Shown piece by piece: positions 1 to 38,584 of a stretch of DNA of 38,584 nucleotides. Under the pieces are notes generated by a model. It did no database searches, was not told where the DNA came from, and saw nothing but the letters and a program-made list of their open reading frames with translations. The position numbers and the translations under genes were made by a program. Each line of letters opens with the position of its first letter. Position 1 is the first letter of the stretch. The DNA comes from an uncultured Bacilli bacterium (GTDB lineage Bacteria; Bacillota_I; Bacilli_A; RF39; UBA660). The stretch spans positions 1 through 38,584 of the forward strand of contig CANRAA010000004.1 in NCBI GenBank assembly GCA_947628485.1, given 5' to 3'.

Positions 1-17
1 ATTATTTTTTCAAAATT

Positions 18-51
18 AAAACTAGAAATTTTTTTCTATTTTTCTAGTTTT
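18..51 (-). terminator. Rho-independent terminator of the membrane-protein operon
   Basis: An 11-bp perfect stem (18-28 with 41-51, 12-nt loop) overlaps the TAG stop of the gene ending at 44. On the minus strand it is followed by a T-rich tract (TTTTAATTTT-like). It probably ends the operon that begins at 4047. Confidence 0.7.
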
Positions 52-715
52 TATTCTTTTTAGCTGTAAATAGTAACCCTTCTTCTTTTATCTCTCTATT
101 TAAATCTATTTCTTGCACACTAGTTAAGACACTAGGAGCATTTAAATATTTAGTAATATTTTCCATAGTAGTTTCTAATTCATCTAATTCATTTTCTTTA
201 TTTTTAAACAAATCTTCTTTTATTCCTAATTCTTTAATAATTTCATTGTATTTTTCAGCCATATTTTTATGTTCTTGATATATACCCTCTAAAGTATATT
301 TCTTATTTATTTTATTTATGTATTTAAAATCTTTTATTGGAGAATATAGCAAAAAGGATGCCCCAATAACATCAGCAATATAAAAAATTATTTTTATCAA
401 TAAACTATAATCTGTAAAAGGGGTAGCGACCGCAAGAAATAATAAAGCCATTAAGGAGAAAACAAAAAGAAATGTAAGAGTTATCTTTTCAGTTCCCTTT
501 CCAAGTAAATACCAATAACTTTTAATCTTTCCCTTTAAGGATTTACCATTATATAAAATTGTTTCCCATTCTACATATTTATTAAATTTATCTTCATAAT
601 TTAAATTATCTTTTTCTTTCCGAAGTATTTCTAATTCTTCTTCTAAAACCTCTTGTTCTTGAGATATTACTTCATATTTATCTTCCATCATTTTTAATAA
701 TTCTTCAGAATTCAT
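44..715 (-). CDS. Two-helix membrane protein with coiled-coil flanks, paralog 1
   Basis: I do not recognise a named family. The 223-residue protein starts with a charged heptad-rich segment (about 1-50). It then has the short motif YNGKSLKGKIKS (about 55-66), two hydrophobic helices (about 78-98 and 104-126), the motif INKINKKY (about 133-140) and a second coiled-coil region. The GKSxKGKxKS and INKxNKKY motifs recur in the three genes upstream, so this is the last and most divergent member of a four-gene family. No signal peptide is visible. Both ends are hydrophilic and, given the lysines around the helices, probably cytosolic. A GGAG ribosome site sits 8-10 nt before the ATG. It is the final gene of an operon read from about 4064. 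A role in membrane organisation or stress is only a guess. Confidence 0.8.
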   Translation of the reverse strand: MNSEELLKMMEDKYEVISQEQEVLEEELEILRKEKDNLNYEDKFNKYVEWETILYNGKSLKGKIKSYWYLLGKGTEKITLTFLFVFSLMALLFLAVATPFTDYSLLIKIIFYIADVIGASFLLYSPIKDFKYINKINKKYTLEGIYQEHKNMAEKYNEIIKELGIKEDLFKNKENELDELETTMENITKYLNAPSVLTSVQEIDLNREIKEEGLLFTAKKNKN

Positions 716-746
716 TTTTTAGTCTCCTCATATCTTTACTTATTAA

Positions 747-1430
747 TTACTTTCTTTCTAATTTTAACGTCTTTCCTTCTTCTTTTTCATATGTATCTAA
801 TTCTACTGTTTGTTCACTTGTAAAATTATAATTATCTGTTTGAGTTTGAGAATCCATAATTTCTTTAATACTTTTAATTGCATTTTCTAATTCATCTAAT
901 TTTTGTTGTTTAATTTCATGCAATGATTTTTTTGATTTTAATTCTTTACCAACAATTTCTCTTCTCTTTTTAGCATTTTCTAATTCTAAAGAAACTTCTT
1001 CTAAATTATATTTTTTATTAACCTTATTTATATAGATAACTTGAAATACAGGAATAGAGACAATTAAAGTTGTAATAATTGCAGCCAAAATATGAGCAAT
1101 TATTTTACTAATGCCAGAAAAATTTCTAATAGATATTATGTAATTAACAGACCCTATAACTAGAAAAGCACAAAAATAATTAAGGACATTTATTAATACA
1201 TCAATTGGCTTACCATTTGGACATTTAAATAAACTTTTTATTATCCCTTTAAAAGATTTACCATTTTTTAAGATTAATTCTTTTTCTTTTAAATTTTCAA
1301 TTTTATCAGTACAACATAATTCATATCTTTCTTTAGATAATTTTTTAATTTCATTAGTTATATCAGCATCTTCCGCTAATACTGTTTCATACTTTGTTTT
1401 TAAGTTTTCCAATAATTCTTCATTTTTCAT
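747..1430 (-). CDS. Two-helix membrane protein with coiled-coil flanks, paralog 2
   Basis: This 227-residue paralog has the same layout: N-terminal coiled coil, LKNGKSFKGIIKS (about 53-65), two hydrophobic helices (about 80-135), INKVNKKYNLEEVSLEL, a second coiled coil, and a conserved tail (SEQTVELDTYEKEEGK) ending in LKLERK. The tail is almost identical to that of the paralog at 2172-2873, which suggests recent duplication or gene conversion. An AAGGAG ribosome site precedes the ATG. About 30-nt gaps separate it from both neighbours, and no promoter or terminator lies in those gaps. The function is unknown. Confidence 0.8.
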   Translation of the reverse strand: MKNEELLENLKTKYETVLAEDADITNEIKKLSKERYELCCTDKIENLKEKELILKNGKSFKGIIKSLFKCPNGKPIDVLINVLNYFCAFLVIGSVNYIISIRNFSGISKIIAHILAAIITTLIVSIPVFQVIYINKVNKKYNLEEVSLELENAKKRREIVGKELKSKKSLHEIKQQKLDELENAIKSIKEIMDSQTQTDNYNFTSEQTVELDTYEKEEGKTLKLERK

Positions 1431-1460
1431 TTTTTAGTCTCCTTTATCTTTACTTATTAA

Positions 1461-2147
1461 TTATTTTCTTTCTAATTTTAATGTCTTTCCCTCTTCTTTT
1501 GACTCTCTATTTATATTCATTACTTGTTCACCAGTTAGGGTATTTTCCTTGATTAGATTATAAGCATTCAAAACTTCTGTAACATTTTTAATAGTAGTTT
1601 TTAAATCAATCAATTTTTGTTTTTTAATTTCATGCAATAATTTTTTTAACTTTAGTTCTTTAATAATTTCTTCATTTCTCTTTTTAACATTAGCTAATTC
1701 TAATGATACATCTTCTAATTTATATTTTTTATTAACCTTATTTATATAGATAATATCACATACAGGTAAAGTTAAACCAGCAACCGTTACAAATGCATCA
1801 AAAATATAGGCTATTATTGTATCAATGCTATAATGAAAACCAATAGAAAAAGTCACACCATAAAGAAATGTTAAAAGCACCAAATAAATAATAAATAAAA
1901 CTATTTTTTTAATTGTTTGCTCTTTATCACCATAAGGTAAGCCAATAAAACTTTTCAATTTTCCTTTAAATGTTTTACCATTTTTTAAAATATATTCTTT
2001 TTCTTCTAATTTTAAAATATTATCATTAGCGCACAATTCATGTTTTTCATTAGATAATTCGTCTATTTCTTTAGTTATATTAATATCTTCCTCTAATGTT
2101 GTATTATATATTTCTTTTAATTTTGCCAAAAATTCTTCATTATTCAT
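1461..2147 (-). CDS. Two-helix membrane protein with coiled-coil flanks, paralog 3
   Basis: This is a 228-residue member of the same family. It has LKNGKTFKGKLKS before the membrane part, two long hydrophobic helices, INKVNKKYKLEDVSLEL after them, a Lys/Glu-rich coiled coil and the tail EEGKTLKLERK. The hydrophobic segments are much less conserved than the two flanking motifs, so the conserved cytosolic motifs are the likely working parts. The ribosome site is AGAGG. It lies mid-operon, with short gaps to its neighbours. The function is unknown. Confidence 0.8.
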   Translation of the reverse strand: MNNEEFLAKLKEIYNTTLEEDINITKEIDELSNEKHELCANDNILKLEEKEYILKNGKTFKGKLKSFIGLPYGDKEQTIKKIVLFIIYLVLLTFLYGVTFSIGFHYSIDTIIAYIFDAFVTVAGLTLPVCDIIYINKVNKKYKLEDVSLELANVKKRNEEIIKELKLKKLLHEIKKQKLIDLKTTIKNVTEVLNAYNLIKENTLTGEQVMNINRESKEEGKTLKLERK

Positions 2148-2171
2148 TTTCTAAACCTCTCAATAAGTATT

Positions 2172-2873
2172 TTATTTTCTTTCTAATTTTAACTTCTTTC
2201 CTTCTTCTTTTTCATATGTATCTAATTCTACTGTTTGTTCACTTGTTAAATCATAATTATCTATTTGATTTTGAGCATTCATAATTTCTTCAATACTTTT
2301 AATTGCCCCTTCTAGTTCACCTAATTTTTGCTTTTTAATTTCATGTAATGATTTTTTTAATTCTAATTCTTTATTAATAAATTCTTTTCTTTCTTTAGCA
2401 TTTTTTAATTCTAAAGATATATCTTCTAATTTATATTTTTTATTAACCTTATTTATATTTATTATTGAAGATATAGGAATAGCTAATAATGACCCCGCTA
2501 AAAGGGCATCAAAAAAATAAAATATTTTCATTCCAATTTCGGGAAAAGCTTTATGTTCGGCAATAAAATATTCATAATGTCCAATGTAAACTGCTCCTAC
2601 TAAAACAAGAAGAATAACAGCTTGAAAAATGTTATTAAATACACAATTTGCCCCACCAATTGGAGATGCAAAAAAACTCTTCATTTTTCCTTTGAATGAT
2701 TTACCATTTTTTAAAATAAATTCCTTTTCTTCCAATTTTTTAATTTTATCACTATGGTATAACTCATTATATTCTTGAACAAGTTTCTCAAATTCTATAG
2801 ATAATTCTTTATCTTCAACTAAAATTGTTTCGTATTTATCTCTTAATATTTCTAATAATTCTTCATTACTCAT
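2172..2873 (-). CDS. Two-helix membrane protein with coiled-coil flanks, paralog 4
   Basis: This 233-residue member is the first of the four in transcription order. It shows LKNGKSFKGKMKSFF, two hydrophobic helices (about 78-105 and 118-140), ININKVNKKYKLEDISLEL, a coiled coil and the tail SEQTVELDTYEKEEGKKLKL. Its ribosome-binding stretch and start (GGAGG then TTTAGAAAATG) are identical over 17 bases to those of the two genes upstream. That shared stretch is the junction sequence of the tandem duplication described separately. No enzyme motif is visible and the function is unknown. Confidence 0.8.
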   Translation of the reverse strand: MSNEELLEILRDKYETILVEDKELSIEFEKLVQEYNELYHSDKIKKLEEKEFILKNGKSFKGKMKSFFASPIGGANCVFNNIFQAVILLVLVGAVYIGHYEYFIAEHKAFPEIGMKIFYFFDALLAGSLLAIPISSIININKVNKKYKLEDISLELKNAKERKEFINKELELKKSLHEIKKQKLGELEGAIKSIEEIMNAQNQIDNYDLTSEQTVELDTYEKEEGKKLKLERK

Positions 2874-2902
2874 TTTCTAAACCTCCCGTTTATATAAATC
2901 TA

Positions 2903-3460
2903 TTATTTAGTTCTTGTTCTAATTAATCTTTTTTCTTCAGTATTTTCATATCTTAAATTATTTAAATAAATTGCTTCTTTGGCTTCTTCTTTAAAATTAT
3001 GTTTTTCTTTTAACTTTTCAATTTCTTTTTCTAATTCTGGTTCTTTTTCATTTATTTCTTGTAATTCCTCTTCATAAATAGCCATTAGTTTTTTGTTTTG
3101 TTTATAAACATATAAAATAATGGTTTCTAGACCAGCCGCAAAAAGACCACCCATGATTAAAGGTAAGGTTATAAGTGGACTAAATCCTTGATTAATGATT
3201 AATGATAGTCCTATAATAATTATTAATGATATCAAAGTTGCTCGATTCAAACTTTTACCAAATTTCATGGAACCATTAGTTCTTTCTATACCTTCTAGAA
3301 TATCATTTTTATTTTTTTGAAGTAATTCTAATTTATCTTCTTTACTTAAAATGTCTCCTAGTTCTTCAGTTTGAGCATCAGTTTTAACAAAACGTATTTT
3401 TCCTTCTTCATTAGTTGTAATCCATTCATTATCTTTTATATTTTTAAATTCGACATTCAT
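2903..3460 (-). CDS. 185-residue two-helix membrane protein, duplicate copy B
   Basis: A hydrophilic N-terminus (about 1-70) is followed by two hydrophobic helices (about 74-90 and 95-117) and a Glu/Lys-rich coiled coil (about 120-160), ending in RLIRTRTK. The protein is identical to the one at 3490-4047. Its layout (cytosol, helical hairpin, coiled coil) resembles that of the four downstream paralogs, but the NGKSxKG and INKVNKK motifs are missing, so it is a separate or very distant family. GGGAGG precedes the ATG. The function is unknown. Confidence 0.8.
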   Translation of the reverse strand: MNVEFKNIKDNEWITTNEEGKIRFVKTDAQTEELGDILSKEDKLELLQKNKNDILEGIERTNGSMKFGKSLNRATLISLIIIIGLSLIINQGFSPLITLPLIMGGLFAAGLETIILYVYKQNKKLMAIYEEELQEINEKEPELEKEIEKLKEKHNFKEEAKEAIYLNNLRYENTEEKRLIRTRTK

Positions 3461-3489
3461 TTTCTAAACCTCCCGTTTATATAAATCTA

Positions 3490-4047
3490 TTATTTAGTTC
3501 TTGTTCTAATTAATCTTTTTTCTTCAGTATTTTCATATCTTAAATTATTTAAATAAATTGCTTCTTTGGCTTCTTCTTTAAAATTATGTTTTTCTTTTAA
3601 CTTTTCAATTTCTTTTTCTAATTCTGGTTCTTTTTCATTTATTTCTTGTAATTCCTCTTCATAAATAGCCATTAGTTTTTTGTTTTGTTTATAAACATAT
3701 AAAATAATGGTTTCTAGACCAGCCGCAAAAAGACCACCCATGATTAAAGGTAAGGTTATAAGTGGACTAAATCCTTGATTAATGATTAATGATAGTCCTA
3801 TAATAATTATTAATGATATCAAAGTTGCTCGATTCAAACTTTTACCAAATTTCATGGAACCATTAGTTCTTTCTATACCTTCTAGAATATCATTTTTATT
3901 TTTTTGAAGTAATTCTAATTTATCTTCTTTACTTAAAATGTCTCCTAGTTCTTCAGTTTGAGCATCAGTTTTAACAAAACGTATTTTTCCTTCTTCATTA
4001 GTTGTAATCCATTCATTATCTTTTATATTTTTAAATTCGACATTCAT
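3490..4047 (-). CDS. 185-residue two-helix membrane protein, duplicate copy A
   Basis: This is the first gene of the operon, identical in protein and DNA to the copy at 2903-3460. The start is supported by GGAGG 7-8 nt upstream of the ATG and by an extended -10 promoter at 4070-4078, which gives a very short leader. It has two membrane helices and a C-terminal coiled coil, with no signal peptide and no recognisable catalytic residues. The duplication roughly doubles the dose of this product relative to the four family members downstream. Confidence 0.8.
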   Translation of the reverse strand: MNVEFKNIKDNEWITTNEEGKIRFVKTDAQTEELGDILSKEDKLELLQKNKNDILEGIERTNGSMKFGKSLNRATLISLIIIIGLSLIINQGFSPLITLPLIMGGLFAAGLETIILYVYKQNKKLMAIYEEELQEINEKEPELEKEIEKLKEKHNFKEEAKEAIYLNNLRYENTEEKRLIRTRTK

Positions 4048-4069
4048 TTTCTAAACCTCCAGTAAAAAT

Positions 4070-4078
4070 ATTATAGCA
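4070..4078 (-). promoter_or_regulatory. Extended -10 promoter of the membrane-protein operon
   Basis: The minus strand reads TGC-TATAAT (-10 at 4070-4075), with a T-rich and poor -35. The predicted start of transcription is near 4064, just before the GGAGG of the gene starting at 4047. Confidence 0.6.
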
Positions 4079-4085
4079 CAGCATG

Positions 4086-4113
4086 AAAAAAGAAAAAAGA
4101 GATTTCTCTCTTT
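4086..4113 (-). terminator. Rho-independent terminator after the 69-residue gene
   Basis: Stem AAAGAGA/TCTCTTT (4096-4102 with 4107-4113, TTTC loop) is followed on the minus strand by a T-rich tract over 4086-4095. The hairpin is almost the same as the one at 4451-4466. Confidence 0.75.
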
Positions 4114-4134
4114 AATTAAGCTTATAAATATATT

Positions 4135-4344
4135 TTATCTACTTTTATGGTGCTCATCAGTTTCTTCTAAATCCGGTAAGTCAATTTTACTAATATCTAG
4201 ATCTTCTGAAAGAAAACTATCACTTGGTTTTTTTATTGATGGAATATCTAAATCTTTCAAATGTTCATTACCTGCAAGATAATTACCATTTTTTAGTCTT
4301 TCTTTTAATTCCAATAATTCTTCTTTTGATAAATCTTCGTTCAT
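4135..4344 (-). CDS. Small acidic protein, 69 residues
   Basis: Unrecognised. It is hydrophilic and rich in Asp/Glu/Leu with no membrane segment. It begins MNEDLSKEELLELKERL and has repeated short DLDIP/IDLPDLEE stretches that look disordered. The start is set by GAGGAG about 8 nt upstream. It stands alone, with its own extended -10 promoter (4369-4377) and its own terminator (4086-4113), which supports a real gene despite its size. Confidence 0.65.
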   Translation of the reverse strand: MNEDLSKEELLELKERLKNGNYLAGNEHLKDLDIPSIKKPSDSFLSEDLDISKIDLPDLEETDEHHKSR

Positions 4345-4368
4345 AAGTTAATCTCCTCTCTTTTTTAT

Positions 4369-4377
4369 ATTATATCA
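4369..4377 (-). promoter_or_regulatory. Extended -10 promoter of the 69-residue gene
   Basis: The minus strand reads TGA-TATAAT (-10 at 4369-4374). A TTGACA lies at 4404-4409, but the 29-nt spacing is too long to be its -35. Confidence 0.5.
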
Positions 4378-4440
4378 TATATGAAAATACTTTATTAATT
4401 TTTTGTCAATAGATTATGTAAAGTAATGTATATTATAGTT

Positions 4441-4466
4441 AAAAAGAAAAAAGAGATTTCTCTCTT
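4441..4466 (-). terminator. Terminator after cdaR
   Basis: Stem AAGAGA/TCTCTT (4451-4456 with 4461-4466, TTTC loop) is followed on the minus strand by TTTTCTTTTT. It overlaps the stop codon of the gene ending at 4465. Confidence 0.75.
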
Positions 4467-5886
4467 AATTCTTCGTAATTTTAACTTGAATTGTATTGGT
4501 TACTTCATAAGTAACTAATGGGTTATTATTATCAACTTTAACTTTAATATCATGAACACCTTCGCCAAGACCAGCAAGATCAACATAAGCTCTAATATTA
4601 CTTGCATTAATGGCATCAATATTCGATTTAACACCCTTAACTTGAACTTGAGGATGTCCACCCGCTATGATAACAGCACTATAACCATCAGCTAAGTTTC
4701 TATTCGTTATATCACTAACTTCAACAGTTTTTTGTTCTTCGTCACCGAAGGTTACTTTAATCGTGGCATTCTTTAGACTGATATCTCTTACACCTTTAGG
4801 TTTTCTAATAACTACCGTGTAATTTTCAACCGCATTTGAACCAGCTCCATCGACATTTATAACTACAGGAACGGATGTAATATCTTTAATGTCTGCCTCT
4901 TCCCCATAAATATCTACAGATAGAGAGGCACTATTGTTGATAGTAATGGCTGCAATGGCTTTACCATTAACAAGATTACCCGTTGTCGTTACTTGAAGAG
5001 GAACAGTATTTTTATAACTAGATAAGACAATCGTACCGGTTAAAGTTCCCGGAACTATTTCCACATTTTTAATTATTTCCCCATTGGAGTCATAAGCCAC
5101 TAAAGGAATATTGGTAATTTCATAAGTACCTTCTTCCGTATACTTTTCTTTTCCTTCATATTCTTTATGTTCTCTTATTTCGTCTTTCGTATAAGTTAAA
5201 GATACTAAAGCTTTAATTGTTGAAATACTATTAATGGCCTCTTCACTACCTTTAACAACAACTTCACTACTGTCTAAAGAAACACTAGAAACACTTAATT
5301 TACTATTTAATTTATCAATATTTATAAGTTCATATTCCACTGATTTTACTTCACTTACTTTATCATTAATTTCCACATTTAAATATGATGGGTCTAAGAT
5401 GTAATCAACAGAGTCAATAGACTTAGAATAAGTAAAATAAACTTTATAAGTACCCGCCTCAGTATATTTCGAAAGGTTTAGTTCAACCTCAAATTCTCCA
5501 AGTTGTTTGGCAAGGTAGATATCACTTTTTCTACCCGCAATCGTAATATCAACTGTCTCCGGAATATTTTCCACGACAAAGGCCTCTTCATTATAAACGA
5601 CATTAACGGGAACATTCTTAATAATTTCAGCCTCCGTATCAACTAAACTAATAACTTTATTATCAATTAGTAAGAAACAAATAACCGCAAAAATTAAAGA
5701 TAAAACAATTAAGAAATGGGGTCTATTTAATAGTTTATTGAAATTTACATTACTCCCACTGGTGGCTTTCGAAATATTATAAACAAGTCTTGTAATTGGC
5801 ATAATGATAACTTTATCAATAAATTTAAAGATAGCCTCAAAGAAACGATAGATAACTCTTCCTATTTTAATCAAAAACTTACGCAT
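4465..5886 (-). CDS. cdaR: CdaR/YbbR-type regulator of diadenylate cyclase
   Basis: One N-terminal membrane helix follows a basic segment (the hydrophobic run near FLIVLSLIFAVICFLLI). After it comes a long extracellular region of repeated YbbR-type beta domains, with recurring patterns such as PVNVVYN, VPLQVTTTGN and VKGSEEAIN. Proteins of this family bind and modulate CdaA. I chose the ATG at 5886: it has GGTGA 5 nt upstream and overlaps the cdaA stop by 8 nt (ATGCGTAA). A tandem ATGATG at 5902-5907 with a weaker GAGG would add 7 residues. It is co-transcribed with cdaA. The usual third partner, glmM, does not follow; a terminator does. Confidence 0.9.
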   Translation of the reverse strand: MRKFLIKIGRVIYRFFEAIFKFIDKVIIMPITRLVYNISKATSGSNVNFNKLLNRPHFLIVLSLIFAVICFLLIDNKVISLVDTEAEIIKNVPVNVVYNEEAFVVENIPETVDITIAGRKSDIYLAKQLGEFEVELNLSKYTEAGTYKVYFTYSKSIDSVDYILDPSYLNVEINDKVSEVKSVEYELINIDKLNSKLSVSSVSLDSSEVVVKGSEEAINSISTIKALVSLTYTKDEIREHKEYEGKEKYTEEGTYEITNIPLVAYDSNGEIIKNVEIVPGTLTGTIVLSSYKNTVPLQVTTTGNLVNGKAIAAITINNSASLSVDIYGEEADIKDITSVPVVINVDGAGSNAVENYTVVIRKPKGVRDISLKNATIKVTFGDEEQKTVEVSDITNRNLADGYSAVIIAGGHPQVQVKGVKSNIDAINASNIRAYVDLAGLGEGVHDIKVKVDNNNPLVTYEVTNTIQVKITKN

Positions 5887-6697
5887 CTTCTTCACCACCC
5901 TCATCATCTTCAGCCTCGAAGAATACTTCAGTCTTTGGACTTAATTCTTCAATTAACTTCATTCTAAATTCGTCTAAAGTTAAATTGTATAATAATTCAT
6001 TATTACAAGCAATGGAAATTCGGCCATTTTCTTCAGAAACAATTAAGGCAATAGCATCACTTTCTTCGGCAATACCTAAAGCTGCTCTATGACGGGTACC
6101 AAGTCTTTTTGAAATACTTGGGTTCATACTCGTTTTAAATACCGCTCCCGCACAAGTAATTCTATCTCCTTGAATAATTACCCCACCATCATGCATTGGC
6201 GAATTAGGAAAGAAAATAGTCTCCAATAAATCGTCAGTTAAATCCGCATAAACTTTAGTGGCATTCTTAATGTATTCTTCCAAAGATATTTCCCTTTCAA
6301 TAACCATTAAAGCTCCAATGCGATTTTTCTTAAAGTATTCCACACTCTTCATAATTTCATAAACAACTTTTTCTCTTTCGTCAACCGTTAAAATCTTATG
6401 TCTTCCTAAAAGTTGGGTTCTTCCTAAAGACTCTAGAACACTTCTAATCTCGGGTTGAAAGATAACGATAATGGCTAAAGGTCCCCAAGCCACAATATAC
6501 TCAAGTAATACTCCAACTGTATATAAATTTAATAAATCACTTAATATTTTAATAATAAGGATTATAACTACCCCTTTAACAATTAATACCATTTTAATAT
6601 TATTTTTAACATTTTTTAAAATATAATAAAATGCTAACCAAACAATACCAATATCAATTATTTTCGTAAATATACTCCATATACCTGATAGGTCCAT
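5879..6697 (-). CDS. cdaA: Diadenylate cyclase CdaA (c-di-AMP synthase)
   Basis: This 272-residue membrane enzyme makes c-di-AMP from two ATP. Hydrophobic N-terminal helices lie at about 15-30, 36-58 and 62-80. The DAC domain follows at about 100-245, with the catalytic motifs MHDGG (168-172) and GTRHR (200-204), both intact. A short acidic tail (FEAEDDEGGEEDA) ends the protein. The start is supported by AAGGAGTGA and an extended -10 promoter at 6727-6735. It is followed immediately by its regulator CdaR. In Firmicutes this module controls potassium and osmolyte balance and wall integrity. Confidence 0.95.
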   Translation of the reverse strand: MDLSGIWSIFTKIIDIGIVWLAFYYILKNVKNNIKMVLIVKGVVIILIIKILSDLLNLYTVGVLLEYIVAWGPLAIIVIFQPEIRSVLESLGRTQLLGRHKILTVDEREKVVYEIMKSVEYFKKNRIGALMVIEREISLEEYIKNATKVYADLTDDLLETIFFPNSPMHDGGVIIQGDRITCAGAVFKTSMNPSISKRLGTRHRAALGIAEESDAIALIVSEENGRISIACNNELLYNLTLDEFRMKLIEELSPKTEVFFEAEDDEGGEEDA

Positions 6698-6726
6698 AAA
6701 TTCACTCCTTACTTAATACTTAAATT

Positions 6727-6735
6727 ATTATAGCA
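6727..6735 (-). promoter_or_regulatory. Extended -10 promoter of cdaA-cdaR
   Basis: The minus strand reads TGC-TATAAT (-10 at 6727-6732) with no good -35. It places the transcription start about 20 nt before AAGGAGTGA of cdaA. Confidence 0.6.
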
Positions 6736-6745
6736 AATATTTTGC

Positions 6746-6768
6746 AAAATAAAAAGTCCCTTAGGACT
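6746..6768 (-). terminator. Terminator of the prepilin-rnr-smpB operon
   Basis: Stem AGTCC/GGACT (6755-6759 with 6764-6768) overlaps the stop codon at 6761. It is followed on the minus strand by TTTTTATTTT. Confidence 0.65.
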
Positions 6769-7069
6769 CTATTTCGGTTTTTACTTCTTCTTTTTCTTCT
6801 ACTTCTTTTTCTTCTTCTAATATATTAACTTCTTTGGTTTCTGGATTAATGTCTTTAGAATTTACGACCATATCCGATAGTTTTTTATCTTCCGCCACCA
6901 TAATATTTTCTAAAGATTCTTCATCTAATTCCTCTTCTTGTTTTTTAAGTAAATCTTTTTTATTTTTCTTCGTGTCATAAATATAACCAATTAAGGCAAA
7001 TAAGAGCAAAATAGTTATTGTTAAAAACCATGCATAATTATTACCAATAAATTCGCCAATTTTTTCCAT
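6761..7069 (-). CDS. Single-helix membrane protein with acidic tail, 102 residues
   Basis: Unrecognised. There is one membrane helix (about 12-30, FLTITILLLFALIGYIYD), then a basic stop-transfer (KKNKKDLLKK) and a long Glu-rich tail that ends at a terminator overlapping the stop. The ribosome site AGGAGG is strong. It is the last gene after DUF3048, SmpB and RNase R, so it is probably co-transcribed with them. The topology suggests an exported N-terminus of only a few residues and a cytosolic acidic tail. No function is proposed. Confidence 0.7.
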   Translation of the reverse strand: MEKIGEFIGNNYAWFLTITILLLFALIGYIYDTKKNKKDLLKKQEEELDEESLENIMVAEDKKLSDMVVNSKDINPETKEVNILEEEKEVEEKEEVKTEIES

Positions 7070-7109
7070 TATAATCCTCCTAGTTAATTATATTATTTAT
7101 TTCTTTTTT

Positions 7110-8189
7110 TTATGAGATTTTTAATTCTTGGCCTTCGGGTTCTATTTGAATAAAGGTATTACCATCATTTAAAGTAATTTCTTCCCCATTTAAGTAGGTA
7201 TACTTAGTTTGACATTCCCGACATTCTTTAGACCAATTAATTTTGCTAGCGTAACCATCAGTTATATAGTAGCCTTCGCCAGTTCCAATATTATGTAAGT
7301 CTTGACGGTCATCATCATCGCCTGGAATTGTGGTATTTTTAACTTTATAAGTAATAATATTTGTAACTTTTAATTGTTCACCCGTCGCACTATCTTTATG
7401 GACTACGCCATTCACACTTCTAAGATAAGTATGACTATCTGCATCATATTCATAAGTTACATAATTATTTTTGGCATAGTAAATATCTACTTTATCTGCC
7501 TTTGTTGTATTTTCCATATCTTTTATATTAATTAAGGATGCACTATAATTAAATAAGTTTTCTTGTTCCGTTTCCGTTCTGTAATTTAGTCTATCTATTC
7601 CTTTATTAATAAGTTCGGTACTCGTAAAACGCCGATGGGAAATATTAACCCCCGGAATTGTCGCCGTCCAGAAGAAAGCTTTATCTCCTATTTTATCTTT
7701 ATTATTATCTGAGCCATATGTTATACCATTAATATTATTAATACCTAAAGTTTTTAAATCACTTTGGGCTTTTGGACTATAACCCCAATGGACAAAGATA
7801 GCATCATTTTCTAATACATAATCAAGGTGATAATGTCTCGTACTTCTAATTGGTCCAACTTCTTCTAAATCTTGGTCTTTAAATAATGCCATAAATCTTG
7901 TTGAACCATCCACATAATTAATTATTTCGTATACAATATAGGCTTTTTGTAATCCTTTTTGGTTGGGTCTTGCATCTTTAGCATTATTAATCATGATGGC
8001 AATAGGTCTTGATTTACTATTCTCATCAATGATTTTAACTTCGGCTTGTTCGATATTATCAAAATTATTTTCTACTTTAGGTTTTTCTTCTTTTTTATTA
8101 GTTAATAAAATAACTAAAACAACACAAATTAAAACTACTAATAATATAATACCCACTAATAAAATCTTTTTCTTACTACTTTTTTTCAT
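7110..8189 (-). CDS. DUF3048 (YerB-like) membrane-anchored extracellular protein
   Basis: A basic N-terminus and a helix at about 9-30 anchor a large outside domain of 359 residues in total. The stretch RPIAIMINNAKDARPNQ and the following VDGSTRFMALF and GPIRSTRHYHLDY are characteristic of the DUF3048 family (YerB in Bacillus), whose biochemical role is not established. YerB is usually a lipoprotein; here no lipobox cysteine is visible and a transmembrane anchor replaces it. GAGGGTAGGT lies just before the ATG and inside the end of smpB (2-nt gap), so translation is probably coupled. Confidence 0.85.
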   Translation of the reverse strand: MKKSSKKKILLVGIILLVVLICVVLVILLTNKKEEKPKVENNFDNIEQAEVKIIDENSKSRPIAIMINNAKDARPNQKGLQKAYIVYEIINYVDGSTRFMALFKDQDLEEVGPIRSTRHYHLDYVLENDAIFVHWGYSPKAQSDLKTLGINNINGITYGSDNNKDKIGDKAFFWTATIPGVNISHRRFTSTELINKGIDRLNYRTETEQENLFNYSASLINIKDMENTTKADKVDIYYAKNNYVTYEYDADSHTYLRSVNGVVHKDSATGEQLKVTNIITYKVKNTTIPGDDDDRQDLHNIGTGEGYYITDGYASKINWSKECRECQTKYTYLNGEEITLNDGNTFIQIEPEGQELKIS

Positions 8190-8191
8190 TA

Positions 8192-8614
8192 TTACCTACC
8201 CTCTATCTTTTTAATATCTCTATTCTTTATTGCCTCTCTTTTATCATAATTTTTCTTACCTCTGCAGATACCCACACTTATTTTAAATAAATTTTTCTTT
8301 AAATAACCTCTTATCGGGATTAGAGAATAACCATCTTTTTTAGAGGCCTCTTCCAACTTTCTAATTTCTTTTTTATGAAGGAGTAATTTTCTTTCTCTTC
8401 TTTCATCATGATTAAATATATTTCCTTCTTCATATTTTGCTATATACATATTAATTATATAAGCTTCGTTATTTTTTATTCTTATATAAGTATCTTTTAA
8501 ATCGGCTGAACCTTTTCTTAAAGATTTAATTTCAGTGCCCACTAAAACAATACCCGCTTCAATTTCGGACTCAATAAAATAATCAAATTTAGCTTTCCGA
8601 TTAATTATTTCCAT
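8192..8614 (-). CDS. smpB: tmRNA-binding protein SmpB
   Basis: SmpB carries tmRNA (ssrA) into stalled ribosomes for trans-translation. The sequence shows NRKAKFDYFIE at the start, GIVLVGTEIKSLRKG, NIFNHDERRERKLLLHK, and the C-terminal region GICRGKKNYDKREAIKNRD. I chose the ATG at 8614 (MEIINRK...) because GAGGTG lies 5 nt upstream; this gives 140 residues. A start four codons earlier is possible. The gene overlaps the end of rnr by 14 nt. RNase R and SmpB act together in ribosome rescue, which explains the pairing. The ssrA RNA gene is not in this window. Confidence 0.95.
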   Translation of the reverse strand: MEIINRKAKFDYFIESEIEAGIVLVGTEIKSLRKGSADLKDTYIRIKNNEAYIINMYIAKYEEGNIFNHDERRERKLLLHKKEIRKLEEASKKDGYSLIPIRGYLKKNLFKISVGICRGKKNYDKREAIKNRDIKKIEGR

Positions 8615-10691
8615 CTTGCACCTCAAAGTCTATTATACCATCACTTTTAGAGGCATTCAAAACTTTTATGGTAACTTTATCGCCAATTTTATACATTTTA
8701 CTCTTATCTTTATTAATTAAGGAAAGCATTTCGGGTACATAACTAAAGTAACCATCAAGGGTACTTATATGGACTAAACCTTCCACTAAATTAGGAAGTT
8801 CCACAAAGAAACCAAAGTTGGTAACGGCTGTTATCATACCTTCATAAATCTCCCCAATGTGGCTTTCCATGTATTCAGCCATCTTCATATCGTCAACTTC
8901 TCTTTCAGCATCAACCGCCGCTTGTTCTCTTTCCGAAGAATGCTCGGCAACCTCTACTAAATACTTATTATAATAGTTAATCGTTTCTTTATCTAATTTT
9001 TTATCAAATAAATATGTTCTTAATAACTGATGCACGGTCGTATCGGGAAATCTTCTAATGGGGGATGTAAAATGGGTATAATTTTTTAAACCTAAACCAA
9101 AGTGTCCAATATTGGTGGCACTATAGATGGCTTTTTGCATACTTCGTAAAAGCATTTTGGATAAGATTTCTTTTTCCTCTAAACCTTCTAAACTATCTAA
9201 TAACCTATTAACATCTCTCCCACTCGTACTAATACCTCTCGTGTTCACATTTATTTTTAACATTTTTAAAAGATTTAGAAAGTCTTCAATTTTCTCTGGT
9301 TTTGGTTCCCCATGAACTCGGTAAATAAAAGGTAAGTCCATGTTAAAAATATGGGTAGCTACCGTTTCATTCGCCGCAATCATAAAGTCTTCAATTAACT
9401 TTTCCCCATCTCTTTGCTCTCTTTTAACAATATCAATACATTTTCCATTTTCATCTTGAATTATTTTGGGTTCGGGTATATCAAATTCAATATAACCCAT
9501 TTTAACTTTTCTTTTTCTTAAGATATGGGCTAGTTCCTTCATAAGAAGTAAATCATTTTTATATTCTTCATAACCTTCGGGAACAATACCCTCTTCTAAT
9601 ATTTTATTAACACACTTATAAGTCATTTGTTTAAGGCTTTTAATAACAGATGGAAAGATATCATAACTAACAACTTTCCCCTCATTATCAATGTCCATAA
9701 CACAACTAATCGCTAGTCTTTCGACTTCGGGATTTAAAGAACAAATGCCATTAGATAACTCATGGGGTAGCATTGGTATTACTCTATCGGCAAGATATGA
9801 AGAAGTACCCCTAGAGTACGCCTCGTCATATAAATGCATACCTGGTCTAACATAGTAACTTACATCGGCAATATGAACTCCTAACTCATATAAATTATCT
9901 TTTCTCTTAATACTTATGGCATCGTCAATATCTTTTGTATCATCCCCATCAATGGTAAAGATTACCTCACTTGTTAAATCAGTTCTTCCTACTTTATCAC
10001 TTTCTTTAACAGTATCAGGTATACTTTCTAATTCTTTTTTAACTTCGTCACTAAAATTAACTTCAATATTATGTTTATAAGCAATGGTTAAAATATCAAT
10101 ATCGGGATCATTTTTATGCCCAATTATTTTTAAAATTACCCCTTTAAATTTATGATGCGTAACTTGTTCTTTTAACTCGACTAAAACTTTATGCCCATCA
10201 ACTAAATTAGCAAAATGATTAATGAGTTCGACTTCTATATCTAATTTTTTATCGTCTATTATTAAAGTTGGCTCATCATTAACATAAAGAATTTCCCCAA
10301 TTACAGTATTAAGTTTTCGATCTAATATCTTTAATACTTTACCTTCTATCTTTTTATTTCTTTCAAAAATATCTACTAAAACTGTATCTCCATTAATAGC
10401 CCCATTTAAATTATCACTACTAATAAATAAATCCCCATCTTCTTTTAATAAAAAAGCATAACCATTTTTGGTAACTTCAATTTTCCCCGCTAAAAGAGAG
10501 GCACAATTACTCATAAGCATATATTTACTTTTCTTAGTTTCATGCACTATTCCTCTTTTTATTAATTCACTTAAAACATTTTGTAATTCCGATAATTCTT
10601 CCGCATTGTTTAAACCTAAATAATCATTAATTTCCATTAATGTTTTCGCTTTATCATCTAACCCTAAATATTCTAATACTTTATCCTTCAT
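8601..10691 (-). CDS. rnr: Ribonuclease R
   Basis: This is a 3'-to-5' exoribonuclease of the RNB family, 696 residues. In order it has an N-terminal winged helix (about 1-65), two cold-shock-type OB domains (about 70-210), the RNB catalytic domain beginning near FTIDGDDTKDIDDAIS with its metal-binding Asp cluster, and a C-terminal S1 domain (about 620-692, YEGMITAVTNFGFFVELPN). The Lys-rich tail found in many longer RNase R proteins is missing. The start overlaps the end of the prepilin gene by 11 nt, and the end overlaps smpB. It degrades structured RNA and cooperates with tmRNA-SmpB. Confidence 0.96.
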   Translation of the reverse strand: MKDKVLEYLGLDDKAKTLMEINDYLGLNNAEELSELQNVLSELIKRGIVHETKKSKYMLMSNCASLLAGKIEVTKNGYAFLLKEDGDLFISSDNLNGAINGDTVLVDIFERNKKIEGKVLKILDRKLNTVIGEILYVNDEPTLIIDDKKLDIEVELINHFANLVDGHKVLVELKEQVTHHKFKGVILKIIGHKNDPDIDILTIAYKHNIEVNFSDEVKKELESIPDTVKESDKVGRTDLTSEVIFTIDGDDTKDIDDAISIKRKDNLYELGVHIADVSYYVRPGMHLYDEAYSRGTSSYLADRVIPMLPHELSNGICSLNPEVERLAISCVMDIDNEGKVVSYDIFPSVIKSLKQMTYKCVNKILEEGIVPEGYEEYKNDLLLMKELAHILRKRKVKMGYIEFDIPEPKIIQDENGKCIDIVKREQRDGEKLIEDFMIAANETVATHIFNMDLPFIYRVHGEPKPEKIEDFLNLLKMLKINVNTRGISTSGRDVNRLLDSLEGLEEKEILSKMLLRSMQKAIYSATNIGHFGLGLKNYTHFTSPIRRFPDTTVHQLLRTYLFDKKLDKETINYYNKYLVEVAEHSSEREQAAVDAEREVDDMKMAEYMESHIGEIYEGMITAVTNFGFFVELPNLVEGLVHISTLDGYFSYVPEMLSLINKDKSKMYKIGDKVTIKVLNASKSDGIIDFEVQDGNN

Positions 10692-11043
10692 TTTCTTCCC
10701 CTCTTATATAAGTACATTTCTTCTCTCCATCACCTGATATAGTAACTTTTACTTCCTCATTTTTATCTATTTCTTTATTTGTACAAGAATTAATTTCTGT
10801 TCCAATAAAGCCATCACTAATTAAATCTCCTAAAGTAATGGTACAACCACCTAAACATTTACTTTGATTAAGTCCCACATAAACACAAGCTGCCTCTTCT
10901 ACTTCTTTTACAAAATTATGGCATTTATCATTATCTTCACTATTAAGCATACTTGAGATATTAATAGTTACTAATACCCCTAAGGCGGCAACAAGAGCAA
11001 TAACTACTAAAATTTCTATTAATGTAAATCCTTTATTATTCAT
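10681..11043 (-). CDS. Type IV prepilin-like (pseudopilin) protein
   Basis: The N-terminus MNNKGFTLIEILVV is a textbook prepilin signal: cleavage after Gly5, Phe at mature +1, Glu at mature +5, then one hydrophobic helix to about residue 30. The remaining domain is small and has five or six cysteines, suggesting disulfides. It resembles ComGC/GspG-type major pseudopilins in the first 40 residues only. No other pilus or prepilin-peptidase gene is in the window, so it is an orphan here. I prefer the ATG at 11043 over an in-frame GTG at 11052 because it gives the usual short leader. It overlaps rnr by 11 nt. Confidence 0.85.
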   Translation of the reverse strand: MNNKGFTLIEILVVIALVAALGVLVTINISSMLNSEDNDKCHNFVKEVEEAACVYVGLNQSKCLGGCTITLGDLISDGFIGTEINSCTNKEIDKNEEVKVTISGDGEKKCTYIRGEENEG

Positions 11044-11058
11044 ATCTATCACATCTTA

Positions 11059-11067
11059 ATTATAGCA
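11059..11067 (-). promoter_or_regulatory. Extended -10 promoter of the prepilin-rnr-smpB operon
   Basis: The minus strand reads TGC-TATAAT (-10 at 11059-11064) with a weak -35. The predicted start of RNA is about 10 nt from the ATG at 11043, and there is no clear Shine-Dalgarno, so the first gene may be nearly leaderless. Confidence 0.55.
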
Positions 11068-11070
11068 CGT

Positions 11071-11106
11071 AAAAAATAAAAAAGATATTCTAATACAAGA
11101 ATATCT
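11071..11106 (-). terminator. Terminator of the XRE regulator gene
   Basis: An 8-bp stem AGATATTC/GAATATCT (11083-11090 with 11099-11106) is followed on the minus strand by a T-rich tract over 11071-11082. It lies 4 nt after the stop at 11110. Confidence 0.8.
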
Positions 11107-11109
11107 AAA

Positions 11110-11352
11110 CTATTTAATATCGATATCTAAATCATCAAATACTTTGTCGTCAAAAAACTTACTTAAAGGAATATCAAATCCCTCACATATCTTACAAATT
11201 GTTACAATAGTAGGATTTTTACTACGACCATTTAAAATACTATCAACTGTACTTTGCATAAGTCCCGCATTTGTTGATAACTTATTAACGGTCATATTCC
11301 TTTCATATAATAATTTATTTATTTTCGTTTTTATTGCTTCATTCACTTTCAT
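11110..11352 (-). CDS. XRE-family DNA-binding regulator
   Basis: A Cro/C1-type helix-turn-helix fills almost the whole 80-residue protein. The recognition region runs from NKLSTNAGLMQSTVDSILNG into NPTIVTICKICEGF, then IPLSKFFDD and an acidic tail. I chose the ATG at 11352; an in-frame TTG lies 9 nt upstream, and neither has a strong ribosome site. It has its own terminator. Several inverted repeats in the gene-poor region just upstream (11398-11523) are candidate binding sites, and it neighbours the toxin-like locus. Confidence 0.85.
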   Translation of the reverse strand: MKVNEAIKTKINKLLYERNMTVNKLSTNAGLMQSTVDSILNGRSKNPTIVTICKICEGFDIPLSKFFDDKVFDDLDIDIK

Positions 11353-11397
11353 AACTATCAACCCATATTAATAATATAACTAAGTTTCTCTAACCAT

Positions 11398-11523
11398 TTA
11401 ACGATAAATCGGTATTTCTTTACTATTTCCAACATTACCTATATATCGTTAACTTTTCTGTCAATATTTTTACATTTTCATTATTTATTAATTTTATATA
11501 TGTTGTAAATACCGAATATTTAC
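11398..11523. promoter_or_regulatory. Operator-like inverted repeats in a gene-free region
   Basis: The gap 11362-11640 holds no gene that I can support. It contains TTAACGATA/TATCGTTAA (11398-11406 with 11444-11452), TCGGTATTT/AAATACCGA (11409-11417 with 11507-11515) and the compact palindrome GTAAATA-ccgaa-TATTTAC (11505-11523). These are candidate sites for the XRE regulator at 11110-11352. Confidence 0.4.
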
Positions 11524-11605
11524 ATAAAAATCTTATCTTAATTAAAAACTTAAGTCAATTAATTAATAACAAATGTGGGGTATTTTAGATTAATTTAAGA
11601 TATGG

Positions 11606-11634
11606 TTGTATATTTATTTAAAGTTTAGTATAAT
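11606..11634 (+). promoter_or_regulatory. Promoter of the putative antitoxin RNA
   Basis: TTGTAT (11606-11611), a 17-bp spacer, then a perfect TATAAT (11629-11634). The predicted transcription start is near 11641, exactly where a hairpin-forming sequence begins. Confidence 0.65.
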
Positions 11635-11640
11635 ACAAAT

Positions 11641-11697
11641 AGATAACGCAAGAAAGTGCGTTGTCTAATATGCCGCTACCAATTTGGTAGTGTTTTT
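11641..11697 (+). ncRNA. Putative antisense (antitoxin) RNA
   Basis: A roughly 57-nt RNA is predicted from the promoter at 11606-11634. It has two hairpins. The first is formed by AACGCA/TGCGTT (11645-11650 with 11657-11662), extended by outer pairs. The second is a terminator, CGCTACC/GGTAGTG (11675-11681 with 11687-11692 and nearby), followed by TTTTT. It is antisense to the last codons and 3' end of the 32-residue peptide gene on the other strand. It contains no credible ORF of its own. Confidence 0.55.
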
Positions 11698-11774
11698 AAT
11701 TCTTTTATAACCAAAAGAAATAAAAGAATAAAAACAATGAAAACTAATACATTAATCAATGTTTTATTTCTCAT
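11676..11774 (-). CDS. 32-residue hydrophobic peptide, putative type I toxin
   Basis: The ATG at 11772-11774 opens 32 codons ending in TAG at 11676-11678. The peptide begins MRNKTLINV, has about 15 strongly hydrophobic residues (VFIVFILLFLLVI) and ends KELKTLPNW: a single membrane helix with basic residues on both sides, the usual form of small membrane toxins such as Fst, TxpA, BsrG or AapA1. GGAAGTGAGG lies about 4-12 nt upstream. That ribosome site is complementary to a segment 26-34 nt further upstream, so translation should be blocked in the full transcript. A plus-strand RNA overlaps the 3' end. The peptide is below the usual gene-calling length. I do not recognise it as a known toxin; the assignment rests on architecture. 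Confidence 0.65.
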   Translation of the reverse strand: MRNKTLINVLVFIVFILLFLLVIKELKTLPNW

Positions 11775-11782
11775 AGGCCTCA

Positions 11783-11825
11783 CTTCCTTTCTTCTGAACC
11801 TAACCCCCTTGATAAGGAAAGGAAG
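11783..11825 (-). promoter_or_regulatory. Shine-Dalgarno-sequestering hairpin
   Basis: In the minus-strand transcript CTTCCTTTC (11825-11817) pairs perfectly with GAAAGGAAG (11791-11783), the ribosome-binding region of the peptide gene, across a 25-nt loop. Past one mismatch the stem can extend by 2-4 more pairs. This is a cis-acting anti-SD, as in several type I toxin mRNAs. Confidence 0.6.
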
Positions 11826-11872
11826 AGAAAAAACGAAAATGCGACAACGTCTTTTTCTTGCGTCGGTTATTT

Positions 11873-11901
11873 ATTTTAATAACAAGTCAACAAAAAGTCC
11901 A
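11873..11901 (-). promoter_or_regulatory. Candidate promoter of the toxin-like mRNA
   Basis: The minus strand reads TGGACT (11896-11901), a 17-bp spacer, then TAAAAT (11873-11878). The predicted transcription start, about 11866, coincides with the start of the 5' fold-back arm. The match is moderate. Confidence 0.4.
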
Positions 11902-11908
11902 TGGGAGG

Positions 11909-11936
11909 TTTTGACAAGTTTTGTCGTATTTTGACG
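11909..11936. promoter_or_regulatory. Three 8-bp repeats at exact 10-bp spacing
   Basis: TTTTGACA (11909-11916), TTTTGTCG (11919-11926) and TTTTGACG (11929-11936) are spaced one helical turn apart, just upstream of the candidate toxin promoter. This is the usual pattern of a multi-subunit regulator site. Confidence 0.45.
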
Positions 11937-11950
11937 AATATATTAATTTT

Positions 11951-11978
11951 TTTTACCAAAATGATTATTTTGGTAAAA
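11951..11978. promoter_or_regulatory. 12-bp-arm palindrome, not terminator-like
   Basis: TTTTACCAAAAT (11951-11962), loop GATT, and ATTTTGGTAAAA (11967-11978). The flanking T and A runs have the wrong polarity for an intrinsic terminator on either strand, so an operator or boundary element is more likely. Confidence 0.45.
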
Positions 11979-12006
11979 ACACAAAAAATAAATTAAATTT
12001 TTTTAC

Positions 12007-12035
12007 AAAAATAAGTGTGCTTTCACACACTTATT
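12007..12035 (-). terminator. Terminator of the surface-protein operon
   Basis: A 10-bp perfect stem AATAAGTGTG/CACACTTATT (12010-12019 with 12026-12035) overlaps the TGA stop at 12023 and is followed by TTTTT on the minus strand. Confidence 0.8.
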
Positions 12036-13279
12036 ATAAATGGATCATCTTCTGTTCCTTTGCCCGTTAAAGTAATAGATGGAATTAGATAAAAGACAGG
12101 GCGGACCGCTTCTGGGCCATCTAAACTAGTACCATTAAAGTTCCCTAGCCTATAGGCTATAGAATATGCCGTGTAATTATAAGCCCGAGAAGAATATCTA
12201 GTCATTGTCCATTCCCATATACCACTATATTTACTTTCACTTTCTGTTGTTCCATTCTTTAAATGTAACCAACTATTTGCATCAAGTTTATATGTCCAGG
12301 AAAAGTAATAATCACTGGCATACATTAAACCGGTTTTATATGTCTTACCTGTTATCTCCTTTTTTTCATCTGTTATTCCTATTGCACTTGGAAAATTAGT
12401 ACCACCACCTATGTACCATTTTACATCACTATCTATTATACTATTCCATGGTAATGTACTTGCTATTGTTGGTAAGTATATATTATTTATGTAGTATTGT
12501 GCCGTTGGAGTAGTTACTGCATCGTCTATAGAATAATCCCACTTGCATTTACCATTCTCAGAATCAACATCACCGCAATATGTCGCATCATGTCCATTAG
12601 CCCATTTCAATGTTTTTACAGAACCATTTTCTTTTACTGGGGTGGCTTTGATTATTTTTAGTTGATTTGGAACTAATCCTAATTCTCTATTAACTTTTTC
12701 TGTTGTTATTCCTATTATTCTGTACAAATAAGTATCTTTATTACTTGTACAAGTACTTTCATCATTTGTTCCAAAACATATATAGTTATTTAATAAGTGA
12801 TTATTGGCATCATCTTTCGTTCCAATATATCTTAATAGTTCGTTATCCTCTTGTACTGTTTTTAAATATGCCGGACCAGTTGTTTTATAAAGTGTTTGTA
12901 AAAGTGCTGTTGTTTTTAAATTATAAAAATATAAAGTACAATATATAGTGTTTTTAGTTTTAATATGAACTTTATTATTTTCAAATGTAACAATTTCTTC
13001 ACTTGGGATTATACTTCCTCCACTATCTGTACATTCACTTCCATAATATTCATATGTATTACTATCAGGCCATAATGTTCTACTTGTATTTTCTTCATAA
13101 TTTCCATTTTCATCTATTACTACTATTGATAATGTCTTATCTTTATTATTAAATACATCTTTAGTTTCTACTTCTTCTAAAATGTTATTATTGTCTTCAT
13201 TTATATAAGAGGTTGATATTTCTACTATTAATCCTATTGTTAGTATTATTATTAATATATTTATTATGTTCTTCTTCAT
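12023..13279 (-). CDS. Secreted/anchored surface protein with DUF6273-like C-terminus
   Basis: This 418-residue protein has an N-terminal hydrophobic helix (about 5-24, INILIIILTIGLIVEI) that serves as signal or anchor. The outside region has Cys pairs (CTDSGG; YICFGTNDESTC; YCGDVDSENGKC) and aromatic-rich repeats. The end reads EAVRPVFYLIPSITLTGKGTEDDPFII. The pattern VRPVxYL...GxGTxxxPxxI recurs in many surface proteins of gut Firmicutes and resembles the end of DUF6273/sulfatase-modifying-factor-like folds; this is from memory of the pattern. AAGGAG precedes the ATG, 14 nt after the upstream gene, so the two form an operon. Adhesion or ligand binding is a guess. Confidence 0.8.
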   Translation of the reverse strand: MKKNIINILIIILTIGLIVEISTSYINEDNNNILEEVETKDVFNNKDKTLSIVVIDENGNYEENTSRTLWPDSNTYEYYGSECTDSGGSIIPSEEIVTFENNKVHIKTKNTIYCTLYFYNLKTTALLQTLYKTTGPAYLKTVQEDNELLRYIGTKDDANNHLLNNYICFGTNDESTCTSNKDTYLYRIIGITTEKVNRELGLVPNQLKIIKATPVKENGSVKTLKWANGHDATYCGDVDSENGKCKWDYSIDDAVTTPTAQYYINNIYLPTIASTLPWNSIIDSDVKWYIGGGTNFPSAIGITDEKKEITGKTYKTGLMYASDYYFSWTYKLDANSWLHLKNGTTESESKYSGIWEWTMTRYSSRAYNYTAYSIAYRLGNFNGTSLDGPEAVRPVFYLIPSITLTGKGTEDDPFIISV

Positions 13280-13293
13280 TTCTTTCTCCTTAA

Positions 13294-13968
13294 CTATTTA
13301 AAATATGCCTTACATATATTTGGGCCTATACTTTCTATATCTAATGTATTATTTTCATATTTTATATTTGTTTCTATTTCTTTATTATTACAAGTAAAAT
13401 CTATAAACGTTACATTATCGGGTATGGTATTTATTATTTTATAATTATTACCATTATACTTTCTTGTTCCATTTATATCTTGTAAGTAGGCATATACTAT
13501 AACATCTAAATTGTTGTTATTTTCATAATCATAATATATCCGACATACTATTTGATTTGGTTTGTTTTCTTCTACTTCTATATCTATTAATCCTTCACTA
13601 TTTATTGTATAACTATTATAAGTTGTTCCTTCTTCTTTATCTTTAGAATAACAATTTGATAATTCTTTATTTACTACGTAATTAGTTACGGGTATACCTT
13701 TACTCTCTACATATCTATTTTCACTATTTGGAGTTTCTGTATAAAAGATTACATTAACATCAGTATGTTTCTCTATTGGACCTGTCTTTACTTTTTCTCC
13801 ATCGCTAGCAAAGTCTCCCACTTTACTATTAAAGATGGGTGTCCATTCTGTTTCAACATTATAATAAGCATGGGTATATTTATTTAATGTTACAAATACC
13901 GTAGTTACAAGCAATACTAAAACAATTACTTTTTTAAATTTTAAATTATTTTCTCTTTCTTTATTCAT
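13294..13968 (-). CDS. Secreted surface protein, possible SipW-type signal
   Basis: I chose the ATG at 13968 (MNKERENN...), with AAGGG upstream, over an upstream extension that runs through operator sequence. The 224-residue product has a basic start, a helix (about 15-33, VIVLVLLVTTVFVTL) and then HAYYNVETEW..FNSKVGDF. An AYY/AYF after the helix followed by a KVGDF-like stretch resembles substrates of SipW-type signal peptidases (TasA/camelysin group), but the match is weak. Two or three beta-rich segments with a few cysteines follow. It is first in an operon with the surface protein at 12023-13279 and divergent from an XRE regulator. Confidence 0.75.
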   Translation of the reverse strand: MNKERENNLKFKKVIVLVLLVTTVFVTLNKYTHAYYNVETEWTPIFNSKVGDFASDGEKVKTGPIEKHTDVNVIFYTETPNSENRYVESKGIPVTNYVVNKELSNCYSKDKEEGTTYNSYTINSEGLIDIEVEENKPNQIVCRIYYDYENNNNLDVIVYAYLQDINGTRKYNGNNYKIINTIPDNVTFIDFTCNNKEIETNIKYENNTLDIESIGPNICKAYFK

Positions 13969-13992
13969 AGATACCCTTCTAAAACAATTTAT

Positions 13993-14084
13993 ATTATCAC
14001 ACCTTATAGGATGTATTATTAATATAATATTACATCTAATAAGGCGTAAAGTCAATACATTTCCTAAATTGTAATGTATTATTA
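13993..14084. promoter_or_regulatory. Divergent promoter/operator region
   Basis: A minus-strand promoter candidate is TTGACT (14050-14055), 17 bp, TAATAT (14027-14032); an alternative is the extended -10 TGT-GATAAT at 13993-14001. Overlapping these are a 14-bp inverted repeat with two mismatches (CCTTATAGGATGTA near 14003-14016 against TACATCTAATAAGG near 14031-14044), an inverted repeat AATACATT/AATGTATT (14054-14061 with 14073-14080), and a direct repeat ATGTATTATTA (14011-14021 and 14074-14084). The last copy ends just before the ribosome site of the XRE gene. Confidence 0.5.
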
Positions 14085-14096
14085 CTTTAGGAGCAA

Positions 14097-14333
14097 ATGA
14101 ATATGCAATTAAATAGATTAAAAGAAATAAGAGAAGATAAAGATTATTCCCAAAAAGATATTGCGAAGATCCTTAAAACAACCCAACAACAATATTCCAA
14201 GTATGAATTAGGTATTCAATTAATACCCATTGATAGATTATGTCTTCTAGCAGATTTTTATAATGTTAGTCTCGATTATTTACTTTGTCGAAGTGATGAC
14301 CGTAAAATATACTCTAAAACGAAAATAAATTAA
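14097..14333 (+). CDS. XRE-family DNA-binding regulator
   Basis: This 78-residue Cro/C1-type HTH protein has the classic pattern NRLKEIREDKDYSQKDIAKILKTTQQQYSKYE (given in part) followed by DRLCLLADFYNVSLDYLL. An AGGAG at 14089-14093 lies 3 nt from the ATG at 14097 but 9 nt from a second in-frame ATG at 14103, so translation may start at MQLNRLKE. It diverges from the surface-protein operon, and the repeats between them fit auto- and cross-regulation. Its basic tail (RKIYSKTKIN) ends just before the flippase promoter. Confidence 0.85.
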   Translation: MNMQLNRLKEIREDKDYSQKDIAKILKTTQQQYSKYELGIQLIPIDRLCLLADFYNVSLDYLLCRSDDRKIYSKTKIN

Positions 14334-14372
14334 ATTTTTTTACATTATTTTTACTAAAATTAAGTTTATTTC

Positions 14373-14402
14373 TTGTCTTTAGAACTCATAATAAAATATA
14401 AT
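14373..14402 (+). promoter_or_regulatory. Promoter of the flippase-LemA operon
   Basis: TTGTCT (14373-14378), an 18-bp spacer, then perfect TATAAT (14397-14402). GGAAGTGAG follows, 3 nt before the ATG at 14423. Confidence 0.6.
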
Positions 14403-14422
14403 AAAGATATGGAAGTGAGTTC

Positions 14423-16033
14423 ATGAAAAAAAGTGGATTTATGGAAGGGGCAATTATTGCCACTATTGCGATTTTCATTTCTAAATTTTTAGGAATTATT
14501 TATGTTATTCCTTTTTATGGTATTGTTGGCAACATGGGAGGAGCTCTTTATGGTTATGCTTACAATATTTATAATTTGTTTTTAATAATATCTAGTGCCG
14601 GTATTCCCCTGGCTATTAGTAAACTAGCTAGTGAATACAATGCTTTAAAACAAAATAAAGAAAAAGAATACATGTTTGAAGTTACCAAAAAAATTGTTTT
14701 TATTTTTTCCGCAGTTTGTTTTTTAATCTGTTTTATTTTTGCGAAACCCATTGCCGAGTTTATCATTGGTAATGTTACCGAGGGTAATAGCGTTAATGAT
14801 ATTGCTTATGTTATAAAATGTGTATCTTTTGCCATTTTAATCGTACCACTTTTAGCCATTAACCGGGGGTACTTACAAGGACATGGCTACATAAGTGCCT
14901 CATCATTTAGCCAAGTTATTGAGCAATTTGTAAGAATTTTAGTTATAATTGGCGGCAGTTTCTTAGTTTTAAATGTCTTCCATTTAAGTTTAAAAAATGC
15001 TGTCGGTATCGCTGTTTTTGGAGCTTCCATCGGCGCTATTGTGGCTTATATGTATTTATTTGATAAACTTTGGAAGACAAGGAAAAGAAAAGTCGATACT
15101 AGTGATTTATCAAAAGAGACAAGAAAAGAAATTATTGCCAAAGTTATTGCTTATGCCATTCCTTTTATCGTTATTAATGTAGCCAATAGTTTGTATTCCA
15201 CAACCGATATGATTTTACTTAACCGCGGTTTAAATACAATTGGGATGAGTGATACAGATGTCGAAACCATCAGTAGCATCTTTACTACTTGGGGAAGTAA
15301 ACTTAATACGATTATTACAAGTATTGCGACCGGGATGGCTATAAGTTTAGTTCCAACTTTATCAAAAAGTAATGCTAAAGGTGATATTAAAGATATTAAT
15401 GAAAAATTTAATAAAGTATTACAAATATTCTTCTATGTTGCCTTACCTTTAGCTATATTCATGAGTATATTTGCTAAATACATCTGGCAAGTATTCTATG
15501 GGGAGAGTATCTATGGCCCAATTATCTTTACGTTCTCGATTATTGTCGCTGCCATCGATGCTTTATATATCATGATATGTAATGGTCTTCAAGGTCTTAA
15601 TAAATCTAAACTTATTTATACATCTGTTATAAGCGGCCTTCTTATTAATTTAATCTTAGATGTTCCCTTTATTTTACTCTTTAATAAATTAGGTATCTAC
15701 CCTTATTATGGAGCTATCTTAGCCACTTTAATTGGTTATCTGATTTCTTTAATTATTCCTCTTACTTATTTAAAAGAAGATATGCACTTAGATTATTCTA
15801 ATACCTTAAAAAAACTTCCTAAATTATTTTTAGTTTATGCCTTAATGATATTTTTATCTTTAATATATCGTGGTATAATAGGTAGTGTTAATAGTAGAAT
15901 TCTTCTTATACCACTACTAGGTTTAATTGGTATTATTCTACTAGTCATTTATTACACCATTAATAAAAAAGAAATAACTGAAATATTAGGTAAAGACATA
16001 ACTAAGAAATTTAGAAAGAAAAGGGATTTATAA
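14423..16033 (+). CDS. MOP-superfamily lipid flippase (YtgP/SpoVB/MurJ-like)
   Basis: This 536-residue integral membrane protein has about 14 hydrophobic helices. The start (MKKSGFMEGAIIATIAIFIS, then KFLGIIYVIPFYGIVG) matches the polysaccharide-biosynthesis/YtgP branch of the MVF-MOP family. These proteins flip lipid-linked wall precursors, and YtgP of Bacillus acts as lipid II flippase. Other supporting pieces are SSAGIPLAISKLASEYNA, INRGYLQGHGY and the late GLINLILDVPFILLFN-like helix pair. The start is set by GGAAGTGAG. Its stop overlaps the next ATG by one base (TAATG). Whether it is the only lipid II flippase cannot be told from this window. Confidence 0.9.
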   Translation: MKKSGFMEGAIIATIAIFISKFLGIIYVIPFYGIVGNMGGALYGYAYNIYNLFLIISSAGIPLAISKLASEYNALKQNKEKEYMFEVTKKIVFIFSAVCFLICFIFAKPIAEFIIGNVTEGNSVNDIAYVIKCVSFAILIVPLLAINRGYLQGHGYISASSFSQVIEQFVRILVIIGGSFLVLNVFHLSLKNAVGIAVFGASIGAIVAYMYLFDKLWKTRKRKVDTSDLSKETRKEIIAKVIAYAIPFIVINVANSLYSTTDMILLNRGLNTIGMSDTDVETISSIFTTWGSKLNTIITSIATGMAISLVPTLSKSNAKGDIKDINEKFNKVLQIFFYVALPLAIFMSIFAKYIWQVFYGESIYGPIIFTFSIIVAAIDALYIMICNGLQGLNKSKLIYTSVISGLLINLILDVPFILLFNKLGIYPYYGAILATLIGYLISLIIPLTYLKEDMHLDYSNTLKKLPKLFLVYALMIFLSLIYRGIIGSVNSRILLIPLLGLIGIILLVIYYTINKKEITEILGKDITKKFRKKRDL

Positions 16034-16563
16034 TGAATATTTATTTATTTATCACTCTTATATTTGCGCTTATTTCCATCCTTGTATTAATCTATTTTAG
16101 TTCAGTAAATAAATTAAAATATTATAAAGAAAGAATGAATGCCGCTGAAAGTATAATTGAAGAAAGTTTAAATAAAAAATTAGATTTAATTATAAGCATT
16201 AATACGGAAGTTAAAAAAGTTACGGGTAAAAAAGATTATTTAAAAGATTATGTCGGAATTAGAGATTTAATCATTACCAATAATGAAAAAGATTTAAAAT
16301 TAGATGAAGCCGTAAAACTTATAAATGAATTAACGGATGATTATGAAGATATAAATAAAGATAAAGAATTTACTAAAAAGATGCACAATTTAAGGGAAAA
16401 TGAAGAATCTTTAGTCGCGGCTAAAATAACATTTAATCAAAATGCGTTAAAAAGTAATCAACTGATTAAAACTATTCCTTATAATATCGTGGCTAAACTT
16501 TCTAAATGTCGCATAAGAAGCTTCTATAATACCAACAAAACCGATAGTGAAGAAACATTTTAA
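16033..16563 (+). CDS. LemA-like membrane-anchored coiled-coil protein
   Basis: One N-terminal helix (about 4-24) is followed by a helical domain. The features fit LemA: YKERMNAAESIIEESLNKKLDLIISI (first part), an ENEE pair near the middle (LRENEESLVAAKITFNQNA), and a late FNQN...IKTIPYNIVAKL, where LemA proteins have YN...FPxNxxA. At 176 residues it is close to the usual LemA length (about 180-200). It is translationally coupled to the flippase (TAATG). Its role is unknown. Its stop codon overlaps the stop of the convergent ung gene and no terminator separates them. Confidence 0.7.
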   Translation: MNIYLFITLIFALISILVLIYFSSVNKLKYYKERMNAAESIIEESLNKKLDLIISINTEVKKVTGKKDYLKDYVGIRDLIITNNEKDLKLDEAVKLINELTDDYEDINKDKEFTKKMHNLRENEESLVAAKITFNQNALKSNQLIKTIPYNIVAKLSKCRIRSFYNTNKTDSEETF

Positions 16564-17219
16564 AGTTTCCAATCTATCGGTTTTAAATTATTTTTAATTA
16601 AAAAGTCATTAGTTTTAGAAAAAGGTTTTGACCCAAAGAAACCGTAACGAGCCGAAAAGGGTGAAGGATGCGGGCTGGTAATAACTAGGTGTTTCGGATT
16701 AGTTATATATTTTTGTTTTTCTTTGGCAAAATTCCCCCATAATATAAACACCACTGGTTCTTCCTTTTCATTTAAGGCTTTAATAATATAATCGGTTAAT
16801 AACTCCCACCCCAAATTCCTATGGGATGCTGGTTTATCTTTTTCCACCGTTAAGACCGCATTAAGAAGTAATACTCCTTCTTGAGCCCATTTAGTTAAAT
16901 CCCCATATTCACAAGGTGTAATTCCTAAATCATCATAAAGTTCTTTATAAATATTTTGCAGTGATGGAGGTATTTTTATCCCTTTTTGAACACTAAAAGA
17001 AAGACCATGGGCCTCTCCTTCTCCATGATAAGGATCTTGTCCCACAATAACTACTTTAGTATCTTTATAACTTGTTAATTTTAAAGCATTAAAAACATAA
17101 TTTTTGGGTGGATATACGGTAGTACTTTTATATTTTTCATTAATCATATATAAAAACTTCTTAAATCCTTCACTACTTTCAATTACTTTTAATACTTCAT
17201 CCCAATCATTTCCTATCAT
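16560..17219 (-). CDS. ung: Uracil-DNA glycosylase, family 1
   Basis: It removes uracil from DNA in base-excision repair. The water-activating motif GQDPYHGEGEAHGLSFSV carries catalytic Asp at about residue 62, and the uracil/DNA-binding loop HPSPFSARYGFFG lies near the C-terminus; both are intact. The length of 219 residues is typical. AGAGGT precedes the ATG, only 2 nt after the stop of the upstream paralog gene, so it probably rides on that operon's transcript. Confidence 0.97.
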   Translation of the reverse strand: MIGNDWDEVLKVIESSEGFKKFLYMINEKYKSTTVYPPKNYVFNALKLTSYKDTKVVIVGQDPYHGEGEAHGLSFSVQKGIKIPPSLQNIYKELYDDLGITPCEYGDLTKWAQEGVLLLNAVLTVEKDKPASHRNLGWELLTDYIIKALNEKEEPVVFILWGNFAKEKQKYITNPKHLVITSPHPSPFSARYGFFGSKPFSKTNDFLIKNNLKPIDWKL

Positions 17220-17221
17220 AC

Positions 17222-18646
17222 TTACCTCTTAACTATTTCACTAGCACTCTTTTCCAAATCCCCTAGTTCTTTTACTATATAATTATTATTTAATTCTTGA
17301 TTTATTTTTCTACTTATTTCAAGTTCTCTTTCCACAAGTTCTCTTATTAAAACCGGTTTTGGAGGTATAAAAGCTAATCTTACTTCTCCCTTATTATCTT
17401 TTTTATTCTCTAATGGTTTAGTAAAATCTATTTTCTCATAACTTTTCTTTTGACTATCTAAATTATTTAAATAACTTAATCTTAATTCTTCTATTTCTTG
17501 GAATATTTCTAACTTTTTTACTTCATTATTTATTAAACTAGCTTTATTTATTAAATTATTTATGGTATCCTCTATTTCTTTTATTTCTAAACTTTTACTT
17601 TCCTTATTATCAACATTAATTTCTCTATCTATTTCCCCTTCCATATAAACATAATAAGGTAGTATCCCTTCACTTATTAAATTTCTTTCCGTTTCGTATT
17701 TTCTTACTTCTTTATTTCGAATTTTTATTAGTTCGTCAGTATAAAGTCTTGCCAAACTCATTAAATCATTAACAATATTTATTTTGTCCTCTTCATCTTT
17801 AATTTCTTTAGTTCTATCAAGTAATCCTCTAATCATTTGTAAAATATTATCTTTTTTGTTTTCTTCTTTTGTCTCTTCTCTTTTAGGTAAATAATCTTGA
17901 AAAATATCTCTAAACATAACATTGTTTAAAAAACTATACATTTCCGTATTTTCAAAATTACCATCATAACCATCAATACTGAAACTTACCCCCGAAAGCA
18001 AATTACGTTCCGAAATCAAAGTATCAGTTTTATCAACGAGCCATATAACAGGTCTAACATCAAGCCAAGCATATTCGCCATTTTCTTTTTCAAATCTTCG
18101 ATGTATATAAACACTTTTGATACTTTTTAAATCAACTTTATAACGAATAAATTTTTTGTTATAGTAATAAAATTCTTCACATATTTGATTATTTATATGA
18201 AATACTCTTCCGGTCTTTTTTAATTTATTTGCCTTATAATCTTCTTCTAACAGAAAATCCATATCAGCACTTATATATTGAGGGTATTCTCCTAGTTCGA
18301 CAAATTCACATTGTCCATCATAATAAGGCTTTACTCCTGGAAATACCTTATCTACTCTTCCCGGTAATTTTAAAACTGGTCTTATCCCCACTCTGAAATA
18401 ATTACTTTCTACCTCGTAATAATCACCAGCAAAATCAATTGCTCCTACTTTATTATTTACACCTTTAGTTCTAGTCCAAGAATAACACTCATTTCCTTCA
18501 GTTAATTTAACTAAAGTAGTATTAAGCATTTTATCTCCATATTTTTTTATAGCCTCTAATTGATAATCATGTTTAAAAGGATTTCTACTATCATTACCAT
18601 AAAATTCTTCTTTAGTAAGTAAAGTTATTTTTACATCATTAAGCAT
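17222..18646 (-). CDS. DUF6273-like repeat-family protein, type A, copy 1
   Basis: This 474-residue soluble protein has no signal or membrane helix. In order: KEEFYGNDSRNPFKHDYQL near the N-terminus; SWTRTKGVNN...VGIRPVLKLPGR (about 55-115), like the W-R-x-G...VRPVLxL end of DUF6273 domains; VELGEYPQ (about 132), like their beginning; VRPVIWLVD...LLSGVSF; FLNNVMFRDIFQDYLP (about 238-255); a charged helical linker; and a conserved C-terminal module (EGILPYYVYMEGEI...; ELVERELEISRKINQ; a final VKR). The domain name is inferred from motifs. Its middle-to-C-terminal half is nearly identical to that of the paralog at 20165-21595. The function is unknown. Confidence 0.7.
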   Translation of the reverse strand: MLNDVKITLLTKEEFYGNDSRNPFKHDYQLEAIKKYGDKMLNTTLVKLTEGNECYSWTRTKGVNNKVGAIDFAGDYYEVESNYFRVGIRPVLKLPGRVDKVFPGVKPYYDGQCEFVELGEYPQYISADMDFLLEEDYKANKLKKTGRVFHINNQICEEFYYYNKKFIRYKVDLKSIKSVYIHRRFEKENGEYAWLDVRPVIWLVDKTDTLISERNLLSGVSFSIDGYDGNFENTEMYSFLNNVMFRDIFQDYLPKREETKEENKKDNILQMIRGLLDRTKEIKDEEDKINIVNDLMSLARLYTDELIKIRNKEVRKYETERNLISEGILPYYVYMEGEIDREINVDNKESKSLEIKEIEDTINNLINKASLINNEVKKLEIFQEIEELRLSYLNNLDSQKKSYEKIDFTKPLENKKDNKGEVRLAFIPPKPVLIRELVERELEISRKINQELNNNYIVKELGDLEKSASEIVKR

Positions 18647-18674
18647 ATTTTCACCCTCTATTTATTTTTATAAT

Positions 18675-20162
18675 TTATCTTTTTACTACATCATTAGCAA
18701 ATTCTTTAAAATCTAAAAGTTCACTTCTAAAATCATTATTATTAATTTCTCTATCTATCCTTTCACTTATTTCTAATTCTTTTTCGACTAATTCTTTAAT
18801 TAATACCGGTCTAGGAGGTACAAAGGTTAATTTAACTTCTCCCGTACTTGTTTTAACTTTTTCTAAAGGTTTATTAAAATCTATTTTTTGATATGATTTA
18901 TTATTTTTATATAATTCAGTTAAATATTTATTTTTTAATTTCTCTATATTATTTAATATTTCTTCTTTTATTTTGTTGTCATTAATTAAACTTGCTCTTT
19001 CTCTAAGTTTATTTATAACATTTTCTATTTCTTTATTTTCTTTCTCTTTGTTATCTTCACTTATTTCTCTTTTTATTTCTCCTTCTATATATACATAATA
19101 AGGTAGTATTCCTTCACTTATTAAATCTCTTTCAGTTTGATATTTACTTTTTTCTTTATTCTTTATTTTTATCATTTCATTTCCATATAAATTGGCTAAG
19201 GTTTTAATATCTTCCACGATTAAAATCCTATCATTTATATCTTTGATAAGTTCTGTCATTTTTAATAAATCTCTTAACATATTTAATATATTATCATTAA
19301 ATTCTTTTTGATATTCTTCTTTTTCTTCTATTTCCACTTTTTTAGGAACATCCGTATTTTCTAAGATATCCTGTAAAAGAGTAGTATTCACAAAAGTATC
19401 AACATTAAAAAATCCATATGTATCTAAAAGATAAATACTATTTGTTAAACCCGCAATTAGGCCATCTAAACAAACAAGACGATTATTTTTATAATCACAA
19501 ACCCATTTTATTGGCTCTAACTTAATATAATATTTTTGACCTTTTTTAACTATACTCCCACTTGAAAGTCTAAATTCACCATCAACTAAAGCTTTGGCTC
19601 TTACATATTCTTCATTGTTATAAGAAATAATAGGAAAATATTTTTCAGTCACTTTTTCTTCTAAAGATAAATCAGTTTTCGGATAATAATGGATTTTTTT
19701 ATTCGTTTTTTGACCATAAGAAATAATATATTTCTCACCTTCTTCTGAAACCGCCCTTTTAGGGTATTTTCCAAAATAAACAATGTCTCTTCCTTGATCA
19801 TCCTTAATGGGGTTTTTAAATATTTCTTCTAAAGGACGAGAAAATTTAATTTCTGGAACAATTAAAAACTTAGAAATTGAGGTCAAATCAACCCAAACTC
19901 TTTCATTGGAATTAGTTATTACTCTCATTCTATTATTATCATGTTTTTTTGTTAAAAGACCATAAAAATCACTTGCAAATAATCGGGCAAAATCTGTAAT
20001 AGTTATATCACCGCTTTTAATTATAGATTGACCTTCTTGTCCAAACGTATAATAGTCAAGTTTGGCATCATAGGTATCATTATATAAATCCATCTTTATT
20101 TCGCCACAATATTCTTTTAATTCTGTTAATTTTAAATTTTCTTTCGATCTAAATATTCCCAT
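18675..20162 (-). CDS. DUF6273-like repeat-family protein, type B, copy 1
   Basis: This 495-residue protein shares the C-terminal module of its neighbours (ISEGILPYYVYIEGEIKRE; FVPPRPVLIKELVEKELEIS; a final VKR). Its different N-terminal part begins MGIFRSKENLKLTELKEY and has VPEIKFSRPLEEIFKN, then GRDIVYFGKYPKRAV and PIKWVCDYKNNRLVCLDGLIAGL. These align in order with the RPVLKLPGR, GEYPQ and PIEWL blocks of type A, so both types are versions of one layout. No membrane segment or catalytic motif is seen. It lies 28 nt upstream of the next gene in the operon. Confidence 0.7.
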   Translation of the reverse strand: MGIFRSKENLKLTELKEYCGEIKMDLYNDTYDAKLDYYTFGQEGQSIIKSGDITITDFARLFASDFYGLLTKKHDNNRMRVITNSNERVWVDLTSISKFLIVPEIKFSRPLEEIFKNPIKDDQGRDIVYFGKYPKRAVSEEGEKYIISYGQKTNKKIHYYPKTDLSLEEKVTEKYFPIISYNNEEYVRAKALVDGEFRLSSGSIVKKGQKYYIKLEPIKWVCDYKNNRLVCLDGLIAGLTNSIYLLDTYGFFNVDTFVNTTLLQDILENTDVPKKVEIEEKEEYQKEFNDNILNMLRDLLKMTELIKDINDRILIVEDIKTLANLYGNEMIKIKNKEKSKYQTERDLISEGILPYYVYIEGEIKREISEDNKEKENKEIENVINKLRERASLINDNKIKEEILNNIEKLKNKYLTELYKNNKSYQKIDFNKPLEKVKTSTGEVKLTFVPPRPVLIKELVEKELEISERIDREINNNDFRSELLDFKEFANDVVKR

Positions 20163-20164
20163 AA

Positions 20165-21595
20165 CTACCTCTTTATTATATCACTAGCATTTTTTTCTAA
20201 ATCTTCAAGTTCCTTTATTATATCATTATTATTTAATGCTTGATTTATTTTTCTACTTATTTCTAATTCTCTTTCCACAAGTTCTCTTATTAATACCGGT
20301 TTTGGAGGTGCAAAAGTTAATTTAACTTCTTCCTTATTATCTTTTTTATTTTCAAGTGGTTTAGTAAAATCTATTTTCTCATAACTTTTCTTTTGACTAT
20401 CTAAATTATTTAAATAACATAATCTTAATTCTTCAATTTCTTGTAATATCTCTAATTTTTTTACTTCATCGTTTATTGAACTAGCTTTTTCTTTTAATCT
20501 TTCTACTGTATTATCTATTTCTTTTAATTCTTTATTATTTTCATTATTATCAATACTTATTTCTCTTTCTATTTCTCTTTCCATATAAACATAATAAGGT
20601 AGTATTCCTTCACTTATTAAATCTCTTTCCGTTTCGTATTTTCTTACTTCTTTATTTCGAATTTTTATTAGTTCGTCAGTATAAAGTCTTGCCAAACTCA
20701 TTAAATCATTAACAATATTTATTTTATCATCTTCATCTTTAATTTCTTTAGTTTTATCTAGTAATTTTCTTATCATTTGTAAAATATTATCTTTTTTGCT
20801 TTCTTCTTTTTCTTCCTTTTTAGGTAAATAATCTTGAAAAATATCTCTAAACATTACATTATTTAAAAAGTCATACATTTCCGTATTTTCAAAATTACCA
20901 TCATAGCTATCTTTATTAAATCTTATTCCAGAGAGTAAACTACATTTCGAAATTAAAGTATCAGTTTTTTCATCTATTAACCATTCTATAGGAGTAACTT
21001 TAACCCAGACATAACTACCATTTACAAAATCATATAATCCATTTACTGTAGTATAATATTTATCTTCTAAATCAACTTTATAATAAATGGCCTTTGTTCC
21101 ATCTTTAAATTTATATTCTTTATAATCTTGATTATTTATATGATAAATTTTACCCGTTTCTGTAAAGGGATTGGTTCTATGTAAATCTTCAAGTGATCTA
21201 TGTGCATATTGGTGATATATTTCTTGGGGATATTCTCCTAATTTAACATAATGATAATCTCTATAATTATACTTAACTTCAATATTCGGAAAAACTTTAT
21301 CGGCTCTTCCCGGTAATTTTATAACTGGTCTAATCGAAACATCCTTGTTATCACAAAATTCAGATTTATAATTATCATAAGGATCTATAACTACTACACA
21401 GCCAGTATCACTAGTTTTGGTCCAAAAAGATCTACTTCCACCCAATAATTTGACTAAATCAGTACAATAGATACCACTATAATTTTTTAAAACTTCTAAT
21501 TGATAATCATGTTTAAAAGGATTTCTATTATCTTTTTCACAAAATTCTTCTTTAGTTAGTAATGTAAACTTTATATCATTAAACATATTATTCAC
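20165..21595 (-). CDS. DUF6273-like repeat-family protein, type A, copy 2
   Basis: This 476-residue type A member has NPFKHDYQLEVLKNY; FWTKTSDTGC...SIRPVIKLPGRADKVF; YVKLGEYPQ; PIEWLIDEKTDTLISKCSLLSGIRF; and FLNNVMFRDIFQDYLPK. The linker and C-terminal module are almost identical to the gene at 17222-18646. Three of its codons upstream of KFTLL (MNN MFND) offer two start ATGs; AGAGGGTGA lies just upstream. It has its own promoter (21616-21644), unlike the other internal genes. It ends 2 nt before the next gene. Confidence 0.7.
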   Translation of the reverse strand: MNNMFNDIKFTLLTKEEFCEKDNRNPFKHDYQLEVLKNYSGIYCTDLVKLLGGSRSFWTKTSDTGCVVVIDPYDNYKSEFCDNKDVSIRPVIKLPGRADKVFPNIEVKYNYRDYHYVKLGEYPQEIYHQYAHRSLEDLHRTNPFTETGKIYHINNQDYKEYKFKDGTKAIYYKVDLEDKYYTTVNGLYDFVNGSYVWVKVTPIEWLIDEKTDTLISKCSLLSGIRFNKDSYDGNFENTEMYDFLNNVMFRDIFQDYLPKKEEKEESKKDNILQMIRKLLDKTKEIKDEDDKINIVNDLMSLARLYTDELIKIRNKEVRKYETERDLISEGILPYYVYMEREIEREISIDNNENNKELKEIDNTVERLKEKASSINDEVKKLEILQEIEELRLCYLNNLDSQKKSYEKIDFTKPLENKKDNKEEVKLTFAPPKPVLIRELVERELEISRKINQALNNNDIIKELEDLEKNASDIIKR

Positions 21596-21615
21596 CCTCT
21601 ATTATCTATATTAGT

Positions 21616-21644
21616 AGTATAGTCTTACTTTATTTTAAAGTCAA
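21616..21644 (-). promoter_or_regulatory. Internal promoter in the paralog array
   Basis: The minus strand reads TTGACT (21639-21644), a 17-bp spacer, then TATACT (21616-21621), upstream of the gene starting at 21595. It is the only strong-looking promoter between 24624 and 16560. Confidence 0.6.
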
Positions 21645-21647
21645 TTT

Positions 21648-23129
21648 TTATCTCTTAACTATATTTGTAACAAAATCATCAAACTTGCCTAAATCACTGC
21701 GTATCTCATTATTGGCTATTTCTCTATCTATTCTTCTACTTATTTCTAACTCTTTTTCCACAAGTTCTTTTATTAATACCGGTCTAGGTGGCACAAAGGT
21801 TAATTTAACTTCTCCCGTACTTGTTTTAACTTGTTCTAAAGGTTTATTAAAATCTATTCTTTGATAAGGTATTTTCCCTTTAAATAACTCCTTTAAATAA
21901 TCTTGATTTAATTCCTCTATTTGTAACATTATCTCATTCTTTACTTCTACATCATTAATTAAACTGGCTCTTTCTTTAAGTTTATTAATAACCATTTCGA
22001 TTTCTTTGTTTTCTTGTTCTTTATTATCTTCCTTTACCTCTCTATTAATTTCCCCTTCAAGGTAAACATAATAAGGTAAAATACCATTTCTAATCAATTC
22101 TCTTTCGGTACTGCCGTAAACACTTTTTTCTTTATTTTTTATTTTGATTAGTTCTGTTCCATATAAATTAGCTAGTACTCTTATATCTTCTACGATTAAA
22201 ACCTTATCTTCGATATCTTTGATAAGTTCTGTGTTAATTATCAGTTCTCTTAACATGTTTAAAATATTATCTTTTATTTCGATATTATCACTTTTACCTT
22301 CTTCATTTTTAGACTCTTCTAATTTAGGAACTTCCACAAATTGTTTTATATCAGGTAATAAACAATTTTTTAAAAAATCATAAACAGTTGATTTATTAAA
22401 ATCAATTTTTACATTATAATTATTATAAGGAATACCTGAAATTAAACCATCAAGACAAACAAGACGATTATTTTCATAATCACATAACCATTTAATTGGT
22501 TTTAATTTTATAACATAATCAGCATTAAAAGAAACTTGTTTTTTATTTCTTAAAACTTCACTAGAAATTAAAGTTGTTTTAGGTCTGACTTCAATATATT
22601 CGGCATTATTATAAGTTATTACAGGATGTTCATAAAATATATAATTATTATAATGTTCATAAACGGAAAAAGTGTGAACAGCATAATGAATTGATTTATC
22701 GGTTTCTGCACTCTTCATGATAATGTCATCTTTTTCAACATCTGAAACAGCTTCGATTGGGTATTTACTAAAGTAAACTATATCTCTTCCTTTGTCATCT
22801 TTTTGAACATTTTTAAATATTTCTTTTAAAGGTTTTTCAAACTTAAGAACGGGAGCCAAAAGAAAGCCATCTGATATAGTAGTTTCAAAATAATTTGTTG
22901 AATCAGTTAAATCAGTAATTGTTCCCACTCTATCATCACTATATTGGGTTTTAGTAAGTAGCGCGTGAAAATGCTCCGTAAACATGAAAGAAAAATCTGA
23001 AGGTGTAACATCACTAAACTTAATTATTTTATCATTAGCATCCAGTAAATCAATATCAATATTACCGTAGTAGTCTGATATTGAAATCTCTTTTGCGGGT
23101 GGTACAACTTCTTTTTTAAAAATACTCAT
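21648..23129 (-). CDS. DUF6273-like repeat-family protein, type B, copy 2
   Basis: This 493-residue protein begins MSIFKKEVVPPAKEISISDYYGNIDIDLL (first part), with LLAPVLKFEKPLKEIFKN, GRDIVYFSKYPIEAV, PIKWLCDYENNRLVCLDGLISGI and FLKNCLLPDIKQF. The acidic linker KLEESKNEEGKSDNIE and the shared C-terminal module follow. It is most like the gene at 23155-24624. A stretch around the linker (about 22261-22350) is identical in DNA to that gene while other parts differ, which points to conversion or recent mosaic duplication. It has no membrane segment. The function is unknown. Confidence 0.7.
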   Translation of the reverse strand: MSIFKKEVVPPAKEISISDYYGNIDIDLLDANDKIIKFSDVTPSDFSFMFTEHFHALLTKTQYSDDRVGTITDLTDSTNYFETTISDGFLLAPVLKFEKPLKEIFKNVQKDDKGRDIVYFSKYPIEAVSDVEKDDIIMKSAETDKSIHYAVHTFSVYEHYNNYIFYEHPVITYNNAEYIEVRPKTTLISSEVLRNKKQVSFNADYVIKLKPIKWLCDYENNRLVCLDGLISGIPYNNYNVKIDFNKSTVYDFLKNCLLPDIKQFVEVPKLEESKNEEGKSDNIEIKDNILNMLRELIINTELIKDIEDKVLIVEDIRVLANLYGTELIKIKNKEKSVYGSTERELIRNGILPYYVYLEGEINREVKEDNKEQENKEIEMVINKLKERASLINDVEVKNEIMLQIEELNQDYLKELFKGKIPYQRIDFNKPLEQVKTSTGEVKLTFVPPRPVLIKELVEKELEISRRIDREIANNEIRSDLGKFDDFVTNIVKR

Positions 23130-23154
23130 ATAAGCCCTACTTTCTATTTATAAT

Positions 23155-24624
23155 CTATCTCTTTACTACATCATTAGCAAACTCTTCAAAATTTGATAAT
23201 TCACTTCTAAAATTATTGTTATTTATTTCCCTATCTATTCTTCTACTTATTTCAATTTCTTTTTCAACTAACTCTTTTATTAATACGGGTCTTGATGGTA
23301 CAAAAGTTAACTTAATTTCTCCCATATTTGTTTTAACTTCTTCTAAAGGTTTATTAAAATCTATTCTTTGATAAGATGTTCTTCCTTTAAATAATTCATT
23401 TAAATAATCTTGGTTTAACTTAAATATTTCTAACATTATCTTATTCTTTACTTCTAAATCATTAATTAAACTGGCTCTTTCTTTAAGTTTATTAATAACC
23501 ATTTGTATTTCTTTGTATTCTTGTTCCTTGTTATCTTCATTTATCTCTCTATTAATTTCGCTTTCTATATAAACATAATAAGGCAAAATACCATTTCTAA
23601 TTAATTCCCTTTCGGTAATTCCATAAATACTTACTTCTTTATTTTTTATTTTTAAAAGTTCTCTTCCATAAAGATTAGCTAATACTTTAATATCTTCCAC
23701 GATTAAAACCTTATCATTCATATCATAGATAAGTTTCGTTTTATTTAATAGTTCTCTTAACATATTTAAAATATTATCTTTTATTTCGATATTATCACTT
23801 TTACCTTCTTCATTTTTAGACTCTTCTAATTTAGGAACTTCCACAAATTGCATTATATCAGGTAATAAATAATCTTTTAAAAAATCATAAACTGTTGTTT
23901 CTTTAAAATTAAAATTTTCATTTATTCTATTATATTGAATACCTGCAATTAAACCATCAAGACAAACAAGGCGATTATTTTCATAATCACATAACCATTT
24001 AATTGGTTTTAATTTTATAACACAATCAGCATTAGAAGAAATCTGTTTTTTATTTCTTAAAACTTCACTAGAAGTTACTCTAGATATAGCTTTAATATAT
24101 TCTTCGTTATTGTAAGACACAACTGAATAACTATCAATAGTACGCCCAAAGACACTATTAACATCAAAATGAATTTTTAAATTAGTTACTTCACCAGATG
24201 CAATCGTATTTTTTTCTTCATCATCGACAGCTTCGATTGGATATTTACTAAAGTAAACAATATCTCTTCCCTTTTCATCTTTTTGAGTATTTTTAAATAT
24301 TTCCTTTAAAGGTTTTTCAAACTTAAGAACGGGCGCTAAAAGACAATGATGAGATATAAATGTTGGATATTTACGAATACCATCTTGATCTATAAATCTT
24401 CCCTTTTCAACAATTATTCCCACATTATCTTCACTATATTGGGCTTTGGTAAGTAAACCAGCAATATAATTAGTAAACATTAAAGCAAAATCCGAAGGTT
24501 TAACATCATTATATTCAATTATTTTATCATTAGCATCTAGTAAATCAATATCTATATCACCATAGTAATCTGATATTGAAACCTCTTTTTTTGGGGACTC
24601 AACCTCTTTTTTAAAAATACTCAT
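23155..24624 (-). CDS. DUF6273-like repeat-family protein, type B, copy 3
   Basis: This 489-residue protein is first of the five in transcription order, 14 nt after rlmH, so the array is probably read from the rlmH operon. It has MSIFKKEVESPKKEVSISDY, LLAPVLKFEKPLKEIFKN, IVYFSKYPIEAVDDEE, PIKWLCDYENNRLVCLDGLIAGI, FLKDYLLPDIMQFVEVP and the common C-terminal module ending VKR. AGAGTAGGGT precedes the ATG. It is soluble, with no signal peptide. No biochemical role can be assigned. Confidence 0.7.
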   Translation of the reverse strand: MSIFKKEVESPKKEVSISDYYGDIDIDLLDANDKIIEYNDVKPSDFALMFTNYIAGLLTKAQYSEDNVGIIVEKGRFIDQDGIRKYPTFISHHCLLAPVLKFEKPLKEIFKNTQKDEKGRDIVYFSKYPIEAVDDEEKNTIASGEVTNLKIHFDVNSVFGRTIDSYSVVSYNNEEYIKAISRVTSSEVLRNKKQISSNADCVIKLKPIKWLCDYENNRLVCLDGLIAGIQYNRINENFNFKETTVYDFLKDYLLPDIMQFVEVPKLEESKNEEGKSDNIEIKDNILNMLRELLNKTKLIYDMNDKVLIVEDIKVLANLYGRELLKIKNKEVSIYGITERELIRNGILPYYVYIESEINREINEDNKEQEYKEIQMVINKLKERASLINDLEVKNKIMLEIFKLNQDYLNELFKGRTSYQRIDFNKPLEEVKTNMGEIKLTFVPSRPVLIKELVEKEIEISRRIDREINNNNFRSELSNFEEFANDVVKR

Positions 24625-24638
24625 ATAGACCCTACTCT

Positions 24639-25076
24639 CTATTTATGGTAACGTTCGTTATTATTAATCTTAAAAGCCCTATATATTTGCTCTAAAAGGA
24701 TACCTCTAAATAATCCGTGTGGAAAAGTAAGAGGTCCAAAACAAACACGAGCATTACACATTTTAATTATATCATTAGATAGCCCATTTGAGCCACCAAT
24801 CACAAAAGTTATAGTACTATTATGAGTAAATAAACTGTCAATATATTTAGCAAATGTTACACTATCAAAAGTATGACCATCTAAACATAAGGCAATATTA
24901 TAGTCTTCTTTTTTTATTACTTTTAATAAATTATTAGTTTCTTCCTTAAAATTATCATTATCTTTTACTTCAATAATTTCTATCTTATGATATTTAGAGA
25001 TTCTTTTTAGATAATCACTTATTAATTCTTCTAAATACTTCTCCTTAATTTTACCCACACAAATAATTTTAATCAT
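24639..25076 (-). CDS. rlmH: 23S rRNA pseudouridine-1915 N3-methyltransferase RlmH
   Basis: This SPOUT-fold methyltransferase uses SAM to methylate pseudouridine 1915 of 23S rRNA on the assembled ribosome. Supporting motifs are ALCLDGHTFDSVTFA (about 62-76), the knot FVIGGSNGLS (91-100), FPHGLFRGILLEQIYRAF (119-136) and the terminal RYHK. At 145 residues it is a little shorter than the usual 156-159. Its ATG overlaps the stop of walJ (ATGA). The order dnaB...walJ-rlmH is the common origin-proximal order in Firmicutes. Confidence 0.95.
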   Translation of the reverse strand: MIKIICVGKIKEKYLEELISDYLKRISKYHKIEIIEVKDNDNFKEETNNLLKVIKKEDYNIALCLDGHTFDSVTFAKYIDSLFTHNSTITFVIGGSNGLSNDIIKMCNARVCFGPLTFPHGLFRGILLEQIYRAFKINNNERYHK

Positions 25077-25837
25077 ACACTGATCACTTCACTTATTTCA
25101 TCTTGTTTCGCACATTTAACATCTTCAAATGAAACATTATATTCTTTTAAAGTATTAGTAACGGTTTCTAAAGCTTTTTCTTCGGTATTATTATTTTCAC
25201 TTAAATGCATTAAATAAACTTTTTTGGTTTTATCCCCAATTAATTTAGATAAGTAAAAACCAGAGGCTTGATTAGAAAGGTGACCTTCATCACTTAAAAT
25301 TCTCTTTTGTAAATAAATTGGGTATGGTCCATGGGTAAGCATTTCGACATCATGATTACTTTCAATAAAGTAAACATCTCTATTTTTAAGAAGTTTAAAA
25401 TATTTACTTTTAATATAACCCGTATCTGTTATTTGGACAATCGAAGTGTCCCCTTCCTCAATGATAAAGTTTCTAGAGGCCACGGCATCATGACTAGATT
25501 TAATTGCATAAATTTTAATATCATCAAAATCTATTTCATCATCATATATCTTAATATGGTCATAACCATTTAAACTATTTAAACTCAAAAACATTTCTTC
25601 CGGCATGCAAACCGTGGCAGGGTAACTTCTAATAAAAGTTTCTAAAGCTGAAATATGGTCACTATGGGTATGACTTATTAAAATAATATCAATACTTTTG
25701 GGGTCAACATTAATCTTCTTTAAAGATTCCACAATGTACTTTTTATTTTTACCCATATCGATTAAAATGTGATGGCACTTCGTTTCGATATAAGTGACAT
25801 TTCCTTTGGAACCACTCGCAAAAATACAAGCTCTCAT
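25073..25837 (-). CDS. walJ: Metallo-beta-lactamase-fold nuclease-like protein, WalJ/YycJ
   Basis: This is an MBL-fold hydrolase. The metal motif SHTHSDHISALETF is complete, preceded by ASGSKGNVTYIET and DMGKNKKYI; a later SNHDVEML and HLSNQASG add metal ligands. YycJ/WalJ proteins are double-metal 5'-3' nuclease-like enzymes linked to DNA replication and repair and the WalRK locus. I chose the ATG at 25837 (MRACIFASGSKGN), which overlaps the upstream stop as ATGA; a TTG 10 codons earlier is less likely. No walRK genes are in the window. Confidence 0.9.
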   Translation of the reverse strand: MRACIFASGSKGNVTYIETKCHHILIDMGKNKKYIVESLKKINVDPKSIDIILISHTHSDHISALETFIRSYPATVCMPEEMFLSLNSLNGYDHIKIYDDEIDFDDIKIYAIKSSHDAVASRNFIIEEGDTSIVQITDTGYIKSKYFKLLKNRDVYFIESNHDVEMLTHGPYPIYLQKRILSDEGHLSNQASGFYLSKLIGDKTKKVYLMHLSENNNTEEKALETVTNTLKEYNVSFEDVKCAKQDEISEVISV

Positions 25838-27348
25838 TTTGCAAATAACTTTCTTGGGTTTTGCCAAGAACCTCCACCATTAGTTGGATTACCTATAGAG
25901 AACCCAAAGTGTAAGTGCGTACCTTTAGATTGACCAGAATTGCCCATATAACCGACAACTTGACCTCTTGATACACTTTGACCATTTTTAACGGCTAGAT
26001 TTTGGAGCATATGACCATATAATGTATAGTAATTGTTACCATGGTCAATTACAACATAGTTACCATAACCTCCCCCACAGTTATTTGGATAACTTCCATT
26101 ATCCGGACAAGTACTTGAGGCATAAACGACAACCCCATCATTCGCGGCATAAATCTTAGAACCCCAACCAGTACCAGATATATCCATTCCATTGTGTTGT
26201 TTTCCCCAACGCCAAGCAAATTCACTCGTAATCGCAAATGGATTACCAGTTGGCCAACGCCATCCCGAACCAGTATCTTGAATATTTTGGAAGCCCCAAA
26301 CAGTATCTACTCTACCTCTTACGGTAATTTGGTCAACTACTTCTCTTATAATTTCCCTATCTTTAACATCAACTGATGTATTTGGTTCACCATTAACAAC
26401 CGTATATCTTTTTTCTTGAATTTTTAAACCATTAACTCCTTGTTGCGTAATTTTAAAGTAGGATGGACTTTGGGTATTATCTCTTTCAATTTTCGTATTA
26501 AATTCCGTAACAACTTCTTCAATTTCATTAATATCATAACTAAATGAAAGTTGTGGCGCAATTAAAGTGATATTAACTTTATCACCTACAGTTAAAAGAC
26601 TATCTTTACTGGTATACTTCGGATTAGCAATTAAAAATTCTTGGGTATTTAAAGCGTTTGCATCAGAAATAGACTCAATGGTATCTCCTTCTTTAATCGT
26701 ATAACTATGTTCTTGATAATTAAAACCAAATAATAACTCTTGCGCTAGTTCATCACTATTTTCATAAATCTTATCATTAATACTTATATAACTTTCTTTA
26801 ATTGTTATATCTTCTAAAATATCCATATCTTCATAGATATGGCCAATATCATCTAATTCTTCTTGGGTACCGTTAATATAATTATTGTAATCACTTTCCG
26901 ATACAAAAGCTAAAATAAATTTCTTAATGGCCTCTTCTAAAACTTTTTTATCTAAAATGTTAATATCAAAAGCGGGATGATCCGTACCTTCTGCTACATG
27001 AACTTTATAACCATAGATGGTAAAATCATTAGTCTTTTCGATATCATTATAAATATCATTTAAATCCGCTACATTAGGATTATACGAAAACTCCTCCACA
27101 ATCTCTAGTCCATTTGGGGGATAAACGCTTTCCACATGATATTTATCTTTTATGGTTTGTTGTCTTTCATCGATTAAAGCATATAAAGCATTCTTATCTT
27201 TGATACTTCCTATTACTTCACCATCTAAATAAACATTATACATTTTAGTTACCGGAGTATCTTTTTGATAAACACTATTAACTAAAAAGAATAAAAAGAT
27301 AATCACAATACATATTAATTCAGTTATAATTTTCTCTCTAAATTTCAT
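25834..27348 (-). CDS. Membrane-anchored M23 peptidase with LysM and G5-like domains
   Basis: This 504-residue cell-wall hydrolase or hydrolase activator has an N-terminal helix (about 8-26) as anchor, a long helical region, then a LysM-like segment (YTIKEGDTIESISDANALN...LLTVGDKVNI, about 217-258). A G5-like beta segment follows (IEEVVTEFNTKIERDN...VVNGEPN), and last a peptidase M23 domain with the zinc ligands in KQHNGMDISG (about 385-392) and GTHLHFGFS (about 480-487). The metal residues are intact, so it may be an active endopeptidase. AGGAAGAGTAAG precedes the ATG, 2 nt after dnaB. Confidence 0.93.
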   Translation of the reverse strand: MKFREKIITELICIVIIFLFFLVNSVYQKDTPVTKMYNVYLDGEVIGSIKDKNALYALIDERQQTIKDKYHVESVYPPNGLEIVEEFSYNPNVADLNDIYNDIEKTNDFTIYGYKVHVAEGTDHPAFDINILDKKVLEEAIKKFILAFVSESDYNNYINGTQEELDDIGHIYEDMDILEDITIKESYISINDKIYENSDELAQELLFGFNYQEHSYTIKEGDTIESISDANALNTQEFLIANPKYTSKDSLLTVGDKVNITLIAPQLSFSYDINEIEEVVTEFNTKIERDNTQSPSYFKITQQGVNGLKIQEKRYTVVNGEPNTSVDVKDREIIREVVDQITVRGRVDTVWGFQNIQDTGSGWRWPTGNPFAITSEFAWRWGKQHNGMDISGTGWGSKIYAANDGVVVYASSTCPDNGSYPNNCGGGYGNYVVIDHGNNYYTLYGHMLQNLAVKNGQSVSRGQVVGYMGNSGQSKGTHLHFGFSIGNPTNGGGSWQNPRKLFAK

Positions 27349-27350
27349 TC

Positions 27351-28691
27351 TTACTCTTCCTCAAAACTTTTCGCCACACTTCTAAAGGCACTCATGTTAA
27401 GTTCAAATAATAAGTCGATTGTTCCTAAAGAACCTTTTCTATGCTTAGCAAGAACTAGTTCTGCTGGCACAATTTTTTCGGCTTGGTCTTTTTTGGCTTC
27501 ATAATAATCTTTCCGATTAATAAATAAAACCATGTCGGCATCTTGTTCAATTGAACCAGACTCTCTTAAATCAGCAAGCATAGGCATATTACTTTCTCTT
27601 CTTTCCGCATTACGAGAAAGTTGAGCACACGCAATAACGGGAACTCCAAGTTCCAAGGCCATCGTTTTCAAACTTCTACTTATTTCCGATACTTCTACTT
27701 GTCTTGATTCTACCCTTTTATTACCCGTAGTAACTAATTGTAAGTAATCAATTACTACTAAACCTAAACCTTCCGGCATACCAGCAAGCCTTCTGCATTT
27801 AGCCTTAATATCAGAAATGGTAATACCGAGGTTATCTTCAATATATAAATTAGTCTCCGCTAAATTATTCATGGCTTCATTGTATCTTTTCCAATCTCTT
27901 TCTTGCATGGAACCAGTTTGTAATTTATAGCCATCAATACCCCCTTGGGCACTTATTATTCTATTAACAAGTTGTTCGGCAGGCATTTCTAAGTTAAATA
28001 TAGCCACAGCTTTTTTTGTCGTTCTCGCCGCATAAGTTGCCATATTTAAAGCAAGGGCTGTTTTTCCCATACCAGGACGAGCCGCTAGAATGATAAGTTC
28101 TCCTGGTTGAAATCCAGTCGTTATTTTATCAAAATCATAAAAACCTGTTTCTAGTCCGGTAATAATTTTTTTAGTTTTGGCAAGTTCCTCTAACTTGGCT
28201 TGGGCTCTTCTTAAAATTTCCGCAATGGGTACAAAATCTTTTACTTCTCTTGTTTTAACCACATTTAAAATATTCTTTTCCGCATTATCTAAGACATTGG
28301 TAACATTTTCTTCTTCATAAGCTTCATTAATAATTTCCGTAGCCGTATTAATTAAATTTCTTCTTGTTGCATGCTCTTTTAAAATATTTAAATAATAATT
28401 TAAGTTAGCCGTTGTAATAACGGAGTCAATAACTTCACTTATATAAGGTAGACCTCCAATTGTATTAAGTCTTTTTTTCTTATCTAACTCTTCTTTAATC
28501 ATCCCCGCATCAATAGGATTACCACTCTCATGTAAATCTTTTATGGCATTAAATAAAAACTTGTTTCTTTCATCAAAAAACATATCTTCTGATACTTCTT
28601 CACATACTGTGTCTACTAAAGAATTATCAATAAAACATACTCCTAAAACACTCATCTCTGCTTCTTTGGAAGAAGGCATAACTCTTGCCAT
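27351..28691 (-). CDS. dnaB: Replicative DNA helicase DnaB (DnaC in Bacillus naming)
   Basis: This 446-residue protein unwinds DNA at the replication fork as a hexamer. The N-terminal domain (about 1-105) reads MPSSKEAEMSVLGVCF...; a linker helix follows, then the RecA-like domain with Walker A ARPGMGKT (204-211), Walker B-type VVIDYLQLV (about 308-316), and R-finger/DNA-loop segments QVEVSEISRSLK and ACAQLSRNAERR. All core motifs are present and no intein is seen. It follows rplI by 8 nt, the standard order in Firmicutes. Confidence 0.97.
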   Translation of the reverse strand: MARVMPSSKEAEMSVLGVCFIDNSLVDTVCEEVSEDMFFDERNKFLFNAIKDLHESGNPIDAGMIKEELDKKKRLNTIGGLPYISEVIDSVITTANLNYYLNILKEHATRRNLINTATEIINEAYEEENVTNVLDNAEKNILNVVKTREVKDFVPIAEILRRAQAKLEELAKTKKIITGLETGFYDFDKITTGFQPGELIILAARPGMGKTALALNMATYAARTTKKAVAIFNLEMPAEQLVNRIISAQGGIDGYKLQTGSMQERDWKRYNEAMNNLAETNLYIEDNLGITISDIKAKCRRLAGMPEGLGLVVIDYLQLVTTGNKRVESRQVEVSEISRSLKTMALELGVPVIACAQLSRNAERRESNMPMLADLRESGSIEQDADMVLFINRKDYYEAKKDQAEKIVPAELVLAKHRKGSLGTIDLLFELNMSAFRSVAKSFEEE

Positions 28692-28699
28692 AAAATCAC

Positions 28700-29140
28700 C
28701 TACTTACTAACTTCAATTTTTATTATAAATTTTACCTTTTTATGTAATTCAATCATTACATTATGAACTCCTAAAGAGTCAATATTCCCCTCTATTTTTA
28801 GACATTTTTTTGGAATATCAAAACCATTTTTCTTTAACTCTTCACATATTTGTTTGGTAGAAATATTCCCAAATACTCTATCATTAGTCCCTACTTTAAC
28901 TTTAAATTTCAAAGTTTTATTTTCTAATTTTTTTTGAATTTCTTGATAACTTGCCACTAAGGCATCTTCAGCATTTTTCTTAAGTTCCATTTCTTTATCT
29001 AAAACTTTTTTACTGCCTTCGGTATATAAAACACCTAATTTGTTTTTAATAAGATAATTATTCCCATAGCCATCTGATACATTAATTATATCATTCTTTT
29101 TACCTTTCCCCTTAACATCTTCTAGCAAAATAACTTTCAT
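28700..29140 (-). CDS. rplI: 50S ribosomal protein bL9
   Basis: The N-terminal rRNA-binding domain reads MKVILLEDVKGKGKKNDIINVSDGYGNNYLI (beginning), followed by the long connecting helix and a C-terminal domain (VFGNISTKQICEEL). At 146 residues it has the usual length. AGGAGGT lies before the ATG, and an extended -10 promoter (29166-29174) starts the operon that runs to rlmH and beyond. Confidence 0.97.
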   Translation of the reverse strand: MKVILLEDVKGKGKKNDIINVSDGYGNNYLIKNKLGVLYTEGSKKVLDKEMELKKNAEDALVASYQEIQKKLENKTLKFKVKVGTNDRVFGNISTKQICEELKKNGFDIPKKCLKIEGNIDSLGVHNVMIELHKKVKFIIKIEVSK

Positions 29141-29165
29141 ATTACCTCCTATAAATGTCTATATT

Positions 29166-29174
29166 ATTATATCA
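29166..29174 (-). promoter_or_regulatory. Extended -10 promoter of rplI-dnaB operon
   Basis: The minus strand reads TGA-TATAAT (-10 at 29166-29171), about 25 nt from AGGAGGT of rplI. No good -35 is seen. Confidence 0.55.
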
Positions 29175-29189
29175 TATATTTACAATATT

Positions 29190-29366
29190 TTATAATACTT
29201 TCCACTCTCTTTTTCTTCCTAAACCAATAAGTTCTATATTTTTCGTTCTTTTTAATTTATAAATATACCTTCTAATTGTTCTTTCTGATACTTTAAATAT
29301 TTGAGCTAGTTCCTTTTCTGTTATTTTATTATCTTTTTTGATTTCTTCTAATAATTTTTGTTCCAT
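29190..29366 (-). CDS. Small winged-helix (HTH_11/DeoR-like) DNA-binding protein
   Basis: This 58-residue protein is almost only one helix-turn-helix: KKDNKITEKELAQIFKVSER then TIRRYIYKLK, with a short wing (IELIGLGRKREWKVL). The start is the ATG at 29366, since GGAGGG lies 8 nt upstream; the in-frame ATG five codons earlier sits inside that ribosome site. It resembles the N-terminal half of DeoR/BirA-type regulators without any sensor domain. It lies between rpsR (with its terminator) and the rplI promoter. The target is unknown. Confidence 0.8.
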   Translation of the reverse strand: MEQKLLEEIKKDNKITEKELAQIFKVSERTIRRYIYKLKRTKNIELIGLGRKREWKVL

Positions 29367-29411
29367 TAAATTTCCCTCCATTAATTATCTAGTTTAATAT
29401 AATAATGGATT

Positions 29412-29439
29412 AAAAAGAAAAATTCACAAAAAATGTGAA
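29412..29439 (-). terminator. Terminator of rpsF-ssb-rpsR
   Basis: Stem TTCACA/TGTGAA (29423-29428 with 29434-29439) is followed on the minus strand by TTTTTCTTTTT, shortly after the rpsR stop. Confidence 0.75.
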
Positions 29440-29446
29440 CTTCTAA

Positions 29447-29662
29447 TTATTTAACGTATGGAATTAAAGCCATAAATCTAGCATATTTTACTTGTTCAGC
29501 AATATGTCTTTGATGTTTTGCACATGCCCCAGTAACTCTTCTAGGTAAAATTTTACCTTTTTCATTTATGTATTTACTAATAATCATTACATCTTTATAA
29601 TCTACGCTTTTACCCGCACACATTTGGCATATTTTCTTTTTCTTACGATAAAATTCAGCCAT
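29447..29662 (-). CDS. rpsR: 30S ribosomal protein bS18
   Basis: The 71-residue protein has the family core CQMCAGKSVDYKDV, YINEKGKILPRRVTGACAKHQR and RFMALIPYV. AGGAGG precedes the ATG. It partners bS6 on the 30S platform and is encoded after ssb in the usual rpsF-ssb-rpsR order. Confidence 0.98.
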   Translation of the reverse strand: MAEFYRKKKKICQMCAGKSVDYKDVMIISKYINEKGKILPRRVTGACAKHQRHIAEQVKYARFMALIPYVK

Positions 29663-29679
29663 TATTCTTCCTCCTTTAA

Positions 29680-30168
29680 TTAAAATGGTAAATCATCACT
29701 ACTTAAAGTTATCTCTTCGCCAAAACTTTTGAAAGGATCTTCCGTTAAATCCGCTGTTTCTAAATTCATATCCGGAATGTCTAAATTAGCTTCTTCACTA
29801 CTTGGTGCAGAATTATTTTGATAACTACTACTTGTACTACCTTCACTAGAATTTTTTGGACTTAAGAAATTAACAGTATCACAAACAACTTCTGTTGTAT
29901 ATCTCTTAGTACCATCTTGGGCATCATAACTACTAGTTCTTATTCTTCCCTCAGCAGATACAAGTGTACCCTTATGACAGTATTTAGAAATATTGTCAGC
30001 TTGTCTTCCCCAAGCACTACAATTGATAAAATCAGTTCCTCTTTCCCCATTTTTGCCCACAAAATTTTGAGAAACAGCAATAGTGAAACGAGTTACCGCC
30101 ATTCCACTTGGTGTTGTTCTAAGTTCTGGATCTCTTGTAAGTCTTCCTACTAATAATACTTTATTCAT
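29680..30168 (-). CDS. ssb: Single-stranded DNA-binding protein
   Basis: The OB fold occupies about 1-105 (MNKVLLVGRLTRDPELRTTPSG; FINCSAWGRQADNI; YTTEVVCDTVNFL). A Ser/Glu/Asn-rich disordered linker follows, then the acidic tip SSDDLPF that binds partner proteins such as RecQ, PriA and exonuclease I. At 162 residues it has the usual length for Firmicutes. It starts 3 nt after rpsF with only a weak ribosome site, so it is probably translationally coupled. Confidence 0.97.
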   Translation of the reverse strand: MNKVLLVGRLTRDPELRTTPSGMAVTRFTIAVSQNFVGKNGERGTDFINCSAWGRQADNISKYCHKGTLVSAEGRIRTSSYDAQDGTKRYTTEVVCDTVNFLSPKNSSEGSTSSSYQNNSAPSSEEANLDIPDMNLETADLTEDPFKSFGEEITLSSDDLPF

Positions 30169-30171
30169 GAT

Positions 30172-30462
30172 TTACTCGCTTTCTTTTTTTAATATTAAAT
30201 GTCTTATAACGTTTTCGTTAATCCGAAGTTTACGATCAAATTCTTGAATTACTTCATGGGTAGCTTCGGCATTAATTAGATAATAAAAACCACTTACTTC
30301 TTTATTAATTGGATAAGCAAGTTTCTTTCTACCCATATCTTTGAATTCAACAACTTTACCTTTATTGTTAGTTATTAACTTTTGAATTTCTTTAACAACA
30401 TTATTAAGTGTTGCATCATCTAAAGTACTTTTAACAATAAACATAATTTCATAGTTTGTCAT
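30172..30462 (-). CDS. rpsF: 30S ribosomal protein bS6
   Basis: This 96-residue protein begins MTNYEIMFIVKSTLDD and has GRKKLAYPINKEVSGFYYLINAE (in part) and INENVIRHLIL, all typical of bS6. The ATG at 30462 follows AAGGAGG. An overlapping ATG four bases upstream is in another frame. The ribosome site forms one strand of the leader structure at 30472-30515, so the operon is probably autoregulated by the S6:S18 complex. Confidence 0.97.
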   Translation of the reverse strand: MTNYEIMFIVKSTLDDATLNNVVKEIQKLITNNKGKVVEFKDMGRKKLAYPINKEVSGFYYLINAEATHEVIQEFDRKLRINENVIRHLILKKESE

Positions 30463-30471
30463 TCATTCCAC

Positions 30472-30515
30472 CTCCTTATGGTCTTTTGGCTTTTTTGTTT
30501 CAAAAAAGCAAGGAG
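30472..30515 (-). promoter_or_regulatory. S6:S18 ribosomal-protein leader (rpsF autoregulatory element)
   Basis: In the transcript, CTCCTT (30515-30510) pairs with AAGGAG (30477-30472). Inside it GCTTTTTTG pairs with CAAAAAAGC, and an asymmetric bulge CAAAAGACC lies on the 3' side. This layout, with the ribosome site in the outer stem and an ACC-containing bulge, fits the known bS6:bS18-binding leader. The hairpin's CC is followed by A, where the published motif has CCG. Confidence 0.65.
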
Positions 30516-30536
30516 TAATCAATTTACTCGCCATAT

Positions 30537-30565
30537 AGTATACCAAAAATAGGCTTAAAAGTAAA
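30537..30565 (-). promoter_or_regulatory. Promoter of rpsF-ssb-rpsR
   Basis: The minus strand reads TTTACT (30560-30565), a 17-bp spacer ending TGG, then TATACT (30537-30542), so it also has an extended -10. Transcription would begin just before the S6 leader. Confidence 0.6.
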
Positions 30566-30573
30566 CAATTATC

Positions 30574-30669
30574 TTACTCTTTTACTAATTCTTTTTCTAT
30601 TTCACTTGAACAAAATTGAATCAATAAAATTCCTAAATGTTTTCTTGGATTACCAACAATTTTTCCAGT
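30574..30669 (-). pseudogene. C-terminal gene remnant (31 codons, no start)
   Basis: An open stretch ending at a TAA (30574-30576) reads TGKIVGNPRKHLGILLIQFC then SSEIEKELVKE. A stop precedes it and there is no ATG or ribosome site. The composition is protein-like, so this may be the tail of a deleted gene lying between rpsF and the YhcG-type nuclease. The parent gene is not recognised. Confidence 0.3.
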
Positions 30670-30692
30670 CTATATTTTTAAATAAAAAAACA

Positions 30693-31712
30693 TTATTTAT
30701 TTTCTAAATCAATATGTAAATTTAATTCTTCTTCAGTTGGTAATTCTTTTAAAATATCCGATGGTAAATAGTCTAATAATTCATATGAACTAACTCCAAT
30801 GGGTTTATTTATATCTCTTAGTGCATATTCTACATTTAATTTATTTTTATTTCTAACAAGTATAATACCTATAGATGGATTATCTTGTTCTGTTTTTAAC
30901 ATATCGTCCAGTGCAGATAAATAATAATTCATTTTTCCAACATATTCTGGTATAAACTTTTTATTTTTAAGTTCAATAGCGATATAACAATGCAACTTCG
31001 TATGATAAAACAATAAATCAATAAAATTTTCTTCATCATTAACTGTAACTCTATATTGATTAGCAATAAAACTGAATCCATTTCCTAATTCTAACAAAGT
31101 CATCTTAATTCTATCTATCATTGCTTTTTCAATATCTTTTTCCTCAAAATTCTCACGTAAAGCGCCTACATCAAATATATAAGGATCTTTCATAATTTCT
31201 TTTGCTAAGGAACTTTGGGGTTGTAGAAGTGTTAGTTTAAAATTATTAGGTTTGTCGCCAAGGATTTGTCTCTTATATACATCTCTTCTTATTTGAATTT
31301 CTAAATAATTATAACTCCAACCATTATTATAAGTTTCTTTTATATACCAAAGTTTTTGATTATAACCCTTAACTCGATGCATTATTAATGTATTGTGTGA
31401 CCAAGGAATTTTATATGAATATTTCTTCAATTGTTCATTGTCTTTTACAGATAAATAATATTTCTTCATATCACGAAGATTTCTTGGAGAATATCCTTTT
31501 GCATTAGGAAATTCAAGTTTCAATTTAACCGACATTTCATTTATAAAATTATTACCATATACACTATTCTCATATATAATTTTACCAATATAAAAGTATA
31601 AATCCATTACTTTAGCATTAGCATCTTCGAATATTTCCAATTGTGTTTTTTTGATTTTAGTTACTATTTTATCCATAGCAATCTTGAAATCATTTAATTT
31701 AATTTCTACCAT
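30693..31712 (-). CDS. YhcG/DUF1016-family PDDEXK nuclease
   Basis: This 339-residue protein has the two-domain YhcG layout. The N-terminal DUF1016_N domain (about 1-150) has YFYIGKIIYEN, GYSPRNLRDMKKYY, IPWSHNTLIMHRV and YNYLEIQIRRDVYKRQ. The C-terminal PDDEXK nuclease domain has ENFIDLLFYHTKLHCYIAIE (Asp232, Glu247-x-Lys249), then FIPEYVGKMNYYLSALDD. The active-site residues are intact. Such genes often sit in restriction or defence islands; here there are no restriction-modification genes. AGAGAGG precedes the ATG, and a perfect palindrome lies 19 nt upstream of the ATG. An HTH-ImmA/IrrE gene is directly upstream. Confidence 0.92.
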   Translation of the reverse strand: MVEIKLNDFKIAMDKIVTKIKKTQLEIFEDANAKVMDLYFYIGKIIYENSVYGNNFINEMSVKLKLEFPNAKGYSPRNLRDMKKYYLSVKDNEQLKKYSYKIPWSHNTLIMHRVKGYNQKLWYIKETYNNGWSYNYLEIQIRRDVYKRQILGDKPNNFKLTLLQPQSSLAKEIMKDPYIFDVGALRENFEEKDIEKAMIDRIKMTLLELGNGFSFIANQYRVTVNDEENFIDLLFYHTKLHCYIAIELKNKKFIPEYVGKMNYYLSALDDMLKTEQDNPSIGIILVRNKNKLNVEYALRDINKPIGVSSYELLDYLPSDILKELPTEEELNLHIDLENK

Positions 31713-31730
31713 ATTTTACCTCTCTTGTGC

Positions 31731-31756
31731 AATTTGGCAGATGCATCTGCCAAATT
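31731..31756. repeat. Perfect 26-bp palindrome before the nuclease gene
   Basis: AATTTGGCAGATG (31731-31743) is followed immediately by its exact reverse complement (31744-31756), with no loop. It lies between the HTH-IrrE stop and the ribosome site of the YhcG-type nuclease. No T-run follows on the minus strand, so it is not a standard terminator. It could be an operator, a methyl-directed or nuclease recognition site, or an RNA hairpin. Confidence 0.9.
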
Positions 31757-31799
31757 ATTATTTATTAATTACTTTTTTTCTTATTTCATATTAAAACTT

Positions 31800-32831
31800 T
31801 TATTGAATATTAAAATACTCATACGTTGTTACCCCCAAATATTTAATTACTTCTTTACTGCTTATGATATTCTCAGCTTCTAATCTAAATATTATTTTAT
31901 TTCTTCTTAAAGGATGTTCATTTATATTTTTTACTTCTTCTCTTTTTAATCCTAATTTTGATAAACTCATAAATAAACTTTTTTTCTTATTTTCATCAAT
32001 TATATCAAGAGTATATAATCGCATTATCACCGCCCTTAAGGATACTTGATATTCTCTTGCTATTAATAATATTTCATTTAAAGAAACATTATTCGCCATT
32101 TTTCTTTTACTTATTTCCAGTTCATGTCTCATAGCCTCTTCTGGCATTAATAAGGCACTGGCAAAATAATTGCAATATATTTCTTTTTCTTTAATTGACA
32201 TGTCTTCTTTAAAGTTTAAAATTAAATGACCTAGTTCATGGGCTAGGGTAAATCTATTACGATAACCTTCTTTAGAAGATAGGATGATAAAAGCTAAGTT
32301 GTTAACAATTTCCGAAAAGCCATCAAATTTATCTTCAAAATTTACTTCGATGATTAAAAAATTATTATCTTCTAGTTTATTAGTTAAATTTTCAATGGCA
32401 CAATTTTCTTTAACTCCTAATAGTTTTCTGACCTTTAAAGCAATTTCTTCTAAAGACTCTAAATCATCAACATCAAAAGTCCATTTCTTTTTATCAAAAC
32501 TATAAACTTCATCTCCATAGTTTAATATTTCTAAATATTTTCCTATTTCATCACTTATAGCCATAATTAAGCCATCCTCTTTCTTCTTACTTAAAGAGGC
32601 TCTTTTTCTAAAATTATCATATTTTAAATTAGGCACTTTATAAGAATAGGCTAAATCAGATATTTTAACATTTAATATTTTAGATATAGCAATTAATCTT
32701 TTTGAGTTAGGAGCCATTGTTCCATCTTCATATTTTTTGATAGTTTGATGAGATACTCCAAGTAAATTAGCCATTTCTCGCATAGATAATCCCGATAACA
32801 AACGATATTTTTTTATATTTCTTCCGAGCAT
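31800..32831 (-). CDS. HTH-ImmA/IrrE-type regulatory metallopeptidase
   Basis: This 343-residue protein has an XRE helix-turn-helix at about 5-60 (IKKYRLLSGLSMREMANLLG, then SHQTIKKYEDGT) joined to an IrrE/ImmA zinc-peptidase domain. The zinc motif is HELGH (198-202) in RFTLAHELGHLILNF, with a third ligand region IYCNYFASALLMPEE. In mobile elements ImmA cleaves a separate repressor; fused forms act as single-protein sensors in stress or toxin-antitoxin circuits. AAGGAGG precedes the ATG. Its promoter is bracketed by an inverted repeat (32844-32879), which suggests self-repression. The nuclease gene downstream is probably in the same transcript. Confidence 0.9.
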   Translation of the reverse strand: MLGRNIKKYRLLSGLSMREMANLLGVSHQTIKKYEDGTMAPNSKRLIAISKILNVKISDLAYSYKVPNLKYDNFRKRASLSKKKEDGLIMAISDEIGKYLEILNYGDEVYSFDKKKWTFDVDDLESLEEIALKVRKLLGVKENCAIENLTNKLEDNNFLIIEVNFEDKFDGFSEIVNNLAFIILSSKEGYRNRFTLAHELGHLILNFKEDMSIKEKEIYCNYFASALLMPEEAMRHELEISKRKMANNVSLNEILLIAREYQVSLRAVIMRLYTLDIIDENKKKSLFMSLSKLGLKREEVKNINEHPLRRNKIIFRLEAENIISSKEVIKYLGVTTYEYFNIQ

Positions 32832-32843
32832 AATTGCCTCCTT

Positions 32844-32879
32844 GTTTACATTATATACTTTTTATCTAATTTTGTAAAC
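32844..32879 (-). promoter_or_regulatory. Promoter and operator of the HTH-IrrE gene
   Basis: The minus strand reads TTTACA (32873-32878), a 17-bp spacer, then TATAAT (32850-32855). The inverted repeat GTTTACA/TGTAAAC (32844-32850 with 32873-32879) covers the -35 on one side and the downstream edge of the -10 on the other. Binding there would block RNA polymerase. Confidence 0.65.
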
Positions 32880-32880
32880 C

Positions 32881-32921
32881 TTAAAATTATTAAAAAGATA
32901 ACATTTTTGATATTATCTTTT
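32881..32921 (-). terminator. Terminator of ychF
   Basis: A 9-bp stem AAAAGATAA/TTATCTTTT (32893-32901 with 32913-32921) is followed on the minus strand by TTTTTAATAATTTT. Confidence 0.7.
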
Positions 32922-32926
32922 ATTAA

Positions 32927-34027
32927 TTAAACATTAAATCTAAAGAAACATATATCGCCATCTTGCATTAAATAATCTTTACCTTCAAGTCTTAATTTAC
33001 CAGCTTCTTTAACTTTAAGTTCACTTCCATATTCTTTTAAATCGTTAAAACTCATAACTTCGGCTTTAATAAAGCCTTTTTCAAAATCACTATGAATGAT
33101 TCCAGCACATTTGGGCGCTGTACTGCCTTTTTTAAATGTCCAAGCTCGGCATTCATCAGGTCCTTGGGTAAAGAAGGTGGCAAGCCCTAGTAAGTCATAA
33201 GTCGCAAAAATTAACTTATCAAGACCACTATTGGCAATACCTAAATCTTTTAAAAATGCATTTCTTTCTTCGTCCGTATAATCGGCTAAATCACTTTCAA
33301 GTTTAGCACACATAACCACCACACCCGCATTTTCTTTTTCGGCATATTCTTTTAATTTTAAAGAATATTCATTATCATTAACAGATGCGGCCTCTTCAGA
33401 TACATTTGCCACATAAATAATCTTTTTTAATGTAATTAAATTAAAGTTTTTTATTATATCTAATTCGTCTTCACTATATTCAAGCATTCTAGCCGGAATA
33501 CTTTTTTCTAAAGCCTCTTTAATTCTTTTTAAAACATTTACTTCTTTAACAGCTTCTTTATCTTTCGTAGTCTCCGCTTTCTTTTCAATTTTTCCAAGAC
33601 GGTTAGCGACAATTTCATAGTCCGCTAAAATAAGTTCGGTATTAATTATTTCCACATCTCTAATTGGGTCAGTTTTCCCTTCCACATGCGTAATATTCTC
33701 ATCATCAAAACATCTGACTACTTCCACAACGGCATCCACTTCTCTTATATGCGATAAGAATTTATTACCTAAGCCTTCACCAGTAGAGGCCCCACTGACA
33801 AGACCCGCAATATCAATAAATTCAAAAGTTGTTGGAACAACACTTTTGGGATTATTAAGTTCCACTAAAAAGTCCAGTCTTGTATCGGGAACAACAACAA
33901 CACCGACATTTGGTTCAATCGTCGCAAAAGGATAATTGGCCGCTAAAATATGTTTTTTGGTTATCGCATTAAATAAAGTCGACTTACCGACATTGGGAAG
34001 TCCCACAATACCTGCTTTTAAACTCAT
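32927..34027 (-). CDS. ychF: YchF/OLA1-type ATPase
   Basis: This 366-residue translation-associated P-loop NTPase of the Obg group prefers ATP. It has GLPNVGKSTLFNAIT (8-22, G1), ATIEPNVGVV, FIDIAGLVSGASTGEGLGN (G3), an inserted coiled coil, NVSEE in the position of the altered G4, and a C-terminal TGS domain (FTQGPDECRAWTFKKGS onward, ending ICFFRFNV). AGGGGGGTGAAG precedes the ATG. The AbgT-family gene ends 12 nt upstream. ychF commonly follows parB and DUF951 near the origin. Confidence 0.97.
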   Translation of the reverse strand: MSLKAGIVGLPNVGKSTLFNAITKKHILAANYPFATIEPNVGVVVVPDTRLDFLVELNNPKSVVPTTFEFIDIAGLVSGASTGEGLGNKFLSHIREVDAVVEVVRCFDDENITHVEGKTDPIRDVEIINTELILADYEIVANRLGKIEKKAETTKDKEAVKEVNVLKRIKEALEKSIPARMLEYSEDELDIIKNFNLITLKKIIYVANVSEEAASVNDNEYSLKLKEYAEKENAGVVVMCAKLESDLADYTDEERNAFLKDLGIANSGLDKLIFATYDLLGLATFFTQGPDECRAWTFKKGSTAPKCAGIIHSDFEKGFIKAEVMSFNDLKEYGSELKVKEAGKLRLEGKDYLMQDGDICFFRFNV

Positions 34028-34039
34028 TTCTTCACCCCC

Positions 34040-35581
34040 CTAAATAGTTGGAATACTACTTATTCCAATTGGTATACCAATTAAATACCAAACAATGATT
34101 AACACCAGTAAAGTTACACTAATAATGGCTGTATATGGTAATTGATATTTAATTGAGTCACTAACATGAATTTTTTCTTCATTTTGATTATATTTTTCTA
34201 AGAATGCTAAATAAACAATAAAGTAAGCTAAAAGTGGTGTAATATTCATAACCCCAGCTTCCGAAAATCTAAAAATTACTTGCCCAAAGGCAGGACTCAT
34301 ACCATTTTGCATAATTAAAGGTATAACGGATGCTGACATCATGCTCCACTTCGCCGTACTAGATGGTACGAATATTGTACACACAGATACCCCTAAAAAG
34401 ATTAAAATAATTAAAGGTAATCCCGTAAAATTACTATTTTGAATTAGTTCCGTAATGGAGGCCACTAAAACATTTCCTAAATTAGTTTGTTTAAAAATGC
34501 TAATAAAGATACTCGCTAAAAAAATCATAACTAGCATATTGCCAATACCATCTAAAGAATGTCCTAAGTTATCACAGAAATCATGATGATTTTTAATTGT
34601 TTTAACTCCAATTCCATAGAATAAACCTAAGATGATAAATAATAAAGTGACAACAAAGACAAAACCATTACTAAAGAAAGAATTAACACTAAATAATTTA
34701 TCAATATAAGCAGTTTGACTATAATCAAGTAAAGCTCCACTTAAAGGTAAACCCGGTATAATACTATAAATAAAGATAATCAAATATACAAAAGCACTAC
34801 TACAAGCATAAATCATGCCTTTTTTCTCATCTTTCGTAACAATATCTTCTTCGAGTTCACTTTCCGTAAATTCATATTTAGGTAATTTTTTCACAATAAT
34901 ATTTTCGGTAATAATTGTTATGATGTAAGAAACAAGGATTACAGCAGCCGTCATAATGACAAAGAAAGATAAACCATTAACTAAGTGTCTGCCATCAATC
35001 GTATTCGTAATTAAATTAGTATAAGTTGCTAAAGCGGAATCCGTACTGGTAAATAAAATATTTATGGCATTCCCACAAGAAAGGGCTGCAAAAGAAGCAA
35101 TAATCCCAATCTGAGGATTACGCTTTCCATAATAGAAAAGTAAAGCCCCTAAAGGAATGAATATTAAATAAGAAAGATTACCAAAAATTGAGGCAATAAC
35201 ACAGAAAAACACAAAGAAGAATGTTACCGTCTTTTTCTTTAATCTTTTGGTTGTTAAAGTAATCGCTGTTTGTAAAAAACCACTTTTGTCCATAATACTT
35301 ATACCCATAAGTAATATAATTAAATTAGGTAAAACGGTAAAATCAGCAAAATTAGCTACTGTATTTGTAAATATATACTTTACCCCACTTAAAGAAAATA
35401 AAGACTTAACCACTTCGGTTATTGGCATTACATCCCCAGTTACATTATTAACACTATAATAAGTGGCTTGAACATCTAATAAATGCAGTATTCCACTTAA
35501 TGCAATAGTTATAATAATTAAAACTACATAAGTCATCAAAGGATGTAATTTTTTTCTATTTTTCTTCCGTAATTTTCGCAA
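34040..35581 (-). CDS. AbgT-family transporter
   Basis: This 513-residue integral membrane protein has about 12-13 hydrophobic helices. It has the AbgT-family order: a basic start KKLHPLMTYVVLIIITIALS, ILHLLDVQATYY, a MGISIMDKSGF helix boundary, IASFAALSCGNAINIL, a late SSTAKWSMMSASVIPLI and SEAGVMNITPLLAYF. The family exports or imports p-aminobenzoyl-glutamate or related molecules, and some members give sulfonamide resistance; the substrate here is unknown. The start is a TTG at 35581 with GAAGGTGA about 6 nt upstream, overlapping DUF951 by 26 nt. The first in-frame ATG (35536) has no ribosome site. Confidence 0.9.
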   Translation of the reverse strand: MRKLRKKNRKKLHPLMTYVVLIIITIALSGILHLLDVQATYYSVNNVTGDVMPITEVVKSLFSLSGVKYIFTNTVANFADFTVLPNLIILLMGISIMDKSGFLQTAITLTTKRLKKKTVTFFFVFFCVIASIFGNLSYLIFIPLGALLFYYGKRNPQIGIIASFAALSCGNAINILFTSTDSALATYTNLITNTIDGRHLVNGLSFFVIMTAAVILVSYIITIITENIIVKKLPKYEFTESELEEDIVTKDEKKGMIYACSSAFVYLIIFIYSIIPGLPLSGALLDYSQTAYIDKLFSVNSFFSNGFVFVVTLLFIILGLFYGIGVKTIKNHHDFCDNLGHSLDGIGNMLVMIFLASIFISIFKQTNLGNVLVASITELIQNSNFTGLPLIILIFLGVSVCTIFVPSSTAKWSMMSASVIPLIMQNGMSPAFGQVIFRFSEAGVMNITPLLAYFIVYLAFLEKYNQNEEKIHVSDSIKYQLPYTAIISVTLLVLIIVWYLIGIPIGISSIPTI

Positions 35582-35762
35582 TTTTATTCACCTTCTTTAA
35601 CTTTTTTTGAAACTCTAATCTATCCATCATAATTTCTCTACCACAGTTATTACACTTAATTTTAATATCGACACCAACTCTTGTAATAGTCCATAAATTA
35701 CTGCCACAAGCATGAGTTTTGCGCATAATAACTTCATCATTTAAAGAAAAACTTTTATCCAT
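35556..35762 (-). CDS. DUF951 small zinc-ribbon-like protein
   Basis: This 68-residue protein has VIMRKTHACGSNLWTITRVG, DIKIKCNNCGREIMMDRLEF and a lysine-rich tail, the DUF951 pattern with three conserved cysteines (THACG and CNNCG). The family sits next to parB/ychF in many Firmicutes and its role is unknown. Its ATG overlaps the parB stop by one base. Zinc or nucleic-acid binding is inferred from CxxC and the basic tail. Confidence 0.92.
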   Translation of the reverse strand: MDKSFSLNDEVIMRKTHACGSNLWTITRVGVDIKIKCNNCGREIMMDRLEFQKKLKKVNKIAKITEEK

Positions 35763-36646
35763 TATTCTTCTCCAATCTTAATATCTAGTATCTCCATTAT
35801 TCTTTCTAAATCTTTTAAAGAGTCAAAAGTTATCTCTAATTTATTTTTATTTATTTTAACAACACTACCTATTTTGTCACTTATTACTCTTTCATACATA
35901 TCATATTTAGGATCATGCTCTTTTACTGTTATTGGTTTTCTTTTAACCATTTCTTTACCACTAACAATTTTTTCGATATCTCTTACGTTTAAATTTTCTT
36001 TTTTTATTCTTTCGGCAAGTTCAATTATTTTATTATCATCTTCTAGTTTACTTAATACTCTTCCATGAGATGCTGATATTTCTTTTTTAATAAGCATATC
36101 TTGCACTTCATTAGGTAACTTTAAAAGTCCTAAAAGATTGGTAATATAACTTCTGCTTTTACCAAATAAATTACCAAATTCTTCTTGCGTTAAATTTCTT
36201 AAATTAATGATATTTAAAACACTTTTGGCTTCATCTATTGGGTTTAAATCTTCTCTTTGAATGTTTTCAATTAAAGCAATTTCCATCATTTCTTGATCGC
36301 TAAACTCTTTAATGATGGCTGGAATTTCAGAAAGACCTGCTATTTTAGAGGCTCTTAATCTTCTTTCACCCGCAATTAGCTCATAACCTTTAATACTTTT
36401 TTTAACTAAAATAGGTTGCACTACCCCATATTCTTTAATAGAGGTTGCCAGTTCCTTTAAACTTTCTTCATTAAAATAAGTTCTCGGTTGATAAGGATTT
36501 CTTCTAATATCTTCTAACTTAATTTTAACAATGTCATTCTTACTTTCTTTTACAATTTCTTTTTCAAAGTTGTCAAAATCAATAACATTGTTATTCGTAA
36601 ATAATTGTTCTAAACCTCTACCTAGAGCTTTCTTTTTAGTTTCCAT
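35762..36646 (-). CDS. parB: Chromosome-partitioning protein ParB (Spo0J)
   Basis: The protein has RNPYQPRTYF (arginine-patch region), the CTP-binding motif GERRLRASK, a helix-turn-helix LTQEEFGNLFGKSRSYITN with KLPNEVQDML, and a C-terminal dimerisation domain (about 250-294). I chose the ATG at 36646 (METKKKALGRGLEQLF) over an in-frame TTG at 36655 because of ribosome-site spacing. It overlaps parA by 11 nt. ParB loads on parS as a CTP-dependent clamp and works with ParA and SMC. I saw no parS (TGTTnCACGTGnAACA-like) site in this window. Confidence 0.96.
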   Translation of the reverse strand: METKKKALGRGLEQLFTNNNVIDFDNFEKEIVKESKNDIVKIKLEDIRRNPYQPRTYFNEESLKELATSIKEYGVVQPILVKKSIKGYELIAGERRLRASKIAGLSEIPAIIKEFSDQEMMEIALIENIQREDLNPIDEAKSVLNIINLRNLTQEEFGNLFGKSRSYITNLLGLLKLPNEVQDMLIKKEISASHGRVLSKLEDDNKIIELAERIKKENLNVRDIEKIVSGKEMVKRKPITVKEHDPKYDMYERVISDKIGSVVKINKNKLEITFDSLKDLERIMEILDIKIGEE

Positions 36647-37421
36647 TACGCTCAATCACTTCCTTTGCTAAATTATGATAAGCTTCGGTTGCTCTACTAG
36701 TGGGATCATATTCATTAATTGGCTTACCATGACTTGGAGCCTCCACTAATCTAACTAATCTTGGTATTATCGTATTAAATACTTTATCTTTAAAATACTT
36801 TCTAATTTCTTCAATTACTTCAAGACCAATATTGGTTCTACCATCAAGCATGGTTAATAATACCCCTTCAATTCTCAAATGCGGATTCATACTAGATTGG
36901 ACCATTATAATGGAATTAAGAAGTTGCGTAATTCCCTCTAAAGCAAAAAATTCACATTGAACAGGTATTATAACGGAATCACTAGCAACAAGCGCATTCA
37001 TTGTCCCAATCCCAAGTGATGGTTGACAATCTATGATAATATAATCAAAAGCTTTTTTTATATCATTTAAAACTATTTTTAATTGTTCATTTTGATGGAA
37101 GTTTTGATCATCTAACATTTTCTTAACAAATTCTACATCAATTCCCGCTAAATTTAATGTTGATGGAATAATAGCTAAATTTTCAAAACTAGTTTTAATG
37201 ACACTTTCTTCAATACTACATTTTCCAGTTAATACTTCATAAATATCATGTTCAAAATCGCCTTGCGTAAGTCCAAGACCAGTGGTGGCATTACTTTGAG
37301 GATCTAAATCAATTAATAAAACTCTCTTGTTCTCTTTACCTAAAGCCGCTGCTAAATTAATACTTGTTGTAGTTTTTCCTACACCACCTTTTTGATTAAC
37401 TAATGAAATAACTTTAGCCAT
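36636..37421 (-). CDS. parA: Chromosome-partitioning ATPase ParA (Soj)
   Basis: This 261-residue protein has the deviant Walker A KGGVGKTTTSINLA (about 11-24), LLIDLDPQSNATTGLG, Walker B-type YIIIDCQPSLG and VIIPVQCEFFALEGI. It is a chromosomal (Soj) rather than a plasmid type, since no N-terminal DNA-binding domain is present. AGAGGTG precedes the ATG, and an extended -10 candidate (TGT-TAAAAT, 37459-37467) starts the transcript. It works with ParB in origin segregation and controls DnaA in Bacillus. Confidence 0.96.
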   Translation of the reverse strand: MAKVISLVNQKGGVGKTTTSINLAAALGKENKRVLLIDLDPQSNATTGLGLTQGDFEHDIYEVLTGKCSIEESVIKTSFENLAIIPSTLNLAGIDVEFVKKMLDDQNFHQNEQLKIVLNDIKKAFDYIIIDCQPSLGIGTMNALVASDSVIIPVQCEFFALEGITQLLNSIIMVQSSMNPHLRIEGVLLTMLDGRTNIGLEVIEEIRKYFKDKVFNTIIPRLVRLVEAPSHGKPINEYDPTSRATEAYHNLAKEVIERNGN

Positions 37422-37458
37422 AATATTACACCTCTAATTAAATTTATTACTACCTAAT

Positions 37459-37467
37459 ATTTTAACA
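37459..37467 (-). promoter_or_regulatory. Candidate extended -10 promoter of parA-parB
   Basis: The minus strand reads TGT-TAAAAT (-10 at 37459-37464), one mismatch to TATAAT. The -35 is unclear. It gives a leader of about 35 nt. Confidence 0.4.
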
Positions 37468-37502
37468 TATTAAGGACTAGAAAAAAAGAAAGAATTACAC
37501 AT

Positions 37503-37652
37503 TTATTTTTCTAAATCTTTCATTAATTCTTCAAGATTATGATAACCTTTATACCTTTCTGGATGCTTTTCCATTTTTTCTACTTCTTTTAAGGCACTTT
37601 GTAATTTCCTATTAAAGAAATACCTTTTTATTTTTTTAACAATTTTCTTCAT
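37503..37652 (-). CDS. 49-residue basic small protein
   Basis: An ATG at 37650-37652 with AAGGGG upstream opens 49 codons to a TAA at 37503. The start is very basic (MKKIVKKIKRYFFNRKLQSA), followed by LKEVEKMEKHPERYKGYHNL and EELMKDLEK. The YKGYHNLEELMKDL end has a faint likeness to the tails of RelB/DinJ-type antitoxins, but the ribbon-helix-helix part is absent and no toxin gene is adjacent. A perfect consensus promoter (37692-37720) lies 40 nt upstream, and there is no terminator before parA. It is too short for many gene callers but well supported by signals. Confidence 0.65.
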   Translation of the reverse strand: MKKIVKKIKRYFFNRKLQSALKEVEKMEKHPERYKGYHNLEELMKDLEK

Positions 37653-37691
37653 CAAAACCCCTTCTTTCTATTTTTTACCTTTGACTATTTA

Positions 37692-37720
37692 ATTATATGA
37701 TACAAACTAATGATTGTCAA
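37692..37720 (-). promoter_or_regulatory. Perfect consensus sigma-A promoter
   Basis: The minus strand reads TTGACA (37715-37720), exactly 17 bp, then TATAAT (37692-37697): 12 of 12 matches to the vegetative consensus. It is the strongest-looking promoter in the window and faces the 49-residue gene and then parA. Confidence 0.8.
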
Positions 37721-37745
37721 TAATTATTTTAATTTTTTTAATAAA

Positions 37746-37778
37746 TTTAAAAAGAAGACAACCCAATTTGTTATCTTC
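37746..37778 (-). terminator. Terminator of the sigma-like protein operon
   Basis: A 9-bp stem with one G-U pair (GAAGATAAC/GTTGTCTTC, 37754-37762 with 37770-37778) overlaps the stop at 37771 and is followed on the minus strand by TTTTTAAATTT. Confidence 0.75.
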
Positions 37779-37977
37779 CTTTAGATTTTAATTCTCTTAG
37801 CTCGCCAAAATCTTCTTGAAGTAATATTTTAAAACCCATAGTTTCTGCCATACATTCAATTAAATAATATTCTTGAAAAGCCAATCTAAGTACTTCGCCA
37901 TTCCTAAAATTTTTTCTCTCTACGATAAATAATTTATTTAATTCATCGGTATATATTAAACGATATGCTGTTTCCAT
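37771..37977 (-). CDS. Small hypothetical protein, 68 residues
   Basis: Unrecognised. It is mixed and soluble: METAYRLIYTDELNKLFIVE, then EVLRLAFQEYYLIECMAETM and a charged end. No membrane helix or motif is seen. Its ATG overlaps the stop of the sigma-like gene by one base, so the two are translated together, and it ends inside a terminator. A partner or anti-sigma-like role is possible from context only. Confidence 0.65.
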   Translation of the reverse strand: METAYRLIYTDELNKLFIVERKNFRNGEVLRLAFQEYYLIECMAETMGFKILLQEDFGELRELKSKGR

Positions 37978-38429
37978 TATCTTACCTTTACTACATTTTC
38001 TTCATTCATTGAACATGCATAATCACTTAAAAATTGTTTTCTTAACATAAGTTCAATATTATAATAATCTTTTAAGGCTTTAGAAGTTTCTTTTGAAGCA
38101 AATTCTCTTTTTTCAAAACCATTACGCATAACTCTTTCAATTTTTAAAAAAGCATTTTGTCTTATCTTATTAACATCATCTGTACTTACATGAAGAAAGT
38201 AGGCTATTTCATCATAACTTCTAACCGTTCCATCAATTATACCCGAACGATAACGAAGTAATAATAACTCAGTTCTTGTCAATTCATTATAAGCTTTAAT
38301 ATCAGTATTTTTAACTACAGCCATTAATTTCCAAAAGTTATCATATAGTTCTTCTTCTTTTAAATATTCCTCTTTTAAATGTGGCATACAATTTAATAGT
38401 TCATTTTTAATAATTTCTATATATTCCAT
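37977..38429 (-). CDS. Sigma-region-4-like HTH protein
   Basis: The middle of this 150-residue protein (about 50-105) reads TRTELLLLRYRSGIIDGTVR, then SYDEIAYFLHVSTDDVNKIRQNAFLKIERVM. This is the layout of sigma-70 region 4: a helix with L-RY, an SYxEIA helix, a turn and a DVxxIRxxAxxKI recognition helix. No region 2 is visible; the N-terminal 50 residues are acidic and helical. It may be a sigma-like regulator or a degenerate sigma factor. AGGGGG precedes the ATG, and an extended -10 promoter lies at 38452-38480. Confidence 0.7.
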   Translation of the reverse strand: MEYIEIIKNELLNCMPHLKEEYLKEEELYDNFWKLMAVVKNTDIKAYNELTRTELLLLRYRSGIIDGTVRSYDEIAYFLHVSTDDVNKIRQNAFLKIERVMRNGFEKREFASKETSKALKDYYNIELMLRKQFLSDYACSMNEENVVKVR

Positions 38430-38451
38430 TATTTCCCCCTGACGAGGTATT

Positions 38452-38480
38452 ATGATAGCACAAACAACCCAGTTTGTAAA
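38452..38480 (-). promoter_or_regulatory. Promoter of the sigma-like gene
   Basis: The minus strand reads TTTACA (38475-38480), a 17-bp spacer ending TGC, then TATCAT (38452-38457): good -35, extended -10 and normal spacing. Confidence 0.6.
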
Positions 38481-38584
38481 GAAAATTCCATTTACAAGTT
38501 AAAATACTATGATTAATTTATGATAATGTCTTAAGTGTTAGTATTTGAAAATGTCTCAAAACTAATATAATATATGTCACTGAG

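Follow-up and report, generated by a model that had tools for sequence, protein, structure and literature searches.

What five similar genes are doing side by side between rlmH and ung, and from where their unusual modules derive, is the question raised by a 38,584-nucleotide stretch of DNA from an uncultured Bacilli bacterium (contig CANRAA010000004.1, positions 1 to 38,584; hereafter the window).

The array and its insertion site

The features discussed below, in the order in which they are transcribed, are as follows:

24639..25076, minus strand: rlmH, the upstream border of the insertion site; conserved in relatives
23155..24624, minus strand: paralog 1, A489 (489 aa); A-type N-module, DUF6273-like and permuted (~23839-24624), and predicted helical C-module (23158-23778)
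21648..23129, minus strand: paralog 2, A493 (493 aa); A-type N-module (~22332-23129) and C-module (21651-22271)
20165..21595, minus strand: paralog 3, B476 (476 aa, GTG start); B-type N-module (~20819-21595) and C-module (20168-20791)
21314..21430, minus strand: segment of B476, residues 56-94, counterpart of the DGR variable region (from alignment, loop dN/dS and codon bias)
18675..20162, minus strand: paralog 4, A495 (495 aa); divergent A-type N-module (~19314-20162) and C-module (18678-19295)
17222..18646, minus strand: paralog 5, B474 (474 aa); B-type N-module (~17873-18646) and C-module (17225-17851)
18365..18481, minus strand: segment of B474, residues 56-94 (SWTRT...RPVLKL), counterpart of the DGR variable region in AAA+ fusion relatives, fixed here (from alignment, variable-region positions, no template repeat and no NNY codon bias)
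16560..17219, minus strand: ung, the downstream border of the insertion site

The five paralogs between rlmH and ung are intact, co-directional open reading frames (474-495 aa, all on the minus strand) that can be aligned end to end, in agreement with a sequence-only reading of this DNA that had described five paralogs of 474-495 codons with a common layout. That reading also ordered two N-terminal types as B-B-A-B-A; we recovered the same X-X-Y-X-Y pattern, with the labels reversed (A-A-B-A-B), as along transcription the genes run A489, A493, B476, A495 and B474. A- and B-type proteins share ~20% identity over their N-modules (each ~260 residues) and ~57% over their C-modules, and the N-module of A495 forms a distinct A subtype, ~40% identical to the other A-type N-modules. 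Given these identities, and the recovery of both types by an independent profile (see below), the likeness between the paralogs is far above chance. As the gaps between genes from rlmH to ung are only 2-52 bp, these genes are probably co-transcribed with each other and with their neighbours.

By a simple hydropathy measure, no signal peptide or membrane helix was evident in any of the five proteins, as had been claimed: the mean over 19 residues peaked at 0.62-1.38 and never reached our criterion of 1.4 (a secreted control in the window scored 2.45), and the N-terminal maximum was at most 0.22. The array proteins are thus soluble-looking and, by hydropathy, cytosolic.

Close full-length homologs among 100 relatives were found only in members of the same genus, with eight copies in G020, six plus weaker matches in G027 (one copy ending at a contig end), two in G018 (one ending at a contig end) and one in G016. 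Copy number ranges from 0 to 8 across species of the genus, and the view of this array as an expansion is supported; in its own genome (G000; 1.30 Mb, 89.6% complete) we found no copies beyond the five. Wider searches identified the C-module, which is predicted to be helical, in one further genus (G348 and G472) and thus in only two genera overall, the named matches being rabbit-gut metagenome bins ('Lapin', uncultured Bacilli), and no homologs of the array were identified in viral contigs or INPHARED phages.

Copies of the family occupy one of two locations: the rlmH-ung site, or a second one next to LRR genes and a gene of 95 aa. Many genus members have rlmH and ung side by side, and others carry lineage-specific genes in the interval, namely one that is transporter-like, one of 428 aa accompanied by two small genes, or one of 202 aa (L185:3083-3691; L186:3242-5717; L129, L133, L142). 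Because the interval is empty or carries other cargo in most sampled members of the genus, it is best described as a variable insertion site, or hotspot, and the earlier description of an expansion inside a housekeeping operon has to be given up. In G472, decayed C-module fragments lie on both sides of an intact copy (G472:C3:9295-9405 and 13861-13968), which points to birth and death of the family. In G018, a retron reverse transcriptase (L033:5695-6654; best PADLOC model RT_Ec107-like) lies directly downstream of a family copy; having seen this arrangement only once, we did not adopt the retron as a functional partner.

Elsewhere in the window, two 185-aa genes in tandem (2903-3460 and 3490-4047) are identical over all 558 bases. 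The four tandem paralogs that adjoin them (44-2873) are diverged and have coiled coils and hydrophobic segments; one of these tandem genes matches Mycoplasma MG280 below threshold. A YhcG/DUF1016 PD-(D/E)XK nuclease gene (30693-32831) adjoins the gene of an XRE-type regulator, in which an ImmA/IrrE-like peptidase motif was recognised by eye.

A DUF6273-type module in permuted order

Scans of the five proteins against Pfam, NCBIfam and PHROGs gave no significant match, and none of them matched DUF6273 (PF19789), a C-type-lectin-like domain that occurs in phage tentaclins and DGR targets (PMC10743442), above its gathering score of 23.5 bits. A likeness to DUF6273 emerged when the order of the sequence blocks was considered. 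In canonical DUF6273 the order is GEYPQ, PI.W and FLN, with W.RS and RPA after them; the array family has its W.RT...RPVL half in front, followed by GEYPQ, PI.W and FLN. On family members the Pfam profile accordingly matches in crossed order, its end N-terminally and its start further along. The native family profile aligned to a canonical DUF6273 protein (L163) in three blocks in the wrong order, whereas a rotated family profile gave a single collinear block (hmm 61-271 to residues 316-541, 42.5 bits); with permutation allowed, a module-family profile that included the array scored 48-51 bits against the same protein. The rotated B474 sequence, taken singly, stayed below the Pfam reporting limit for DUF6273. 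From these profile comparisons, of which the rotated match to L163 is the strongest single result, it is well supported that the N-module is a circular permutant of DUF6273. The label "DUF6273-like" in the sequence-only reading therefore holds as a remote likeness, but not as a Pfam or NCBIfam match nor in block order. In the literature that we searched, coverage of which was partial, circular permutation was not described with DGRs or C-type lectins.

A profile search identified the N-module in many genera of the same bacterial family, where it is fused to a MoxR-like AAA+ domain (~580-720 aa), stands alone (~300 aa), is doubled, or lies behind a different N-terminal extension. An independent profile built without array members, i.e., from AAA+ fusions, single-domain and other copies, found the B-type proteins over the whole module (E-values of 1e-36 to 1e-45) and the A-type proteins mainly over its second half (1e-11 to 1e-21).

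In several relatives the genes for permuted module-AAA+ fusions adjoin a DGR-type reverse transcriptase (motifs LGNQ(S/T)SQ and YMDD). At five related loci we identified pairs of template repeat (TR) and variable region (VR) inside the permuted module with mismatches mostly at TR adenines (10/10 at L111, 12/13 at L112, 14/16 at L114, 12/12 at L117, where the reading frame is broken around the repeat, and 11/14 at L187), with binomial P of ~3e-6 to 1e-5 for each of the first four. The VR encodes '..VRVV..G.....R.GGARPAL', which aligns with residues 56-94 of B474, and all five cassettes place it close to the N-terminus of a soluble ATPase. The gene order at L187 (2198-7613) is a small candidate avd ORF, the TR, the reverse transcriptase, the module-AAA+ gene, a small AAA-like gene and a DUF2201-like metallopeptidase-vWA gene; DUF2201 was confirmed by Pfam in the equivalent of the last gene at L035. 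By sequence comparison, the nearest relatives of the array N-module are therefore the modules that DGRs mutate at the N-terminus of MoxR-like AAA+ proteins from the same bacterial family, and as these fusions are also soluble, a cytosolic location is normal for this branch. At L035, tandem genes made up of short W-rich repeat units (8050-13408), which by eye resemble helicase-associated domains, lie upstream of a module-AAA+ gene.

AlphaFold2 models of two full-length proteins had mean pLDDT values of 75.2 (A489; N-module beta-rich, C-module helical) and 71.2 (B474; C-module helical). Structure prediction and fold search had been suggested as a check; searches of PDB and BFVD with both models returned only nonspecific helical bundles (vinculin tail and the like). 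No C-type-lectin match to the N-module was listed in these searches, the lists being filled by the helical C-module, and a permuted domain may escape sequential aligners; presumably, the N-module fold is C-type-lectin-like. We did not adopt a kinship of the N-module to the hemopexin fold, for which there was a single weak PDB sequence match (37 positions, E-value 0.00036). A C-module profile found nothing convincing among PDB sequences or in Pfam.

Fixed loops and exchanged C-modules

We identified no credible TR for the array genes in their own assembly (~90% complete). This genome does have a DGR, on contig C7 (L091 = G000:C7:16000-35000; Avd, reverse transcriptase and a TR at 6204-6298, within 4799-10084), the TR of which matches, with mainly adenine mismatches, the RP-loops of secreted DUF6273 proteins on contigs C7, C3, C23, C40 and C93; its scores against the array genes were 9-12, where shuffled sequences reached a maximum of 14. 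The loops of the array genes also lack the NNY codon signature, with 11-17 of 22 codons ending in C or T, as compared with 18-20 of 22 in four of five DGR-family genes examined (13 in the fifth). All five module copies are unfused to AAA+, no module-AAA+ fusion was found in the genome and no MoxR gene lies beside the array; DUF2201 (PF13203) was found neither here nor in G027, G018, G016 or G348. By these sequence criteria, the array copies are not live DGR targets.

The C7 DGR has some features of its own. Its one template has several targets in trans, one adjacent and four remote secreted proteins (L156, L161, L164, L165), and Avd is preceded by a small protein (L091:8060-8341) that by eye resembles the MutS N-terminal mismatch-recognition domain, with no Pfam match. 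In the window, the genes at 12023-13279 and 13294-14055 include a paralog of the secreted DGR target, in a two-gene arrangement as on C7; the former was considered as a further trans target, and rejected, as the match of its VR, in the terminal loop, to the C7 TR was not above background.

Trees of the two modules of the array proteins do not agree. In trees of N-modules the proteins group by type across genomes, and C-module trees do not follow this grouping: by C-module, B474 and B476 form a cluster within the genome (support 0.998), although by N-module they are of different subtypes common to other species, and the C-modules of A489 and A493 have switched partners. In addition, many pairs of N-type orthologs have diverged more at synonymous sites in the C- than in the N-module, while for the pair of B paralogs in a single genome the C-modules are much more alike than the N-modules. 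This conflict between trees, together with the synonymous divergence, indicates that C-modules were exchanged or converted between paralogs. Conservation of the C-module across N-types suggests that it has one common role, e.g., in oligomerisation or docking.

Outside the loop dN/dS was mostly 0.15-0.6, which with the intact frames shows purifying selection on both modules. Differences between the paralogs are greatest in the former variable loop, where pN between paralogs is approximately equal to or greater than pS (over few loop codons). Between orthologs, loop dN was 0 for A493, and A495 and B476 vary there, again over few codons. We read this pattern, with its small codon numbers, as possible paralog-specific specificities, some of them stable.

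Proposed function and comparison with known systems

The anatomy and ancestry of the array proteins are well supported; from these we infer a function that would involve a C-type-lectin-like fold, ligand binding, a shared partner and a role in conflict or defence. With a rearranged DGR-type binding module and a shared rear half, the proteins look like an inherited, fixed-specificity family for internal recognition. We tentatively propose, with somewhat less than even confidence, that they are soluble, two-part recognition proteins whose specificity is fixed, related to the sensors that DGRs diversify in conflict systems, with an interchangeable common C-module. The N-module would present a ligand-binding surface around the 'WTRT...RPVLKL' loop. 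In relatives the module is part of a MoxR-like AAA+ ATPase paired with a DUF2201 metallopeptidase-vWA protein, its loop rewritten by a DGR; in the lineage of the window it is separate from both DGR and ATPase and carries a lineage-specific helical C-module. Through the former variable loop, each paralog may bind a fixed ligand of its own, whether an endogenous protein or a component of a phage or another intruder, while the common C-module may oligomerise or dock on one shared partner, so that several inputs would lead to one output. Duplication and C-module exchange would then keep the output end common and the input ends different. It is a bolder and unlikely conjecture that in the intracellular immunity of gut Bacilli a hypermutable sensor domain was turned into inherited receptors of fixed specificity, with permuted variable modules and a homogenised signalling module replacing the DGR-MoxR-vWA machinery.

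The main rival, which we consider rather doubtful, keeps the DGR-type fold for the N-module and sees in the array cytosolic adaptors for endogenous partners (e.g., scaffolds, or substrate adaptors of proteases or chaperones) with no role in conflict. The loop dN of 0 between the A493 orthologs fits such adaptors, and loop conservation between some orthologs is no less compatible with a housekeeping partner than with an intruder; the genes also lie among housekeeping genes with short gaps that suggest co-expression, there is no neighbour of known defence function at the array locus, and PADLOC had no match for the two of the five proteins that were run (B474 and A489). However, the patchy presence, the copy number of 0 to 8 within a genus, the two locations, the decayed fragments in one relative and a loop pN similar to pS between paralogs are unlike stable housekeeping adaptors. 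Some of the same facts would suit selfish or mobile cargo, in which case the tandem array would spread from one insertion site to another and benefit the host little, as the cargo of the site differs between species, some genomes have the second location, and copies are born and lost; this appears improbable, as the purifying selection on both modules speaks against it, as does the lack of a recombinase gene in the array of the window.

Two further alternatives come from what DUF6273 proteins and DGRs are elsewhere. Hypermutation of the array by a reverse transcriptase encoded elsewhere in the genome would be in keeping with the targeting of the same module in relatives and with the presence of the C7 DGR; this is very improbable and largely refuted by the C7 TR, which matches secreted DUF6273 proteins and the array genes not above background, by the lack of another credible TR in the ~90% complete assembly, and by loops without the NNY bias of active targets. 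Even less credible is a role as adhesins that are secreted or on the surface, as most DUF6273 proteins are: the canonical DUF6273 proteins of this genome do have an N-terminal hydrophobic segment, but none of the five array proteins has a signal peptide or membrane segment, and the relatives fused to AAA+ have the architecture of intracellular proteins.

The window shows a DGR-type module that apparently persists without mutagenesis on a different output domain. If our preferred reading of the array as recognition proteins is true, the family offers, for one bacterial sensor domain, a natural comparison between the hypermutated and the inherited form, and a tractable route to the ligands of DGR-diversified intracellular sensors.

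With DUF6273 (PF19789) the array shares the blocks GEYPQ, PI.W, FLN, W.R(S/T) and (I/V)RP(A/V), the RP-loop being the counterpart of the DGR variable hairpin; it differs in the permuted order, the sub-threshold Pfam score, the cytosolic location and the absence of current DGR targeting. Also close are the MoxR-vWA (VMAP) ternary conflict systems, the targets of which have been proposed as antigen sensors (PMC7159879, PMC10907252), as the array module is homologous to the DGR target domain of the family's MoxR-like AAA+ proteins, encoded beside vWA (DUF2201) genes. Unlike these systems, the genome of the array has no MoxR fusion, DUF2201 or matching TR, and the module is fused to the helical C-module instead. 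Furthermore, the published systems (PMC7159879, PMC10907252) mostly carry their C-type-lectin domain on the vWA protein or on a separate target, with a C-terminal VR, while in the L187-type relatives the VR is near the N-terminus. A C-terminal VR is near-universal in DGR targets, and most cellular targets are surface proteins (PMC8144416); the relatives, with a permuted module and a VR near the N-terminus of soluble MoxR-like ATPases, break this expectation. In the array, too, the equivalent loop lies at residues 56-94, and not at the C-terminus as in typical cellular targets, because of the permutation; what the array has in common with those targets is a binding loop and a modular architecture in which the partner domain can be exchanged.
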